This document shows, one piece after another, positions 1 to 64,000 of a DNA stretch of 64,000 bases. This stretch comes from a virus. The stretch is from positions 31,395 to 95,394 of IMG/VR virus record IMGVR_UViG_3300032323_000793; one strand, written 5' to 3'. The notes beneath the pieces were generated by a model. It was not told the DNA's origin. It saw nothing but the letters and a program-made list of their open reading frames with translations, and did not search any database. The translations under genes and the position numbers were made by a program. Each line of letters opens with the position of its first letter. The stretch's first letter is position 1.

Positions 1-1
1 C

Positions 2-445
2 TTTGAAAACAAAGACGGCGACTTCAAGAACGACTATCGTTTTATGAATCAGGAAATCATCAATGAAAAGATGAAGACTGTTAAGTTCCGCGGTGTTAAG
101 TGGGATGTAGAAGTAGAACCTAGCGTGGCCTCTGTTCAACGTTTTAACTTTCAAGCAGGTGCTAACAACGAACATCCAACATTCTTAGCCAAGACAGACA
201 GCGGCAACTTAAAGTTTATCTTTGGTGATGCTTCAACACACGGCGGCGAGTTTGTGTTTGCTATGGGTGTAACTGGTAAATTAGATCGCGGTTGGACTTG
301 GCCAGTGTTGCCAATCTTGAGTATTCTTAAGATTGCAGATGTCAATAACACAAAGATGTCTTTGAGTAATGAAGGTGCTATTCAAATTACTCTAGATAGC
401 GGCCTTGCTACTTACAAATATATTATTCCTGCACAAGCAGCCTAA
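2..445 (+). CDS. 45: Sliding clamp (gp45-like), C-terminal part
   Basis: The reading frame is open to the left edge of the window, so the N-terminus is missing; an internal Met at base 44 is unlikely to be the true start. The visible ~147 residues have the pattern of a DNA-clamp last domain: alternating beta strands, a helix-like stretch (LPILSILKI), then a strand pair ending in YKYIIPAQ, close to the C-terminal strand of PCNA and gp45 proteins. In T4 the clamp is a trimeric ring that tethers DNA polymerase and activates late transcription with gp55 and gp33. No enzymatic motif is expected. The assignment rests on pattern similarity, and the window lacks the clamp loader that would confirm it. 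Confidence 0.68.
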   Translation, partial: FENKDGDFKNDYRFMNQEIINEKMKTVKFRGVKWDVEVEPSVASVQRFNFQAGANNEHPTFLAKTDSGNLKFIFGDASTHGGEFVFAMGVTGKLDRGWTWPVLPILSILKIADVNNTKMSLSNEGAIQITLDSGLATYKYIIPAQAA

Positions 446-447
446 AT

Positions 448-819
448 ATGATTAAGAATATTACTGCTTCTGGACGGTATATGCAGGTCACTGGAGGAAA
501 CTCCAGTACCTACGTAAATGCATATTCCGGATCTCAAGGTGTTGGCAATATGCGATACAATACTTCTTTGCAACAAATGGAAGTGTTCGACGGCAATAAT
601 TGGATTACTATTGCTATGGATTATACCAGTGTCGGGCTAAACGGTGAAGCAGAATCATTACTTGATTGGGCACGTAAGAAACGTGACGAAGAATTGGCTT
701 GGGAATCTTTGGCAAAAGATAATCAGGCTGTTAAAATAGCATTAGAAAACGTAGAACAGGCACGTAGACAATTAGATATTACAGCAAAACTAGCGAGAGA
801 TTATGAAACAACCAGTTAA
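448..819 (+). CDS. Conserved phage protein of unknown function, coiled-coil C-terminus
   Basis: This is a 123-residue protein of unknown function. The first ~55 residues are rich in Gly, Ser, Asn and Tyr and contain a stretch ending in EVFDGNNWITI, resembling the small beta modules seen in phage fibre proteins. The remainder is charged and helical (DWARKKRDEELAWESLAK followed by heptad-like Leu/Ala spacing), probably a coiled coil. It starts two bases after the clamp stop codon without a clear Shine-Dalgarno sequence, and its end overlaps the dpdA-like gene by 17 bases, so the three are probably co-transcribed. It could be structural, but its place in an early-type block argues against a simple virion role. 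Confidence 0.7.
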   Translation: MIKNITASGRYMQVTGGNSSTYVNAYSGSQGVGNMRYNTSLQQMEVFDGNNWITIAMDYTSVGLNGEAESLLDWARKKRDEELAWESLAKDNQAVKIALENVEQARRQLDITAKLARDYETTS

Positions 820-2347
820 CCTAACACCATTACAAAAAGACTATGCAGTATATCTGCCTGCCATTAGTTCTTTTTACAGCACCTATGTAGATAAACAAAG
901 ACAAGACGAATTTATTCCTAAAGATCGTATTCCTGCGGGATTTGATCGTGGTGTTGAAGGTATGAACTTCCTTAATCCCGAACAAGGATATTTTTATTAT
1001 AAACATGCTCTATATTCTGCAGGTCATGCACAGTTAGATATTGAAAAAAGTCTTAAACAAGAATTAATGATTCAAGATCGAGATCGTTCAAAGACAATGA
1101 TCTTAGGCGATTCTGGCGGATATCAAATTGGTAAAGGTGTTATTAAATTTGATTGGCAAAATTTTGAAGGCGCTGAAGCCAATAAAGTTAGAAAAAAGAT
1201 TTTAACTTGGTTAGATGTTACTGCTGACTGGTCTATGATGTTAGACGTTCCGACTTGGGCCTGTGATCATATTCATAGTCCAAAGACTGGACTTAAATCT
1301 TTTGACGATTGCCTCGATAAAACTAAATTCAATAACAAATATTTTATTGAAAATAGAATTGGCTCTAAAGAAGGCGGAACTAAACTATTAAATGTTCTTC
1401 AAGGTTCTAATTGGGAAAACGCAGAGGCATGGTATCAAGGTGTAAAAGAATATTCCGATACATCTAAGTATGGGGACAGAGCCGCTGAAGGTTGGGCTAT
1501 GGGCGGTGCTAATATGTGTAAGATGCCTATTACCCTTAAACGTCTTATTACTATGCGTTTTGATGATATGCTAGAAGGTAAAAATTGGATGCACTTCTTG
1601 GGTACTGCACAGTTAGACTGGGCATGTTACTTAACTGCTATCCAGCGCCAGATTAGGAAACACATAAATGAAGAATTCACTATCTCTTTCGACTGTGCAT
1701 CACCTTTCATCGCAACAGCACACGGATTGGTATATACTAACGCCCAGCACACCTCTAAACGATTCAGTGTTATCATGGATAAAGCCCCGGATGATAAGAG
1801 TCTTTCCGGACGGCACGATATACCTTTTCCTTTCGAAAGCAATTTCGGTCAAAGACTTACAATCGCAGATATATGCCACTATGCACCAGGAATGTTAAAC
1901 AAGATTGGCAAAGAAGGCAAAACTAGTTGGGATAGTTTTGCCTATGCTCTAATGATGGGTCATAACGTAGAATGTCATATTCGTGCTGTTCAACGTGCTA
2001 ATAATCTAATGGACATTGAACTTGCCAAACACAAACCAGATTGGAGACGTTGGAGAAAAGTCAAAGATGCTGACAAATCTGACGAAATGTCAGAGTGGGT
2101 GCCAAGGAATGTATTATACTTCAATCGATTTGTTGAAGAATTGTTTGCACTTAATACCAAAGACGAAGCATTTGAAATGATAGCCGAAGCAGAACGTTTA
2201 GGATTCTTACAAAACTTAGAAGGTGCTAGGTTACGTGGCGGTGTTACAAACATTGCTCATACACTTTTTTATGAAGAATCGGAAGACGAAACTTCTTGGG
2301 AAGACGACCGAGAGGATGAGGCATTAGATAATCTAAAAATTGATTAA
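803..2347 (+). CDS. dpdA: DpdA-like guanine transglycosylase for 7-deazaguanine DNA modification
   Basis: This 514-residue protein resembles the tRNA-guanine transglycosylase (TGT) superfamily. Visible landmarks are GDSGGYQ at residues 102-108 (TGT acid/base Asp loop, here D103), MMLDVPTWACD near 145-155, LQGSNWE near 198-205, GWAMGGAN near 230, and SFDCASP with D297 at the position of the TGT nucleophile (FDC). The CxCxxC zinc site of bacterial TGT is not seen. DpdA proteins exchange guanine in DNA for a 7-deazaguanine base, protecting phage DNA from restriction. FolE, QueE and a QueD-like gene lie on the same strand within 10 kb, which supports DNA rather than tRNA as the target. The start is preceded by GCGAGAG. 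The DpdA subfamily cannot be told by eye. Confidence 0.78.
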   Translation: MKQPVNLTPLQKDYAVYLPAISSFYSTYVDKQRQDEFIPKDRIPAGFDRGVEGMNFLNPEQGYFYYKHALYSAGHAQLDIEKSLKQELMIQDRDRSKTMILGDSGGYQIGKGVIKFDWQNFEGAEANKVRKKILTWLDVTADWSMMLDVPTWACDHIHSPKTGLKSFDDCLDKTKFNNKYFIENRIGSKEGGTKLLNVLQGSNWENAEAWYQGVKEYSDTSKYGDRAAEGWAMGGANMCKMPITLKRLITMRFDDMLEGKNWMHFLGTAQLDWACYLTAIQRQIRKHINEEFTISFDCASPFIATAHGLVYTNAQHTSKRFSVIMDKAPDDKSLSGRHDIPFPFESNFGQRLTIADICHYAPGMLNKIGKEGKTSWDSFAYALMMGHNVECHIRAVQRANNLMDIELAKHKPDWRRWRKVKDADKSDEMSEWVPRNVLYFNRFVEELFALNTKDEAFEMIAEAERLGFLQNLEGARLRGGVTNIAHTLFYEESEDETSWEDDREDEALDNLKID

Positions 2348-2356
2348 GGAGTTATT

Positions 2357-2566
2357 ATGTACGAAAATCGTATAGCACACTTAGAAGAAGCACATAGAGC
2401 CTTGGACAAACAAATTGATCTTTTAATACGTGAAGGCAAATACGAAGATACCAGTATGCACAATTTGAAGAAACAAAGGTTGCTTTATAAAGACGAAATT
2501 GCTAAACTTAAACGTCAGCAATGGGAACATGATAACGAAACTATAGATTTTGACGATGACAGATAA
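2357..2566 (+). CDS. Small DUF465/YdcH-like helical protein
   Basis: This 69-residue protein is almost entirely helical and charged. The arrangement RIAHLEEAHRALDKQID followed by LKKQRLLYKDEIAKL matches the DUF465 (YdcH) family, short two-helix proteins of unknown role found in bacteria and phages; the LKK-RL-KDEI segment is the family signature. It ends with an acidic tail (DFDDDR). A strong AAGGAG lies before the ATG and the gene follows the dpdA-like gene by nine bases, so it is part of the same transcription unit. No enzymatic function is suggested. Confidence 0.7.
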   Translation: MYENRIAHLEEAHRALDKQIDLLIREGKYEDTSMHNLKKQRLLYKDEIAKLKRQQWEHDNETIDFDDDR

Positions 2567-2584
2567 CTTTAAAAAGAAAGCAGT

Positions 2585-3118
2585 ATGAAAAGAGATTACA
2601 AAGACGGTGTTGCTTCAGACATTACATTCTTTACTGGGGTAGAGATTGAACGCACACCTGCCTACGGAATGAAAACTCTGTTTGTTGTTGGAGTTCATGA
2701 TCCATATGTTATCATGGAACTTGCCCGTAATAACAAATGTAAACATATCTACTTTGGTGCTAATCAAAGTTTTAAGACTAAAGGCGTCAACGATACCGAA
2801 ACCTGGCGTCCTTGGGAAGATATGATCTATGTGTGTCTAGATGCAGAGGACGGATTTTGGTGTACTCTAGATTTCGATGTTTGTGAAACGGAAGGATTGC
2901 TTGAGAGCGGTCTTACCGAAAAGCGTAGATTTATTCCGCAGATTAGTGTAAAATTACCTTATATTAATCAACTAGGTTATAACGCTACACTTAAGATCGA
3001 CGATAAAGATTTTTCAGCAACTAATCCTGGGGTTTGGTGCCATAACCTACAGGACCTATTAGGAAGAGACCGCTTCACTGATTGGGATCAATATGGCAAA
3101 GATGAGATTTTACAATGA
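2585..3118 (+). CDS. Unknown protein within the 7-deazaguanine cluster
   Basis: This 177-residue protein has mixed alpha/beta composition, no signal peptide and no membrane segment. Features visible include an early TFFTGVEIERTPAYGMKTLFVVG stretch split by a turn, IYFGANQSF near residues 57-65, and a C-terminal WCHNLQDLL. It has five cysteines but no metal-binding spacing that I recognise. It sits between dpdA and the QueD-like gene and its stop overlaps the next start by four bases (ATGA), so co-translation is likely. Because phages with DpdA often carry dedicated 7-deazaguanine tailoring enzymes (DpdL, DpdM, DpdN are known), a tailoring role is possible, but I see nothing in the sequence that proves it. 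Confidence 0.65.
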   Translation: MKRDYKDGVASDITFFTGVEIERTPAYGMKTLFVVGVHDPYVIMELARNNKCKHIYFGANQSFKTKGVNDTETWRPWEDMIYVCLDAEDGFWCTLDFDVCETEGLLESGLTEKRRFIPQISVKLPYINQLGYNATLKIDDKDFSATNPGVWCHNLQDLLGRDRFTDWDQYGKDEILQ

Positions 3119-3471
3119 GTAGCGGATACGCAGTAGCATCACCTCGTGGTTTAACTAGCATTAAACGTGCAAGACACAGAGTAGAAGAAAAGAAACCTAT
3201 GAAACTAACATTAAAACAACGCCTTCGTAACTGGTTACTAGAAAGTCCAGATGAATCAGTGCCACAGGATATCTATGTTGAAGAAGATAAACTTTCTTCA
3301 GACGGTATGCGATTACAAATCTACAAAGCCAGTGGTGGATATGTTGTAGAGACCCGCGGTTATGATCGTAAAATGGACCGTAATAACTATACCATGCATG
3401 TAATTAAAGAAGAAGAAGATCTAGGCGAAAGGCTTGGAAAGATCGTTATGATGGAGGCACTAAGAGGATGA
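3115..3471 (+). CDS. Conserved phage protein of unknown function
   Basis: This 118-residue protein is not recognised. The N-terminal ~45 residues are basic (RARHR, KKPMKLTLKQRLRNWLL) and the second half forms predicted beta strands with acidic turns (GMRLQIYKASGGYVVETRG). There are no cysteines and no membrane segment. It overlaps both neighbours by four bases (ATGA at each junction), a sign of tight translational coupling between the gene before it and the QueD-like gene after it. A nucleic-acid or protein adaptor role would fit the basic N-terminus, but this is only a guess. Confidence 0.6.
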   Translation: MSSGYAVASPRGLTSIKRARHRVEEKKPMKLTLKQRLRNWLLESPDESVPQDIYVEEDKLSSDGMRLQIYKASGGYVVETRGYDRKMDRNNYTMHVIKEEEDLGERLGKIVMMEALRG

Positions 3472-3857
3472 TTATTCGTCAAGACACCCGTCCTAACAAA
3501 ATGATTTGGGTTACCTTCCAAAAAGAAGGTATGCACAAGTATCCAGCCGCACTTACAGATCCCTCACTTGCCACAGGTGATGAATATGATGTTAGTTTCC
3601 TAGGATATCCGCATCGTCACATCTTCCATTTTAAAGTTTGGATTGGTGTAACTCATAATGATCGCGATATTGAGTTTATTCAGTTTAAACGTTGGTTGCT
3701 AAATCTGTATAAAGATGCTACAATTAGTTTAGACTTTAAGAGTTGTGAAATGATGTCAGACGATTTATATGACATTATTAGCAAAAAGTATCCAGGCCGT
3801 GAGGTTTGGATTGAGGTCTCCGAAGACGGAGAAAATGGTTCATTCATCAAATATTAA
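3468..3857 (+). CDS. queD: QueD-like T-fold protein (6-carboxytetrahydropterin synthase family)
   Basis: This 129-residue protein has the length and strand order of QueD/6-pyruvoyltetrahydropterin synthase. H23 and the pair H49-R-H51 resemble the three zinc-binding histidines; RDIEFIQFKRWL resembles the family MVxDFxxLK segment, LDFKSCE the LDHxxLN segment, MSDDLYDII the TSEN helix and WIEVSEDGE the terminal VxVxET strand. QueD makes 6-carboxytetrahydropterin, the substrate of QueE. The catalytic Cys normally four residues before the His pair is Leu here and the His spacing is wider than in E. coli QueD, so it may be a diverged QueD or another T-fold enzyme. FolE and QueE nearby support the pathway call. 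Start ATG follows AAGAGG. Confidence 0.5.
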   Translation: MIIRQDTRPNKMIWVTFQKEGMHKYPAALTDPSLATGDEYDVSFLGYPHRHIFHFKVWIGVTHNDRDIEFIQFKRWLLNLYKDATISLDFKSCEMMSDDLYDIISKKYPGREVWIEVSEDGENGSFIKY

Positions 3858-3868
3858 AGGAAAGTCAG

Positions 3869-4120
3869 ATGAAAAACTACAAGGACTACAGGTACTTTGA
3901 AAATCGTCCTGATGTTGTAAGAGTGTGGGATGACCTCGAGTCATATCACGATTGGTGCAGATTTGAACTCTGCGATTTCAACCCTGCTGATCTTTATCGC
4001 AAAGATTCTGCAAATTACTCTGCTTACCTAGCAAGTAAACGTCCACGTAGACCTTACCAAGGTAAGAATCCACGTTGGGACAACAATGGAAGACGCAATG
4101 AGCAACGTTTTTCTCGTTGA
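3869..4120 (+). CDS. Small phage protein, Arg/Asn-rich tail
   Basis: This 83-residue protein of unknown function has an aromatic, acidic first half (YRYFENRPDVVRVWDDLESY) and a C-terminal third rich in Arg, Asn, Tyr and Pro (KRPRRPYQGKNPRW and onward), which looks disordered and could bind nucleic acid. It has a good AAGGAAAG ribosome site. Its last 35 bases overlap the beginning of the glycosyltransferase gene in another frame, so either the downstream gene truly starts inside it or it uses the ATG at 4098. Confidence 0.6.
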   Translation: MKNYKDYRYFENRPDVVRVWDDLESYHDWCRFELCDFNPADLYRKDSANYSAYLASKRPRRPYQGKNPRWDNNGRRNEQRFSR

Positions 4121-5207
4121 TCTCGAAGCAGTAGAAACAAGATATACGGGTCAGTGGAAAACCCACTTACCCGATCTTTTGCGGAGACATGGGCATGACG
4201 TTCAAGTTATCAGTGGTCCTGAAGATATTCCTTCTGCCACTACTCCTGGCGCCTTTCTTAATTTCGGCGGCACTAATATCTATAAGTCTAGTCAAGTTGA
4301 ACAGATCAGTCGGTTATTTTGCTCCGGATCAGTTAAGCCTAATGATCAGTTCATCTTTACTGATGCTTGGCACCCTGGTATCATAAATCTAAAGTACATG
4401 AGCGAACTTCTTGGCATCCCTGTCAAGATTCACGCATTATGGCATGCCGGTAGTTATGATCCTCAAGACTTTTTAGGTCGTCTTATTGGTAATGCACCTT
4501 GGGTTAGACATGCCGAGAAATCTTTCTTTGCTGCAATTGATCATAACTATTTTGCCACAGACTTTCATATTGAAATGTTCGATGCTAATCTTCTTAACGA
4601 CGGTATGATAGAAAATCCGTGGCGTCATGAAGATATGCAAGAATATATGCAAGAAGGTAAAATTATAAGATCAGGATGGCCTATGGAGTATATGGCAGAT
4701 ACTTTGCTAATGTATAAGAATATGCCTAAACGTAATCTTATCCTTTTTCCGCATCGTATTGCTCCGGAAAAACAAGTTGAGATTTTTAGAGATCTAAAAG
4801 AACAACTGCCTCAATATGAATTTGTTGTTTGTCAAGATCAACAACTAACAAAGAACGAATATCATAATATGTTAGGTGAGGCTAAACTAGTGTTTAGTGC
4901 TAATCTACAAGAAACATTAGGTATCAGTTGGTATGAAGGTGCTTTAGTTGATGCTATTCCGATGGTGCCAGATCGTTTAAGTTACAGAGAAATGGCATTA
5001 GACTGTTTTAAGTATCCTTCCGAGTGGACAGAATCATTTGACAGTTACAAAACGCACAGAGATTTAGTAGTCAGTAAAATAATTGACTACATGGAAAATT
5101 ACGAAAAATATTTTGTAAACCTAAATAAACAGGTAGATATCTTAAAACTAGATTTCTTTAGTTGTGATAATCTATTAGAAAAATTAAAATGTCATCCACG
5201 ACACTAA
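4086..5207 (+). CDS. GT-B fold glycosyltransferase
   Basis: This 373-residue protein has the two-domain look of GT-B enzymes. The N-terminal half begins with a Rossmann-like strand (NVFLVDLEAV). In the C-terminal half LILFPHRIAPEKQVEIF is the linker and first strand of the nucleotide-sugar domain, and a segment near residues 276-292 with ETLGISWYEGA matches the donor-binding E-x7-E region of GT4-like enzymes. It would transfer a sugar from a nucleotide sugar to an unknown acceptor. It is flanked by the QueD-like gene and folE, so the acceptor could be phage DNA or a modified base, or a host glycan. The more natural start may be the ATG at 4098, with GGAAG four bases upstream. Confidence 0.68.
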   Translation: MEDAMSNVFLVDLEAVETRYTGQWKTHLPDLLRRHGHDVQVISGPEDIPSATTPGAFLNFGGTNIYKSSQVEQISRLFCSGSVKPNDQFIFTDAWHPGIINLKYMSELLGIPVKIHALWHAGSYDPQDFLGRLIGNAPWVRHAEKSFFAAIDHNYFATDFHIEMFDANLLNDGMIENPWRHEDMQEYMQEGKIIRSGWPMEYMADTLLMYKNMPKRNLILFPHRIAPEKQVEIFRDLKEQLPQYEFVVCQDQQLTKNEYHNMLGEAKLVFSANLQETLGISWYEGALVDAIPMVPDRLSYREMALDCFKYPSEWTESFDSYKTHRDLVVSKIIDYMENYEKYFVNLNKQVDILKLDFFSCDNLLEKLKCHPRH

Positions 5208-5222
5208 CTCGGAGAATTAGAA

Positions 5223-5969
5223 TTGACAAATAAAAAAGAAACAGGCCTGGACGCAATGGCAGGCGACGGTGGCTATCAAGAAGCATACCTAGGCGATCAC
5301 ATTCGCTTTAAAATGAAACGTGAAGGCAAGCGTTTCTGGGCAGGCGACAACATCAGTGATTATCTGTACGAAGGTGATAAAGAACGCCTAATCGACGAAG
5401 CAACAGAAGCGTTTGAACTAGTGCTTGATCGATTGCTAATTGATCGTGAAAACGATCCTAATAGCCAAGGAACTGCTCGTCGTTTGGCTAAAATGTATTT
5501 TAACGAAATAATGGCAGGTAGATATGAACAAGCACCAGATTGCACAGCATTCCCTAATGACAGCGAGGATCGTTACGAAGGTATGTTGGTTGTTCGTAGT
5601 GAGTTGCGCTCTATGTGTAGTCATCATCATCAACCCGTTAGTGGCGTTGCTTACATTGGTATTATTGCGGCTTCCAAACTCATTGGCCTCTCTAAGTACA
5701 CACGTATCGCACAGTGGTGCGCAAGACGTGGTACTCTCCAGGAGGAACTTGCTAATGATATTGCTCGCGAGATCGCCAAGGCCACCGGAGCAGAAGACGT
5801 AGGTGTGTATATTCAGGCAGTACATGGATGCTGTGAGAATAGAGGCATTATGGCACATAGTTCATTAACACAGACTACTGTACTTAAAGGTGCTTTCAAG
5901 GACGATCAGAGTACTAAGAAAGAATTCTTTGATAACATTAAATTGCAACAAGACTTTGCTCCACGATAA
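5223..5969 (+). CDS. folE: GTP cyclohydrolase I
   Basis: FolE opens GTP to 7,8-dihydroneopterin triphosphate, the first step to both folates and 7-deazaguanines. This 248-residue protein shows the family core: SMCSHHHQPVSG with C132 and H134-H136 (zinc Cys-His segment), AYIG then SKLIGLSKYTRI, QEELANDIA, and VHGCCENRGI with C203/C204 (third zinc ligand region). The usual CEHHxxPFxG is altered to CSHHHQPVSG. The start is TTG, with GGAG eight bases upstream at 5211-5214. Together with the QueD-like protein, QueE and DpdA it would supply 7-deazaguanine for DNA, although use for folate is not excluded. Confidence 0.88.
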   Translation: MTNKKETGLDAMAGDGGYQEAYLGDHIRFKMKREGKRFWAGDNISDYLYEGDKERLIDEATEAFELVLDRLLIDRENDPNSQGTARRLAKMYFNEIMAGRYEQAPDCTAFPNDSEDRYEGMLVVRSELRSMCSHHHQPVSGVAYIGIIAASKLIGLSKYTRIAQWCARRGTLQEELANDIAREIAKATGAEDVGVYIQAVHGCCENRGIMAHSSLTQTTVLKGAFKDDQSTKKEFFDNIKLQQDFAPR

Positions 5970-5977
5970 GGAATTCT

Positions 5978-6481
5978 ATGAGTCAAGTATATGTAATTAA
6001 ACCTCTGCATAAAAAAAGCATTGTCTATCATGTAGAAATGTATCGTAATAATCCAGACGGTAGCGTTGGCTGGTTTAATATTGACGAAACATATCGTTGG
6101 GGGCAAGGTTTTGTTGAAGGTGATCTAGACTGCAACCTTCCCTGGGAAGGCGACCCTGTTGCCTATGCTCGAGCAGATTGCGGTTGGGGTTGCGAGTTTG
6201 ATGACAGTATTAATATTGAAATTGAATTCAGTGACGACATCAGCAAAGAAGAACAAGAAGAAATCCGACAAGCCTACTACGAAGGTGGTGCGGCATGGCT
6301 GTTTGATGGCGAGCACAGTTGGTGTGAAGAAGACACTGCGGTACATATTGTTGCACCCTATCAAATAGATCTGTGCAACGATGATGGTACGGTCATTGAA
6401 GAAAACATTAAACTTAAACCACGGCCCGATCCAAGAACAAGTTGGCCTTGGAGTGTGGATAACCCTAAACCTGAGGAATAA
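5978..6481 (+). CDS. Acidic phage protein of unknown function
   Basis: This 167-residue protein is not recognised. It is strongly acidic and rich in Trp, Cys and Gly (for example LDCNLPWEGDP, DCGWGCEFDD), with a central helix (SKEEQEEIRQAYYEGG) and a Pro-rich tail. The clustered aromatic and acidic residues suggest a compact globular protein and possibly a mimic of nucleic acid, but there is no motif. It follows folE by eight bases with AAGGAATT before the ATG, so it belongs to the same operon. Confidence 0.6.
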   Translation: MSQVYVIKPLHKKSIVYHVEMYRNNPDGSVGWFNIDETYRWGQGFVEGDLDCNLPWEGDPVAYARADCGWGCEFDDSINIEIEFSDDISKEEQEEIRQAYYEGGAAWLFDGEHSWCEEDTAVHIVAPYQIDLCNDDGTVIEENIKLKPRPDPRTSWPWSVDNPKPEE

Positions 6482-6482
6482 T

Positions 6483-6686
6483 ATGAGAACAGAAATTATT
6501 AGCGTACTAAAACAACATTTTGAAGCACACATTCTTAAACACAAAATGAATGTGGACATTATGTTAAACAATCCAATGGCTATTCATGAGCATACAGATC
6601 TAATGGATGCTATTGAAAAGGAAGTAGCATTGATAGCAGAATATCAAGACAAGTTAGAAATAATGAACGTTTATTTTGGAGAATAA
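6483..6686 (+). CDS. Small helical phage protein
   Basis: This is a 67-residue all-helical protein of unknown function. I place the start at the ATG at 6483, one base after the upstream stop and preceded by TGAGGAATA; the frame is open for about 100 bases further upstream, but that part only overlaps the previous gene. The C-terminal half has a heptad-like pattern (DAIEKEVALIAEYQDKLEI), which suggests a short coiled coil or oligomerisation helix. The sequence gives no further clue to its role. Confidence 0.6.
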   Translation: MRTEIISVLKQHFEAHILKHKMNVDIMLNNPMAIHEHTDLMDAIEKEVALIAEYQDKLEIMNVYFGE

Positions 6687-6688
6687 TC

Positions 6689-6889
6689 ATGCAAGTAAGA
6701 GCAGACCAAATTACAGAAGGCGGATCACCATGTGGTTGTGGTCGTAGTCCTACAGGCAAATGTATCGGCTGGCACGGACTAGAAGAGGGCGAATACCGTG
6801 AAAGATTAGCAGAGTGGGAATTGGAAGATTATAAACGTAGGGCACAAGAACTGTGGAATGACTCTTGCACTAGTCAGAGGTCATCATGA
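6689..6889 (+). CDS. Small CDGSH-like metal-binding protein
   Basis: This 66-residue protein has a cysteine/histidine cluster near residues 14-29, PCGCGRSPTGKCIGWH, giving C-x-C-x7-C-x3-H. This is one residue shorter than the C-x-C-x8-C-x3-H of CDGSH proteins, which hold a 2Fe-2S cluster with three Cys and one His. The rest is a charged helix. An iron-sulphur or zinc site is likely; which metal cannot be told. The start has a GGAG upstream, and the gene overlaps the next start by four bases. It is encoded with other tiny early genes. Confidence 0.6.
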   Translation: MQVRADQITEGGSPCGCGRSPTGKCIGWHGLEEGEYRERLAEWELEDYKRRAQELWNDSCTSQRSS

Positions 6890-7104
6890 GTACAGCAAAA
6901 GAAATAGCAGATAATTTAATTAACCGTGCAAAAAATCTACAAGAATTTGTTGTAGAAAGAGATTGGTCTCTTATTCCAGCAGGTGTTGTAAGATATGATA
7001 TACAACATACAGTGGGTGAACCTGCTAGAATCTTTGTTCATGCTATGACAAAAGAAGAAGCAGAACGTCAAGTTGACGACTGGTTTAGTGAAGGTGTAGA
7101 ATAA
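6886..7104 (+). CDS. Small phage protein of unknown function
   Basis: This is a 72-residue protein. An N-terminal helix (AKEIADNLINRAKNLQEFV) is followed by two or three beta strands (VVRYDIQHT, ARIFVHAM) and a final helix with acidic residues. It overlaps the CDGSH-like gene by four bases and shares its final base with the ATG of the tiny membrane gene that follows (TAATG), so all three should be translated together. There is no recognisable motif. Confidence 0.6.
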   Translation: MSTAKEIADNLINRAKNLQEFVVERDWSLIPAGVVRYDIQHTVGEPARIFVHAMTKEEAERQVDDWFSEGVE

Positions 7105-7175
7105 TGTTATTTGCTCTAGGAATGATTGTAGGTATTATTATTGGAATCATTGCTTGGATTCTCATTAGGAGATAA
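7104..7175 (+). CDS. 23-residue transmembrane microprotein
   Basis: This is a very short frame of 23 codons. The peptide is one hydrophobic helix, MLFALGMIVGIIIGIIAWI, ending in LIRR, which would sit in the inner membrane with the Arg residues in the cytoplasm. The ATG overlaps the upstream stop (TAATG), and the frame fills exactly the space before the next ATG at 7178, for which its end also supplies the ribosome site TTAGGAG. The packing and the GxxxG-type glycine spacing (GMIVGIIIG) favour a real gene. It has no database-type signature, so confidence is moderate. Confidence 0.5.
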   Translation: MLFALGMIVGIIIGIIAWILIRR

Positions 7176-7177
7176 CG

Positions 7178-7648
7178 ATGTTGTTAAAACTACTTGAAAA
7201 ACTAGATCGCAAACGTATCATTTTTGATCGTGTGCATAACGAACCGTACCTTGAACGGTATTATCTCTTTTTAAAAGAACGTGAACGTTTTCCCTTTAAC
7301 ATATTTTTACACAAGTTCTTAAAAGGTGATCCAGACGATGTTCATGATCATCCATGGCCCTATGCAACATTAATTTTGAAAGGTGGATACTATGAATGGA
7401 TTCCGCAATTTGACGAACAAGGCAATAAATCATGTGAAGTACGTAAATGGAGAGGACCCGGCCATTTTCGTATATGTAGCCCTAACTCTTATCATCGTAT
7501 TGAGCTTAAGCCTGGCGTAACCGCTTGGACATTGTTTATGCCCGGACCTCACAAACGTGAATGGGGATTTTTAGTTAATAATAAATGGGTTCAACACGAA
7601 CAATATTTAAAGGAGAGGTATGAACAAGCACATAATCAAACAGTCTGA
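7178..7648 (+). CDS. Cupin-fold protein
   Basis: This 156-residue protein has cupin features: an HDHPWPYATLILKGGYYE segment (first cupin motif, metal-binding His pair near residues 53-55) and a second half with PNSYHRIELKPG (second motif, His near 109), then WTLFMPGP. Cupins bind a metal and act as oxygenases, isomerases or binding proteins; the substrate is not evident. A good TTAGGAG ribosome site precedes the start. Its last 29 bases overlap the phosphoribosyltransferase gene. Confidence 0.68.
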   Translation: MLLKLLEKLDRKRIIFDRVHNEPYLERYYLFLKERERFPFNIFLHKFLKGDPDDVHDHPWPYATLILKGGYYEWIPQFDEQGNKSCEVRKWRGPGHFRICSPNSYHRIELKPGVTAWTLFMPGPHKREWGFLVNNKWVQHEQYLKERYEQAHNQTV

Positions 7649-8204
7649 ACTAAAAGGATTAGTTTCTAAATTATGTAGAGATATTATAATTAGTGGATGG
7701 CGACCTGATTATATAGTAGGCATCACTAGAGGAGGCCTTATTCCCGCCGTAATGATTAGTCAATATCTAAATGTACCTATGCATACCTTGAACGTTAGTT
7801 TAAGAGACGGCAATAGCGGAGAATCAAATCTTTGGATGGCCGAAGATGCTCTTGGTCCTAATTCTAGAGAAAGATTTGTAGAAAATCCTATAGATGTTGC
7901 GGGTGTATTAGAAGCAGCCAGTGATCTTTTAGAAAACGGAACATATAAAGAAATTCTGTTAGTCGATGATATCAACGACACAGGTGCAACATTTAACTGG
8001 ATAATGAATGATTGGCCAAGTGGATGTTTTCCAGATGACCCAGCATGGGAAGAAGTATGGAATAACAATGTAAAATTTGCAGTGCTAGTTGATAACCTTT
8101 CCAGCAAATGTAATGTTAAAATGGATTATTCCGGTATGGAAATTAACAAAGCGGAAAATGATGTTTGGATTGATTTTCCGTGGGAAGACTGGTGGACTAA
8201 ATGA
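7620..8204 (+). CDS. Phosphoribosyltransferase-like protein
   Basis: This 194-residue protein shows the type I phosphoribosyltransferase fold. The PRPP loop is EILLVDDINDTGAT with D116-D117 and T121-G122, and an upstream VGITRGGLIPAVMI supplies the pyrophosphate-binding loop. Such enzymes join a purine, pyrimidine or other base to PRPP. An insertion rich in acidic residues lies between the two motifs. The presence of a base-salvage type enzyme near 7-deazaguanine genes could matter, but the substrate cannot be predicted. GGAG is five bases upstream of the ATG, and the end overlaps the next gene by four bases. Confidence 0.78.
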   Translation: MNKHIIKQSELKGLVSKLCRDIIISGWRPDYIVGITRGGLIPAVMISQYLNVPMHTLNVSLRDGNSGESNLWMAEDALGPNSRERFVENPIDVAGVLEAASDLLENGTYKEILLVDDINDTGATFNWIMNDWPSGCFPDDPAWEEVWNNNVKFAVLVDNLSSKCNVKMDYSGMEINKAENDVWIDFPWEDWWTK

Positions 8205-8428
8205 TTGATTCAAAAATAAAAGTACATTGTACTGATGCTGGCAAAGACTTTGATATGCATGTTTTAGGATATAAACCTAAGACATTTTTAGAAGTTGCAT
8301 TTCAAACTATTAAAATTCGTTTAGCCTATATGGAAAGAACTCGTGCATTTGTGGGTTCATTAGGGGGAAGAGAATTTGTTTTTCGTGAAGAAAATCTTCC
8401 CAAAGAAACTGTGGAGTATAAAAGATGA
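8201..8428 (+). CDS. Small phage protein of unknown function
   Basis: This 75-residue protein is not recognised. It looks like a beta-alpha-beta unit: an N-terminal strand (KIKVHCTDAGKDFDMHVLGY), a central helix (FLEVAFQTIKIRLAYM) and a C-terminal strand with a Gly turn (SLGGREFVFRE). It is coupled by four-base overlaps to the phosphoribosyltransferase before it and the HIT gene after it. Confidence 0.6.
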   Translation: MIDSKIKVHCTDAGKDFDMHVLGYKPKTFLEVAFQTIKIRLAYMERTRAFVGSLGGREFVFREENLPKETVEYKR

Positions 8429-8820
8429 TTACAGATATACATAAAGTATTTCCCTCAGAACCTAGTAGTATTGATGATTCTAAGGCACCGTGGACAGAAT
8501 TGATAGAAGAAGATTATCATGTTAAAGTATTTCGTGATATATACCCTGTTACTGAAGGTCATCTTTTGTTTGTGCCTAAATACAATACTGTTTCTGTCCT
8601 AATGGACTGTTTTGAAGATGCTGTCAAAGATGGCATTAACAGAGTTCACTCAGGAGAATGGGACGGATTTAATATTGGTTTAAATTACGGGTCGGCTGCT
8701 GGTCAAACTGTTCCTTGGCCTCATGTTCATTTGATTCCAAGACGTAAGGGAGATATGGAAGACCCAACCGGCGGAGTGCGTCATGTTATTCCCGAGAAGG
8801 GAAATTATAGGAAGTGGTAA
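8425..8820 (+). CDS. HIT-family protein (nucleotide hydrolase or transferase)
   Basis: This 131-residue protein has the histidine-triad fold order: strand-rich N-terminus (HVKVFRDIYPVTEGHLLFVPK), the FNIGLNYGSAAGQTVPWPH segment and HVHLIPRR with H100 and H102. H100 is in the place of the catalytic His that attacks the alpha-phosphate of nucleotides. The first His of the usual HxHxH triad is Trp here (VPW instead of VPH), a clear departure that may alter activity. HIT enzymes act on AMP-linked or dinucleotide substrates. The stop codon TAA overlaps the next ATG (TAATG). Confidence 0.75.
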   Translation: MITDIHKVFPSEPSSIDDSKAPWTELIEEDYHVKVFRDIYPVTEGHLLFVPKYNTVSVLMDCFEDAVKDGINRVHSGEWDGFNIGLNYGSAAGQTVPWPHVHLIPRRKGDMEDPTGGVRHVIPEKGNYRKW

Positions 8821-9638
8821 TGTCAAGAGCATTGTTTATAGGTGATAGTCATACTTGTGGATATTGGAGTCATCCGACCAATCAAGGTCCTGGATCATAT
8901 ACCTATTGGAATGATAACAATTACGCAGAAATTTATGCGGAAGAAAATAACAAACCGGTAGCCATTTATGCAATGGCAGGTGTCAACAATCGTGTTTATA
9001 CAGACTGGATGAAATCTATGTTTGACACTTACAATGACATCGATGAGGTTTTTCTTTGCATGGCTCCGTTCAATAGATTTACTATAGGATTCGATGGCAA
9101 ACTAGATGATAATGTAATTGCTGTAGATCATTTTACTACTAAAATGCCTTCGTCGAATGGCTTTATAGATAGGTACTGTGATTTGACCATCAATGAAGAA
9201 AACTTACAACTGTTTAATAAAGCACTCAGTGACGATTATAATACTTTTCCAGGATTAGATTTAGACCCAGACAACGGTCTTAAAAGCCCAAACATTAGAG
9301 AACATACTTTTATGCAGATAAAATTATTCTTTGAAATGAATAGTTTTATTGAGAAACGAGATTTCCTTTTAAATGTATTTGCTTGGGACAGACTTTGTCA
9401 AGAACATGGTGCAAAGTTATATCTTTTTAATGTTACTGATAGATTGCGATATCCTCAAACATTTGAATATTACGGAAAATTAAAATCAACTGTACTAACT
9501 CGTAAAGCAGTTGAAAGTTTTATGAGAGAAAAACATGTTGATCATTCTAAATATTTCCTAGAAGATCAAGAACATTATAATAGAGAATATCATTCTTTAA
9601 TAGCCACTAAATATCTACCCTGGTTAAAAACATTATGA
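8820..9638 (+). CDS. SGNH/GDSL-like hydrolase-fold protein
   Basis: This 272-residue protein begins with LFIGDSHTCGYW, block I of SGNH hydrolases (Ser after GD). A Gly block (AMAGVNNRVY) and a late acidic-His stretch (EDQEHYNREYH) could supply the other catalytic blocks, although the Asn block is not obvious. I start it at the ATG overlapping the HIT stop, because TAGGAAG lies six to eight bases before it; a GTG six bases upstream is also in frame. SGNH enzymes are esterases or acetylhydrolases. A role in trimming glycans on virions or host is possible but unproven. Confidence 0.6.
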   Translation: MSRALFIGDSHTCGYWSHPTNQGPGSYTYWNDNNYAEIYAEENNKPVAIYAMAGVNNRVYTDWMKSMFDTYNDIDEVFLCMAPFNRFTIGFDGKLDDNVIAVDHFTTKMPSSNGFIDRYCDLTINEENLQLFNKALSDDYNTFPGLDLDPDNGLKSPNIREHTFMQIKLFFEMNSFIEKRDFLLNVFAWDRLCQEHGAKLYLFNVTDRLRYPQTFEYYGKLKSTVLTRKAVESFMREKHVDHSKYFLEDQEHYNREYHSLIATKYLPWLKTL

Positions 9639-10219
9639 TCAATATTCTTATAGCAGGAGATAGTTTTGCAGCAAAATGGCCGTTTGCAAAACTAGGCTGG
9701 GTAGATATTTTGTCTCACCGACACACTGTTACTAATCTTGCTATGGCTGGCTGCGGTGAGTACAAAATATTAAAACAAATACAGTCAGTAGATCTTACAA
9801 AATTTGATCTAATAATCGTTAGTCATACTAGTCCGAGCAGAATTCACACTCCGAAACATCCTATTCACGGTGAAGGCTTTCATAAAAATTGCGATCTGTT
9901 AGCCAATGATATTATTGACAGGAGTAATTGGTTTAACCCAAGTTTAACGGCTGCTCAAGGTTATTTCAAATATCATTATGACGACGAATATCAAATAGAC
10001 ATTTATAATTTGATCAGGCAAAAAATTCTCGATACTATCGGAAAAAAACCCTATCTCAGTCTTACACACACAGATATTAGCAGAGAGTTAACTATTGAAA
10101 CAGATTGTCTTGATTTTAGCGATCTGTGGAAAACAGAAAGAGGTTCTATCAATCATTATACCATTAACGGCAACAGAGTCATTTATGAAACTATTGTTAA
10201 ACATATAAATGAAAAATAA
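9635..10219 (+). CDS. Second SGNH-like protein
   Basis: This 194-residue protein starts with NILIAGDSFAAKW, the GDS block of the SGNH fold, followed by AMAGCGEYKI (Gly block), LIIVSHTSPSR and a C-terminal INHYTINGNR that resembles the Asp/His block region but lacks the Asp. It overlaps the preceding SGNH-like gene by four bases. The two proteins share only short motif similarity by eye, so they are likely distant relatives rather than a recent duplication. Substrate unknown; inactive binding proteins are also possible. Confidence 0.55.
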   Translation: MINILIAGDSFAAKWPFAKLGWVDILSHRHTVTNLAMAGCGEYKILKQIQSVDLTKFDLIIVSHTSPSRIHTPKHPIHGEGFHKNCDLLANDIIDRSNWFNPSLTAAQGYFKYHYDDEYQIDIYNLIRQKILDTIGKKPYLSLTHTDISRELTIETDCLDFSDLWKTERGSINHYTINGNRVIYETIVKHINEK

Positions 10220-10409
10220 CACAATTACTATTCCTTGGCAAAATCAAAAAGATATTTGGTGGAACAAAACATGCGCTGATGTTATGGAACACTTTGGTTT
10301 ACCAGGCGGACGTTATGTGACAGAAGTTAGTACCGATTGTATGAAGTTTCATTTCAACACTGAGCAAGATGCGTTGATGTGCAAATTATTGATAAGTGAT
10401 CAAATATGA
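10209..10409 (+). CDS. Small conserved phage protein
   Basis: This 66-residue protein of unknown function is rich in Trp, Cys and Met. It reads as a strand, a helix (WWNKTCADVMEHFGLPG) and two strands (YVTEVSTDCMKFHF). It overlaps the SGNH-like gene by 11 bases and the membrane protein gene by four. No motif or membrane segment is visible. Confidence 0.58.
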   Translation: MKNNTITIPWQNQKDIWWNKTCADVMEHFGLPGGRYVTEVSTDCMKFHFNTEQDALMCKLLISDQI

Positions 10410-10600
10410 AAAACAGTTATGTATTCTTGTTAGCGGTTATTGCAGCAGCATTAATTTTATGCTTGACAAACTTTGGCGGGTCAACAAGTAGAGTCTACGA
10501 TTGTGGAATGGCTGAATGGCACCCCGACATTCCTAAAGAAGTTAAAGAAGAATGTCGAAAACTTAAAATGCAATACAATAATGAAAAATATAGAACATGA
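10406..10600 (+). CDS. Small single-pass membrane protein
   Basis: This 64-residue protein has one N-terminal hydrophobic helix (VFLLAVIAAALILCL, about residues 6-20) after a short basic start, then a soluble tail with DCGMAEWHPDIP and a charged C-terminal helix. The residue before Cys19 is Leu, so it does not fit a normal lipobox; a membrane anchor with the tail in the periplasm is more likely. Function is unknown. Its end overlaps the AbrB-like gene by four bases. Confidence 0.6.
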   Translation: MKNSYVFLLAVIAAALILCLTNFGGSTSRVYDCGMAEWHPDIPKEVKEECRKLKMQYNNEKYRT

Positions 10601-10803
10601 AAAGATGGATTTTAGATGTTGAAGAAGATCCTAAAACTGGAGATTCTGTTCTTAAATTTCCAGAAGATCTTTTAAAAGAAATAAATTGGAAAGAGGGGGA
10701 TCATATCCATTGGATAGATCTAGGTGATGGTAGTTATCAATTGGTCAAAGAAGAGTTGACAACTTTCGTAAAAAGTGGTATAATAAAGAATGAGCAAAAT
10801 TAA
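10597..10803 (+). CDS. AbrB/MazE-like small protein
   Basis: This 68-residue protein resembles the SpoVT-AbrB swapped-hairpin domain: a strand, then LKFPEDLLKEINWKEGDHIHWIDLGDGSYQLV, split as FPEDLL (the family aliphatic-Pro-x-x-Leu turn), WKEGD and a final strand ending in a Val. Such domains are DNA-binding dimers in transition-state regulators and antitoxins. No toxin gene is beside it, so a regulator is more likely than an antitoxin. A perfect consensus promoter is buried in the end of its coding region, directly before queE. Confidence 0.55.
   Translation: MKRWILDVEEDPKTGDSVLKFPEDLLKEINWKEGDHIHWIDLGDGSYQLVKEELTTFVKSGIIKNEQN
10756..10784 (+). promoter_or_regulatory. Consensus sigma70-type promoter before queE
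   Basis: TTGACA (10756-10761), a 17-base spacer, and TATAAT (10779-10784) match the bacterial housekeeping consensus at every position. It lies inside the end of the AbrB-like gene and five bases before the queE ATG. Early phage promoters use host sigma70, so this would express queE early. The predicted start of RNA falls at or next to the ATG. Confidence 0.6.
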
Positions 10804-11647
10804 AATCGCTGAACTATTTTATAGTATTCAAGGTGAAGGACGCTATATGGGTGTTCCTTCTGTTTTCTTACGTACATTTGGATGTAACTTTAAATGTGCA
10901 GGCTTCGGTATGCCTAAAGGCCAGTTAAGTACTGAAGTTGAAGCAATCGCACAAATTGCAGATAAATTTAAATTGTACGAAGAACTTCCTCTGGTATCTA
11001 CAGGTTGTGACAGTTACGCATCGTGGGATCCTCGTTTTAAAGATCTCAGTCCAATGCTAACATCTGATGCTATTGCTGAACGTATTGCAGAAATTCTTCC
11101 TTTCAATGAATGGCAGGACGAGCATCTTGTTATCACAGGTGGTGAGCCTTTGCTAGGTTGGCAACGTGCTTATCCTGATCTTTTAGATCATCCTAAGATG
11201 CAAAGTTTAAAAGAAATTACATTTGAAACAAATGGTACTCAAGCACTAACTGATGATTTTAAATTATACTTACACACTTGGAAGAGCCATCATGCGTATG
11301 ACTTCTGGAGAGAAATCACTTTTAGTGTAAGTGCAAAATTAAGTTGCTCTGGAGAAACACGCGAAGAAGCAATTAGGCCAGAAGTAGTTTGCGAATATCA
11401 AGACTACGGTCATACATATTTGAAGTTTGTCTGTGCTACTGAAGAAGATGCAGAAGAAGCAATTGAAACTGTAGACATTTATCGTGCTAACGGATTTGAT
11501 GGACACGTATATCTAATGCCTGTGGGCGGAGTTGAATCAGTTTACACACTAAACAATCGTCGTGTAGCAGAGTTGGCTATGAAAGCAGGATTACGCTACA
11601 GTGACAGACTACAAGTACCATTGTTTAAAAATGAGTGGGGAACTTAA
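10790..11647 (+). CDS. queE: 7-carboxy-7-deazaguanine synthase (radical SAM)
   Basis: QueE rearranges 6-carboxytetrahydropterin to 7-carboxy-7-deazaguanine. This 285-residue protein has the family start (LFYSIQGEGRYMGVPSVFLR), TFGCNFKC with C32 and C36, and VITGGEPL for SAM binding. The third iron-sulphur Cys is not at the usual CxxxCxxC place (Phe39); the next Cys is C73 in STGCDSYASWD, whose CD followed by aromatics matches the normal WCDT site. An insert of about 35 residues therefore splits the cluster motif, giving C-x3-C-x36-C. The start ATG has no Shine-Dalgarno and lies five bases after a consensus -10. Product likely feeds DpdA. Confidence 0.86.
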   Translation: MSKIKIAELFYSIQGEGRYMGVPSVFLRTFGCNFKCAGFGMPKGQLSTEVEAIAQIADKFKLYEELPLVSTGCDSYASWDPRFKDLSPMLTSDAIAERIAEILPFNEWQDEHLVITGGEPLLGWQRAYPDLLDHPKMQSLKEITFETNGTQALTDDFKLYLHTWKSHHAYDFWREITFSVSAKLSCSGETREEAIRPEVVCEYQDYGHTYLKFVCATEEDAEEAIETVDIYRANGFDGHVYLMPVGGVESVYTLNNRRVAELAMKAGLRYSDRLQVPLFKNEWGT

Positions 11648-12081
11648 TGAAATTTGTTAAAAGATTATTTGGGTTAGATAAAATCGAAGCCAGTATAGAA
11701 GAAGCAAGACAGGCACTAGAGCAGGCTACCAAATTAAAAGAAGAAGCCGAAAATAATTTAAAAGAAATTGCTCAAGAACAAGAATTGGCTAAACTTAGTC
11801 CAAAAGATCGTGCTAATCGTAAAAAAGAACCTTGGGTAGGAGTTTTGAATACTCATGTCAATTCGGACAATGTGCGAAATGGTTTTTTTGAACTTGACTG
11901 GAATGACCAGTTTGTGTTACAATTAAAGCAAGAAGGTTACGGTGTAGATGGCGACAAAGACGAAGAAATTGTAGATAGATGGTTCCGTGAACTTTGTGCA
12001 AATGTTGTAGTAGATGGTGATTTCGGTGGCCCTGTTGATACAGGTACTTTGGATATAAAGAGTGTAAAGAAGAATATTTAA
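11647..12081 (+). CDS. Phage protein with N-terminal coiled coil
   Basis: This is a 144-residue protein of unknown function. I start it at the ATG that overlaps the queE stop (TAATG), with GTGGGG upstream; a GTG 12 bases earlier is in frame. Residues ~15-60 form a charged coiled coil (IEEARQALEQATKLKEEAENN), followed by a basic patch and a C-terminal domain with NGFFELDWNDQFV and many Asp/Val residues, ending in DIKSVKKNI. The layout suggests an oligomer with a globular head. It lies between queE and the exonuclease gene and shares a TAATG junction with the latter. Confidence 0.6.
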   Translation: MKFVKRLFGLDKIEASIEEARQALEQATKLKEEAENNLKEIAQEQELAKLSPKDRANRKKEPWVGVLNTHVNSDNVRNGFFELDWNDQFVLQLKQEGYGVDGDKDEEIVDRWFRELCANVVVDGDFGGPVDTGTLDIKSVKKNI

Positions 12082-13067
12082 TGACATATATTTTAGTTGA
12101 TACTGCTAACACATTCTTTCGTGCTAGACATGTTATTAACGGCGATGCTGATATCAAACTCGGCATGGCATTTCATATAACCCTAAATTCTATTCGTAAA
12201 GCGTGGCAGCAATTTAATGGTACCCACGTTATTTTCTGCTTAGAGGGTAGATCATGGCGCAAAGACTACTATGCTCCTTACAAACGAAATCGATCAGATG
12301 CTCGTGCCGCACACACAGAAAAAGAAGCAGAAGAAGAAAAAGTATTCTGGGAAGCATTTGATACTTTTAAAGAGTTTATTACTGATAAAACTAACTGTAC
12401 AGTATTGCAACATCCGCAACTAGAAGCAGACGATCTTATTGCAGGTTGGATTCAAAGCCACCCAGATGATAACCATGTCATCATTTCAACTGATACAGAT
12501 TTTGTACAACTTATTGCACCTAATGTACGACAGTACAATGGTGTTATGGAACACGTAATTACCCATGAAGGCATCTTCGACGATAAAGGCAAACCAGTTA
12601 TTGACAAGAAAACGCAAGAGCCAAAAGCCGCACCAAATCCAGAATGGCTTTTGTTCGAAAAGTGTATGCGTGGTGATACCAGTGATAATGTCTTCTCAGC
12701 GTATCCAGGTGTGCGTACTAAAGGCACAAGCAAAAAAGTGGGCCTTACTGAAGCGTTCGAAGATCGTAAAACCAAAGGATTTGCGTGGAACAATCTCATG
12801 CTACAGAGATGGACTGACCACGAAGGTAAAGAACATCGTGTCTTAGAAGATTATGAACGCAATCGTCGTCTTATTGATCTAAGTCATCAGCCTGAAGATA
12901 TCAAAGAAATCATTGCTACAACTATCTCACAGGCCATTGATGCAAATAAAAATATCAGTCAAGTAGGTATTCGACTGATTAAGTTCTGTAATCTATATGA
13001 TTTGAAAAAAATTGCCGAACAGGCACAGAGTTATGCTGAACCATTAAATGCGAGGTACACACTATGA
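12081..13067 (+). CDS. rnh: RNase H / FEN-like 5'-3' exonuclease
   Basis: This 328-residue protein belongs to the FEN/5'-3' exonuclease family that includes T4 RNase H. Metal-binding acidic motifs are visible in order: YILVDTANTFFRAR (Asp7), LEADDLIAGW, STDTDFVQLI and RGDTSDNV. In T4 this enzyme removes RNA primers and flaps at Okazaki fragments, in partnership with the clamp and gp32. The helix-hairpin region after the last motif is basic (KGTSKK), suited to DNA binding. It overlaps the upstream stop (TAATG) and the following gene by four bases. Confidence 0.85.
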   Translation: MTYILVDTANTFFRARHVINGDADIKLGMAFHITLNSIRKAWQQFNGTHVIFCLEGRSWRKDYYAPYKRNRSDARAAHTEKEAEEEKVFWEAFDTFKEFITDKTNCTVLQHPQLEADDLIAGWIQSHPDDNHVIISTDTDFVQLIAPNVRQYNGVMEHVITHEGIFDDKGKPVIDKKTQEPKAAPNPEWLLFEKCMRGDTSDNVFSAYPGVRTKGTSKKVGLTEAFEDRKTKGFAWNNLMLQRWTDHEGKEHRVLEDYERNRRLIDLSHQPEDIKEIIATTISQAIDANKNISQVGIRLIKFCNLYDLKKIAEQAQSYAEPLNARYTL

Positions 13068-13540
13068 CAGAGATACATGCTAAACCGATCATTGATAATA
13101 AATTCTGGATCGTTGAAAAAGACGGAGAGAAAATTGCTACTCTAAGAAAAAACGAAGACAATCGTTTTGTAATGAGTAATGAGTTAGGAATAAAGATTTA
13201 CGAAAACAAAAAAAGTTTGACTGACCAGTTTGGTAAAGACTTTTTTGTTGTTAAGATTGTAAAAGAAAGTGATACTGCATTACCTAACGAAGTTCACGGA
13301 TTTAGTACTAGTGCAGAACCTCATAATCCTCTTTACGACATTAAAAAGAAATTGCCTCTATTCACTAAGAGTGAAGATTCAAAGAGTTTGTATTGTGCAG
13401 GTTATTATATTATTAAATTTGAAAAAGGCTGGGTCAAAAGTTTTTGTCCTAAATTAATTACATTGCAACGATACCCTTATCAAGGTCCTTTTAAAACTGA
13501 AATTGAAATGAAGCAGGTATTGTCAAGTGTCTCAAAATAA
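13064..13540 (+). CDS. Phage protein of unknown function
   Basis: This 158-residue protein is not recognised. It is mostly beta-strand and lysine-rich, beginning with KPIIDNKFWIVEKDGEKIATLRK, with a repeated pattern of aromatic residues between charged turns and a C-terminal YYIIKFEKGWVKSF. The two halves look weakly alike (FWIV...GEKIATL and YYII...GWVKSF), which might mean two copies of a small beta domain. GCGAGG precedes the ATG. It overlaps the exonuclease gene by four bases and the next gene by 14. Confidence 0.58.
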   Translation: MTEIHAKPIIDNKFWIVEKDGEKIATLRKNEDNRFVMSNELGIKIYENKKSLTDQFGKDFFVVKIVKESDTALPNEVHGFSTSAEPHNPLYDIKKKLPLFTKSEDSKSLYCAGYYIIKFEKGWVKSFCPKLITLQRYPYQGPFKTEIEMKQVLSSVSK

Positions 13541-13775
13541 ACTGCCCACTACATTACCTACTATAGAAAAAATAATTTCTAGAACTGTTGTTGCTGAAAA
13601 GAGTCAACAGAAAGAAATTAGAATTACTATACAAGAAGCACGTGATTTAACTGCCGAATTGGCTATTCTGACATCTAAATTAGGTTCAACTGTTCAAGAA
13701 ATACATCAAATGCTGTCGGAAATACGCGAATCAACTACTAAGATTGATGTTAAGTTCGACGGGGGAACGTTCTAA
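13527..13775 (+). CDS. Small helical phage protein
   Basis: This 82-residue protein of unknown function uses a GTG start (13527) with AGG upstream, inside the end of the previous gene. The central region (TIQEARDLTAELAILTSKLGSTVQEI split at its middle Gly) is amphipathic helix, followed by a short acidic tail. A small adaptor or coiled-coil protein fits, with no specific clue. A late-type promoter follows directly after its stop. Confidence 0.55.
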   Translation: MSQNKLPTTLPTIEKIISRTVVAEKSQQKEIRITIQEARDLTAELAILTSKLGSTVQEIHQMLSEIRESTTKIDVKFDGGTF

Positions 13776-13779
13776 AGTT

Positions 13780-13787
13780 GATAAATA
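13780..13787 (+). promoter_or_regulatory. T4-type late promoter GATAAATA
   Basis: GATAAATA differs from the T4 late -10 element TATAAATA at the first base only. It lies in a 42-base gap between genes; RNA would start near 13793, about 25 bases before the next ATG. T4 late promoters need only this element plus gp55, gp33 and the clamp. Confidence 0.5.
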
Positions 13788-13816
13788 TATACGTGGTTTA
13801 TTAGGATACGTATATA
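13786..13816 (+). promoter_or_regulatory. Hairpin around the start region of the 13818 gene
   Basis: TATATACGT (13786-13794) and ACGTATATA (13808-13816) form a perfect 9-bp inverted repeat with a 13-base loop carrying the likely ribosome site TTAGGA (13801-13806). The 3' arm ends one base before the ATG. RNA from upstream would fold; RNA started at the overlapping late promoter (about 13793) would lack most of the 5' arm and stay open. Confidence 0.5.
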
Positions 13817-13817
13817 G

Positions 13818-14102
13818 ATGAGCAGACCGAAACCTAAAGTAATTCTTGAATATGCAAATAAAGAGAATTACAAAGTAGAACAAATTTTAGAAAGTGAGGC
13901 TATCTGGGCAGTGTTTTACCAGAACAAACCTTTTAATTTGAAGAGTGGCAGTCTGCTGGCCAATTACCCTGGACCTAAGTACAAGAAGGTAAGTTTTAGT
14001 AATCCCGGACACGCTCACAATCTCGCCAAAAAATTAAATAAATTATTTAAAACAAAAGACTTTTCAGTTTACAAACTAACCACTGGCGAAGAATTGAAAT
14101 GA
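13818..14102 (+). CDS. Basic phage protein of unknown function
   Basis: This 94-residue, lysine-rich protein is not recognised. It has an N-terminal strand, a helix, FYQNKPFNLKSGSLL and GPKYKKVSF, and ends with two more strand or helix units (HNLAKKLNKLF, FSVYKLTTGEE). The many Lys residues and small size suggest binding to nucleic acid or an acidic surface. It is the first gene after a late-type promoter and a hairpin, so late expression is likely even though it sits among early-type genes. Confidence 0.6.
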   Translation: MSRPKPKVILEYANKENYKVEQILESEAIWAVFYQNKPFNLKSGSLLANYPGPKYKKVSFSNPGHAHNLAKKLNKLFKTKDFSVYKLTTGEELK

Positions 14103-14105
14103 GCA

Positions 14106-14507
14106 ATGGATACTAAAGACCGATATACTGAAGTTTTTTTAAAAGCGGCCGGCTTACCCGTTGATGAGAAAAGTGTCAAAGACTGTCGATCCCGATGGTG
14201 GTTCAGTACAAGAGAAAAATCCAATGGTGGTCTCCGTGTTACCGATCAATGTCTAGAATTTTTAGAAACTGTTGCAGACATTAAAATTTATAAAATAGAT
14301 TTACCAAAAGACCTTACCATAGGTCCTCAAGTTCTAATTTGGTTAGATCAATTCTTAGAAACTCCCTGGCATTTAGAAAAAAGATATATCAAAGTTCTAT
14401 CTGAAAAATCTGCATTTGAATTATACTTATTTTCCGGCGATGTTAGAAAATTAGGATCAGCCAAAGCCATGGCCAAAAGATTAAGCCAAGAATCCCAACC
14501 TCAATAA
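14106..14507 (+). CDS. Phage protein of unknown function
   Basis: This 133-residue protein of unknown function begins three bases after the previous stop. It contains an SRWWFSTREKSNGGLRVTDQ segment split by a turn, a helix (CLEFLETVADIKIYKI) and a basic C-terminus (KAMAKRLSQESQPQ) like that of the previous gene (NLAKKLNKLF), so the two could be distant relatives. The ribosome site is weak (GAAGAA). No catalytic motif is visible. Confidence 0.58.
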   Translation: MDTKDRYTEVFLKAAGLPVDEKSVKDCRSRWWFSTREKSNGGLRVTDQCLEFLETVADIKIYKIDLPKDLTIGPQVLIWLDQFLETPWHLEKRYIKVLSEKSAFELYLFSGDVRKLGSAKAMAKRLSQESQPQ

Positions 14508-14531
14508 ACTTATCACGTAAATAAATTCGTT

Positions 14532-14807
14532 ATGTTAGATCTTAATGCTCTTGATATCTTAGACAGCAGAAAAACAAATACTGCTGTTCCGCACTTTTCA
14601 AAAGTAATGATCCAGGCTGTAGATTGGGACAATGACCAAACTATAGAAAATTGGATTACTGCTAATTTAAAAGGCAGATATTATATCATTTCTCAGCCGT
14701 ATGTAACCGAAGATGGAAAATTAAAAACAGCCAGATTTGCAGGGTTTGAAGATCAAAAAGAGATAACTTATTTTATACTAGCCTGTCCTCATTTAAGGAG
14801 AAATTAA
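14532..14807 (+). CDS. Small phage protein of unknown function
   Basis: This 91-residue protein is not recognised. It shows two possible beta-alpha units: VMIQAVDWDNDQTIENWI and YYIISQPYVTEDGKL. There is no Shine-Dalgarno before the ATG. An AATAAATT element lies about six bases upstream, at the position expected for a late promoter driving an RNA that begins at or near the start codon, but the match is imperfect. Confidence 0.52.
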   Translation: MLDLNALDILDSRKTNTAVPHFSKVMIQAVDWDNDQTIENWITANLKGRYYIISQPYVTEDGKLKTARFAGFEDQKEITYFILACPHLRRN

Positions 14808-15037
14808 TGACTGAAGAAGTAAACAATCAAGAAGCCGCAACAGCACCTGCCGAGGCCGCTGCTGCACCACAACCATCTGCACCAGATCTAAATATTACCG
14901 ATCTCGCTGCTGTGAGAAATATCATTGATATTGCATCTCAGCGCGGTGCATTTAAAGCCAACGAATTAGAAGTTGTTGGCAAGACTTATAACAAACTAAC
15001 TGCATTCTTAGATTCAGTAAACAAAAAGGAACAATAA
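14807..15037 (+). CDS. Small protein with Ala/Pro-rich N-terminus
   Basis: This 76-residue protein has a disordered, acidic, Ala/Pro-rich first half (EAATAPAEAAAAPQPS) and a helical C-terminal domain (LAAVRNIIDIASQRGAF, VVGKTYNKLTAFL). The style recalls small T4-like phage accessory proteins that dock to larger partners through the helical part. AAGGAG is a strong ribosome site and the ATG overlaps the upstream stop. The function is unknown. Confidence 0.62.
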   Translation: MTEEVNNQEAATAPAEAAAAPQPSAPDLNITDLAAVRNIIDIASQRGAFKANELEVVGKTYNKLTAFLDSVNKKEQ

Positions 15038-15038
15038 T

Positions 15039-15689
15039 ATGAGAGCACTAAAACACACTGGTAGAATGATCAAATCGGGAGCGAAAGTTTTGGTGGTATT
15101 CAGGACGCTCCCCGGAGAATCTAACTATTCTCTAGTTATTCCTGTGGCTCAATTATCTGATACATATCACGACTCTATCATGAAATTGGTAGAAAGTGAT
15201 CAGGCTCAAGAAGTTTTTGAGTTTGGTGAAATTCTTTTTATTAGAAGTTTCCCAGATGGTCGTCCAATGCTACAAGCACTAAGAGCAGACGGATTATTGG
15301 AAAGAGTAACTACAGATTCTGTTTTAATGACTCCTACACCCAATGATAATATTCCGTTGCATCAATTAAATTCGTTAATAGCAGAGCAAAAAAACTGTGC
15401 TGTTGACGATCTGTGTACATTTGTATCCGGTGCTCCAAAGCAGTCAGATGCTACTGTAGACAATGTTGCTGCGGTTAACGACTTAGGAAAAGATCTAGGA
15501 GAACCTAGCAAGCCTGCAAAAATTCAAGCACAGACAAATGAAATATTATCTGATAAAGATATTGCTAAAGGATTACGCAGTCAAGCAGATGCACTATACA
15601 AAGAAGCAGCACGTCTACGTAAAGAAGCAGAAGACCTAGACCCAACTGTAAAAAAATCTTCAAAGACTAAAGAAACAGCAGATGCCTAA
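15039..15689 (+). CDS. Conserved phage protein, beta domain plus helical tail
   Basis: This 216-residue protein of unknown function has an N-terminal ~110-residue globular domain (KVLVVFRTLPGE, YSLVIPVAQLSDTYHD, FEFGEILFIRSFPDGR) and a long charged C-terminal helix (LYKEAARLRKEAEDLD) ending in a Lys-rich tail. The tail looks like a coiled coil. It overlaps the next gene by eight bases and has AAAGGAAC before its ATG. A structural or assembly role is possible because it neighbours the late region. Confidence 0.62.
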   Translation: MRALKHTGRMIKSGAKVLVVFRTLPGESNYSLVIPVAQLSDTYHDSIMKLVESDQAQEVFEFGEILFIRSFPDGRPMLQALRADGLLERVTTDSVLMTPTPNDNIPLHQLNSLIAEQKNCAVDDLCTFVSGAPKQSDATVDNVAAVNDLGKDLGEPSKPAKIQAQTNEILSDKDIAKGLRSQADALYKEAARLRKEAEDLDPTVKKSSKTKETADA

Positions 15690-15987
15690 GCCGTTGTTTA
15701 GACCGCCAATGCATCTTGTAAAAGAGTGGCCAGAAGTATTTGAAGATATGTACATGAATACCATGCCTGTTGCATATCTTGAAATGGTACATTTGACATT
15801 TGAAGATGGCAGAATATGGCAGATTGATGTACGTGCTCAACTCCAAGGATCTGCTCCAGAATCTATCGCAGAAAAATTATTAGAGACTCTTCAAGAGTAC
15901 AAAGACGAAATAAAAAAGATAGATTTCAAAATAGATATAGAAAGATTGAAAAGAGATATTACCGATTCAACTAAGACTCTGTTTTAG
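15682..15987 (+). CDS. Conserved phage protein of unknown function
   Basis: This 101-residue protein begins PKPLFRPPMHLVKEWPEVFED, shown here in two parts by its Pro-rich start, followed by a two-strand unit (YLEMVHLTFEDGRIWQIDV) and a long charged C-terminal helix. It overlaps the previous gene by eight bases. Its last 17 bases also overlap, tail to tail, the end of the first minus-strand radical-SAM gene, so plus and minus transcription units collide with no space for a terminator. Confidence 0.6.
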   Translation: MPKPLFRPPMHLVKEWPEVFEDMYMNTMPVAYLEMVHLTFEDGRIWQIDVRAQLQGSAPESIAEKLLETLQEYKDEIKKIDFKIDIERLKRDITDSTKTLF

Positions 15988-17206
15988 TAGGAAAAGTAAT
16001 ATCTCTTACTTTTTCAAAAAAAGCAATTTTATCTACACCTTCTCGATATAGTTTTTCGTTTCTGCCAGACTTTATCATTTTTTCAATGTAACTTTTCAAC
16101 ATATCAATTCTTTCTCTGGTTCCGTTTCTTTCTAAGTACTCGAGATTATTTGATTCCCATTTAATATAATCCTCGTATATTTTAGTTTTAGTTTCTTGAG
16201 GAAGATGTGTTGGATCAAAATACTTAGGATTATATACATAATTGAACATGGGATGGGGTTCAATCGATGTTAATTGTGTAGATATTTCTTTGTGCCAATC
16301 TAAAAACTCTATAATTCTATCACAGTTTAATGAACTAAATGTTGCATGTATCTGTATGCTAATATTTCCTTGTTCTTTGGCCACAGTATTAATAGTTTCT
16401 AAATTATCTATTAACTTATTCCATTTCATTGGATATCTAATAAATTCATTTAATTTACCGTAAGCATCAACACTTACGCACAAATAAACACGTTTGAATT
16501 CTTTCCAACAGTCTAATATTTCTCTTGGTGTTTTGGTAAGATTAGAATTATAACTTAATACTATGTTCTTAGATATTCCAAGGTCAATAAATTTTTGTAA
16601 AAATGCTTGATGATCAATTATTAAAGGTTCGCCGCCAACAATATGTATTCTTTCAACTTTGCTAACAAAAGGATACAATTTTTCAAGACAACTTCCGTCA
16701 TGATACCAATCTAACTTCATCATCCTATCATAATGCTCTATAGGTATTTGTTTGGTATCTAATTGTTCTTTTAGAAATAAAGTACTGTTAAATCCATTAC
16801 ACATTACACATTTAAGATTGCATCTATTACCAAACGTGATATCTAGATAATAAAATTCTGCTTCTTTGATAGTGCCGTCTGCGTCACATTTTGAAATCCA
16901 ATAGTCTTCATCCATTGAAACTCCGAAACTTTCGTTGAACCATTGTCTCCAACTTATTTTTCCGTTACTTTCAATCTCCCAACATTTTTTACAAGTAGGA
17001 TGTTTTTTATCTTCTATAAAATATTTTCTTATTTCTTTGTGAAAATCATTATTAAAAGATTCTAAGACTTCAAATGTAGGATCGTTAAATTCTTTATTTT
17101 TTTCTAATCTATCATATCCTTGATTATTACAACATATTCGTTGTCTACCTGCATTATCGAGACTAAACGCAGCAAAAGGATATAGGCAAAAATTTTTTCT
17201 AGTCAT
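15971..17206 (-). CDS. Radical SAM protein with N-terminal SPASM/twitch-like cysteines
   Basis: This 411-residue protein has an N-terminal cysteine domain (C7, C25-C26, C72, C75 in the order FCLYPF, RICC, CKKCW) like the SPASM/twitch auxiliary-cluster module, followed by a radical-SAM core: GNRCNLKCVMC (C129, C133, C136) and HIVGGEPL. Radical SAM enzymes use a 4Fe-4S cluster to cut SAM and make radicals; SPASM/twitch members often modify peptides or carbohydrates. It is the last gene of a ten-gene minus-strand run and overlaps the gene before it by four bases. The order, auxiliary module first and core second, is shared by its neighbours at 18150 and 20596. Substrate unknown. Confidence 0.82.
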   Translation of the reverse strand: MTRKNFCLYPFAAFSLDNAGRQRICCNNQGYDRLEKNKEFNDPTFEVLESFNNDFHKEIRKYFIEDKKHPTCKKCWEIESNGKISWRQWFNESFGVSMDEDYWISKCDADGTIKEAEFYYLDITFGNRCNLKCVMCNGFNSTLFLKEQLDTKQIPIEHYDRMMKLDWYHDGSCLEKLYPFVSKVERIHIVGGEPLIIDHQAFLQKFIDLGISKNIVLSYNSNLTKTPREILDCWKEFKRVYLCVSVDAYGKLNEFIRYPMKWNKLIDNLETINTVAKEQGNISIQIHATFSSLNCDRIIEFLDWHKEISTQLTSIEPHPMFNYVYNPKYFDPTHLPQETKTKIYEDYIKWESNNLEYLERNGTRERIDMLKSYIEKMIKSGRNEKLYREGVDKIAFFEKVRDITFPTKTES

Positions 17207-18162
17207 TTTTCTTTAGTAATTAATATATCAGTTCCGCAATGACAATAGTCCTTTTGACAGGTAACATCGTTTAACGTTAATTTAAAAACATCAAATATGT
17301 TTCCCAACGACGGTCCTTGGCCGCAACTTGCTGCTCTCATTGTTCCGCTAGGTGAAATAAAAATAGATTCCTGAACTTTACATTTCCATCCTTGGAAAAA
17401 ATTCCTGTTTTCTGCTATAATTCTATTACTGTTCAAAGTTTTCGTAGTTCCATCATCGTATTTTTCTACAGAGGCAATTACTGTTTTTGGTTCAGGTTTA
17501 TATATAGTTATCTTAGATTCAAAATTATTTTTTGATATAAAATCTGATATTCTAGGATCTTTGTATTTCCACGGGCCTGCCACGACACTCATTTCATCTA
17601 ATAGCGGAACCCATTCAAGATTGTAGTTCTTTAATTTAGTTTTAATTTCATTTCCTACAACTAACATATCATCAAACTTTTCTTCTAATAGCATCATTCT
17701 CAAACAAAGATAATTTACTTTATTTTGTAAAAATTCTGCAATTTCTAAATAATTTGATTTATTTGCAAATTCAGGATGATAACTAGCAACTACATCATCA
17801 AACAATTGATAATGTTTTTCCCACCAAGAAATTTTTCTACTTAGGTTTGTGTTAATTCCCAAAGTTACATTATGACCCAATCGATCTTTAAGAAAATTAG
17901 ATACTGGTATTAAACCTTTCCACAGTGTAGGCTCGCCTCCACTATAATAAAACTTAAAATATACGTAACCATTATCTTGATAATATTTTATTATTTTTTC
18001 TAGATTCTCTATTAAAACATCAATTTTATCTTCATTGGTATAAGATCCACTCCAGTTTCCTTCGTTACAATAACTACATCTATAATTGCAAAAATTATTA
18101 ACTTGCCATGTTACAGCAAGATACGGATTGTCCTTAGGAGAAATGGCTATTAGATTCGGCAT
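17203..18162 (-). CDS. Radical SAM protein with C-terminal SPASM-like cysteines
   Basis: This 319-residue protein opens with the radical-SAM core: WQVNNFCNYRCSYC (C25, C29, C32), FYYSGGEPTLW and a run of beta-alpha units. The cysteine-rich segment is at the C-terminus (WKCKVQ, MRAASCGQ, CQKDYCHCG), the normal order for SPASM proteins and opposite to the other three in the operon. It lacks an N-terminal cysteine domain and looks compact. It overlaps the gene after it by four bases and the gene before it by 13. A role on peptide or sugar substrates is typical for the family, but none is shown here. Confidence 0.8.
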   Translation of the reverse strand: MPNLIAISPKDNPYLAVTWQVNNFCNYRCSYCNEGNWSGSYTNEDKIDVLIENLEKIIKYYQDNGYVYFKFYYSGGEPTLWKGLIPVSNFLKDRLGHNVTLGINTNLSRKISWWEKHYQLFDDVVASYHPEFANKSNYLEIAEFLQNKVNYLCLRMMLLEEKFDDMLVVGNEIKTKLKNYNLEWVPLLDEMSVVAGPWKYKDPRISDFISKNNFESKITIYKPEPKTVIASVEKYDDGTTKTLNSNRIIAENRNFFQGWKCKVQESIFISPSGTMRAASCGQGPSLGNIFDVFKLTLNDVTCQKDYCHCGTDILITKEK

Positions 18163-20603
18163 GATATCTCAAAAAATGTAGACTCGAAATTTGTGCCTCT
18201 ATGTTTGTCTAACAGTTTGTTAAACTCTAAAAATTCACCAATCTTGTCTTTTTGATATTCTTCACTGTAATAGTATTCGTAAATTTTTTGGAAAACTTCT
18301 TGTCCTACATATCTGTTTAGATATTTCAATTGTCTCTCTGCTTCTTGCATTTTAATTACAGCATCATTCCTCATTTCGCTACTCCATATTGTAGTGCGCA
18401 TAAAATTTGGATTGTCTAAGAAAATAGGGTACCAACCTACGGGTCGATATTCTGCTTTGTTATCAAGATAACGCCATATATCTGGTAAAGAAAATAAATT
18501 ATAAGCACTAATTACAGAATAAACTACAATCTTAATATTTGGCAGGGCTGCAATGGCAGTAAAATTATTATCAAATTCTTGCCAATTTAGAGGATGTCTA
18601 ACATAATTTCCTTCATCCCCAACTCCATCTATGCTAATCTGTATTTCATTATTAGGAAAATGAGACATCAAATCTAACAATTCGCCTTCTGCTGTTGTAC
18701 CGTTGGTAGTAAAACTTACAAAACAATCCGTATTGTTAGATTCTATGAGATTTTTTAGTAATGTTCTATTTTCTTTAATTAACGTAGGTTCGCCGCCTGT
18801 AAGATATATTCTTTTAAGATTGCCCGATACCTTTTGCATAGTATCTTTATATGTTTCATTTTTAAACCATTTATTAATATCAGCAGGAATATTTCGTTCA
18901 CTGGCCCACATTACTTGATATTTTTTATTTTCTGTCTCTTTGTCTAGAATACGTTGACGTTCTTCATTGACTTTGCTACTACTGCCGCCCCAACATGAAT
19001 TACAGGCTAAATTACAAGTATTACCTAATCTTAATTCTAAACTAGTTAATTTGTCTAAAGATACTTTTGAATTGTGTAAAAATTCATTCACCGACTGTAT
19101 AACATTAATATCAGATTGATATTTTTTATTAGATTCAGTTCTACTACTGCTACCAGATAATTTTTCGTGTCTATAACAGACTTGGCAGTCAGAGACTTCT
19201 TCACCCACTAACATTTTCCAACGAGCATTTTGCATATGTTCGTTATTCCAAATTTCTTCTATAGAATCTTGTCCTAAATTAAATTCGGTACTGTCAGACT
19301 TTTTAAGGTGAGAATTATCTCGTACAGTACAACACAGTTTTACACTACCGTCTGTATTGCTGTTTAAATTAAAGAAAGGAAATACGCAAAATGTTTTAGA
19401 TCTCATCGATGGAATTTTTAAATGATCTCTAAGTTCTGGAAAAGTTTCAAAAAGATCTTCATTTCGAATACTATCAACTGACTGATTAACGTATCCAAAT
19501 TTTTCTGTTAATTTAAATTTATTGTCTGGTTCAGTCATTAAAAAATTTATCACACTTTCAAACTGACTTATTACTGCCGTACTGGCTTCTGTATTTTTCA
19601 TTACAGCCTTGGTCCATGTAATTAGTTCGTTCCATTTATCGATAATGACGTGTTTATTTTCTAAAACATTGGCCTGTTGACGAGGAGGCTGAGTTAGTAT
19701 ATTCAATCTAATATTTTTAGGTTCTAATAATTCTTCTAGCACCCACTCTTTGTAAAAATCTGGAAAATGCCATACATTATAAAGACTTATAGTAGGAGTA
19801 ATATGAAATTTTACGCCGGGCAATAGTTTTAATTTTTTTCTGTTCTCGACTATATTTTTCCAGACGGTGCCTTTTCGTAAATATTCTCCTCGTTCCCACG
19901 ACGCATCTAAACTAGCATATACTTCAACCCTATAAAATTTACTCCATAAATCAAAAAGATCTATCTGCTTATATTTTAAAGTGCTAAGATTTGTAGTATA
20001 CATTAACTTAACATCAAAGCGTTTCATCTCGATTAATTTTGTTAAGGCAGCATAATGTTCTTCTTGCATCAATGCTTCGCCGCCTGCAAAAACTATTTCT
20101 TCAGCAGTTTCTAATGCCTGTTCGTAATAGTTCCAAAATTTTTCTCTTGGTATTTGAATGATTCCAGGATCTGGTTGATTTTTTAAAAGTGGAATTTCAG
20201 GTCCCCATTTGCTGCTTAATTCGGGGCCACATGTTCTACATTTAAAATTGCAGATGTTACTAAATCTAATATCAAGATATCTAACTTCACTCATTGTATC
20301 TTTTTTTGATTCAACAATAGGAATTAAATGTTTCTTGAATGTAGAACTAGTTGATTGCCTTAGTGTTTGAATTCCAGATTCTTCCAATTGGTAACAACGT
20401 TTGCAGCCCTCAGGACGTTCGTTGTTTAATAACTGACGTCTTAATTGTTTGTAAGAATCATTATTAACTAAGTCTTCAATATGTTCTTGATTAATGTTTC
20501 CAAGAGGTTTACTTGAATCGTACATACAGCAGGGGAAAACTGACCCATCGGGCCATGCATGAATTCCTACCCAAGGCTGTAAACAAAAATTGTCTTTATC
20601 CAT
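18150..20603 (-). CDS. Double radical SAM protein (tandem SPASM-like + radical SAM modules)
   Basis: This 817-residue protein is two copies of the same architecture fused. Module 1: auxiliary cysteines C7, C25-C26, C67, C70 then FSNICNFKCRTC (C118, C122, C125) and EIVFAGGEAL. Module 2, from about residue 400: FCVFPFF, KLCCTV, CQVCYRHEK, then LGNTCNLACNSC (C530, C534, C537) and IYLTGGEPTL. The first module has GGEA where the second has the normal GGEP. Both halves keep all three cluster cysteines, so both could be active. Such a fused pair might do two successive steps or form a built-in dimer. It overlaps neighbours by 13 and 8 bases. Confidence 0.82.
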   Translation of the reverse strand: MDKDNFCLQPWVGIHAWPDGSVFPCCMYDSSKPLGNINQEHIEDLVNNDSYKQLRRQLLNNERPEGCKRCYQLEESGIQTLRQSTSSTFKKHLIPIVESKKDTMSEVRYLDIRFSNICNFKCRTCGPELSSKWGPEIPLLKNQPDPGIIQIPREKFWNYYEQALETAEEIVFAGGEALMQEEHYAALTKLIEMKRFDVKLMYTTNLSTLKYKQIDLFDLWSKFYRVEVYASLDASWERGEYLRKGTVWKNIVENRKKLKLLPGVKFHITPTISLYNVWHFPDFYKEWVLEELLEPKNIRLNILTQPPRQQANVLENKHVIIDKWNELITWTKAVMKNTEASTAVISQFESVINFLMTEPDNKFKLTEKFGYVNQSVDSIRNEDLFETFPELRDHLKIPSMRSKTFCVFPFFNLNSNTDGSVKLCCTVRDNSHLKKSDSTEFNLGQDSIEEIWNNEHMQNARWKMLVGEEVSDCQVCYRHEKLSGSSSRTESNKKYQSDINVIQSVNEFLHNSKVSLDKLTSLELRLGNTCNLACNSCWGGSSSKVNEERQRILDKETENKKYQVMWASERNIPADINKWFKNETYKDTMQKVSGNLKRIYLTGGEPTLIKENRTLLKNLIESNNTDCFVSFTTNGTTAEGELLDLMSHFPNNEIQISIDGVGDEGNYVRHPLNWQEFDNNFTAIAALPNIKIVVYSVISAYNLFSLPDIWRYLDNKAEYRPVGWYPIFLDNPNFMRTTIWSSEMRNDAVIKMQEAERQLKYLNRYVGQEVFQKIYEYYYSEEYQKDKIGEFLEFNKLLDKHRGTNFESTFFEISCRI

Positions 20604-21969
20604 AATTTTTACACATCTCTAAAAAGTTTCTTAGTTGAGGGAAAGTTTCTTCAAAATTGGTTCCTCGTCTTCGATCATACTCGTTAAACCAATTATAAAA
20701 ATCTTTTCTTCCTTCAGTTAATTTATCATTGCTATAGTTGGTAGTTTCCATGTACTTTACTACCCTTAAAAATTTTTCATATTCTAATTCACTAAATTTA
20801 AACCTGTTATTATCATCTAAATTATCTTTGATAAAATTTAAATGATTGTACATATAGGTCATAAATTCTTCTTTAGGCAATATATTCATATCATACTGCA
20901 ACGGTTCTTTTAAAAACGGAGTATCAAATCTTACACGTTGCCATTTGTTTTGATTATTGCCATTATACTTTGTTCTCCACTCTAAAATTTTAGTTAGTAA
21001 AGTTGAAAAATTTGGAACCGTTAATATATTAAAGGTAATCATGAATGTTATAGGCAGATTTGTTTTAGTTAAGTAGGTATTGAGATTTCTTTCCCATAGT
21101 TCAATGTCTAATCCTGTTCGAATATACTCTGCTTGAGGACCCCAAGTATCCATACTAGTGAAAATTTTAAAATCTTTAATTTTTTTATTTTCTATTAAAT
21201 TATTAACCTTTTCAGTGAGTCTATCTAAAAGTATAGGCTTTACACCAAAATTACTGTTAATGTTAAGTTCGAGATCAGGCAACGGATTATTTTCTAAATC
21301 TTCTAACAGACGCCAAGTGCTTTGTTGCAATAGAGGCTCGCCTCCTGTAATGCGCAGGATTGTTAATGTCTTGCGAACTTCAGGCCACCAACGCCACCAT
21401 GCTTCAACATAGGGATTTTCTTCTTCTTCGTAAATTTTAAACCAGTCAATGTCATTACGATGATTTTTGACCATATCATACGGTCCATGATCTTTTATTT
21501 CTTTGTAATAACTGCTCGAATGTTTAGGATGACAATAGCCGCATTTAAAATTACACTCGTTACCAAATGAAATTTCTATATACTGTGGACTAATATTTTG
21601 ATCCCAGTCGCCATTTTTAATTTGATCGAATCGTTCAACATTATAAATGCTGGCATTTCTTTCTTTGCGATCACTGATATAATCTTCACCTAGTGCTTCT
21701 ATATTCCAACAGTAATTACAGCCACTAGGTTTTCCTCCATTAAGCATTTCTAGTCTTTCCATTTTCTTTTGACTAGTATTATGCAAAGCACTAGCATCTA
21801 TGGCAATTTCTTCCAAAGGAATTTTATGAGGAGGCGGGTGATAGCAACTATGCGTTTCACCGGTCTGTAAGTAGATAGTGGTGTGATGCCATTTAGCCAA
21901 ACAGAACGTAGGACTAACTTCATTCATTATGGGGATGAATTTTTGAATCCTAGTCTTGTCTTGCATCAA
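20596..21969 (-). CDS. Radical SAM protein with N-terminal cysteine module
   Basis: This 457-residue protein has an N-terminal auxiliary module with fewer cysteines than its relatives (TFCLAKW, HSCYHPPPH, GCNYCWN; a single Cys where the others have CC), then GNECNFKCGYCHPKHSS as the radical-SAM cluster loop and LRITGGEPLL for SAM binding. A conserved RxGTNFEETFPQLR-like end near residues 438-450 is also found at the end of the double protein (RGTNFESTFFE) and in its linker (FPELRDHL), linking the three as one family. It overlaps the glycosyltransferase gene upstream by 20 bases. Substrate unknown. Confidence 0.8.
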   Translation of the reverse strand: MMQDKTRIQKFIPIMNEVSPTFCLAKWHHTTIYLQTGETHSCYHPPPHKIPLEEIAIDASALHNTSQKKMERLEMLNGGKPSGCNYCWNIEALGEDYISDRKERNASIYNVERFDQIKNGDWDQNISPQYIEISFGNECNFKCGYCHPKHSSSYYKEIKDHGPYDMVKNHRNDIDWFKIYEEEENPYVEAWWRWWPEVRKTLTILRITGGEPLLQQSTWRLLEDLENNPLPDLELNINSNFGVKPILLDRLTEKVNNLIENKKIKDFKIFTSMDTWGPQAEYIRTGLDIELWERNLNTYLTKTNLPITFMITFNILTVPNFSTLLTKILEWRTKYNGNNQNKWQRVRFDTPFLKEPLQYDMNILPKEEFMTYMYNHLNFIKDNLDDNNRFKFSELEYEKFLRVVKYMETTNYSNDKLTEGRKDFYNWFNEYDRRRGTNFEETFPQLRNFLEMCKNYG

Positions 21970-23926
21970 ATTGTTCCTTTAACCAATCAAAATTATTAAT
22001 CATCGCTAATGCAGTTGGATTATTTTTATTCAGTTCTCCATATAATTTACCAGATTTTGCTCCTAGCATTGCATATTTTCCAAATGGTTTATCTTCCCCT
22101 TTGGAACACCATGTCTGTAAACGTAAAGTTGTTTCTTCTTCGTCTTGACGTTCAATAACACGACTGGCTAATTTACAGCACTCTCTGAATGCACTTCTCC
22201 ATGTAGAAAATTCATCTGTGTTAAAAGAATTTATATTAGAAACTTTATCTACTGCTTTAAACTTTTTAGAAATAGACGTTGTCATATCCGAAGTATCGAC
22301 ATTCATATCTACAACCATTTGTCTTGGTAGCAATTTAATACCACCATTACCATATTCTAAATTGTTAACAGGATTACGACTTTTCCATACATGCACACAA
22401 TCAATATCATACGAAGACATTACTAGATTAAAATCAAAATCATCTTCAATAATTGCATCTCCATCAACTACCCAGAACATATCTGTATTGCATAATTCTG
22501 CTGCTTTAATATGTGCTTGATGAATCCCTTTAACACCGTGTATTCGTTTTGCTCTAGGACATTTATCAAGTAGTTTTTTATAATTGGAATCTGCATTTGA
22601 TTCATTATAAGAAATAAAAACTACATCATATAGTTTATGTTTTGACACAGTCCTGTTGTGTTCTTTCTTTTCTATCAAAAATCTATGAATAAATTCTCTG
22701 TGGCTGATCATTTTTTCTTTAGAAAATAAAGTTACTCCGTTTATAAAAATTTCTTTATCGTTGAATAGATTTTTAAAAACATGATTTTCATTTCTATCAT
22801 GATCATATTTTCCATTATTAGGATCAAAATATAAATCAAAAACTGAATTATCAGTAACTTCGATCTCTGGCCAAATTCCCCAAAATAACGGCTGAGTTTC
22901 TGTTTTTATAATTTTTTCATAATCTTCATAGGTGTTAATCACGTAGCGATTATACCTGTAACAGGTCGCTATTTTGTCGTGTTCTTTTTTGTCCATGAGA
23001 TATTGTCTATCAAACTCTTTTTTAGAAATAATTTTAGATTTAGAAAACAATGTAAGTCCGCTGAGATAATATTCAGACCCGTTACATAAGTTTTTAAAAA
23101 CATGATTTTCATTTCTATCATAATCATATTGTCCGTCGCTGGGGTCAAAATATAAATCAAAAACAGTTTCATCTAATACTTCAGTATTAGGCCATTGGCA
23201 CCAAAACATTTTTTGATTTTCTTTTTCTAAAATTTCTTGATATTCTTTGTAACTTTTAATATGATAACGGGGATATCTGTATCTGCTGGCTATCTTGTCA
23301 TGCTCTTTTTTATCTACAGCATACTTGTTTTCAAATTCTCTTTTACTTAATTTTTTGTGCTTACTGTTAAGTAATATTCCGCCTACATAAGAAATTTGAT
23401 CGTTACACAAATTTTTAAAAATATGATTCTCTTTTCTGTCATATCCTGTATAATCAAATATTGACTCGTCGATAATTTCTATTTCAGGCCATACTAACCA
23501 ATATATGTCATCTGTTATAGACTCATACTCTTCGTAAGTATTAGGTCTGTATATATTGTATCTTTTTGGGCGGCTTAGTTCTATATCTATTTCTTTTTTA
23601 GAAATAAAATATCTATACTCAAACTCTCTATCACTTACGTTTAATAATTTAGGAAATAGACAAACACCATCAAACATCTGTCCATTTTTAAAAACATGAA
23701 CATACATGTCATCCCATTTAGTTGCTCGATATTCTAATGGATCAAAAGATTTGTTAAGTTTTAAATCGTCCCATATTACCCAAAACATTTTTGTAAATGC
23801 TCTAGACGATATATCCCTGTAAGATTTTACATGTTGTAGACGCTGCGCTAACGGGTATTGAGATTTTATCTCATTCCAGTCAGCATCATTGCCTGCATCT
23901 TTCGAAACATAAAAAATATCATACAT
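21950..23926 (-). CDS. Glycosyltransferase-like protein with four tandem repeats
   Basis: The C-terminal ~215 residues match the neighbouring 305-residue GT-A-like protein: DVVFISYNESNAD, AKRIHGVKG, AHIKAA and FWVVDGDA, where DGD stands for the DxD metal/nucleotide-sugar motif. Before it lie four repeats (next entry). I place the start at 23926 (MYDIFYVSKDAGN), 11 codons inside the longest frame, because this aligns with the strand start of the catalytic unit and overlaps the upstream stop by eight bases. The N-terminal ~45 residues look like the start of another GT-A unit, so repeats may be inserted into or added to the fold. Acceptor unknown; virion proteins are plausible given the late operon. 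Confidence 0.68.
   Translation of the reverse strand: MYDIFYVSKDAGNDADWNEIKSQYPLAQRLQHVKSYRDISSRAFTKMFWVIWDDLKLNKSFDPLEYRATKWDDMYVHVFKNGQMFDGVCLFPKLLNVSDREFEYRYFISKKEIDIELSRPKRYNIYRPNTYEEYESITDDIYWLVWPEIEIIDESIFDYTGYDRKENHIFKNLCNDQISYVGGILLNSKHKKLSKREFENKYAVDKKEHDKIASRYRYPRYHIKSYKEYQEILEKENQKMFWCQWPNTEVLDETVFDLYFDPSDGQYDYDRNENHVFKNLCNGSEYYLSGLTLFSKSKIISKKEFDRQYLMDKKEHDKIATCYRYNRYVINTYEDYEKIIKTETQPLFWGIWPEIEVTDNSVFDLYFDPNNGKYDHDRNENHVFKNLFNDKEIFINGVTLFSKEKMISHREFIHRFLIEKKEHNRTVSKHKLYDVVFISYNESNADSNYKKLLDKCPRAKRIHGVKGIHQAHIKAAELCNTDMFWVVDGDAIIEDDFDFNLVMSSYDIDCVHVWKSRNPVNNLEYGNGGIKLLPRQMVVDMNVDTSDMTTSISKKFKAVDKVSNINSFNTDEFSTWRSAFRECCKLASRVIERQDEEETTLRLQTWCSKGEDKPFGKYAMLGAKSGKLYGELNKNNPTALAMINNFDWLKEQFDARQD
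22640..23790 (-). repeat. Four in-frame repeats of 91-107 codons in the glycosyltransferase gene
   Basis: Each unit begins FW-x-x-WP-x-x-E and contains NHVFKNL, a GxTLFSK-like strand, ISxREF, KKEHDK and RYxYxRYxI, ending TYEDYEK. Anchors (the FKN codons) begin near 22770, 23091, 23412 and 23685, giving spacings of 321, 321 and 273 bases. The two youngest copies keep runs of over 20 identical bases, pointing to recent duplication. Copies 3 and 4 share DLYFDPxxGxYDxDRNEN; copies 1 and 2 are shorter there. The units resemble a WGR-free, acceptor- or peptide-binding module, but I know no named family. Confidence 0.75.
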
Positions 23927-24836
23927 CTGCAGGCACCGGCATCCGGAAATAAGTGTCATTTAGATTCATAGTTTCATTATATAAATCCAAAGTATATTTG
24001 CTCTGTTGAGCATCTAGCCAAGGCCAATCTAATCCTAGATTGTATTTTATTTTTTCACCGAGATTTTTTATTTCATCAACTAAACCTTCTTCGTTGACTT
24101 CTTCGTACGGTTTTCCGTACTGCTGCCATATATCTCTAAGTATTTCAAAATCTCTTACATCTACATAATTCCAGTCTGTGCAATTAGCCATCCATGTTCC
24201 TAATCTTGCACCGTATACTGCATAGATTCCATTTTCTTCATGACTGCCAACTGTAGACCACATACGCAATCTATGAATATTATGCCACCAAATTCTTTGT
24301 TGTATTTCTTGCGGAGGAACTTTGACACCGTCAAATAATGTCATTTTAACTCCTTCTCGGAATCCTGCTCTCCAAGCCTGGAATGGCGAACCTGTAATAA
24401 CACTGTCGCTGAAACTTAGAGGAAAGTTACGATATCCATCTTCCCAACAAAAGTCTACTTGTCCACGGTCGCTATCAGAGTTTTCGTGAGTGCGCATGTT
24501 AAGGACAAAATCTTTTTTCCAGATTTTTAATCCACCGTTGCCATAACGCAGTCCGTTAATAACGTTACGACCGCACCACCCGTAGACCTGTATTTTAGGA
24601 TCGCTCATATCGAGATCTATATTAAAAAACTTAGGATCTACTATATTGTCTGCATCTACTGTGATAAACCAATCAGTGTCTGATAGATTTGCAGCAGCCT
24701 TGTGTGCATGATCCGAACCCTTTACGCCGTGTACACGTTTAGCCCAAGGCACTTTACTGCAAAGGTCAGCATAATGGAGATCAGCATTTGGCTCATCGTA
24801 ACTTAAAAAGATAACATCAAATTCAATTGTTTTCAT
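23919..24836 (-). CDS. GT-A-like glycosyltransferase
   Basis: This 305-residue protein starts with FDVIFLSYDEPNAD and continues AKRVHGVKGSDHAH and WFITVDADNIVD, where DAD fits the DxD motif that binds the metal and sugar nucleotide in GT-A enzymes. Later segments (NGLRYGNGGLKIWKK, FSDSVITGSPFQAWRAGF) match the C-terminal part of the repeat-bearing protein encoded next to it (NLEYGNGGIKLLPR, FSTWRSAFRE), so the two are paralogues. It is in the middle of the radical-SAM operon, overlapping the upstream gene by 14 bases. A transferase that sugar-coats a phage protein is a fair guess, but the acceptor is not known. Confidence 0.7.
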   Translation of the reverse strand: MKTIEFDVIFLSYDEPNADLHYADLCSKVPWAKRVHGVKGSDHAHKAAANLSDTDWFITVDADNIVDPKFFNIDLDMSDPKIQVYGWCGRNVINGLRYGNGGLKIWKKDFVLNMRTHENSDSDRGQVDFCWEDGYRNFPLSFSDSVITGSPFQAWRAGFREGVKMTLFDGVKVPPQEIQQRIWWHNIHRLRMWSTVGSHEENGIYAVYGARLGTWMANCTDWNYVDVRDFEILRDIWQQYGKPYEEVNEEGLVDEIKNLGEKIKYNLGLDWPWLDAQQSKYTLDLYNETMNLNDTYFRMPVPADV

Positions 24837-25410
24837 TTACAAGAATATATTTTTTAAAAATGCGACGTGTATATACACTAAATTTTTTAGGTAGTTTAAT
24901 TTGAAAACTTTTTTCTTCTTCGATTAACTGATTCAATTGTATTGAAAATTTTTCAAAAAGTATATTAGGATCATTGTACTCAGTAATGTAAAAATCCATT
25001 ATGGTATCACCATTATAGTGAATTCTTTTTTTAGATTTTACTTTATCTGACAAAGAAAAAATTAAATTATCTCCCTTAACTTTTACAGTCAAATCAGGGT
25101 CTTTTGAATCAGCCCAATAACTATCTATTATTCTGTGTAGGACATCATCAATTTTAATTAAAGATTTAATTTCTATTATTTCAAGGGTGTCTGATTCAAA
25201 ATCAATATAACAGTTAGCCAAGGATATTCTTCCATCACCGATGGCTTCTCCTATTTCTTGATCTATTTTAATTTTATGTTCGAAGTTATCTGCAGATTGG
25301 TTAGGATATATTCCTTTTACTTTACCTGTTTCAGGATCGTAAACTGCCCAATACTCAATTTCTATTTTATGATCTTGATACCATTTATCGAAATCAATTA
25401 CTTCTTCCAT
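24823..25410 (-). CDS. Unknown protein of the radical-SAM operon
   Basis: This 195-residue protein is not recognised. Its N-terminal part (IDFDKWYQDHKIEIEYWAVYDPETGKVKGIYP) contains a two-strand beta unit, followed by acidic strands (NCYIDFESDTLEIIEI) and a C-terminal helix with KSFQIKLPKKFSVYTRRIF. It has no cysteines suited to a cluster and no membrane segment. It overlaps the genes on both sides by 13-14 bases and is therefore translated with them. An adaptor or substrate-recognition protein for the operon's enzymes is possible. Confidence 0.62.
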   Translation of the reverse strand: MEEVIDFDKWYQDHKIEIEYWAVYDPETGKVKGIYPNQSADNFEHKIKIDQEIGEAIGDGRISLANCYIDFESDTLEIIEIKSLIKIDDVLHRIIDSYWADSKDPDLTVKVKGDNLIFSLSDKVKSKKRIHYNGDTIMDFYITEYNDPNILFEKFSIQLNQLIEEEKSFQIKLPKKFSVYTRRIFKKYILVNENN

Positions 25411-26225
25411 GCCGTTTCCTCGAGTATGTTGATTATCTCATCTAGGATGATATCTTTATTAACATAATGTATGAGATCTTTCTGTTGAAAATTTCCTATT
25501 TTTAAACCTGTTTTATTAAAATAAAATCCCACATGATTGGTCCATTCGTCAGCGGGCCATGGCCAATTTTGCACTTGACCTTTCATGTGTACTACATTAG
25601 GAAATTCTAATTTAGGAAATTCTAGTTCTAATAATTTTGCAGATAGAGCAAATGCTTCATCTGTACCGATTATTTTAGGTTTAAACTCGTTGAGAAAACC
25701 GTTAGAAAATTCTGTTGGATTATTATAGATTTCTCTCTGTAAATTAAAAAATTCTTTTACTTGATCTGAATCTCTTTTGAAAAAAGTATAATAACTATAT
25801 AGGTTTGGTAAGTTATTGGCTGTAAATGTTTTTCTGTAGTAATCAGAAGTTACAGGCTCGCCTCTATAGGTAAATGCTCTGTCTGTAATAAACAAATCTG
25901 TATTTTCAATAAAATACTCTACCCAATGACTACAATCATTTAAAAACAGCATGTCAACATCTAAACAGACTGTGTAATCAAAAGGACTTAATTGGTCCAT
26001 ATAACTTCTGCCAGACCAGCCAGTATGTTCTTGATGTTCTAGTATTTGATCAAATACCCACGAAGATGTAAAATTTTTTGCCGACTGCACATCATCTGTG
26101 ACCAGACAAACTTGATCATACCCTTCTTTCTGTGTGTTTTTTATACTCAACGCAAGGGCATAGGCTAATTTGTTATAATCAACAGATTCGTTTTTTGAAG
26201 TGATTAGTAAATATCCAAATTTCAT
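25398..26225 (-). CDS. GT-A-like nucleotide-diphospho-sugar transferase (1)
   Basis: This 275-residue protein begins FGYLLITSKNES, then LAYALALSIKNTQ, VCLVTDD and FDYTVCLDVDMLFLND, where DVD is the DxD motif of GT-A enzymes. The layout (YALALS-helix, CLVTDD strand, LDVDMLFL) is like glycogenin/GT8-type transferases. A later HMKGQVQNWPWP segment gives the C-terminal His/Trp region typical of acceptor sites. It is paralogous to the next upstream gene at 26222 by the same motif order. It overlaps that gene by four bases and the following gene by 13. Confidence 0.66.
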   Translation of the reverse strand: MKFGYLLITSKNESVDYNKLAYALALSIKNTQKEGYDQVCLVTDDVQSAKNFTSSWVFDQILEHQEHTGWSGRSYMDQLSPFDYTVCLDVDMLFLNDCSHWVEYFIENTDLFITDRAFTYRGEPVTSDYYRKTFTANNLPNLYSYYTFFKRDSDQVKEFFNLQREIYNNPTEFSNGFLNEFKPKIIGTDEAFALSAKLLELEFPKLEFPNVVHMKGQVQNWPWPADEWTNHVGFYFNKTGLKIGNFQQKDLIHYVNKDIILDEIINILEETAWKK

Positions 26226-27079
26226 ATTAGTTTAAGCAAAACTTCACTGTTCCTTATCAAACTCTGTTTGTTCATAACGTGAACATCTTGATTCTTAATA
26301 GAGATTGCAACGTAATCGTCGTTACCTTGATTAACTAAAAAAATCAATTTTCCGTTAGCATCTATATCTACTAACAGATCTTTATCTGTGGTTGTAGGAA
26401 TTGGTGGTAAACTTTGTTCTTTTGATTTACTATAACCATCTAATATGTGTTTAGCGACACTGAATGAAATATCGTTCCTGTATGGCCTAGGATAAAATCT
26501 AAAAAGGTCACAATAATAAGAATAGTTTTCTTTGATATAGTCTACTAAATCAAAGAATATTTTTGTATTTTCGTTTTTTGTAAAAACTACATTAGTAGCC
26601 CAATATAAATTAGGACCGGTGTCTGAAACATACTTATCTAAGGTTCCTACTCGATTTCCACCCAAATCAATCATCGATTCTCCTATCATTAAATCGATAT
26701 CACAATCAATATGAGACTTTAATCTATCTGAAAAAATTAAAAAGTCACTATCAATTAATAATGTTCTATCATAAGGAGTTAAGTTCCAAACTGAATATCT
26801 ATTATTATTGATAAAAGGAACATTGTCTATAAGATTACCATCGCTCAATGTTCTATAATTTTCTGAGTAGGGACGTTCAGTTATAATTATTTGATCAAAA
26901 ACAGATTCAGCATCTTTTATAGAATTACTACTGCTCATCCAATCCATGGTAGATTGGTCAGTGATTAATGAAACTGGCAGTTGAAGATGCTTCTTCGCTA
27001 GTCCTCCAGCAATTATAGACATAAGACTATAATCAACCTTTCGACTGTTGTGAGCAAAAATAACTATTCCTTTTTTCAT
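26222..27079 (-). CDS. GT-A-like nucleotide-diphospho-sugar transferase (2)
   Basis: This 285-residue protein has GIVIFAHNSRKVDYSLMSIIAGGLA, split by a turn, then VSLITDQSTMDWM and YDRTLLIDSDFLIFSD, where DSD is the DxD motif. Motif order and spacing match the 275-residue transferase encoded after it, so they are likely a duplicated pair. The C-terminal ~60 residues differ (KLIFLVNQGNDDYVAISIK). It lies second in the operon, with four-base overlaps on both sides. It probably uses a nucleotide sugar, but donor and acceptor are unknown. Confidence 0.62.
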   Translation of the reverse strand: MKKGIVIFAHNSRKVDYSLMSIIAGGLAKKHLQLPVSLITDQSTMDWMSSSNSIKDAESVFDQIIITERPYSENYRTLSDGNLIDNVPFINNNRYSVWNLTPYDRTLLIDSDFLIFSDRLKSHIDCDIDLMIGESMIDLGGNRVGTLDKYVSDTGPNLYWATNVVFTKNENTKIFFDLVDYIKENYSYYCDLFRFYPRPYRNDISFSVAKHILDGYSKSKEQSLPPIPTTTDKDLLVDIDANGKLIFLVNQGNDDYVAISIKNQDVHVMNKQSLIRNSEVLLKLI

Positions 27080-27426
27080 AGTTCTATGAGTTTATCTACT
27101 GATCTAGATTTTTTTATTTTTTCATACTGCCTAAAATATTCATAAACCGCAGTCATATACCTATCTAAAATTTCATCTTTAAAGGTATTCAAATTAGAAA
27201 TTAAAATAGGGGTATCATTTGAGTCTAGGAGAGGAACATTTTCAGTTCTTTGGTGATCGATCAGGAGTTGAACAAACACTATCAAAGATTTATCAATTTT
27301 AAAAATGCCTCCATTATACCCGTAGGTTAAGTTAGCATCAATTTTCTCTTTGAGATTTTTACGTTCTAATGTTAGTGTTTGCCTAAATTTTGAAAAATCT
27401 AGGGCTTTGGCCAGACGTTCGTCCAT
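27076..27426 (-). CDS. Leading small protein of the radical-SAM operon
   Basis: This 116-residue protein is of unknown function and largely helical (ALDFSKFRQTLTLERKNLKEKI, LVYGYNGG-like turn at NLTYGYNGGIFKID, a final charged helix). It resembles conserved small proteins seen in other T4-like phages from memory, without a known role. It is the first gene of the operon, starting 26 bases after a TATAAATA late promoter. Its ribosome site AGGAG lies five bases before the ATG and sits in the 3' arm of an 11-bp hairpin. It shows no RiPP-precursor look: no Cys/Gly-rich core or leader cleavage site. Confidence 0.62.
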   Translation of the reverse strand: MDERLAKALDFSKFRQTLTLERKNLKEKIDANLTYGYNGGIFKIDKSLIVFVQLLIDHQRTENVPLLDSNDTPILISNLNTFKDEILDRYMTAVYEYFRQYEKIKKSRSVDKLIEL

Positions 27427-27431
27427 GTGAA

Positions 27432-27475
27432 CTCCTATAAAATACGCACATTATTTATATGTGGTTTTATAGGAG
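27432..27475 (-). promoter_or_regulatory. Hairpin that buries the operon's first ribosome site
   Basis: On the minus strand an 11-bp perfect inverted repeat has arms at 27475-27465 (CTCCTATAAAA) and 27442-27432 (TTTTATAGGAG). Inside it a second 5-bp repeat (CACAT/ATGTG, 27447-27463) surrounds a 7-base loop. The 3' arm contains the AGGAG ribosome site of the 27426 start. There is no U-run after the stem, so it is not an intrinsic terminator. The perfect late promoter sits in the inner stem-loop. Confidence 0.75.
27452..27459 (-). promoter_or_regulatory. Perfect T4 late promoter TATAAATA
   Basis: TATAAATA on the minus strand equals the T4 late consensus at all eight positions. RNA would begin near 27446, downstream of the hairpin's 5' arm and upstream of AGGAG and the ATG at 27426. 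It lies in the 55-base gap between the virion block and the radical-SAM operon. gp55, encoded in this window, is the expected specificity factor. Confidence 0.75.
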
Positions 27476-27481
27476 GAAAAA

Positions 27482-28453
27482 TTAACTGCCGGAAATAGAG
27501 CCTACTGTAGATGCGCTGCCGCCAACTAATATTGGTCCAGCAATAGCAAAACTGTTAGGAATTAATGAAGGGGCCAAATCGCCTCTAGCCCGTACTTGAT
27601 CTACACTTAATGTTAATGTTCCTGTGACTTCGTCAAAAGGAAGAATAGTAGTCGGTGTATGTGGAGATGTTGCAGGATCAACATAATTATCCTGCCATCT
27701 CACCGTTAGTATAACAGATGTTGCAGTACTAGTAGTTCCACTAGCCAATCTAGCCCGTAATACCCATGTGTTTGCAGTATAGGGACTGCTGGCCTGGAAT
27801 GACCAAACCTGTTGATCAGATGTGGTCAATTGCCAAAAACCAATATTATTGTATGTAGCGTTGCCGCCGGAGGCAGGGTATATAGTAGAATCACCGGCAA
27901 AAAAAGGCTGACCTGCACCGCTTAATAAACTAGACCATCTTTGATCTTGAAGGGTTCCTGATCCGCCCGATCTAGTGCTGGCAAATCTTATTCTACCGCC
28001 ACTATTAAAGAAATATCTACAGGCATTATTATCTGCAAAATTGATTGTAACTGTGGAAGTAACTAGAGAAGTCCAGTTAGTGGATCTTGATTGAGATCCG
28101 ATAGCCTCTGTAACAAACTGCCCTGAACCTAGATTAAATTTATTTGTTATTGCCTGATCTGCCAATGTGTTATATTGAAAATTAGGATGTGATGTTCCGT
28201 ATCTTATAACATCACCTTCATTAATTGTAGTAATACTTGGGGCTGAACCAGTTTGGTGTACTATGGCATTATAGATATCAAATCTTAAATTATCCCATTG
28301 TGCTTTAGTTACTGTGGCACCTGCCGATAATGCTGTAGGAGCATTTAAAGTTTGACCATATCCACTGCTAGTAGAACCTGGTCCCATGATACCAGAAATT
28401 TTAGTTCTAATATTGTTATAGTCCGTTACACTAATTAAATCACCGATTGGCAT
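27482..28453 (-). CDS. Virion structural protein (tail-fibre region)
   Basis: This 323-residue protein begins PIGDLISVTDYNNIRTKISG, then alternates Gly/Ser/Thr-rich loops with beta strands (TVTINFADN, FFNSGGRIRFAS, STATSVILTVRW). An NxxRxxI + ALSAGATVTKAQWDNLRFDI unit repeats the N-terminal DYNNIRTKI idea. The composition is typical of phage tail proteins and it follows the fibre genes in the same direction. AAGGA precedes the start. It could be a fibre-attachment protein, head decoration or small fibre; I do not recognise a named family. Confidence 0.68.
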   Translation of the reverse strand: MPIGDLISVTDYNNIRTKISGIMGPGSTSSGYGQTLNAPTALSAGATVTKAQWDNLRFDIYNAIVHQTGSAPSITTINEGDVIRYGTSHPNFQYNTLADQAITNKFNLGSGQFVTEAIGSQSRSTNWTSLVTSTVTINFADNNACRYFFNSGGRIRFASTRSGGSGTLQDQRWSSLLSGAGQPFFAGDSTIYPASGGNATYNNIGFWQLTTSDQQVWSFQASSPYTANTWVLRARLASGTTSTATSVILTVRWQDNYVDPATSPHTPTTILPFDEVTGTLTLSVDQVRARGDLAPSLIPNSFAIAGPILVGGSASTVGSISGS

Positions 28454-28463
28454 TTTTTATTCC

Positions 28464-30209
28464 TTATAACACTAACACTTCTATAGTTTTGACGCCAACA
28501 TCTTGATCGCTCTGTAAAGCGATACCAAAAACATCCGGATGTTGATGGAAACTGGCAGCAATAGCACAACCATTTTCTGTAGCCACTAATCGATCGCCTT
28601 TGCGTACTGATCCTACTACCTTACACGGCACACGACCTTTTAATGCTATATATGTTCCACCTTCTAACTCACTGTTCATCATGAATGCTGGTGATTTAGA
28701 TACTATTCCAATGGCACGATCTCCAAAAACAGTGGCTCTAACTTCTGCTTCTCCGCCTACTGCTACTACTGTGCCTGGTTCATACTCACGATCTGTAAGA
28801 TACTTTTCTGCTAAGTCAGCATATCGAGCGGCTGTGGCAGTCCCGTCAAACAACACTGCAAATAAATTACCCGAACTATCTCTGGCTGCAATGGTATTAG
28901 AAGCAGCAATAGTTTTAGCAGATCTATAACTAGCATCTATATCTGTAGCACTGTCATCAATTTTTAATCTATCCGACTTATCTGCAATTCCAATAAATCT
29001 ATTTGCTGTAAGATTGGCTGATGCATCTCTGATAGCCACTGATACTGCTACCGCGCCAAACTCACTATTTAAACTGTTTAAAGTTAATGCATTACTAGCC
29101 GTTCCAGTAACTGAACCAATAACGTTTCCAGTGACTGTGCCGTTTAAATTTCCAATAACGTTACCAGTTAAATTGCCTACTACTGGGCCTGTATGTGTAC
29201 CAGATGTGTTGCCAGTTACTGATCCACTTAGATTTCCTGTAAATGTTGTAGCATAAACATTAGCCCAATTTTCTGTAGATGAACCTAAATTATAAAAATT
29301 GTTAGCGCCTGGCAAAAATCCTGTAGAAGTAACATAAAAATTACGTGCATCGCTGGCCGAAACTCTTACACGAAGAGTCAGCGGGCTGGCTAATCTAGAT
29401 TCAATGATTGGTTCGTCACCATTCTCTATTTTAAGGACTAGATCTTTACTGTATGAAGGAAAATTACCGCCAATAGTTAAGCCAGGATCTGAATAATTTA
29501 CTTCTGTATCGAATCGAACTTCGCCAGTTCTTACATATTCGCTGGCTAAAAAACCACCCAATCTTGCAGCATTTGATGCTGTTCCCCAATAGAAGTGATC
29601 AGTACTAGTAACTCCTGTAGACCCGTTAGTGTTTACAAGATTCAAACCTTTCTTTATTACAGTAAATCCAGTGATAGGATTCAATCCGCTATCTAGGGTA
29701 AACGCATCTTTGCTAACAATAGCAATAGTATCACCACCAGAAATAATTTTTCCTATGCTGTGATTGGTTCCTAGAGTATCTTTTACTACCTGTGCTGTTA
29801 ATGAGGCAGCACCTAATTCTGGGGTGGTTTCTGGTCCTATCAAAACATATGTAGAACCATTATAGGCATACAACTGTTCTGCGCTAGTATCAAACCAAAA
29901 ATCTCCTGCTTGAAGACCAGATGGTGCTGTTGCACCTATTTCTGCACCGCTGGCAGTCCTAAATCGACTACCGTCATAAAATCTTAACTTTTTATTACCA
30001 CTATCGTACCATATCTGTCCGGTTATTACCTTAGGCGGAGCACTGGTATTTGAGAAATTTTCTAATAAATGTAAAAAATTCTCGTTTTGTACTTCGCCGT
30101 ATCCTGCGTAATTTTTACCCACAAAACGTATGTCGGTGGTGGTATCAATGGTTCCGTCTTCTACAGAAACTAATCTTGTTCCATTAAACTTGTCTACTTG
30201 ATATGCCAT
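28464..30209 (-). CDS. Tail-fibre paralogue 1
   Basis: This 581-residue protein shares with three neighbours an N-terminal unit of ~125 residues: a TRLVSVEDGTID start, FVGKNYAGYGEVQNENFLHL split as GKNY/GYGE/NENF, then GQIWYD, LRFYDGS, GDFWFDTSAEQLY and a VLIGPE end. This unit probably anchors the fibre. A glycine-rich low-complexity stretch follows (next entry). The C-terminal ~120 residues (ARYADLAEKY, YEPGTVV, GIVSKSPAFMMNSEL, GRVPCKVVG) also occur in the next fibre, so two fibres share both ends. Collectively these would bind host surface. GGAG precedes the start, with a late promoter upstream. Confidence 0.75.
   Translation of the reverse strand: MAYQVDKFNGTRLVSVEDGTIDTTTDIRFVGKNYAGYGEVQNENFLHLLENFSNTSAPPKVITGQIWYDSGNKKLRFYDGSRFRTASGAEIGATAPSGLQAGDFWFDTSAEQLYAYNGSTYVLIGPETTPELGAASLTAQVVKDTLGTNHSIGKIISGGDTIAIVSKDAFTLDSGLNPITGFTVIKKGLNLVNTNGSTGVTSTDHFYWGTASNAARLGGFLASEYVRTGEVRFDTEVNYSDPGLTIGGNFPSYSKDLVLKIENGDEPIIESRLASPLTLRVRVSASDARNFYVTSTGFLPGANNFYNLGSSTENWANVYATTFTGNLSGSVTGNTSGTHTGPVVGNLTGNVIGNLNGTVTGNVIGSVTGTASNALTLNSLNSEFGAVAVSVAIRDASANLTANRFIGIADKSDRLKIDDSATDIDASYRSAKTIAASNTIAARDSSGNLFAVLFDGTATAARYADLAEKYLTDREYEPGTVVAVGGEAEVRATVFGDRAIGIVSKSPAFMMNSELEGGTYIALKGRVPCKVVGSVRKGDRLVATENGCAIAASFHQHPDVFGIALQSDQDVGVKTIEVLVL
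29095..29250 (-). repeat. Short Gly-Asn/Val repeats in fibre 1
   Basis: About 50 codons encode repeats of the type VTGN-VIGN-LNGT-VTGN-VIGS, a four-residue rhythm with Gly third and hydrophobic first positions. This pattern suits a parallel beta-helix or triple beta-spiral shaft of a fibre. Codons for Gly and Val vary, so the repeat is protein-level and old rather than a fresh DNA slippage tract. Confidence 0.6.
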
Positions 30210-30231
30210 TGATCAACTCCGTATATACACT

Positions 30232-30239
30232 TATTTATC
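30232..30239 (-). promoter_or_regulatory. T4-type late promoter GATAAATA
   Basis: On the minus strand GATAAATA (one base from TATAAATA) lies in the 41-base gap before fibre 1, about 23 bases upstream of its ATG at 30209 and followed by a GGAG ribosome site. It would drive fibre 1 separately from the upstream fibres. Confidence 0.5.
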
Positions 30240-30250
30240 GTACCCTGTTA

Positions 30251-32080
30251 TTAAACTCTGCCCACTACAATTTCAATAATTCCGTCTACACCTTCGAAAT
30301 CTTCCAGTGCTTTACCAATTACAGTGCCTATTTTAGGATCTATAGTAGGTCTAGCATAGCCGTTTCCGCCACTAACTAACATATCTCCTTTACAGATCTT
30401 GCCTCTAACTTTACAAGGAACTCTTCCCTGTAGTGCTAAAGCAACTACGTGATTGCCTTGCAATTCACTGTTCATTAAATATGCTGGATTACTAGACACA
30501 ACTCCTGCTATTCTGCGGGTTTCATCTTCTGCTACTGTAACTTCTTGACTGCCACCAAACTCTAAAACTGTGCCTGGTTCATATTTTGCATCTGCTAGAT
30601 AGTTTTCTGCTAGGTCGGCGTAACGTGCAGCAGTAGCAGTACCTTGAAATAGATTAGCATGAACTGTATTCCAGCGTTTAGTAAGAATACCTAAATTAGT
30701 CACATCGTCATTTTCTGGTATAAATGCAGGTGCGTTAGCACCTCCTAACGACAATGAAAGCGAACTATTAATTAATTTAAAATCTACATCGCCTAGACTA
30801 TTATCAATAATATTAAAAGCAATACCTTGCGACGAGGTATCTCTAATAGTAGGAATAGACACATCAATAAAAATGTCTAACTGTCCGGAATTACCTATAG
30901 ATACACCCGTGTCTGCCACGTTTAATTGGTTAAGAGTTCCTAGTTGAACAATGTTAGCCGCTAACTGTGTGCCAGTCAATGTATCTGCAGCAGCAGTAAC
31001 AGTGATATCAGCACTACCATCAAACTCTACTCCGTTTATGGTTCTAGGGGTTTTTAGTCTAGTTGCAGTAAAAGCATTACCGGATAGTTGCGCTCCTACA
31101 AACTCGTTGGCTTGTACTACATTGAAAGAACTTATACCTTCAGCAGTTGTTACATTACCTGTGACATTACCTACTAAATTTGCTGTAATTGTTCCTGCCG
31201 CAAAATCTCCGGCGCTGTCTCTGGCTACAACTTTACCTATTAAATTAGATGAACTAGCATCAACTGACCAAGTAACGGTATTTAAACCATTAAAATTGCT
31301 TCCTGTTAGATAACTACCTCTGTTTAGTGTACCTGTAGTCGATGACGTTATTGTTATATCATTTTGTCCATCAAATGCAATACCATTAATAAATCTTGGT
31401 GTTTCTAATCTAGTAGCCGACGCTGCGTTTCCTTCTACTGGGCCTATAAAATTATTATCAAAAGAAGGAAACGTATTTAGATTAACACCAGAACTAATTG
31501 TTCTCGATACTCCATCTGTATAGCCTAGGTTGTATTTGTTAGTAATATGAGGCTGTTCGTTGGCTCTGATAAGATATGACGAACTGGCTGTTATAGATAT
31601 AACTTTATCATCTACAACATTTAATATGATTGGTCTTTGAGTGCCGGTGGAATCTACTAAAAAAGTAGAAATAGATCTAGTTTCTCCAAATCCCTCAAGG
31701 CCTTCGGGCCCAACAAGATTCCATGCATTTTCGTTATAGACAAATAATTGTTTTGTTGATTCTTTAAACCATAATGTTCCAGCGATGCCTTCGGGGCTAG
31801 TATTTTGAATTACTGTTGACCCAACAGGTACCCACTTATCTCCTTCATAAACATTAAGAGTTTTGTTAAAAGTATTAAACCACGTCTGTCCACTTATTGG
31901 ACGAGATGGCGGATTGTTATTGGCCCAATTTTCTAATAGGCCTAAGAAATTTTCATTCTGGATTTCACCATAACCTGTATAGTTACGTCCTACCAAACCT
32001 ACACTTGTTGACGTGTTTACTGTTCCGTCTTCTAAGACTGTTAACAGTAACCCGTTGGTTTTATTAATTACATAAGCCAT
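30251..32080 (-). CDS. Tail-fibre paralogue 2
   Basis: This 609-residue protein carries the shared fibre N-terminus (NGLLLTVLEDGTVNT, GRNYTGYGEIQNENF, GQTWFNTFNK, GTLWFKESTKQLF, NLVGPEG) and a C-terminal ~120-residue unit like that of fibre 1 (ARYADLAENYLAD, YEPGTVLEFGG, NPAYLMNSEL, GRVPCKVRGK). The middle has two similar blocks (LETPRFINGIAFDGQNDITIT and LKTPRTINGVEFDGSADITVT, each about 21 residues) that look like an internal duplication. GGAG precedes the start and the four genes follow one another with gaps of 10-40 bases. It is likely a host-binding fibre. Confidence 0.74.
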   Translation of the reverse strand: MAYVINKTNGLLLTVLEDGTVNTSTSVGLVGRNYTGYGEIQNENFLGLLENWANNNPPSRPISGQTWFNTFNKTLNVYEGDKWVPVGSTVIQNTSPEGIAGTLWFKESTKQLFVYNENAWNLVGPEGLEGFGETRSISTFLVDSTGTQRPIILNVVDDKVISITASSSYLIRANEQPHITNKYNLGYTDGVSRTISSGVNLNTFPSFDNNFIGPVEGNAASATRLETPRFINGIAFDGQNDITITSSTTGTLNRGSYLTGSNFNGLNTVTWSVDASSSNLIGKVVARDSAGDFAAGTITANLVGNVTGNVTTAEGISSFNVVQANEFVGAQLSGNAFTATRLKTPRTINGVEFDGSADITVTAAADTLTGTQLAANIVQLGTLNQLNVADTGVSIGNSGQLDIFIDVSIPTIRDTSSQGIAFNIIDNSLGDVDFKLINSSLSLSLGGANAPAFIPENDDVTNLGILTKRWNTVHANLFQGTATAARYADLAENYLADAKYEPGTVLEFGGSQEVTVAEDETRRIAGVVSSNPAYLMNSELQGNHVVALALQGRVPCKVRGKICKGDMLVSGGNGYARPTIDPKIGTVIGKALEDFEGVDGIIEIVVGRV

Positions 32081-32099
32081 TTATCGCTCCAATTCTTCA

Positions 32100-33938
32100 T
32101 CAAGATACAAACGACCAAGTATTACTTATAATCTGAAATGTTTTTACATTTCTAGATACAAGAATACCAGGTGCTGCTACAGTGGCTAATCCAAAAGCAA
32201 TACTGCTAACTCCGAATGCAGTACCAGTCGGTGTATTAAATTCAGTAGTACCTGTAGATAATAACGGATTAATATCTAAAGACGTAGTACCATTTACCAA
32301 TTGCGAACATAATACACGAGCAATAGTTCCGTTTGCATATTCAGCAGCAGGAGCCACTTGTTCAACTAATCCAGCAATAGCAGAGTTAGATATACCGTCG
32401 GAGATGTCCATACTCAAAACAATACTTCTGCTTCGTACTGTATTATCTACATAATTTTTTGTAGCAGCATCTTGAGCAGTAGTTGGGTTAGCAACGTTTG
32501 TAATTTTCTTACTGCCTAGGTTGAGAGTACCTGTACCGTTAATATCTAAAGTTAAATCTGTGTTAGGAGCAGTCACTTCAATAGTGCTGTTATCCATAAA
32601 CAAATCATCTACTGTAAATTGTGTTTGAGCACCGAAACTAGTTACACCCGGAATACTTGTGATCCCAGGTCCAAGCGATGTGCCAGATAAAACTGTTACC
32701 CCATTAATTTTAAATTCTTTTCCAGATGCTAAATTAATATGTTCTGAACTGTTCCAAGCGCCGCTGACTAACTGGGGCCATGCATCGTTATACCCATCGG
32801 CAATTGCTGCCGAAGAATTAGATGTTGCTACTTGGCCAACATCGTGCCATAAAAACACATGACTTGTAGCGCCTTGTAATATTACGCCGCCGCCTGCAGC
32901 ATTTCCGTCAGTAGGTACTGTATTAGTTTGTTTGGCTAATACTATATTTTTATCTTCAACTGTTAGCGTACTGGTATTGATAGTTACAAAATCGCCATTA
33001 ACTGTGAGGTCTCCCTGTACAATTAAATCTCCTCCAATATCTACTTCACTGCCTGGTATGCCTTCATAAAGATTTATTTTTCTTGATAAAGATCTAATCT
33101 TAATTGCTTGTTCAGCAATAACATCTCGTCTTACTGTTAATGTGATATCTTTATTAGACGCAATATTAGCGATTGTAAGATTACCATCAGAAATATTAAA
33201 TTGTCCTTGACTTGCATCACCAATAATCAATCCAAGATTTGAAGTAAGAATTAATCCACCATTAATAATGTTATTGGTATCATTTCTTACATAAGAACTT
33301 GCAGGTTGATTGCCTAGGCTGTCAGAATTAGTGGCTGTAACATAGAATTTCATTCCAGACAGTGTGCCAGAATTAAATCCTGGATTAATGTCTCCGGTAA
33401 ATCCTTGTATGGGCAATTTAGGAGTAAAACTATCTTTAGAAAATATTCCTAACAAAATACCGTTATTATACAAATAAGTAATAACTCGATTTTGATTAAG
33501 AGAGTCTAAAATGTTGGCTACTTTTAATCCGCTTAGACCTTGACTTTGAGAATAGTCGGGACCTAAAAGTATAGTGTTAGATCCGTCATAAAAATATAAT
33601 TGTTTATCAACATCATTAAACCATAAATCGCCAACTCCTAAACTTGCAGGCTGTGTGTTTGAGATAGTTGCAGAACTTACAGGAACAAAAGAGTTGCCGT
33701 TATAAACTTTTAATTTAAGTTCGTTAACATCAAACCAAATTTGGCCTCTAATAGGATTAGATGGTGCTGCTGTGCTGGAAAAGTTTTCTAGCAATTTAAT
33801 GAAGTTTTCGTTAATAGATTCGCCAAAACCGCTATAGTTTTTACCTATCAAAGTGAGATCACTACTGATAGTATCTATCTGTCCGTCGGCCACTGTTGCT
33901 AAAATTGTTCCGTCAGTTTTATTAATCGTATATGCCAT
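32100..33938 (-). CDS. Tail-fibre paralogue 3
   Basis: This 612-residue protein has the shared N-terminus (KTDGTILATVADGQIDT, GKNYSGFGESINENF, GQIWFDVNELKLKVYN, GDLWFNDVDKQLYFYDG). It differs in the middle: GSEVDIGGDLIVQGDLTVNGDF (beta-helix-like, split at the repeated GD) then TLTVEDKNIVLAKQTN, and a late ITNVANPTTAQDAATKNYVD segment that is a known hinge-like motif of phage fibres. It has its own unrelated C-terminal tip (TFQIISNTWSFVS). AAGG precedes the start. The varied C-terminus on a conserved base is typical of host-range proteins. Confidence 0.74.
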   Translation of the reverse strand: MAYTINKTDGTILATVADGQIDTISSDLTLIGKNYSGFGESINENFIKLLENFSSTAAPSNPIRGQIWFDVNELKLKVYNGNSFVPVSSATISNTQPASLGVGDLWFNDVDKQLYFYDGSNTILLGPDYSQSQGLSGLKVANILDSLNQNRVITYLYNNGILLGIFSKDSFTPKLPIQGFTGDINPGFNSGTLSGMKFYVTATNSDSLGNQPASSYVRNDTNNIINGGLILTSNLGLIIGDASQGQFNISDGNLTIANIASNKDITLTVRRDVIAEQAIKIRSLSRKINLYEGIPGSEVDIGGDLIVQGDLTVNGDFVTINTSTLTVEDKNIVLAKQTNTVPTDGNAAGGGVILQGATSHVFLWHDVGQVATSNSSAAIADGYNDAWPQLVSGAWNSSEHINLASGKEFKINGVTVLSGTSLGPGITSIPGVTSFGAQTQFTVDDLFMDNSTIEVTAPNTDLTLDINGTGTLNLGSKKITNVANPTTAQDAATKNYVDNTVRSRSIVLSMDISDGISNSAIAGLVEQVAPAAEYANGTIARVLCSQLVNGTTSLDINPLLSTGTTEFNTPTGTAFGVSSIAFGLATVAAPGILVSRNVKTFQIISNTWSFVS

Positions 33939-33948
33939 GTTTTATACC

Positions 33949-36021
33949 TTAGAAGTTCGGTGGGCCCGAGCGAATAATATAGTTTAATGTTAAGTATGGG
34001 TTCATCACTGAAAAGGCCTGTCCCAGTGATCCTGCAGTCTTAACTCCACCCGATGTAGGAACATATTGTGTTTGACCAAGTGCTGTAGGGCCTTTATCAG
34101 AAAAAGATCCTGTATCTAAAGGAATAGCAGTGTCTAATCTAGAAGCATAATATTGCTGGCCTGTAGAACCTTTCATATTATGTTCGTGGTCAGGAAGGTT
34201 AGACACTGTTAAATTATTAGTTGATTGGCCGCCACCGTCTCCTAGATTATCAGGGGCAGTTCCAGAAACTCTATCAATATTTCCGCCACCTGCATCAACA
34301 TATCCGCCTGTGGTATTTGGTACTGTTATTCCATTGTCCATGTTGTCTCGGCCTAACGGAAATCTACCTCGCAGGTCAGGAAGCCTAAATGTTCCTACTC
34401 CTACTAAAGGCAATGCTCCGTTGTAAGTATTACCTATAACATCAAACAATAAACTATATTTGGTTTTTTCAAGTTCGCTACCATCACATAACAAATACCC
34501 GTAAGGAGCAGAAGCGCCAGCAAAAGGTATAATACCTCCGATTGGTACTCCTAGATCTCCAATGAATACGTCTCTAGTTTCTTTTAATAGGCCGGTACCG
34601 CCTCTGAATACTAGAACATAATCATCAGGCTTGCTGGTATTAGGAACCGGTTCATTTTTACTACTAATTAGTGTTGCGGTTAATGTAGTGTTGAAAGTTT
34701 TAGTTAAACCTCCAACCTGTCCGTCAAAAGATACATTAGGAGATGTAATATCTCCTTCAATTCTAAATGTAGTAGGAAATTTTAAATTAGTAGCCGTAGT
34801 TGCATTACCTACGATGTTACCTACTAAAACACCTTCAATATTTTCTGCTACAAGTGTCTTAGTTCTAACTGTTTTCCATCTTTTTGTAACACTACCAGAA
34901 TCATAAGTATCTGTAGTCTGTGGTTGAGTATTTTCAAAATTGGCTGTACCATTTACTATCATGCCTTCGCCGATCAGTAAATTTTTAGAAATTGCTGCTC
35001 CGCCTGCGGTTCTAAATGTGCCATTATTAAAATTAGTGCTTGGTGATGTACCAGTTAATATTAGACTTCCGTTCGTTCTAATATTTCCGTCAACATCAAG
35101 GGACTCTTCTGGAGCAGCAACATTTATACCTATCTTGTTATCAAAAACTCTTAATACAGTAGTCGGTGCTCCTTCTCTATTAATCTGTAAATCTATACTA
35201 GATCCTACAGAACTATTATAAATTTTTGCAGAAGTTTCAGAAGTACTAATACTAAAATTACTATTAACTCCAATTAAAACACCGCTGTTATTTCTAATGT
35301 TAATAGGAAAATCTGAAGTATTTGTTACATCTGTTCTCATAAATCGAGAAGCAGGAATTTCAACATCATTAATAATCAAAGACTCTGCAGATGTAGCAGT
35401 ACCCCATATTTTAGTTTCAGCAGCAATTTCACTTACATCATTTGAAGTAATATTAAATCCTGAGTTGATAACTGTAAAACCTGAAATAGAAATTTTAGGA
35501 GTAAATTTATCTCTACTAATAATAACCACTGGTACATCTTCGATATACAGAGTTAATACAACTCTAGTAATGTTGTCAGAGTCGATGATAGATTCAACCA
35601 AAGGACCGCTACGCAAACCTGTAGAAAATGTAGGTCCTACTAGAATCCATCTTGTACCAGAATAAACATATACCTGTTGATTAACTGTATCAACCCATAG
35701 TTCTCCTACTTTGCTTTCTTCAGTTGGAGGTTCAACACTGCTGGTTTGGATACTAGACGCACTTTTCCATAAAGTGCTGTCCCATATTTTTAATCTAGCG
35801 GTTCCAGTATCATACCATAATTGACCTTCAATTGGATTTACTGGTGCTGTGTCTTTGGCAAAATTTTCTAGGATGGCTAAAAAGTTTTCAGCAATAATCT
35901 GTCCGTATCCTGTAACGTTTCTTCCAGGAAATGTTAAACTAGTATCATTGCTAGATGTATTATCATAAACTGTTATTGGCAGTTTATTGTCTTTATCTGT
36001 AAAATTTACAATATATGGCAT
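33949..36021 (-). CDS. Tail-fibre paralogue 4 with tail-collar domain
   Basis: This 690-residue protein begins with a longer version of the shared fibre N-terminus (GRNVTGYGQIIAENF, GQLWYDTGTARLKIWD, GELWVDTVNQQVYVYSG). Near residues 490-565 it has a phage tail-collar domain: PIGGIIPFAGASAPYGYLLCDG and FRLPDLRGRFPLG, the region found in T4 gp12. The end (LPDHEHNMKG and MNPYLTLNYIIRSG) fits the receptor-binding metal-site region with His-x-His. It is probably the short tail fibre or a long-fibre tip. GAGGTG precedes the start, and it is the gene after the small structural protein at 36026. Confidence 0.82.
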   Translation of the reverse strand: MPYIVNFTDKDNKLPITVYDNTSSNDTSLTFPGRNVTGYGQIIAENFLAILENFAKDTAPVNPIEGQLWYDTGTARLKIWDSTLWKSASSIQTSSVEPPTEESKVGELWVDTVNQQVYVYSGTRWILVGPTFSTGLRSGPLVESIIDSDNITRVVLTLYIEDVPVVIISRDKFTPKISISGFTVINSGFNITSNDVSEIAAETKIWGTATSAESLIINDVEIPASRFMRTDVTNTSDFPINIRNNSGVLIGVNSNFSISTSETSAKIYNSSVGSSIDLQINREGAPTTVLRVFDNKIGINVAAPEESLDVDGNIRTNGSLILTGTSPSTNFNNGTFRTAGGAAISKNLLIGEGMIVNGTANFENTQPQTTDTYDSGSVTKRWKTVRTKTLVAENIEGVLVGNIVGNATTATNLKFPTTFRIEGDITSPNVSFDGQVGGLTKTFNTTLTATLISSKNEPVPNTSKPDDYVLVFRGGTGLLKETRDVFIGDLGVPIGGIIPFAGASAPYGYLLCDGSELEKTKYSLLFDVIGNTYNGALPLVGVGTFRLPDLRGRFPLGRDNMDNGITVPNTTGGYVDAGGGNIDRVSGTAPDNLGDGGGQSTNNLTVSNLPDHEHNMKGSTGQQYYASRLDTAIPLDTGSFSDKGPTALGQTQYVPTSGGVKTAGSLGQAFSVMNPYLTLNYIIRSGPPNF

Positions 36022-36025
36022 CTAA

Positions 36026-36694
36026 TTACACCTCAACGAAACTAGTTAGACTCTGTATTCTAATCGTGTAATCGATTTGTAAAAGTCTGTTCAATGATTT
36101 TTGCACAGGATGAAATATAACATGTGTTAGAAGTTTTCCTGTTCCGTCTGGGTTGTAACTGCGCAAACCTAATTCATCGAATACAAAATTTCCGCTCATA
36201 TCTACAGAATTGTCAAATGCCTGTTGGCCATCTGGTTCAGAATAATCAAGAACACAACTTACAATAATGTCGCTATAAGTAGCACCGCTAATATGGCGTA
36301 TTTCCATTTTGTTTCTTACAGGATCTGTATTATTAGCAGAATTTTGATCAATAACTTTGCTGTATGTTTGATTATACAAACTAGTATTAATACCTACAGT
36401 ATTAGTTGTTAGATATGTAATCAATCCTGTAGGATCTACTGTAGTTCCTCCATTGCCAAAAACCATTTCATATATGGTTCCCTGTCCTTGATTGCTCAAA
36501 GCATTGACCATGGCCACACTCATATTTTCGTAGTGGATGGCATTTCTTTTATCTATTAGGACTTCTCCGTTTTCTGGATCAAATATTTTGATATGTCCTT
36601 CGAAATGAAAACCCCCAGTTTCGTTGGGTTTTTCATATTTTTGTTGATTTTCGGGCTGATTTTCTATCATGTTTGGCTCTGATGATTTATTCAT
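36026..36694 (-). CDS. Virion/baseplate-associated structural protein
   Basis: This 222-residue protein has a disordered polar N-terminus (about 30 residues, Asn/Gln/Glu-rich) and a beta-rich body: FHFEGHIKIFDPENGEVLID, EMVFGNGGTTVDPTG, YSDIIVSCVLDY and NFVFDELGLRSYN. The look is that of fibre-attachment or baseplate-periphery proteins in T4-like phages. It lies between the giant gene and the fibres. There is no Shine-Dalgarno; instead AATAAATA, a late-type element, lies five bases before the ATG and overlaps the stop of the giant gene. Confidence 0.65.
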   Translation of the reverse strand: MNKSSEPNMIENQPENQQKYEKPNETGGFHFEGHIKIFDPENGEVLIDKRNAIHYENMSVAMVNALSNQGQGTIYEMVFGNGGTTVDPTGLITYLTTNTVGINTSLYNQTYSKVIDQNSANNTDPVRNKMEIRHISGATYSDIIVSCVLDYSEPDGQQAFDNSVDMSGNFVFDELGLRSYNPDGTGKLLTHVIFHPVQKSLNRLLQIDYTIRIQSLTSFVEV

Positions 36695-36699
36695 AGTAG

Positions 36700-36707
36700 T
36701 ATTTATT
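36700..36707 (-). promoter_or_regulatory. Late-type element AATAAATA at a gene junction
   Basis: The minus-strand sequence AATAAATA (one base from TATAAATA) contains the TAA stop of the giant gene and is followed by five bases and then the ATG at 36694. If it acts as a late promoter the RNA begins at or near the start codon. The stop-codon overlap means chance cannot be ruled out. Confidence 0.4.
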
Positions 36708-39700
36708 CGGGCAATTCGGTGCTACCCGCATCGATGAATTTTGCAATAGGAGTATTATTGTATAGCAAAGATATTCCTGTACTTGCAGTAGTTTCACCCT
36801 TGTCATACCAAATCCTACCTGTTTTGCGAACCACTGTTATCTTGGTTCCTGCTGGTACTGTTTCTGTTAATCTCACAAATGCTGTGGATCCGTCTACACT
36901 AAACTCTGCTTCAATCTGCTCATCTCCTGCAGGACTGCTTGCAGACAATTCTGAATTGTATAAATCGATAGGATTTTTTCTCAATCGTTTTCCGCCTACA
37001 AATACTTCTATAGTATCACATGGTCCATGAGTTCCTGGAATAGTTTCTCTGTACCATGAATTTCTTTGAGATTTAGCAGGAATAAAATCTAACGGACCTA
37101 TAGTTTGCGCAGCACCTACGGTCGAATCGTCCGGAGTTCCGTCACTTAAGAAGTCATTGGTAGATTCTGTATCTGTATAAGAAATAGTTTCACCGCTACC
37201 TGAATCGATTACATAACTTCCAATATCATGCGATTCTTTAATGGCAGTGCCTAAACTTCCTCTGCGTAATTGAGAAAGTACGGTGCCGTTTTTAGCAAAG
37301 TATTCAATACGTTCATTGTTAATAGTAACAACACCCGGAATATTCCTACTTAGAATTGGTTCAGATAATTGACTTGCATCTGATACTTCTATAGTAGTAT
37401 CGTAATAATTTAAGACCTTGGTTAACTTAATTGAATTTTTCTTTTGATATCTCTTATAGATATTGTTATTCAACATATCTTTATAGATTTCAAATGCTCT
37501 AGGTGGCTCATAAGTTTTTGTACCAAACTGTATAATTTTAATTAAATCGGTTCTAATTGTAGGATCTACTAGATAAACCACTCCTCTTGGCAACGACAGA
37601 TAATAATCTCTGTCTTTGGTTAATCTTTCTCCATTCTTATAAACCCATATATAGTTCACATCAATTGGATTTCTTGGCAATTGAAAATTTACTTTTCCGC
37701 CGCTAAATTCATCGCTGATAAGATCAAGTGTAGGATATTCACTAAACCATGTAATTGTGATCGGATCATTAACTGTTAGTGGCACTGAAGGGTCAATTAC
37801 TATATTGTTATTTTCTAGTCTATATTGAACTGCAAGATCGTTGGCAATTAATATCACATCACCTATCTCTAGAGAATCTTCATTTATAGTAAGTGTATTT
37901 GTATTACCGTCAAATATATAGTCAACAACGAATCTCTTCAACTGGCCGTTAATATAAACTTTAATAAATCCAGAAGTAATAGATCCCAATGACTCTTCTG
38001 GATCAGTACCTAGAATCAATGAATTATTTGTACCGTCATAGATCAAATAGTTACTATCCACATTACGCAGATATTCGCCATCAACTTCTACAATGATTGA
38101 AGATTGTGCGCTGTTTCTTCCTAGGTCAACAAATCTATCAAGATCAAAATTTCTATTTACTCCGTCGTAGAAAACTGTCTGTTGGTTAACTCTAATAAAC
38201 GGTACACCTGTTGAATCTGTTTGCGTAGAACTGCCAAAGCAAATTATTTTAACAACTTGTCTAAACTCAGGAGGTATACCAAACTGGATCATAGTTCTAT
38301 CTTTGGTATCTATAAAATCTCCGCTATTGACAAAACCTGTATCAATGGCTTGTCCGTCAACAGTAACCAATACTCTGGTAGTTTGATCGTAAACTGCTTT
38401 AGTTAAAAATAAATCAGTTGTGCCGTCTGCAATAAATTCTTGATAGTCTATTAAAGAAATGCCGCCAATTCCTACAGAAATAATTTCTATCACTGCGCCT
38501 GCAATTGGAGCAACAGCAAATTCTATTTGGTTATTAACAAAATCTATGGTATAATTTATGCTGCTGTCTTCTGCATAATCTTGTTTAACTTTATTAACAT
38601 AAACCATTACACCTGTACTTTCAAAGATATTTAAACCGATGTTAAATTTCTTAGTAGTGCCGTCTGCAATAATTACCTTATTTTGTAAACTTGCTGTACC
38701 GGGATCTTCTGTAGTAAACACTTTAAAACTAAGACTGTCTAAAACCTGTCCTGGTACATTTTCTTCTGGTGCTGGAACTTGATCAGGACTGATAAATTTA
38801 TCGCCGTCAATAGATATTTCTTCTGCTGTAATTCCTACAGCATTTACGTAGGCTCCGCCAATATTAGATAACGACCCTCCGGTGATCCTTGTGTCTAATA
38901 AATTAGCGTCAACTATGGTTACTGATCCGTCACTTTCTAATGTTCTAAAAATCAACGTGTCGCCGGGCTGTGTACTTACATAGGATCCTATTTCTATAAC
39001 TTTTGTAGACCCGTCTCCTATAAAAGTAGGCATTTGGGCGTTAGGATTAATAGACACCGAACTATCCCAAGATGGTGTCCATGCCGGGTCGTCTATCCTT
39101 GTGGATTTAGTTTCAGTTTCTCGTTTTAAGTAGACTGAAATAGCCTGATCAGGTGCTGGTGTAAAAGGCAATACAACAAAAGTTGTACTGCCATCTGCTG
39201 CATAATAAAAATCAGAACTTGATTCTACGCTGTCCCAATTATCCACAAACCAAGGAAGGGCATCCCAACCGCCAGTGACATCGAAGGTAGTACCTTGGAT
39301 TCTTACACCCCCAAAATCAATACCTGTCATTAATTGATTAGTTTCTTTTCCTAACATTCCCGAAGTGGGTGCATAGTATCTATTGATTCTATCCACACTA
39401 TCTAAAAGACTAGAATTAAATTCGTACTCGACTATTATTTGGTCTCCTGCTTTAGGCGGAGTTAAAAATCTAATTTTGCCTCTTAATAGATCAAATTCGT
39501 CCGTAGACGACTTATAAAGATCAATAACGTATTGACTTGAAAGTACTATTTGACTATTCAATGTTACGGTAATAAATCTCTTTTCTGTATTAGGTGCAAA
39601 TGCTAATTCAAAAATTGCACTAGATCCTGTTGCTGTAAATTCTTGAACTTTAGTATAAGAACTAAATGTTCCTGTTTTACTAATTCTATCAAATTTTAAA

Positions 39701-42700
39701 TTTACATCAAAGGTTCTAACTAGAGATTTTCCTAAAATAGGAACTGCTTTAGCATTGTCAGGAGAACTGCCATTACCGCCAACTAATGAAACTGTAGGAG
39801 TCTTGGTATAACCGCTGCCTTCATTTATAATTCTTACTGCTCTAACTTGACCATTAGAAACATAAGCAATACCTGTAGCACCTTGACCGTCACCTTCTAT
39901 TAATACCGTTGGGGCAGAAACATAACCACTGCCTCCGTTGGCTACTTCAACAGCAACTATACTGTATCCTTTGTTATCGTCCCAAGACTTCCAAGGGTAT
40001 TCATTAAATCTATTATAATCCTCATTAACTGGTAAAATTCTACCGTCAACAGTGGAGTAAGCAGCAGGTAAATCAAAATCTGTAGTTGCTAGGCCGCTGT
40101 TTTGTTTTTCTGTATATCTACTTGTGTATTCTCTAATAGTAGTTTTATATGGTTTAATTTCTTCGATATACTGTTTATAACTGTCAAGATTATCATTTTT
40201 ATAGGTAGGTCTTTGATCAAGATCTCCTACATTGTGTATAGCATTTAAGAAACTAGTTTTAAATAACCAGTCTGCACTAGTTTGTTCTGCTAGAGAATAT
40301 TTGACAGAATTAAAAAATAGTTTATTCCACTCAACTCTCAAGTCATCTACAAAAATATCATTCTTAACAGCATCTAGTATAATTCTTAATTCTTTGATAG
40401 GCTGTATATCGTACAAATTAGAATCGTAGGCGCCAGTTCCGTCATAGCCTAATCTATTACTAATAGAATTATACAGCAACGGTTTAATCTGCAATGTGCC
40501 GTTTTTTCTACCAACTAGATTATAATTGCTTAATAAGTTTCCGGCACCATCTTCAGTCTTTTGAATTACTGCCCATCCGCCGCCAGAATATTCTTTGATT
40601 CTTATCAGTTGATCTACTTCTACTAATACAGTAGGTTCTTCATAGATATTGGTGATTTCTTTTATAACTTTAACTTGGTTGTCAAACCCTTCAGCCCACC
40701 AGTCTACATATTCCCAATATCTTGTAACATCGTAACCTTGAGATTTGCTTCTAAAAAATGTTTTTCTAACATCATCCCAAGAATAGATACTCCAAAAATT
40801 ATTATAACTGCTGTCTGATTTAATTAGCACAGAGAATGCTCTAATTTTTACCAGTGCAGAGGTGTACTTTTTACCTCTAGCGGTAACCGTAATAGAATTT
40901 ATCTTACCTTGATTATCTATGGTTACTTCGGCCTTGGCGCCTGTGCCTGTGCCTTCAATTTCTATATAAGGAATTGTTCTATAACCAAATCCAGGATTAA
41001 TAATATCTATAGTATCAACTTCGCCGTTGATAATATTAACACTAAATTCTGCCTTGCGGATTCTTGTAGTACCCACTTGTGACAAATCTACCAATGTATC
41101 TATTGCAGTATCGTATTCATTTAATGCTTCGTTAGGTAAACCGTCTACGCTTCCTAGTCTTCCAAAATTAATAAGATCAGTAAATGGCCTTGTAATTAAT
41201 ATATTGTTAATATAGTTAATGGCTCCTTCAAGAGCAACTGCTTTATCAACAAACATACTCTGTCTTGGTCTAAATTTTAAACCATATCGCTGTCTCTGAG
41301 GAATTGAAATATCAGGAACAGCGTTACCAGCAAGATCGTAACCAACAAGACTATCTAACCATTTTCTTTCTAAAATTTCTGCAGGTAAACTATCAGCAAT
41401 GCCTTCTGTGAGCAATTGATACTCTTTGTGGCTTTGATTAATTCTTCCCTGCGATGTCAAATATTCTATATTCAATAATGCAGTATCAGAACTTATGATT
41501 GTTGGTAAATTGTAAGCCAATAGTTTATCTGAATCTATTAAGGCTATGAACGGTAAGCCTGTACCGATTGGGCTAGAAATATAGTTGGTCACTGCGCTAA
41601 TAGAAATTTTTCTATTTGCTGATTCAGGTAATGTATTTTTGTTTTTTACCCAGAAGTAATATTTTGTGCCAACTTGCTCGCCTGTATTTGAATTGAATAA
41701 TATCTTTGTGTTATAAACACTATCGTCGGGATGTTTGGGCTGGCCTGAAATTCCCTCGGCAAGGCCTTCTACAGTATCGGCTAATAAAGACCACTCAGAC
41801 GGTAATAATAGAGATTCAACCCATTCGTAGACATCTACTACGGAACCAGCAGCCTGCACATTCCAATTACCTATTCTATAAGCAAGATCTCCTTGCTCAT
41901 AATTTATAAATTTAATTGTACTAAGATCCCACCATACTCGACCTACATTTTTTTCATACCATGCCTGGGACTCATCTATAACTTGGTCTGTGGTAGCCAA
42001 GATATAAATTGCTGGGTCATAGGGAGTTTTCCAAGTTATTTCTTGATCTGCTACTCCTAAGATTTTCATCTTATAGCCATCAATAATATCAATATCGGCT
42101 AATTTAATATCATTTATGTTGTTATACAATTCAACATTTTTGATTTTATTAATATCTACTAGTTTTGATTCTTCTGCAAGTGTTTTAAGACTGTTAATAT
42201 TAACAGGCTTCTTGAATAGTCGTATGTTACCTTTTGTTATATCGTCAACTTTAAATCTAGGACTACCTACTACTATTACGTTGCCAACACAGTCAATAGA
42301 TTCACCAAAACTTTCATTTGGTATAAAATCAGTATCTAATTTTTCAACAAGGAAATATCCTTCAGACTTTCTTTCAAATACATAGGCCTGTCCTGGGAAT
42401 CCTTGAGAATCTTTGAATACAGTTTTATTTTTATCAAATGTTATTCCTTGATTAAATCGTGTGATTAAATCAAAAGGAGAATTTTTAGCACCTACAACAA
42501 TACGTTCAGTATTAGGACTAATAGAAATTGCTGAACCAAAATACTCGTTAGTCAAGTATTCAAAACTGGTTAGTTTCTGCACCAGCCTAAATTCTATATC
42601 ATTTAAATCATTGGTTTTGAAAACGTATACAGCACCTTGTGTCTGAGAGAAAACATCGGCCTTAGGGCTGCTGATTACTAGAGTTCTTCCAGACGAATCT

Positions 42701-45700
42701 ATATCAAGAGCAAAACCAAACTCATCACCACTCATTATATTAACATCTGCTGTCGAATCATTGAGTTGATTAATATTTTGTTCAGTTATAGTTTGTACAA
42801 GATTATATCTGTTATTTTCGTCTCTCTTGTAGATATAAACTTTTCCTGATGTTTGGTATGTACTGTCACCTACGTTGACCCAAGGATTTCCAGCATCTGG
42901 AGGATTATTTAAAGTTTCGTCGTTGTCTGAGTCTATAACAGAAAATTTATGATAACCGCCTTGATATTTTACAACATCGTTAGGTTTATATTCGTTGTAG
43001 GGTTTCCACACTCCCCTGTAGTTTGCAAAATACTGTCCGTCTGAGGAAGGTGTGCTTACTACAAGAATACTGCCATCTCTACTCATAGTAGTAGAATGAC
43101 CAAATCTGTCGCCTTGCTTTACTAACTCGGCTTGTTGTGATGGTGTTAATAACCCTTCAATTAAAGTTGATCCGTCATCGTCTACAGATATATTTGTTGG
43201 CAGACTAAACTGTGTTGATACAGAGTCTAAACGTTTCCAATCGTTAGATTCTACAGATATAGTACTTCCGTCACCTAAATTGTCGTATAAGGCTTCATAA
43301 AAATTATTTTCATACCATACAATACTGCCCGCAGGATAGATTGTTCCAGGAGTAGAATCATATAATCCCATATACCTAGTATTTTCAAAGTAACTCCAAG
43401 AAGTTCCATTATAATAATAAAGATAAACTCTACCTTTACTGTCTAATGACCCTGGGGCTGAAATACTCATGTAATATTTGTTACCAGATACTCCAATACT
43501 AACACTGCTACCAAATTGCTCAAAATCTTCTTGGCGTGGGCTTACTAAACTAATACTTGGTTCCCACTGCTGATTGTTATAGGTATAAAGAGTTACCATA
43601 CCTTGTTCAAGGTATCCATCATTTCTACCAATGGAATTGGCTTCTACAAGAGTAGCGGGTTCCCAATCATCTGAATTGAAATTTATCGAACTTCCGTCAC
43701 CGACTCTTATATTAACTTTGGCTTTCCATAATCTGCCCTGCCAAAGAACAATTTCTCCGGCTAGATAACTTCTAATAGGTAGCAGTTCCTCTCGATAGGT
43801 ACTCTTAACACCGCTGGCTCGAGGCGAAGCCACCGCCAGCCACTTATAATCAGGGCTAACTGCTAATACTTCTCCAAAAACACCGTTGATGGCTGATTCA
43901 AACCCGTCGGGTACAGGAATAATTTGTTTAAGGCCAATGTTAGTAAATCCTGCAGAAACCTTATCAGTGTAAATCATTACAAAATTAGATTCGGGCAGAC
44001 TTGCGGCTATCTGTTTAGTCGAATCAATGTACACTACAGCCTTACCTAACCCTCTAGGATCAGTGATACCATATTGTAATAATGTAAAGTCAACATATTG
44101 TTTGGACTTTTCTACAACTTCCCACGTCCCAGTACCTGAATCATCTACCCATAACTTAGAACCTTGTTTTAACAATGCAATTTCGCCCTTGTTCATAGAT
44201 TCGTATGTAGGATATCTCACAGTCCTAAACAAACCTAATGCGGCTGATGAACTGTCTATAATTTCAACGGGATCAGTTGAAGTTGGGGTTACTACAAAAG
44301 TATCGTTTGTAACTTCTAATAATTTAAAGAAGCCTGTGAGATTTTGTATCTGTATACCAACAATATCGTCTGCTAATAGTCGATGCGGTCTATTTGTCAG
44401 GCATCTAATATTTTGTCCGTCTTTGATAACACCCACTACTGACAAGAAAGGATCTTCATTGTATCTTAAAACAGTCCAAGAATTTTTATCAAAAGTAATC
44501 CATATATTTGAATTATCTTTTACTTCATCTATATTAAGATTTAGAATTTCATCTCTAGATTTTATAGAAATATCAATGTGATCTAATTTAACATATCCGG
44601 CATTTCTGCTAGGGCCGTCATAATAAATCAACGGATTAATTTGTGTAGTAAACGGTATTGGTCTGAGAGTAAAACTACTAGAGTATATTCTATAATATTG
44701 ATCTTCTACTGAAGTTTTTTCTACTCCAGAGTCTAACAATATCGGCTGCGGATTAACTACAAATCTATCTTTGTCTATTTGGAATTCATATTCTGTAGTT
44801 TGATCTATTCCACCCACATCGCCTAATTTAAATGCCCATTCTTCTTTGAGTACAACACTATCGTCAGAAGTTCTACTTAACTTATCAAAAACTTTAACAA
44901 TGGCATTGGCTGTGCCTTTTTCTCTAATAAAACCTTGATACAATTTAAATTGTGTTACTTCATCCTCAGCAAGGTTTTGTAAATATTCTCTCTGCTGATA
45001 GCCGATGGCATGCCTTGCTAGGTCTCTTTGACTAGATCCTATACCTGATGTGTCGGCTTCATAATAATCTTCAAATTGTGTAATTCTATAATCAAAATTA
45101 GAAACTAGCCCTTTAGTTGGGGTTGAATCTAATTTGGTCCAACGTTTATCGTCAAATTCTACAGAGCCTAATTGATTAACTTTGCTAGTCCAATAATAGG
45201 ATTTATATGCTACTATGTCTCCTAATTTGTAATCAGTAAATGGTTGCCATACGCTGATATCAACTGCGTCAAATATAAATCCAGGGCTGGTATAATCTCC
45301 GTCCCAATCTACTGTACGGAATCCGCGACTCTTAATACGCTCTTGACGATAGCCAGTTGGCTTATCATAGATAACATCATTAAACACTGTTCTATCAGAA
45401 AATACTGTGATATTTTCTTTTAGCACCATATTAAATTTAACAAAATAGATACCGTCATTAGTATCCGCTGTTGAAATGTTAACTGTTCTAAAACTTCTAG
45501 TTACATTTATATTCGAAGGATTTAAAGGAGTACCGTCATTTTTAAGAACTTGATAATCATAAAAACTATCTAAAAGATTATCAGCCACACCCAAAGTAGT
45601 TACTAGATTTACTCTCTTGGCAGCAGGGCTCAATGCTATTAACGAACCTATACTCCAATTGTGTCTAGACCAGAACATAAACTCTTTAACAGAAGTGTTC

Positions 45701-48700
45701 CAATCCTCTGGCTCTTTTAATTCAGTGTTATAAGAATCAAAAACAAAACCAATAGATTTTAGATATTCTTGGTAACCTAGAATAAAATCTACTACTGTCT
45801 GTATATCAGAAAATACTGTGTCATATGGCAGTTCTTTAATTTTTATAGTATTAAATGTTCTGCGATTAAATGCAGTCACAGCATTTTTCAGTGGTAGGGC
45901 TGGCAGTTGTTGCCAATTAAACTTTTCAAAAGAGTCACTGCTGTTATGACTCTTTAGTGATCTATAGAAAAATCCTTGATATCTAGCAATGATACCATTA
46001 CCGTAAAATTGATTAGGTATCCAATCTACAAAGTCTTCGCTAACTCCGCCCACTGATATTAAACTATCATTCTGAGATTGTACAGGTTGATAATAATAAA
46101 AAATAGGTTTTTCTCTATCGTATCCTGATAGTTTCCATCCCCTATTGGTCTTTTCAATTAATATTCCACTGTAGGCTACTGTACCAAAAGGACTGCTGAC
46201 ATTAAAAATAATATCATAGTTTTCTACTGGCACAAATATTGAACTTGAGGAAGCCTTTGGATTTTTACTATCTAATACATATTTTTGTTGAGCAGCATCA
46301 ACGAAACCAGAATTTCTAGAAGCCAATCTTACATCAATATTTTTAATCTTGTCTTGTAAAATATCAGTGTTAAGAGTTTTATTTTTTAGATAATCAACAA
46401 CATACAAATGTAACCCTGATGCTGTTTTATTTTTTTCATAAAAAACTAAATCATTAATAGTAACAAATAGGTCAGAATCAATATTTGTAATTTGATTAAT
46501 TTTATTTCTTACTACATTAGATTTATTAAAGTTGTCTGTAATAAACTTAAATGGTTTTAATAAGCAAAGAGATATTACTACAGCATAGGGCCATTCTGAA
46601 CTTGATCTCCATGCAAATTCTACAGGACCTCGATCTCCTAAGACAAAAGGTCCTTGATTATTAATCAAACTATAATCATTAGCAAGACTTGAATTTAAAG
46701 GATCTAATAATTTTCCGTCGGCGTCTACTGGAATATGTGTCAACAACGAAGGACGTTTGTATCTATCGTATATTCCTTTTCTTAGACCTTGACGAACAAT
46801 ACCGTCACGCAAATCTTCCCACAAGATTAAATTGTTACTAGTATAAGGTGCTGGTCCATATTCTGATTCCCACCAGTCTGGTTTTTCTGAGAATCCCAAC
46901 ATTTCCCAAGGACATGTGTGAGGTCTAGTTGTGTCATAGAACCACTCATATACTCCTCTCCAATAACCTGGCAGATTTTTAGATCTGCTAGGATCTGTCA
47001 TGTTTGAATAGGTGTAGGTAAAAGGATTTTCTGTGTCTATATAATTGTTATTAATATAATCTATATTAGTATCAGAAATCCATTTGAGAAATTCTACGTT
47101 AGTAATCCTGTCAAGATCTTGTTTGGTGAATTCAGCATTTCCGTAATATCCTCCCAATTCTTTGTCAATGTCAAAAACATTTTCATCGTATTGCTGTTTG
47201 ATATTATTGTATATTCTTAATTCTAATTCTAATAAAATATCATCTCTAAAATCGCCATAGGCAGTTGTTATACTACCGTCGTGGCCTTGTATAACTTCTT
47301 TAGGTTGTGCATAAGTATCATCTAAAAATTTCATTGGAAGATACTTTTTGTATAATCCCAATTTAGTAGGTGTTGGCGGTATAAAATTTACTGCTGTTGA
47401 TACATATTCTCTGATTTCTATTTCGTCGCCTTCTGCTAGATTTATGTTTAGTAAAACAAAACCAAAAGTAGAATTAAAAGTATAATCAATGCCGTGTATT
47501 AATTGCTGAGAATTTTGGTATACATAAACTGCTCGTTCGCTAACTGTTTCGAGATCAAATTTCTCAGAAAGGGCAAAAGTTTTAATTCCCTCGTCTTCTA
47601 CTGTGTATCTTAAAACTGTACACGCACCACTGCCTACCATGTCGCTGCCAGAGAACGGATTGGCAGATGTTAAATTATTACTAATTTCGTTTAAAATTGT
47701 ATCAACAAAATCGTTAGTTTTCTGATTCAAATACAACTCATTTGCTAATTTAATAAAACTATTTTTAAAATCTGTGTAAGATCTTTTAGCAAACTGTAGA
47801 GATTTAATAATGTTAATATCTTTGTCACACAACAATACCATGGCCAAAGAAGCGGGACCCGAGTGTTTTAAAAATCTCTTAGCAAATTGCTGATATTGAG
47901 AAATGTCTCTAAGATTGCTTGATCCAGGGAAGGTGCCTACAATCTCATCTTTAAGTTCTAATGCAGTACCTAGATGGTCAGATGCCTGTCCTAATGTGAA
48001 ACTAGTAATATTTGCGTTTAAAGGATTTTTTTCTAATCCTAAAGGAATTTCATAATATCCAGTGTCTGGCGGTATGTCTGAGTAAATTTTAAAAGTTACA
48101 GTATCTCCAGCACTAAATTTTTTAGAGAATACAAATTTATTTCTTGTTCTAACATACGAAACAGTACTCTTAATTCCATTAACCAAAATCACTAATTTTT
48201 TAATTTGATTATCTTCTACTGAATTCCAGTCAATGGCCGTAGAAATAACTGTATCAGTTTCATTAACAATAACTGTAGTATCTAATACAGGCTGTGCAAA
48301 ATCAGGATCTAAAGATGTCCAAGAATTAGCATACTGATCTCGTTGATATCTGTAAAATCCTGTAGCAAGTTTTTTAGTTAAAATTTCTCTATCTATCTTG
48401 TAATCAAAACTATCGCTATCTAAATTAAAATTAAATTGAATATCTCCAACATTATCGATATTCAAATAACTTATAGCAAAACCTAACTCAGAATCAACAG
48501 GTCCATTACCTACTTTATAACTGACAATAGGGGTTCCTATAAAGGTACTAACTGGATAAACTTCTTGATCACCAAAACTGATTTCATTCTTGTCAAACAA
48601 ATCAAACAAAGGAGATTGATTGACTTTAGTCTTTGTTTGACTTTTTATCCAAGAGTCACCGTTATAATGGTACATCAGCCCTCGGTTGTTTTTTCCTCTT

Positions 48701-50412
48701 TTTATTAATAAGCATTCATTAACTACAGGATCGCCGTCGCTTTCTTTAATCAGTGTAATTTGTTTTTTATTATTGTGAGTAATAATTTTAACACGATAAA
48801 TTTGATTGTTAACAAGAGTATCTGTATCGGCGGTGATTAATATTCTGGCGCCTTCAAACAAAGATTCCCCGTCAACAATATATCCTATACTTCCTTCAAT
48901 TACACTAAAAACATCAGTTGTAAAATCATCTATAAAATCAACAGAAGATTTAGCAATTTCTCCATGATTATAAATTTTTATGTCTGGAATAAATTCAATG
49001 ATCGGTCTTTTCGCTCTAGATGCTTCGTCAGCGGCAAAGTCGCTGTTATTAACAGTATGAGCATAATCTAAAACTGATCTGTGGAACCATCTGTTGTAGC
49101 GGCTCCAACTGTTTCTGTCCACACTTGCTCGATTAATTGTTAGATAATCTTTGTTGGCAGGATAAAGACTGGCATCGTCAAAAGGCTCAGTGTCAAACCC
49201 ACCATCGTCAAATAGCACTTCAGGAACATTTAATTTGTCGATTGGGGATATAACTAAATCATCTATTGACACTAATCTAATAGATGTTCCTACTCCTTCA
49301 ACCACATACTTTCCGCTGTTTCCAGAAGCAGTGTAAGTTTCTGGAATTACTTGTCCTTGAAATCGTATTACCATACCGTTTGACAATGTAATACCATTGC
49401 TACTAGTATAGGTTTCTTTTCCTATAATTTCTTTTTCAACATCTATTCTTGTATTTGATTCAACATTTGCAATTAAAAATTTGCCAAAGAAATTAGGATC
49501 TATGGCGCTTTGATAATATAAAAGGTCAGGTGCATCTAACGGAACTTCGAAAGTAATGGTTCCGGTTTCTTTGCCAGCACCAGTTACACCATTGTTATAA
49601 TCAAAAGAAAATGTGTCATAATAAACATCAACTAGTTCCCAGTCCTGGCTGTCTTCATCTATACTACTGCCATCATTGACTGATATATTGACTTTGGCTT
49701 TCCAAATTTTTCCATCAAACACTGCAATTTGTCCAGCACTATATGGCAATGCAGGATTATAAAACAAAACACCAACGTCTAAATTAGTTCTAATAAAGAA
49801 AGGATGTCCTGGTATATTGACATTAAATTTATAAGTTTGTCCTCGGTACAGAGTTAGGGTAGGATTATTAGTCTGTCCGTCCGGAGTAAACACATAAGAA
49901 TTAGCACCCAAGGATATTCTATATGTGCTGATAATAGATTGTGATTGTCCTGTTATTGCAATATCGGGAGGAAATTCAGGAACCCAATAGTATTCTCTGT
50001 AATTTATAAACTTATCCCAATCTACTGGCGGATTCCATGTATAATGTTCTTGATCAGTTATCTTGTTGTCATTTTCGTTGTCATTATTAAAAAATTTTAA
50101 TTGATTTTTAAAATCTAGATAATCGTAAAAATTTTTAATTTTTGAATTTTCGCCAACAACAATTCCAGGCTCTAATTGATATCTACTTCTTAGCGTTGAA
50201 TCAGTATCAAGGTATACGTCTGTGCTATTAAATGTTTTGCCATAGCGCCTACCAATGTATCCTACAGTTTTATCTAATGTACCTGGCTGTATCAGTGGGT
50301 CAACCACTGCTGCCATAAATTTAGAATTAGACTCGGATTGAAAAATTGTAGGTAATAAATCTACTGTTCTGCGGATTGGTAACCCACTATCTGGATAATT
50401 TGTATAGGCCAT
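36703..50412 (-). CDS. Giant virion protein (4569 residues) with beta-propeller and carbohydrate-binding-like modules
   Basis: A single frame of 13.7 kb between gp6 and the fibres, the place of T4 baseplate-wedge genes 7, 8 and 10; but it is far larger than any. N-terminus is wedge-like (RRTVDLLPTIFQSE). Residues ~2170-2740 show six FG-GAP-like units (FGSSVSIG, FGHSTTMS, FGFALDID, FGSAISIS and similar), with GxVYVFK ends, typical of a beta-propeller. At least six short modules of the Y-x2-G-x-I-V-x-Y-x-G-x2-Y-x12-W type (near 223, 1468, 1725, 2215, 2357, 2475) resemble CBM5/12 sugar-binding units. The C-terminal third repeats GxGY-PTV and DGxTxxF units. It is likely a peripheral baseplate/adsorption protein. 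Confidence 0.75.
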   Translation of the reverse strand: MAYTNYPDSGLPIRRTVDLLPTIFQSESNSKFMAAVVDPLIQPGTLDKTVGYIGRRYGKTFNSTDVYLDTDSTLRSRYQLEPGIVVGENSKIKNFYDYLDFKNQLKFFNNDNENDNKITDQEHYTWNPPVDWDKFINYREYYWVPEFPPDIAITGQSQSIISTYRISLGANSYVFTPDGQTNNPTLTLYRGQTYKFNVNIPGHPFFIRTNLDVGVLFYNPALPYSAGQIAVFDGKIWKAKVNISVNDGSSIDEDSQDWELVDVYYDTFSFDYNNGVTGAGKETGTITFEVPLDAPDLLYYQSAIDPNFFGKFLIANVESNTRIDVEKEIIGKETYTSSNGITLSNGMVIRFQGQVIPETYTASGNSGKYVVEGVGTSIRLVSIDDLVISPIDKLNVPEVLFDDGGFDTEPFDDASLYPANKDYLTINRASVDRNSWSRYNRWFHRSVLDYAHTVNNSDFAADEASRAKRPIIEFIPDIKIYNHGEIAKSSVDFIDDFTTDVFSVIEGSIGYIVDGESLFEGARILITADTDTLVNNQIYRVKIITHNNKKQITLIKESDGDPVVNECLLIKRGKNNRGLMYHYNGDSWIKSQTKTKVNQSPLFDLFDKNEISFGDQEVYPVSTFIGTPIVSYKVGNGPVDSELGFAISYLNIDNVGDIQFNFNLDSDSFDYKIDREILTKKLATGFYRYQRDQYANSWTSLDPDFAQPVLDTTVIVNETDTVISTAIDWNSVEDNQIKKLVILVNGIKSTVSYVRTRNKFVFSKKFSAGDTVTFKIYSDIPPDTGYYEIPLGLEKNPLNANITSFTLGQASDHLGTALELKDEIVGTFPGSSNLRDISQYQQFAKRFLKHSGPASLAMVLLCDKDINIIKSLQFAKRSYTDFKNSFIKLANELYLNQKTNDFVDTILNEISNNLTSANPFSGSDMVGSGACTVLRYTVEDEGIKTFALSEKFDLETVSERAVYVYQNSQQLIHGIDYTFNSTFGFVLLNINLAEGDEIEIREYVSTAVNFIPPTPTKLGLYKKYLPMKFLDDTYAQPKEVIQGHDGSITTAYGDFRDDILLELELRIYNNIKQQYDENVFDIDKELGGYYGNAEFTKQDLDRITNVEFLKWISDTNIDYINNNYIDTENPFTYTYSNMTDPSRSKNLPGYWRGVYEWFYDTTRPHTCPWEMLGFSEKPDWWESEYGPAPYTSNNLILWEDLRDGIVRQGLRKGIYDRYKRPSLLTHIPVDADGKLLDPLNSSLANDYSLINNQGPFVLGDRGPVEFAWRSSSEWPYAVVISLCLLKPFKFITDNFNKSNVVRNKINQITNIDSDLFVTINDLVFYEKNKTASGLHLYVVDYLKNKTLNTDILQDKIKNIDVRLASRNSGFVDAAQQKYVLDSKNPKASSSSIFVPVENYDIIFNVSSPFGTVAYSGILIEKTNRGWKLSGYDREKPIFYYYQPVQSQNDSLISVGGVSEDFVDWIPNQFYGNGIIARYQGFFYRSLKSHNSSDSFEKFNWQQLPALPLKNAVTAFNRRTFNTIKIKELPYDTVFSDIQTVVDFILGYQEYLKSIGFVFDSYNTELKEPEDWNTSVKEFMFWSRHNWSIGSLIALSPAAKRVNLVTTLGVADNLLDSFYDYQVLKNDGTPLNPSNINVTRSFRTVNISTADTNDGIYFVKFNMVLKENITVFSDRTVFNDVIYDKPTGYRQERIKSRGFRTVDWDGDYTSPGFIFDAVDISVWQPFTDYKLGDIVAYKSYYWTSKVNQLGSVEFDDKRWTKLDSTPTKGLVSNFDYRITQFEDYYEADTSGIGSSQRDLARHAIGYQQREYLQNLAEDEVTQFKLYQGFIREKGTANAIVKVFDKLSRTSDDSVVLKEEWAFKLGDVGGIDQTTEYEFQIDKDRFVVNPQPILLDSGVEKTSVEDQYYRIYSSSFTLRPIPFTTQINPLIYYDGPSRNAGYVKLDHIDISIKSRDEILNLNIDEVKDNSNIWITFDKNSWTVLRYNEDPFLSVVGVIKDGQNIRCLTNRPHRLLADDIVGIQIQNLTGFFKLLEVTNDTFVVTPTSTDPVEIIDSSSAALGLFRTVRYPTYESMNKGEIALLKQGSKLWVDDSGTGTWEVVEKSKQYVDFTLLQYGITDPRGLGKAVVYIDSTKQIAASLPESNFVMIYTDKVSAGFTNIGLKQIIPVPDGFESAINGVFGEVLAVSPDYKWLAVASPRASGVKSTYREELLPIRSYLAGEIVLWQGRLWKAKVNIRVGDGSSINFNSDDWEPATLVEANSIGRNDGYLEQGMVTLYTYNNQQWEPSISLVSPRQEDFEQFGSSVSIGVSGNKYYMSISAPGSLDSKGRVYLYYYNGTSWSYFENTRYMGLYDSTPGTIYPAGSIVWYENNFYEALYDNLGDGSTISVESNDWKRLDSVSTQFSLPTNISVDDDGSTLIEGLLTPSQQAELVKQGDRFGHSTTMSRDGSILVVSTPSSDGQYFANYRGVWKPYNEYKPNDVVKYQGGYHKFSVIDSDNDETLNNPPDAGNPWVNVGDSTYQTSGKVYIYKRDENNRYNLVQTITEQNINQLNDSTADVNIMSGDEFGFALDIDSSGRTLVISSPKADVFSQTQGAVYVFKTNDLNDIEFRLVQKLTSFEYLTNEYFGSAISISPNTERIVVGAKNSPFDLITRFNQGITFDKNKTVFKDSQGFPGQAYVFERKSEGYFLVEKLDTDFIPNESFGESIDCVGNVIVVGSPRFKVDDITKGNIRLFKKPVNINSLKTLAEESKLVDINKIKNVELYNNINDIKLADIDIIDGYKMKILGVADQEITWKTPYDPAIYILATTDQVIDESQAWYEKNVGRVWWDLSTIKFINYEQGDLAYRIGNWNVQAAGSVVDVYEWVESLLLPSEWSLLADTVEGLAEGISGQPKHPDDSVYNTKILFNSNTGEQVGTKYYFWVKNKNTLPESANRKISISAVTNYISSPIGTGLPFIALIDSDKLLAYNLPTIISSDTALLNIEYLTSQGRINQSHKEYQLLTEGIADSLPAEILERKWLDSLVGYDLAGNAVPDISIPQRQRYGLKFRPRQSMFVDKAVALEGAINYINNILITRPFTDLINFGRLGSVDGLPNEALNEYDTAIDTLVDLSQVGTTRIRKAEFSVNIINGEVDTIDIINPGFGYRTIPYIEIEGTGTGAKAEVTIDNQGKINSITVTARGKKYTSALVKIRAFSVLIKSDSSYNNFWSIYSWDDVRKTFFRSKSQGYDVTRYWEYVDWWAEGFDNQVKVIKEITNIYEEPTVLVEVDQLIRIKEYSGGGWAVIQKTEDGAGNLLSNYNLVGRKNGTLQIKPLLYNSISNRLGYDGTGAYDSNLYDIQPIKELRIILDAVKNDIFVDDLRVEWNKLFFNSVKYSLAEQTSADWLFKTSFLNAIHNVGDLDQRPTYKNDNLDSYKQYIEEIKPYKTTIREYTSRYTEKQNSGLATTDFDLPAAYSTVDGRILPVNEDYNRFNEYPWKSWDDNKGYSIVAVEVANGGSGYVSAPTVLIEGDGQGATGIAYVSNGQVRAVRIINEGSGYTKTPTVSLVGGNGSSPDNAKAVPILGKSLVRTFDVNLKFDRISKTGTFSSYTKVQEFTATGSSAIFELAFAPNTEKRFITVTLNSQIVLSSQYVIDLYKSSTDEFDLLRGKIRFLTPPKAGDQIIVEYEFNSSLLDSVDRINRYYAPTSGMLGKETNQLMTGIDFGGVRIQGTTFDVTGGWDALPWFVDNWDSVESSSDFYYAADGSTTFVVLPFTPAPDQAISVYLKRETETKSTRIDDPAWTPSWDSSVSINPNAQMPTFIGDGSTKVIEIGSYVSTQPGDTLIFRTLESDGSVTIVDANLLDTRITGGSLSNIGGAYVNAVGITAEEISIDGDKFISPDQVPAPEENVPGQVLDSLSFKVFTTEDPGTASLQNKVIIADGTTKKFNIGLNIFESTGVMVYVNKVKQDYAEDSSINYTIDFVNNQIEFAVAPIAGAVIEIISVGIGGISLIDYQEFIADGTTDLFLTKAVYDQTTRVLVTVDGQAIDTGFVNSGDFIDTKDRTMIQFGIPPEFRQVVKIICFGSSTQTDSTGVPFIRVNQQTVFYDGVNRNFDLDRFVDLGRNSAQSSIIVEVDGEYLRNVDSNYLIYDGTNNSLILGTDPEESLGSITSGFIKVYINGQLKRFVVDYIFDGNTNTLTINEDSLEIGDVILIANDLAVQYRLENNNIVIDPSVPLTVNDPITITWFSEYPTLDLISDEFSGGKVNFQLPRNPIDVNYIWVYKNGERLTKDRDYYLSLPRGVVYLVDPTIRTDLIKIIQFGTKTYEPPRAFEIYKDMLNNNIYKRYQKKNSIKLTKVLNYYDTTIEVSDASQLSEPILSRNIPGVVTINNERIEYFAKNGTVLSQLRRGSLGTAIKESHDIGSYVIDSGSGETISYTDTESTNDFLSDGTPDDSTVGAAQTIGPLDFIPAKSQRNSWYRETIPGTHGPCDTIEVFVGGKRLRKNPIDLYNSELSASSPAGDEQIEAEFSVDGSTAFVRLTETVPAGTKITVVRKTGRIWYDKGETTASTGISLLYNNTPIAKFIDAGSTELPE

Positions 50413-50415
50413 TAA

Positions 50416-53400
50416 TTAACTCGTACTAGTTACAATTGAATCATTACTGATTCTTAATTCTGCTGCTGTAATTGACGTTACTATTTCTATGTCATCTACA
50501 GTAGCACCGCTAATAAAAATTTCATCTGTGCGACTTTGTATTTCAAATAAACTACCAAACGACTGTGATGCTTGTCTTGGTACTAAAACTAAATTTGAAA
50601 TATCAGGGGCACAGGTATTGATAACATAAGTGATCATTTCACTGACATAAAATTTATCGCCAAAGTCCCAATTATTAACATCAAAAAATTCATTAATAGC
50701 CGCGATAATACGAACTTTTAGATCGTTATCATTTATTAACTTGTTTGGATTTTTAACTACTTTAAATCTACTTTGAAGTTTTTCATCAGCAGTTGCTCCG
50801 AATAAAACTTTATAAACTACTGGATGATAAATGATTTCATCACTTATCGATTTAATCAAATCTAAATTTTGACCAAATGTAATTCTTAAACTATCGCTGC
50901 TAGGCGCCGTTGGTTTTTCAGCAGCACCAGAAAGAAAATTTCTAAATGCTGTATCGTAACTTCTTGTTAGAAGATAAACATCAATAATATTAGAAGCACT
51001 AGGATCTATTCTTCTGTCAACTCCTGCATTGTGAATGTATTGAAATTTCAGATTGTCTCTGCCTATGTTAGCACTATAGGACGGTTCTAATATAAAAGTA
51101 TTTGTTGTTCTATCAACTCTCTTTACTACGTTTTCGTCAATGTCATAAAAATAAACTAATTGACTATCGGTAAAATCGTTAATATTAACTAGACTTTCTT
51201 TTTGTCTAATTAATACAGTATCATTAGAATTATCTACGAATTCTTTAATTGTATATCCGTAAGCATCTGTAGTTGTTTGAAAAAACAAAAATCTATTAGA
51301 AGAATCAGGTCCAACAACTTGTCTAAAAGTATCTGGATCATCAATGACACCATCATCGTCACTGTCATAAAATGTGACTTTTATTTCTTCTGAACTTTCA
51401 TAGCCATCGTCAAATCTAACACTATCAGTAATTTCAAAAGTATAATCTGCCACTAAAGGATTAATCAAATCCTGTCCAGCATTGATTCCTAAAACTACAA
51501 CTTTATCTTTGACAACTTTACCAGTTTCGCTGTCGAATACTCTTTGATTGCTGTCAAAATAAAATCTATTTTGTTTTATACTTCTAAAAATATAATCCAT
51601 GCCCCTAATTCTTACCACATATTGATCAGGTTCTTTAATAAATGCTATGATCCAAGAAGCATCTAGATTTGAATTAGTTACGTCTCCTGCTTTTCCTAAA
51701 CTAAAATTGTCAACAAGATTCAAATTAGAAGCGGTAATAATCTTCCAATCAGTGTCAGTGGTATTATATCTAAGTCCAAAATTTAAATTTCCAAACATTA
51801 AATCTACCATCTGTGATTCTAATGCTGTGCTTAAATTATTAATAAATTTAGGTATGATTATAGATGCAATAGCCAAATTAGGCACTATGTCATTAAACTG
51901 CACTGGTCCTAGATTAGTAGTAAGAACTCCAGCATTGTTGGCTGTGCCGTCGCCAGTTATCTTAACAACCTTGGTCCATATGTAAGATGTTTGTTCAGGA
52001 TCTGTAGAATCAGTATTAACTAACTTGCCCTTTTTAAAACTTTTGCCTGTTGGAGGAATAAATTTAATCAATGCTCCGGGTGTTAGATAGCGTAAAAGAC
52101 CTGTAGTATAAGTGGCTACTGGCAAAATTGATGTTGTATCAACAAGGTTAGTAAAGTAGCCAGAAGAGTTGTTAATATCACTAGTAACTTGATTCCAGAT
52201 AGTATTATTGTCTGTGAATAAAATTCTTTCAAATTTTGTTAGATAAAAATTGTAAACATCTGTATCAGTAAAAATAGGCTCAATTTTATTTCTTATAAAA
52301 TTAATAATGTCTACACGATTAGCATACTTAAAAGACAATGATCTTTCAATTTCTTCTTTATAGATGATTCCGTCGTCAGCAAAAACGTTAACGTTGCTGT
52401 ATTTGCCAGATGCATCTATAATATCAAAGTTTCTGCTGATTCCGCTAGATGTTCTATTAATAGATTTTACTTTTAGAATATTCTGACTAGTAGTCAACGG
52501 AGCAAGATTATAATCTTCTCCTGTTATCATTCTGTTTTGTGTATAATATGATGCCGGTGCATTAATTCTTATAGAGTCAACGCTTTCAGATGCGGTTGAA
52601 GAGTCTACTGTATATTTGAGACTACAGGTAACTGTTAGAGTTTGATTTACTCCTTGTTTGTTTACATAAGGAATAGATAAACTAATACCTTGCATTTCTC
52701 TTGGGGCTATCTGATATGATAAACCGTTACTCTTTCTATAGTAAACCCTAAAAGTACCTTGTGGTAAATTACCATAAACTCCATCAGCAAATGCCAGATC
52801 AACTCTATCATTCTCTTTGGTCAACACAGAGTAGATGTTTCTAATATTTGATGCAATACTGTTGTAAGCAATATTATTACCGATTAAAGACTGTACTTTA
52901 GTCCATTCTTCTATTTGTGCACCTGCACTGTTTAATCTAAACAACCAAACATCATTCTCATTAATGTTATTAGAATCTACGGCTACAATTTCATTTGACT
53001 TAGGTACATCAATAGTAAAATCTGCTAATTCTAAACTGCCTTGTTTGAACAAAAAGAAAAATCCTGTGTTAGAACTTGTGCCGCCACGGCCGTCATTTTT
53101 GTAAACAAATCCCAGTTGATTAGCCGGTGTTGGTGCTTCTTCATAAATTGTTTCGCTGCCTCTAAATGCAGTGCTTACAATTTCAAAAGGCATTTGTCGA
53201 CCGGCAACAATTTTGCTAAAGGTGAACACAGGAACATCCGTAGACGCTGTTCTAAATCTATATTGTTCCGTTAGTATGCCGTCGATAATTGACGATCCTT
53301 GACTGCGGCCAAACTCCGTGTTGTCGCTCATAGCAGCATTTAAAACTGTGATAAATTGTTCTGCCCAGTTTTGGTTTGTTGGATCATTCCATATAATTGT

Positions 53401-53820
53401 CTGCTGTGCTAAATTTTTTCCATTAGAATCTAATATGTTTTCTGTGGTGCTTACTGTGTCAAATTTTAACAGCCCGGTAGCAGGAATATTTCTTTTAGCA
53501 TTATAACTCAACATTCTAGCCAAACGTAAAACACTTTCTTTACGCTCTGCTAATTCAATAAAATTTTCTCTAGATGCTAGATCAATACGGAAAGCAAGAC
53601 TTTGTCCAAGAAAAGCCATAGCATCAATCAATGCTAGATATTCAGAACTCTCAATGTAGTCGTTGAAATCTTCCGGATAGTTTTCGCGGAAATATGCAAT
53701 TATCACTCTACGAAGATTTTCAAAGTCGTAAGATTTGAAATCAGCATTTTTAAATGTCTGATAAATCCTAGTCCAATCTTCGTTAAGTATAAGGCTATTT
53801 TGTCTTGAAGTTGTGGTCAT
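50416..53820 (-). CDS. 6: Baseplate wedge protein gp6-like
   Basis: This 1134-residue protein is the gp6/gpJ type wedge protein. The N-terminus is diagnostic: DWTRIYQTFKNADFKSYDFENL, DYIESSEYLALIDAMAFLGQSLAFRIDLASREN, split here, and LRLARMLSYNAKRNIPA, the well-conserved gp6 region. gp6 forms the ring that holds the wedges together. At 1134 residues it is longer than T4 gp6 (660), the extra being beta-rich inserts in the middle and C-terminus (ARTFEIT- and GDKFYVSEMI-like parts). A late promoter element lies upstream. It follows gp25 with a 41-base gap. Confidence 0.86.
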   Translation of the reverse strand: MTTTSRQNSLILNEDWTRIYQTFKNADFKSYDFENLRRVIIAYFRENYPEDFNDYIESSEYLALIDAMAFLGQSLAFRIDLASRENFIELAERKESVLRLARMLSYNAKRNIPATGLLKFDTVSTTENILDSNGKNLAQQTIIWNDPTNQNWAEQFITVLNAAMSDNTEFGRSQGSSIIDGILTEQYRFRTASTDVPVFTFSKIVAGRQMPFEIVSTAFRGSETIYEEAPTPANQLGFVYKNDGRGGTSSNTGFFFLFKQGSLELADFTIDVPKSNEIVAVDSNNINENDVWLFRLNSAGAQIEEWTKVQSLIGNNIAYNSIASNIRNIYSVLTKENDRVDLAFADGVYGNLPQGTFRVYYRKSNGLSYQIAPREMQGISLSIPYVNKQGVNQTLTVTCSLKYTVDSSTASESVDSIRINAPASYYTQNRMITGEDYNLAPLTTSQNILKVKSINRTSSGISRNFDIIDASGKYSNVNVFADDGIIYKEEIERSLSFKYANRVDIINFIRNKIEPIFTDTDVYNFYLTKFERILFTDNNTIWNQVTSDINNSSGYFTNLVDTTSILPVATYTTGLLRYLTPGALIKFIPPTGKSFKKGKLVNTDSTDPEQTSYIWTKVVKITGDGTANNAGVLTTNLGPVQFNDIVPNLAIASIIIPKFINNLSTALESQMVDLMFGNLNFGLRYNTTDTDWKIITASNLNLVDNFSLGKAGDVTNSNLDASWIIAFIKEPDQYVVRIRGMDYIFRSIKQNRFYFDSNQRVFDSETGKVVKDKVVVLGINAGQDLINPLVADYTFEITDSVRFDDGYESSEEIKVTFYDSDDDGVIDDPDTFRQVVGPDSSNRFLFFQTTTDAYGYTIKEFVDNSNDTVLIRQKESLVNINDFTDSQLVYFYDIDENVVKRVDRTTNTFILEPSYSANIGRDNLKFQYIHNAGVDRRIDPSASNIIDVYLLTRSYDTAFRNFLSGAAEKPTAPSSDSLRITFGQNLDLIKSISDEIIYHPVVYKVLFGATADEKLQSRFKVVKNPNKLINDNDLKVRIIAAINEFFDVNNWDFGDKFYVSEMITYVINTCAPDISNLVLVPRQASQSFGSLFEIQSRTDEIFISGATVDDIEIVTSITAAELRISNDSIVTSTS

Positions 53821-53837
53821 TTTTTATCTCTATCACG

Positions 53838-53845
53838 TATTTATT
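53838..53845 (-). promoter_or_regulatory. T4-type late promoter AATAAATA
   Basis: The minus-strand AATAAATA, followed by CGTG, lies about 18 bases upstream of the gp6 ATG at 53820, in the only gap of the baseplate gene run. One base from the T4 consensus. A perfect 12-base palindrome (ATTTTGCAAAAT, 53843-53854) overlaps it, of unknown meaning. Confidence 0.52.
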
Positions 53846-53861
53846 TTGCAAAATTTAGTGG

Positions 53862-54299
53862 TCAGTTTATAATATTATTTTCTTTATCAAAATTAAAAAC
53901 CATTCTTTCATTAATATTAAAAGGCAAATATGCTATATCTGCTTCTATTCTAATGCCCATATCTGTGGCATCAATACTAACACTGTTAATGGCTATTCTA
54001 GGGTCATAATTGATAATTTGCTCTACGTCTTCAGTGATCAATCGTTTAACTTCTTCTGTAAACGGTTCAAATATTAAATCCCAGATCACTGTTCCGAAAT
54101 CCGGGTTCATTAGTTTTTCACCTTTTCTAATGTAAAAATGATTGATAATATCCTGCTTTACTAGATCTATATCGTAAACTTTAAATTTATTTTTAGTCTC
54201 TTGAGAATTAAAACCTTTATAGGTAAAGGCAGCGCCGCTGTCGGTAGCGATAGTAACTCTCTTAGATGCAACTACTGTTTGATTATATAATTTGGCCAT
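53862..54299 (-). CDS. 25: Baseplate wedge protein gp25-like
   Basis: This 145-residue protein matches the gp25 family (lysozyme-like fold, no activity): HFYIRKGEKLMNPDFGTVIWDLIFEPF contains the diagnostic GEKxxxPxFG-xxxWDLIFEP segment, then a helix (EEVKRLITEDVEQII) and NYDPRIAINSVSI. gp25 bridges the sheath and the wedge and is conserved across contractile systems. It is slightly longer than T4 gp25 (132). GGGAGG precedes the start, which overlaps the gp5 stop region. Confidence 0.9.
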   Translation of the reverse strand: MAKLYNQTVVASKRVTIATDSGAAFTYKGFNSQETKNKFKVYDIDLVKQDIINHFYIRKGEKLMNPDFGTVIWDLIFEPFTEEVKRLITEDVEQIINYDPRIAINSVSIDATDMGIRIEADIAYLPFNINERMVFNFDKENNIIN

Positions 54300-54300
54300 T

Positions 54301-55851
54301 TTATGCCTCCCTGTCTGTGTTATCAGGAGTTAATTGTGCAGGTGCTTGATTTTCATGTAACGCCCACGGTTCGTGCATTGGGATTCTTTTCATTATACTT
54401 TTTAACGGAGTGCTTACAGAATATCTATTTTTACCTTCCCAGGGCTCGGCAGAATCAGTTACAATATTATCATGCACAACTAAAACTGCTGCTGATGCTG
54501 CTGCTGTGGCTGCTGAGCCATTCATGTTAATTGTTGCTGCGGTTTCAATGTGGTCTCCGCCGCTTAAAATGTTTGTGTTGGCGCCAGCAGTAAAGTTGTT
54601 ATTAAAACCTGTAGATACTTCTAAATTTGTAGTTGTGGTTATAAACCCGTTGCCACCAACTAGCAGTTTCATATCGTATTGACTTTCTATATGCACCTTG
54701 CCGCTATCAAATCCGTTAGAGTCTGCACTATCACCATTACTGTAATCTGCCGATGCTTTAATATTAACATTTCGACCGGCTTCTAAATTAATGTCTCTAT
54801 CGGCTCGCAAATTTAAATCGTTTTTAGTATGAATACTAACGCTGTCTTCAGCATAGATATCTATCTTACCATTGCTAGTTAACTCTATCCATGTTGAACC
54901 TTTAGAGTTACCTATATAAATCAAATCTTCAGAATTATGCATTAAGATTTGATGTCCGGTTCTAGTTCTTATACGAAAATATTCGTTATAAGGAATATTA
55001 GGATTTCCTTTTTCTCCGTTGGAAGTGTCGGCATATTCAACCGGCCCTTCTCCTGCTGGTGCTAGACGCTGATATTGATCATCGCCGTCATCCATAACAA
55101 ACGTAGTTCCTCCTAATCTAGATACTGGAACTGGAACTGAACTTAAACTTTTTTTCTTACCTAGAAATTGTTTTTTAGTTCCTTCTCCTCGATTGAATGG
55201 TCCAGGAGTGCTTATGCCAAATACACTGTTAGGAACATTGCGTCTACCAGTTGATGTTGTTACACCTCGAACATCGTCTTCTAAAAGGCCTTGTTTTAAA
55301 AACACATCTGCAATAGGATGTATTGGTTTTTTAATTTTATCAATGTTTAAACTTTTTTCTAGAGCATTAGTTTTTCTATTAACTTCTGCTACAGGCAAAG
55401 GTTGTGTAGTATCGTATTTCTTTTTCTGCTCAGGAGAGGCTTCAAATTCTGTACTACCTCCTATGGCCGGAATCATTTGATTAGCAAATCTACCCGGAAC
55501 GCAACCAATAAAATAACCGTCTGCAAGATTTCCGTTTACAAACACTACTAACACAGTTGTTCCTATTTCAACTGTAGGAAACCACATACCATAACTCTGC
55601 TGTGTATCATTCCAATCTGTTTTATTCAGTCCCATATTTTCGTAGGCAGTTATGCCATAAAAAGGACTGGCATACTTTACTGGGAAACTTTGAGAATCTT
55701 CACCTATGGTAGCGCCTTGATTATCTAACAAAGTAACTTCTAGTCCGCACATAAAACTAGGATCAAGGTAACCAACTACCTTGGCCAACATTATTCCTGT
55801 ACCGACTTTGCCGTCAGATAGTTGCGATTGTGTTCGTTTTTCAATAGCCAT
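54301..55851 (-). CDS. 5: Baseplate hub/spike gp5-like protein (no lysozyme domain)
   Basis: This 516-residue protein resembles the gp5/VgrG spike. The N-terminus is an OB-fold domain (MLAKVVGYLDPSFMCGLEVTL, then GTTVLVVFVNGNLADGYFIGCVPG). The C-terminal part is a triple-stranded beta-helix: RTGHQILMHNSED, STWIELTSNGKIDIYAEDSVSIH, split by turns, then LNLRADRDINLEAGRNVNIKA, a typical eight-residue repeat run. T4 gp5 has a lysozyme between them; here no lysozyme motif is visible, as is common in aquatic T4-like phages. GAAGGCG precedes the start and it overlaps the hub gene. Confidence 0.82.
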   Translation of the reverse strand: MAIEKRTQSQLSDGKVGTGIMLAKVVGYLDPSFMCGLEVTLLDNQGATIGEDSQSFPVKYASPFYGITAYENMGLNKTDWNDTQQSYGMWFPTVEIGTTVLVVFVNGNLADGYFIGCVPGRFANQMIPAIGGSTEFEASPEQKKKYDTTQPLPVAEVNRKTNALEKSLNIDKIKKPIHPIADVFLKQGLLEDDVRGVTTSTGRRNVPNSVFGISTPGPFNRGEGTKKQFLGKKKSLSSVPVPVSRLGGTTFVMDDGDDQYQRLAPAGEGPVEYADTSNGEKGNPNIPYNEYFRIRTRTGHQILMHNSEDLIYIGNSKGSTWIELTSNGKIDIYAEDSVSIHTKNDLNLRADRDINLEAGRNVNIKASADYSNGDSADSNGFDSGKVHIESQYDMKLLVGGNGFITTTTNLEVSTGFNNNFTAGANTNILSGGDHIETAATINMNGSAATAAASAAVLVVHDNIVTDSAEPWEGKNRYSVSTPLKSIMKRIPMHEPWALHENQAPAQLTPDNTDREA

Positions 55852-58157
55852 TATTCGCCTTCGTCACTGAATCCGCCATAGACTGTATTGTCAATTGGGC
55901 CTGTTGGTTTTGGTGCTTCTTTAACTTCGTATAACCATTGATTCTGTCTATCAATTTCTGCTCTTCCAGCAAAGTCAACACTTTGATTAATTATTCGGTT
56001 CATATCAAGAGTCTGTGTATAAACACCGCTAGACCATTTATGATCTACCCCAACAACTCTATATAAGCCGCTATAAGGACTGACCCACTGACCTTTAGGA
56101 AAATTAAAGAGGCCGCCTTTGCCAGTAGTTCCTAAATTAGGTTCAATAGGATTTCTAAAACTTACAAATATAAAAATTTCAGATCCTTGCCAGTTCATTG
56201 TACCTTCGGCAGTAATTTGTTCGTTAGGTCCATACTCTCCTAAAAACTTAGAACAAATACCCGAATCTGAAAGATAATATGGGTCTCCTAAGATTTCCAT
56301 TTTTACGTTCATCATGTCTCTGTTTCCGTTTTGGAAAGCATCTTGGAATGCATCAGCAATAACATTCTCAACTGTTTTTTCTCCGGAGTATGTTCCAGTT
56401 TGTATCTTGTAATTAGGTTTTACAGCAGGTGTACCTGTTTCCGATGTGACCGACTCTGGCGCTGCGCCTGACTGGGCCTGTGCAGATAATCTTTTAGTTT
56501 CAGCGGCAGATTGATTGTCATCGTTCTGTATCGAGGAATGTTGTTGAGGTGGTCTAGGTAGTTGCCCTGTATGGAACATTCCGTTGAGTGTAAGATCTAA
56601 TTTTAGAATATCATTATTTTGTCCGGAATACAAATAATCATATCTTTTTGCACATATGGCTTCTCTGCCTTGCGTAGGAGTAGCAGAACTAGGATTTTTT
56701 AAATATTCTGCGCTAACCTTAAACGGTACAACTCTATAGATATATTTTTTTGCTCGTTGATTTCTAATTTTATCGTATTCTAAAAGATCAATTTGTACAT
56801 CAACTCTAAACCAGTTTACAAGACCAGTTTTGGGATCAATAGCGTCTGGTCTAAGATTTTTAGAACAATATTCGCTAGCCAGTACTATCCATTTAATAAC
56901 ATTAGTAATTTGAACTTTTTTACCAAATGTAAAAACTCGACGAGATGGGTCAATGCTCATTTGATCTCGTTGTATTCTTCCAGTAGCAGGATCAACAGTA
57001 TCTGCTGCATCTTTAAAAAGATAGTTTCCGCCAGATGTTGCATCAAAACCCATACTGCTAAAACCGATAGGTCCTTGGCCGTATTCAAGTGTGTCAAAGT
57101 CTGCTTTAACTCCGGCCTTAACAGGTTTTCCAGCATTAATATCTACCATGGCTCTTAATGTATCAGCCGTTGCGCCGCCTTCTAATCCAACTCTGTCTTG
57201 CCAGTCTATAGGAAAAACTATTTCATATAGGTCTGGTTTTCCTACCATATTGCGATCTACTAACTCAAACTGTGAAGTATTGAGAGCGTTCATTAAACTA
57301 TTTTTACCGCTGGCTAACACTTCTAATACATTATTACCCGATATGTTTAATTCAACAGGATATGTATTGGCTCCATCTTGATACCCTGAGTGATGTAAGG
57401 GGACTGCTTTACATTTGTATCTGCTGCCGCCTTCATCCACTTTCATATCCGATTCAGTAATTTTTATTGTAAAATATTTGGCCAGTTGTTCTTTACTAGC
57501 AAATATTCTACCTTGGTCGTCAAATCCTACAAATTCTAATTTTAATAAAAAAGGAACATCGCCGATGTAATGAGGATAACCTGCAGATAATGCTGCTGAC
57601 AATAGGCTTTGATAAAATAATCCCATTGAGTATGGCTCATAGACATCAAATTCAAATTGTGTTACGTTAGTCCAGCCGGCATCTTGACCTGCTAGTCTAG
57701 TAATAAAATTAATATTATCGATAAAAAATTCTGGAGAACCGTTAGATGTTTTTGCCCGCTGTTCGTCATATCTTCCTGCACTAGATATAACAATATTTTT
57801 TAAAGCACCCGGTTTACCTCTGTATGTATTAGGATTATTAAACTGACTAGGTTCAAGGCAACACAAAGTCCATATACTATTATATGAAGCAAATTGTTCT
57901 AATACATTAGGATAAGGCGGGCCTCCTTTAATTTTGTCTAAACCAAAAGTTTTCACAGCAGGAGTTCCTGTTGAATCCTGATTAGAAGTTGAAGCCTTGG
58001 AAGTATTTAAAGTGGCTGAATTAGCAGTAGGAACTCCAGAGACTACCCTTGCTACTCCTGCTGCAATGCCTGGAAGACTAGTCACAGCAGAAACAGGATT
58101 TCCGTCAGGTCTTAGTACTGTACCGATTGTCTGACCAATGTCTCTAAATATTGACAC
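55851..58157 (-). CDS. Baseplate hub protein (gp27-like candidate)
   Basis: This 768-residue protein begins with a GTG codon, with TAGGAG upstream. A disordered Ala/Ser/Thr-rich N-terminus is followed by a globular region (NVTQFEFDVYEPYSM, LPFLLKLEFVGFDDQGRI-like segments, KYFTIKITESDM) and a Pro/Gln-rich linker near residues 540-590, then DPYYLSDSGI and VVGVDHKWSSGVYTQTL at the end. The position directly before gp5 and the mention of many hub-like strands fit a gp27-type hub ring, though it is twice T4 gp27 (391 residues). The Pro/Gln linker suggests two domains. Confidence 0.6.
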   Translation of the reverse strand: MSIFRDIGQTIGTVLRPDGNPVSAVTSLPGIAAGVARVVSGVPTANSATLNTSKASTSNQDSTGTPAVKTFGLDKIKGGPPYPNVLEQFASYNSIWTLCCLEPSQFNNPNTYRGKPGALKNIVISSAGRYDEQRAKTSNGSPEFFIDNINFITRLAGQDAGWTNVTQFEFDVYEPYSMGLFYQSLLSAALSAGYPHYIGDVPFLLKLEFVGFDDQGRIFASKEQLAKYFTIKITESDMKVDEGGSRYKCKAVPLHHSGYQDGANTYPVELNISGNNVLEVLASGKNSLMNALNTSQFELVDRNMVGKPDLYEIVFPIDWQDRVGLEGGATADTLRAMVDINAGKPVKAGVKADFDTLEYGQGPIGFSSMGFDATSGGNYLFKDAADTVDPATGRIQRDQMSIDPSRRVFTFGKKVQITNVIKWIVLASEYCSKNLRPDAIDPKTGLVNWFRVDVQIDLLEYDKIRNQRAKKYIYRVVPFKVSAEYLKNPSSATPTQGREAICAKRYDYLYSGQNNDILKLDLTLNGMFHTGQLPRPPQQHSSIQNDDNQSAAETKRLSAQAQSGAAPESVTSETGTPAVKPNYKIQTGTYSGEKTVENVIADAFQDAFQNGNRDMMNVKMEILGDPYYLSDSGICSKFLGEYGPNEQITAEGTMNWQGSEIFIFVSFRNPIEPNLGTTGKGGLFNFPKGQWVSPYSGLYRVVGVDHKWSSGVYTQTLDMNRIINQSVDFAGRAEIDRQNQWLYEVKEAPKPTGPIDNTVYGGFSDEGE

Positions 58158-58158
58158 T

Positions 58159-58458
58159 TTAGACTCCTAAATACTTTTCTAAATTTGATTTCTTAGGACA
58201 ATAAATTTGTGTACCTGGCTCAAAATCATAGACAGGATCTTTAATTACGCTCATGTTTCTTTGAACAAACACCCACCATAACTGTGAATTACCGTAAAGA
58301 TCAAATGCTAGAAGATCCGGTCTATGCCTATATTGATTTTCAATCGTATATAAAAAATCGTCTGCTTCAGCCGGAACCGGGCGTATGGTTAGCAGTTCTA
58401 AATATAGATTGTTTTCTTTGGTATTCCTATAAGGGGAAGAAGCAGTGTAATTTGCCAT
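58159..58458 (-). CDS. 53: Baseplate wedge protein gp53-like (short)
   Basis: This 99-residue protein matches gp53: YRHRPDLLAFDLYGNSQLWWVFVQRN is near the family core (T4 YRLRTYYI...YGNPQLYWVLLMCND), and EPGTQIYCPKKS is the LysM-like end. gp53 joins neighbouring wedges in T4. It is half the T4 length (196), missing the C-terminal half, so it looks like a trimmed family member; this seems normal for marine relatives. A weak AGGA precedes the start. It overlaps nothing but is one base from the hub stop. Confidence 0.78.
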   Translation of the reverse strand: MANYTASSPYRNTKENNLYLELLTIRPVPAEADDFLYTIENQYRHRPDLLAFDLYGNSQLWWVFVQRNMSVIKDPVYDFEPGTQIYCPKKSNLEKYLGV

Positions 58459-58460
58459 GA

Positions 58461-59585
58461 TTATACGAATCCTGCTCCTGCTACCACATTGCCGTTAGCA
58501 TAATCCTTAAGACTAAACTGTCTTAATCTTGTTCTATTATAGATAGGTGCAACTACTATAGTAATATTACTAGTCGTTGGTACCCAAGTAGGTGCTGGAC
58601 CTTTATTATATTTCATGTAACTAACATCTTCTTTTAAATCTACACTAAAAGATTTGATAATAATTGGGATTCCAGTAAAGACTCTGGCTCCGTATCCGCT
58701 GAGTTGACATATCACTGGAGGATTACCTACATTCTCCCCTGTGCCATAAAACATTCTAGTGGCTGTTTTAAAAAATGTTGTGGCTTGAATCCAGTATTCA
58801 GCATCTAATTCTGTTTCAACAGAAAACTCACCGCTAATTTGAATATCATCTACTTGACTGTTTTTATAAACATAAAAAGGATGAATGTTGTGTACTGGAT
58901 CAATTTGTGAATAATTTGCTTTTGTTGAAACTGTAATGTTAGGCAAATAAGGAAAAACAAATCCGCCTGTTTCAGACAATCTACTAAAAGCATTTCCAAA
59001 CAAACCAAAATTACAATTTACTTTTACACGCCAATCGTTTTGTGATCCCGGTTTCAATTCAACGAAAGATCCCTGAGCACTAAATAATTCTGCCCCACTT
59101 GGTAAATTTTTTCCTCTGGCCATACTCAATAAATTGTTCAACATCCCTGCCGCAGACGATACTTGTCCTGCTAGTTTAGCAAGTCCGCCACCTAAGCCGC
59201 CACCCGCAAGTCCTAGTTTGTCTAGGCTAGCACCAATATTAGATGCAACATTACTAATAGAACCAACAGACCCAGCAGCACCGCTAATGGCGCTTTGTGC
59301 ATTAGAAGCAAGACTTTGTATAGGGTTTCCAATACCACCCATTGCTCCAGTGACACCTCCTAACGCATTTTTTGCGTCAGATGCAAATGTTGAAGCAGAT
59401 GCTGTGAATCCATTAAGACCGGATCCTATACCGCCCGACAGTTTAGAAACTGTATCGTTGACATTAGATTTAAGAGAGGCAAATTGTGTTCCGTTCATGG
59501 CGCCGCTGGCAGAATCTGCGGCTGCAGAAACCTGCTGAGAAACAGAAGAAACTAATTTAGCCAAAGGGTTTATAGATAGTGGCAT
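58461..59585 (-). CDS. 48: Baseplate tube-cap protein, gp48-like
   Basis: This 374-residue protein starts with ~170 residues of Ala/Gly/Ser-rich helix (SSVSQQVSAAADSASGAM, GIGNPIQSLASNAQSA), followed by a beta-rich region with FPYLPNITVSTKANYSQ, ISGEFSVETELDAEYWIQ and a C-terminal VVAPIYNRTRLRQFSL resembling the end of T4 gp48/gp54. These proteins cap the baseplate and start the tail tube. It is the first gene of the minus-strand virion block and begins about 28 bases from a late promoter. GGAG is 13 bases from the start, longer than usual. Confidence 0.62.
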   Translation of the reverse strand: MPLSINPLAKLVSSVSQQVSAAADSASGAMNGTQFASLKSNVNDTVSKLSGGIGSGLNGFTASASTFASDAKNALGGVTGAMGGIGNPIQSLASNAQSAISGAAGSVGSISNVASNIGASLDKLGLAGGGLGGGLAKLAGQVSSAAGMLNNLLSMARGKNLPSGAELFSAQGSFVELKPGSQNDWRVKVNCNFGLFGNAFSRLSETGGFVFPYLPNITVSTKANYSQIDPVHNIHPFYVYKNSQVDDIQISGEFSVETELDAEYWIQATTFFKTATRMFYGTGENVGNPPVICQLSGYGARVFTGIPIIIKSFSVDLKEDVSYMKYNKGPAPTWVPTTSNITIVVAPIYNRTRLRQFSLKDYANGNVVAGAGFV

Positions 59586-59612
59586 TTTGGTGAAAAAACT
59601 CCGTTATAACAC

Positions 59613-59620
59613 TATTTATT
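59613..59620 (-). promoter_or_regulatory. T4-type late promoter AATAAATA
   Basis: On the minus strand AATAAATA lies 28 bases upstream of the gp48-like ATG (59585), in the 81-base gap between the divergent gp48-like and gp55 genes. It would start the whole virion block. One base from T4 consensus. Confidence 0.55.
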
Positions 59621-59666
59621 ATATGAAAAATATGCTAATATTATTACCTACTAGGAGTATTCGGGA

Positions 59667-60533
59667 TTGATAACAACACAACCACCTAAGATAAAATATC
59701 TTACAAACAAGGATTTATTAAAAGAAATACATTTAAGCAAAAATACGTATTGCAGTTTTACTAGCCCAGAATATCATGAATATGACATGATCGTTCCTAA
59801 TTTAGAAAAAATTAATATACGAACTATTGCTGATGCAAAACGAACTAGGGCCACAAGACAGGCCAAACAAAATTACGAAGCGGCGCAATCTAAAGGAGGT
59901 AAAAAACTATCTCTAAAAGACTTCGAAATAGATTACAAGAAAATATCTAAACAGGACGTAGTTTTCCGTGTTATGACTTTTGAACATATTCCACTTGCTC
60001 CTGGACGTAAAAAGACTTTGAAGAATACTGCCGATAGTCACGAAAAAGTAAACTTTCCTCCATTCCAGCATTGGAAGTTTGACGAAAATAACAATTTAAT
60101 TTTAGTTGGAAAGAGTCACTGGAAGGGCGGATTAACTAACGGGTCGTTTAATAAAGAGCACGGAAAAATGACCGACAATTTAGCACGGATGTTTTTAAAA
60201 CTCTGTGAAAGATATGCAACTAGAGGCAACGTTCGAGGTTATACTTACAACGATGAAATGCGTGGGCAGGCAATTTTACAGTTAACGCAGATTGGTCTAC
60301 AGTTCGATGAAAGCAAATCTGATAATCCGTTTGCTTATTATACTGCTGCTGTTACAAATTCATTTGTACGAATTATTAACATTGAAAAACGTAATCAAAA
60401 TATCCGTGACGACATCTTAGAAATGAATGGCATGAATCCAAGTTGGACTAGACAGAATGCCAGCGGAGGAAGTTTTGGTCCTACCGGCGGTAGTGGATCG
60501 TCAGAAGGCGGTGGCGGTGGAGATTGGGATTGA
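59667..60533 (+). CDS. 55: Late transcription sigma factor gp55-like
   Basis: T4 gp55 is a minimal sigma that recognises TATAAATA and works with gp33 and the clamp. This 288-residue protein has the family start (PKIKYLTNKDLLKEI) and core: MTDNLARMFLKLCERYATRGN, split at the Leu, then MRGQAILQLTQIGLQFDESKSDNPFAYYTAAVTNSFVRII, again split; DNPFAYYTAAVTNSF matches T4 KNPHAYITQACFNAF. It is 100 residues longer than T4 (185), owing to an insert of about 90 residues after the N-terminus, and ends in a Gly/Ser-rich tail (GGSGSSEGGGGGDWD). Start is TTG, with TAGGAG eight bases upstream. Several RATAAATA sites in the window fit its job. Confidence 0.85.
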   Translation: MITTQPPKIKYLTNKDLLKEIHLSKNTYCSFTSPEYHEYDMIVPNLEKINIRTIADAKRTRATRQAKQNYEAAQSKGGKKLSLKDFEIDYKKISKQDVVFRVMTFEHIPLAPGRKKTLKNTADSHEKVNFPPFQHWKFDENNNLILVGKSHWKGGLTNGSFNKEHGKMTDNLARMFLKLCERYATRGNVRGYTYNDEMRGQAILQLTQIGLQFDESKSDNPFAYYTAAVTNSFVRIINIEKRNQNIRDDILEMNGMNPSWTRQNASGGSFGPTGGSGSSEGGGGGDWD

Positions 60534-60558
60534 TTTAAGTTATCACAGATTGTATAAT
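60530..60558 (+). promoter_or_regulatory. Sigma70-like promoter before gp47
   Basis: TTGATT (60530-60535), a 17-base spacer and TATAAT (60553-60558) give a near-consensus host-type promoter at the end of gp55. The RNA would start about at 60565, two bases before the gp47 ATG, so AGGA (60559-60562) would not be in the RNA. It could be a leaderless start or only a chance match. Confidence 0.4.
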
Positions 60559-60566
60559 AGGAAACT

Positions 60567-61577
60567 ATGAATCTATTTAAAAAAGTTGCATGTTTTACAG
60601 ACATACATTTTGGTTTAAAATCTGGCAGCAGATCTCACAACATTGATTGCGAGGAATTTGTAACTTGGTTTTGTGAAACCGCGCGAGCAGAAGGTTGCGA
60701 GACAGCAATATTCTTAGGTGATTGGCATCATAATAGATCAACCACCGATGTTAGTACTATGAATTACACACTTTCAAATCTAGAAAGATTGAGTGCTAAC
60801 TTTGAACGTGTATATTTTATCTTAGGCAACCACGATCTGTTCTACAAAGACAAGCGTGAAATTAATTCTGTTGAATTTATGCGCCTGTTTCCTAACGTAG
60901 TTCCTATCAAAGAACCTTTTACAGATGGAGATGTAACTATTCTTCCTTGGCTAATCGGCGACGAATGGAAAGAAGTTCCTAAAATTAAAAGTCGATATGT
61001 ATTCGGACATTTTGAACTGCCGTTGTTTTACATGAATGCTATGGTACAAATGCCGGATCATGGGCAGTTACAAAGCGGGCATTTTCAAAATCAAGAATAT
61101 GTGTTTAGCGGGCATTTTCATAAACGTCAAAGCAAAGGAAATATTACATATATTGGTAATGCTTTTCCTCATAACTATGCAGATGCAGGCGACGATGATC
61201 GAGGAATGATGATCCTTGAGTGGGGTGCTAAGCCTGAATATAAATCGTGGCCAGGACAACCAGTCTATAGAACTTATAAACTAAGTCAAATCATAGACAC
61301 GCCAGACAAATTACTGCGTGAAAAAATGCATTGTCGTGTAACTATTGACTTGCCTATTACATTTGAAGAAGCAAACTTTATCAAAGAGCAGTTTATTCCG
61401 CAGTATAATCTACGTGAATTGATGTTGATTCCAGAAAAAGTTGAAGTTGAAGGTACTTCTGTACCTATCGATATCAACTTTGAATCAGTTGATACCATTG
61501 TTATGAACCAATTAAACGCTATAGACAGTGAGGCATATGACAAAGCCCTATTGTTGGAGATTTATAAAGAACTATGA
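60567..61577 (+). CDS. 47: Recombination endonuclease subunit gp47 (Mre11/SbcD-like)
   Basis: This 336-residue protein is the nuclease half of the gp46/gp47 complex that resects DNA ends for recombination-dependent replication. The metallophosphoesterase motifs are clear: CFTDIHFG (D12, H14), FLGDWHHN (D52, H54), ILGNHD (N88, H89, D90), YVFGHFE and VFSGHFHKRQ (GHxH). It lies just before the gp46 ATPase gene, with which it overlaps by four bases (ATGA). The C-terminal ~60 residues are the ATPase-contacting part (REKMHCRVTIDLP). T4 gp47 is 339 residues, in line with this length. Confidence 0.93.
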   Translation: MNLFKKVACFTDIHFGLKSGSRSHNIDCEEFVTWFCETARAEGCETAIFLGDWHHNRSTTDVSTMNYTLSNLERLSANFERVYFILGNHDLFYKDKREINSVEFMRLFPNVVPIKEPFTDGDVTILPWLIGDEWKEVPKIKSRYVFGHFELPLFYMNAMVQMPDHGQLQSGHFQNQEYVFSGHFHKRQSKGNITYIGNAFPHNYADAGDDDRGMMILEWGAKPEYKSWPGQPVYRTYKLSQIIDTPDKLLREKMHCRVTIDLPITFEEANFIKEQFIPQYNLRELMLIPEKVEVEGTSVPIDINFESVDTIVMNQLNAIDSEAYDKALLLEIYKEL

Positions 61578-63352
61578 TTAAGATTAAAAATCTAACAGTT
61601 AAAAACTTTATGAGCGTGGGTAATCAAACCCAGGCTATTGACTTTGACCGTGGTCAATTAACTCTAGTCTTAGGTGAAAATCTAGATCTAGGTGGTGATG
61701 ATTCTGGGGCTCGCAACGGTACGGGCAAAACAACTATCATTAACGGCCTAAGTTATGCAATCTATGGCCAAGCCTTAACTAATATCAAACGTGATAATCT
61801 TATTAACAAGATTAATTCTAAAGGAATGTTAGTTACTGTAACTTTTGAAAAAGACGGTATTGAATATCATATCGAACGTGGCCGTAAGCCTAATCTTCTT
61901 AAGTTTAGCATTAACGGCGAAGAACAAGAATTACAGGACCTAGATGAAAGTCAAGGCGATAGTAGAGAAACACAAAAAGCCATTGAAGAAATGTTCGGAA
62001 TGACTCACGAGATGTTCAAACATCTCGTGGCTTTGAATACCTACACCGAGCCGTTCCTATCAATGAAGGCTGCAGATCAACGTGCTATTATCGAACAACT
62101 GCTAGGAATCACTATTCTATCAGAAAAAGCAGAAGCATTAAAAGAATCAATTCGTATTTCTAAAGATGCGATTGCTTCAGAAAACACAAGAATAGAAACT
62201 GTTAAAGCATCTAATGATCGCATACAGCAAAGTATTGATTCTTTAGAAAGAAAACAAAAACTTTGGGAAGATCAAAAAGAAAAAACTGTTGAGGATCTAT
62301 TAAAAAGCATAGATCGTTTAGAAACCATAGACATTGATCTAGAAATTTCTGCGCAAAGACGGCTGACAGAGTGGACTGAGCATAAAAAAGAAAGAGACAC
62401 TCTGGTTACATTGATTGCTAAACAAACTGCTAGTGTAGAAAAAGAGCAAAAAATATTAGAAAAACTTTCAAAAGAATTAAAAACTTTGGAAGATCATAAA
62501 TGTCACAGTTGTGGTCAAGACATTCATGATGTTAAACATACAGAAATGTTAAAAGGCAAGCAGAAACAGATATCAGAATCTGAATCTGCCATTGTTGAAT
62601 TTGCCAAAGAACTGCAAGATCTATCTGAAGCACTGAGTCTGATAGGAGATCTAGGCGATTGTCCCAAAGTACACTATGACAATCTAGAACAGGCATTAAA
62701 TCATAAAAACACTTTGAGTTCGTTGGCTAAAGATCTGTCTGTAAAACAAGCAGAAACCAATCCTTACGCTGAACAAATTGAAGAACTAAAGAACACAGCC
62801 GTACAGGAAGTCGACTGGAATCATATTAATGACTTAACAAAAGTTAAAGATCACCAAGAATTCCTATATAAACTTTTAACTAACAAAGATAGTTTTGTTC
62901 GTAAAAAGATTATAGATCAAAACTTAGCATTCTTAAATCAACGGTTAACTTATTATCTAGACAAAATTGGACTTCCGCATATTGTAGAGTTCCAAAACGA
63001 TTTGAGTGTTATTATTACACAGTTAGGTCAAGATTTAGATTTTGACAATTTAAGTCGAGGCGAACGTAATAGACTGATACTTTCAATGTCATGGGCATTC
63101 CGTGATGTATGGGAAAACTTGTATCACAGCATTAATCTATTGTTTATTGATGAATTAGTTGACTCTGGTATGGATGCAAGCGGAGTTGAGAGTTCAATTG
63201 CTGTGCTAAAGAAGATGACCCGCGAGCGTGATAAGAATGTATTCTTAATTTCGCATAGAGATGATCTAACTAGCCGTGTAAATCATGTGTTAAAAGTTAT
63301 TAAAGAAAACGGTTTTACTAGTTATTCTACTGATGTTGAAATTATAGAATGA
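61574..63352 (+). CDS. 46: Recombination ATPase subunit gp46 (Rad50/SbcC-like)
   Basis: This 592-residue SMC-type protein shows the N-terminal Walker A loop (GARNGTGKTT), coiled coils between ~200 and 430, a zinc hook CHSCGQ (C310, C313) at the hairpin tip, the ABC signature LSRGERNRL and Walker B LLFIDELVDSGMD followed by a His-switch region (FLISHRDDL). It powers the gp47 nuclease and bridges DNA ends. Length is close to T4 gp46 (560). It is tightly coupled to gp47 (four-base overlap) and to the next small gene (four-base overlap). Confidence 0.94.
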   Translation: MIKIKNLTVKNFMSVGNQTQAIDFDRGQLTLVLGENLDLGGDDSGARNGTGKTTIINGLSYAIYGQALTNIKRDNLINKINSKGMLVTVTFEKDGIEYHIERGRKPNLLKFSINGEEQELQDLDESQGDSRETQKAIEEMFGMTHEMFKHLVALNTYTEPFLSMKAADQRAIIEQLLGITILSEKAEALKESIRISKDAIASENTRIETVKASNDRIQQSIDSLERKQKLWEDQKEKTVEDLLKSIDRLETIDIDLEISAQRRLTEWTEHKKERDTLVTLIAKQTASVEKEQKILEKLSKELKTLEDHKCHSCGQDIHDVKHTEMLKGKQKQISESESAIVEFAKELQDLSEALSLIGDLGDCPKVHYDNLEQALNHKNTLSSLAKDLSVKQAETNPYAEQIEELKNTAVQEVDWNHINDLTKVKDHQEFLYKLLTNKDSFVRKKIIDQNLAFLNQRLTYYLDKIGLPHIVEFQNDLSVIITQLGQDLDFDNLSRGERNRLILSMSWAFRDVWENLYHSINLLFIDELVDSGMDASGVESSIAVLKKMTRERDKNVFLISHRDDLTSRVNHVLKVIKENGFTSYSTDVEIIE

Positions 63353-63579
63353 GTACAGACAGTCATGATAGGATGATCAAAGCGTTTCAAGAATATTTTA
63401 AATGGCAGGAACGCTTTGAATACAAAGGCTCAGACGAAGCAGGCATTAAGGCACGATATTGGCTATCAGAAATACGCAACGAGGCATCAACTAGGCGAGT
63501 AGAAATACAAGAAAAACGAGAACAACGTAAGGCAGCCAGAAAAGGTATGTTAGGCAGACCCCCCAAGGTAACTAAATGA
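63349..63579 (+). CDS. Small charged helical phage protein
   Basis: This 76-residue protein is highly charged and helical (MIKAFQEYFKWQERFEYKG, EIRNEASTRRVEIQEKREQ), ending with a basic RGRPP-like stretch (KGMLGRPPKVTK). The GRP pattern resembles an AT-hook, so binding in the DNA minor groove is possible. It overlaps gp46 by four bases and its TGA stop is followed immediately by the GTG start of the next gene. It is a common companion of gp46 in T4-like phages as far as I recall, with no assigned role. Confidence 0.6.
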   Translation: MSTDSHDRMIKAFQEYFKWQERFEYKGSDEAGIKARYWLSEIRNEASTRRVEIQEKREQRKAARKGMLGRPPKVTK

Positions 63580-64000
63580 GTGCAATGGACGTATCAAAAT
63601 CACACTGTAGAAGAAATACCAGAAGGCTATATTGGCTTCGTTTATCTCATTACCAATCTCAAGACCGGACAGAAGTACATAGGCAAGAAATTAGCACAAT
63701 TCAAACGTACTAAACCCCCACTCAAAGGCAAAAAACTTAAAAGAAGAAGCACAGTAGAAAGCGATTGGCGCGACTACTTCGGTTCTTCCGATAGGCTCAA
63801 CGCAGACGTCCAAGCATTAGGTCCGGAAAACTTCACTAGAGAAATACTTTATCTTTGCAAATCCAAGGCAGAAATGTCATATTTAGAGGCAAGAGAGCAG
63901 TTTGAACGCCGAGTTTTAGAAACAGATGACTATTATAATGGCATTATAAACGTCAGAGTAGGCGGATCAAACATACTTAGACAGCGTCTAGAAGAACATA
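63580..64000 (+). CDS. GIY-YIG-like endonuclease, partial
   Basis: The frame starts with GTG at 63580, directly after the previous stop (TGA), and is open to the window edge (140 codons), so the C-terminus is missing. It begins with GYIGFVYLITNLKTGQKYIGKK, here cited as GFVYLI and YIGKK, which is the GIY-YIG nuclease core with Tyr-x10-12-Tyr-Ile-Gly; the first motif reads GFVY rather than GIY. A basic stretch (KGKKLKRR) and DYFGSS, EILYLCKSKAEMSYLEAREQF follow, typical of phage Seg/Vsr-like endonucleases. It may be a homing or DNA-cutting enzyme. It needs the GTG start and was easy to miss. Confidence 0.68.
   Translation, partial: MQWTYQNHTVEEIPEGYIGFVYLITNLKTGQKYIGKKLAQFKRTKPPLKGKKLKRRSTVESDWRDYFGSSDRLNADVQALGPENFTREILYLCKSKAEMSYLEAREQFERRVLETDDYYNGIINVRVGGSNILRQRLEEH

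Follow-up and report, generated by a model that had tools for sequence, protein, structure and literature searches.

The closest described systems to the locus treated here are the late leaders of T4-type phages and the read-through protection of insertion sequences, of which the fold-back inhibition of IS10 is one example. T4 genes e, soc and 49, I-TevI, and Aeh1 mobE share a Shine-Dalgarno (SD) sequence and/or AUG that is base-paired in read-through RNA (PMC3014915, PMC2988022). In e and I-TevI the 5′ strand of the helix comes from a segment that also contains the late promoter, and RNA initiated at this promoter is open (PMC3014915, PMC2988022); the long RNA of gene e is translated about 100-fold less (PMC3014915). 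The known T4 leaders are explained by timing, with lysis proteins or nucleases being kept from early synthesis. The T4 late promoter itself is an 8-bp box situated about one turn upstream of the RNA start (PMC2988020), and the late promoter of the cyanomyoviruses S-PM2 and Syn9 is NATAAATA, located upstream of structural genes (PMC2984593). In IS200, a terminator stem is combined with a stem that occludes the ribosome binding site (RBS) (PMC3196728).

The window analysed here is a stretch of 64,000 nucleotides of viral DNA (IMG/VR record IMGVR_UViG_3300032323_000793, positions 31,395 to 95,394). The operon of interest begins with ORF1 (116 aa; 27076..27426, minus strand, as are all features below unless stated otherwise) and continues over 15971..27079 with a 285-aa gene, a 275-aa gene, further genes and four radical-SAM genes (20596-21969, 18150-20603, 17203-18162 and 15971-17206). 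By inspection only, the products of the 285-aa and 275-aa genes are glycosyltransferase-like; a search of bacterial genomes found no relatives of the 285-aa protein. The upstream neighbour of ORF1 encodes 323 aa (27482..28453) and is the last gene of a tail-fibre block. This block is late, with ATAAATA promoters of its own at 53838, 36700 and 30232. The last of these, GATAAATA (30232..30239), belongs to the tail-fibre gene 28464-30209 and would be the nearest source of read-through RNA. Strong sigma70-like sites on the operon's strand number 6, against 16.8 expected, and only late promoters are seen upstream.

Reading along the minus strand, the stop codon of the upstream gene (27482) is followed by six bases, the 5′ arm of a hairpin, CTCCTATAAAA (27475-27465), the box TATAAATA (27452-27459), the 3′ arm, TTTTATAGGAG (27442-27432), and the ORF1 ATG (27426-27424). 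The arms match each other without a mismatch as an inverted repeat of 11 bp. The SD sequence AGGAG (27432..27436) lies within the 3′ arm, 5 nt before the ATG. An earlier note on this DNA had described the repeat, with AGGAG in one arm and the box between the arms, and that description is correct to the base; the arrangement is not a product of chance. Both arms are defined by the exact repeat and by the fold, which also shows an inner stem around the loop (27447..27463), where 27459-27463 pair with 27447-27451. Only RNA that reads in from upstream, and so carries the end of the 323-aa gene, would contain the 5′ arm.

The RNA of 27490-27420 has a predicted folding energy of -17.3 kcal/mol, and a single stem covers AGGAG and leaves the promoter box in a 7-nt loop; shuffled sequences average -8.8 kcal/mol (z -2.95), with 2 of 200 folding equally well. 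Opening the ribosome site (-13 to +3) is predicted to cost 13.9 kcal/mol in read-through RNA versus 4.9 kcal/mol in RNA from the predicted start, as computed on the relative L048, whose leader sequence is identical to that of the window. The predicted folds thus bear out the earlier proposal that read-through RNA hides AGGAG and that internally initiated RNA is open. When the 5′ arm region alone is shuffled, in a manner that preserves base composition only, the cost falls to 6.5 ± 1.6 kcal/mol (p 0.007). The 95,394-bp record was analysed as the window joined with two further stretches; of its 109 gene starts, that of ORF1 ranks first for burial of the ribosome site that depends on upstream sequence. 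All these folds are equilibrium folds, with co-transcriptional folding ignored.

Equating the late promoter with exact TATAAATA, of which the window has a single copy and the genome two, proved too strict, and ATAAATA was adopted as the working motif. It has 13 copies in the genome, 12 of which sit 8-50 nt upstream of a gene start (p about 3e-14), and baseplate and tail-fibre genes are among those behind these boxes. Late promoters of the T4 type (NATAAATA) are situated just upstream of late gene starts, and the boxes of the window's phage have this placement. A late sigma factor of the gp55 type is encoded on the plus strand at 59667..60533 (phrog_12791, E 1.2e-78). Because of the placement of ATAAATA, the presence of gp55, and the match to NATAAATA and to the T4 box, the box at 27452-27459, a promoter call made by consensus as are the others here, is very probably a late promoter. 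By the T4 rule (PMC2988020), its RNA would start between the arms, near 27446, one helical turn or so downstream of the box.

Relatives of ORF1 were sought in two scans of viral contigs, which yielded 43 and 107; 80 of the 107 were taken, and these contain 64 distinct upstream regions. The relatives are metagenomic fragments. The gene neighbourhood is well conserved in the 64 distinct loci: the upstream 323-aa gene or a relative of it is present in 61, the 285-aa gene in all 64 and the 275-aa gene in 60. Many loci also keep other genes of the operon, those for radical-SAM proteins among them. Among relative records long enough to be tested, 15 of 20 carry gp55.

An SD could be scored in 53 distinct relatives, where upstream sequence raises the cost of opening it by a median of 4.85 kcal/mol; for 288 control genes on these contigs the figure is 0.13 kcal/mol (Mann-Whitney p 3e-17). 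The effect is at least 5 kcal/mol in 26 of the 53 relatives and in 2 of the 288 controls, and one of these two is itself the first gene of the operon in a rearranged locus (L087). RNAalifold, applied to a MAFFT alignment of the late-promoter clade, returned no consensus structure, because the arms shift register, and a covariance model built from five close members reached near relatives only. Alignment-free tests, with swapped arms and with arm shuffles, were therefore employed. In 52 non-redundant loci, the native flanks score -8.98 in pairing and swapped flanks -4.51 (z -13.7; none of 5000 permutations as good), and the difference holds for loci with a late promoter alone (z -6.8) and for those with a sigma70-type promoter alone (z -7.6). 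Since native arms pair far better than swapped ones, there is compensation, i.e., the arms change together. They vary in sequence yet remain complementary, and on this comparative evidence the helix is selected. Shuffling of the 5′ arm alone reduces burial of the RBS in both classes (Fisher p 1e-18, late; 1e-12, sigma70), and an arm of this kind is absent from 94 control genes with a promoter of their own, 64 of them late (Fisher 0.94) and 30 sigma70 (Fisher 0.51). The helix, the compensating changes and the positions and classes of the promoters are in all cases computed.

The rearranged locus L087 separates the helix from ORF1. Here ORF1 is internal to the operon and has no hairpin; a relative of the 285-aa gene is now the first gene, with a stem of ~15 bp over its ribosome site (L087:2180-2219). 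As judged from this arrangement, the helix is tied to the start of the operon and not to one particular gene. Elsewhere in the tail regions of two relatives, other genes with late promoters are situated behind RBS-covering hairpins with TATAAATA inside (L059:2683-2757, with a stem of ~11 bp, and L122:1900-1974). From these sequences, the hairpin device may be used more than once.

Two classes of promoter are found at this position. The late box is present in the loop at 21 loci, 20 of which form one supported clade (98/96) on the ORF1 tree; the remaining locus, L123, is outside that clade on a long branch, in a tree of 117 columns whose deep branches are unsure. At the same place, 31 of the 64 distinct relatives have a sigma70-type promoter, nearly always TTGACA-like with a 17-bp spacer and TATAAT or TATACT. 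Where these loci have a hairpin, the 5′ arm falls within the 17-bp spacer or overlaps it, with the -10 box in the loop or beside it (e.g., L116, L106, L124, L040). The upstream fibre gene of the sigma70 loci, and often the adjoining upstream gene as well, carries ATAAATA late boxes. The distance from the upstream stop codon to the arm is mostly 3-10 nt in the late clade and mostly 10 nt or more in the sigma70 clade. A significant arm is lacking in about half of the relatives of the sigma70 class (e.g., L045, L080, L088, L105, L108, L111); some lineages can therefore do without the device, having lost or never gained it. In one relative (L143), an 18-kb stretch (G003:168000-186312, minus strand) displays about 25 near-perfect TTGACA-17-TATAAT promoters, most of them ~30 nt before a small ORF, and ATAAATA is almost absent. 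This suggests, from promoter arrangement, that the stretch is an early-gene array and that TTGACA-17-TATAAT is the early class of the group.

A subgroup (L068, L071, L091, L100 and L083) buries the start codon, instead of or in addition to the SD. A 5′ strand, (G/A)TCTAAATAGT, pairs with ACTATTATGGA(C/T) over the start codon, and in part of the subgroup there is a compensating alternation of GTC/GAC with ATC/GAT. The sequence TCTAAATAG in these five loci resembles a late box but is the strand whose partner is CTATTATGGA at the start codon, and the five are not counted in the late class.

These properties point to the operon start as an insulator against read-through that acts in cis, after the manner of T4 gene e, in which the operon would be translated from its own promoter only and tail-gene RNA would be silent; a probability of about 0.78 is given to this reading. 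RNA that enters from the tail-fibre genes would hold both arms, fold and conceal AGGAG, such that initiation at ORF1 is blocked. RNA from the loop promoter would begin ~10 nt upstream of AGGAG, lack the 5′ arm and have an open ribosome site. The timing would then be set by the loop promoter, which is late and presumably gp55-dependent in the window's clade and of the early sigma70 type in about half of the members. The RNA starts, the read-through, the repression and the timing in this scheme are deduced from the predicted structures and promoters. Several properties speak against it. The arm is missing from about half of the sigma70-class relatives, and the folds are equilibrium predictions. 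The 5′ arm of the late clade mostly starts inside the footprint of the terminating ribosome, and ribosomes on the preceding gene might interfere with folding. Also, in the window's phage, read-through RNA and internal RNA would both be late, and the benefit is not obvious. One possibility is that, with the tail genes very strongly transcribed, the dose of the chaperone-like ORF1 and of the modifying enzymes encoded downstream is kept in check.

The anatomy, including the TATAAATA box, is the same as that of T4 e, soc, 49 and I-TevI, where early read-through RNA is silenced (PMC3014915). From the logic of T4 e and soc, the earlier note had concluded that the operon must not be translated too early. 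A timing gate of this kind, with the operon made late only, seems quite unlikely. The upstream block is structural and late and has ATAAATA promoters, sigma70-like sites on the strand are scarce, and lateness is not conserved, given the early-type promoter in 31 of the 64 relatives. Thus the T4 e logic of the earlier note stands with respect to anatomy, gp55, ATAAATA promoters and compensating changes; the silencing of early read-through is hard to fit to the late upstream block, and the inference about early translation is not upheld. Because the hairpin is kept across the change from late to early-type promoter, and because the upstream tail genes are late, the conserved effect is taken to be insulation from tail-gene read-through RNA, whenever this RNA is made, rather than lateness. 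The closeness of the 5′ arm to the stop codon in the late clade could be read differently: ribosomes finishing the upstream tail gene may melt the arm and thereby fix the ratio of the two proteins. ORF1 resembles in fold the DUF4376 proteins of phages, which include a tail-fibre chaperone (PMC7289586), and this would suit such translational coupling. Coupling is nevertheless considered unlikely, as the arm of the sigma70 clade is mostly farther from the stop codon and the promoter between the arms is left unexplained; moreover, the short distance may simply reflect the packing of stop codon, arm and promoter into ~57 nt.

A hairpin at this position might also end or process read-through RNA, as a terminator, an RNase III site or the 3′ end of the tail mRNA. 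A run of U follows the 3′ arm in four relatives, and IS200 provides a precedent for a terminator stem beside an RBS-occluding stem (PMC3196728), but most members have no U run, and pairing involves the SD or the start codon, whereas a terminator could do without these bases. In the window the stem is followed by GGAGTTCACATG (TTCACATG) with no U run, and an intrinsic terminator there, defined as a stem plus U run, was rejected. Transcriptional insulation of this type is decidedly improbable. The four relatives with the U run are L123, L078, L040 and L090, where the stem may double as a terminator. Finally, the repeat is centred on the promoter box, as might be expected of a DNA operator bound by a dimeric repressor. 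An operator would conserve sequence; here the arms diverge among relatives and it is complementarity to the SD or start codon that is kept. This reading is extremely improbable and was rejected on account of the divergent arms.

With the read-through insulator as the preferred reading, the locus has the predicted pairing of SD or AUG in the long RNA, a late promoter between the arms (in the window and the late clade) and gp55 in common with T4 gene e. The sigma70 clade differs in having an early-type promoter between the arms. For this clade a reversal of the T4 gene e switch is conceivable, at somewhat less than even odds: early-type RNA would be translated and late tail read-through silenced. 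If so, one RNA device would serve opposite timing by way of a swapped loop promoter. There are further differences from the T4-type leaders, which serve lysis genes or homing endonucleases. Here the genes are chaperone-like and sugar/radical-SAM genes, and read-through comes from a late tail block. The device is also kept throughout a deep family, although the hairpin holds promoters of different classes in different members. The likeness to the read-through protection of IS200 is that RNA from outside hides the RBS (PMC3196728). In contrast to insertion sequences, this is a phage operon with no transposase and no terminal repeat, and its arms diverge freely; the genes of the locus are phage tail, chaperone-like and radical-SAM genes, and none marks a transposase element. 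The cyanomyoviruses S-PM2 and Syn9 share the late motif, and the hairpin is not described in the accessible part of that report (PMC2984593). The 'host recognition cluster' of pelagimyophages is similar in content, with tail fibres, glycosyltransferases and radical-SAM cassettes; the accessible part of that account describes no RNA switch and states that promoter-finding methods worked poorly there (PMC7029224).

Predicted RNA folds thus suggest that, in a large T4-like phage family known from uncultured members, the operon behind the tail-fibre genes has its promoter in the loop of an RBS-hiding hairpin. Persistence of the hairpin across a change in promoter class, and its presence at the new first gene in one rearranged genome, suggest that insulation is what is selected, and natural pairs of phages allow timing and insulation to be told apart. 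An SD complement, a promoter and an SD within ~45 nt provide a compact and searchable signature of operon starts in uncultured phages.

At the translated amino acid level, ORF1 has no Pfam or PHROG match, the DUF4376 family model does not match it by sequence, and no relatives were found in annotated phage records, although the ORF1 family has >100 viral members. Its AlphaFold (AF2) model has a pLDDT of 90, and Foldseek matches the model to DUF4376 phage proteins with a probability of 1.00 (best named match, E 3.5e-5). Gp27 of Alteromonas phage V22, a relative of a DUF4376-containing protein, has been shown experimentally to be a tail-fibre chaperone (PMC7289586). From the modelled fold, ORF1 may be a tail-fibre chaperone-like protein, which is consistent with its location behind the fibres. 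The tail block upstream also contains a single open frame of 4569 aa (36703-50412), with a late promoter box, AATAAATA, at the 3′ end of the frame that serves the next gene (36026-36694).
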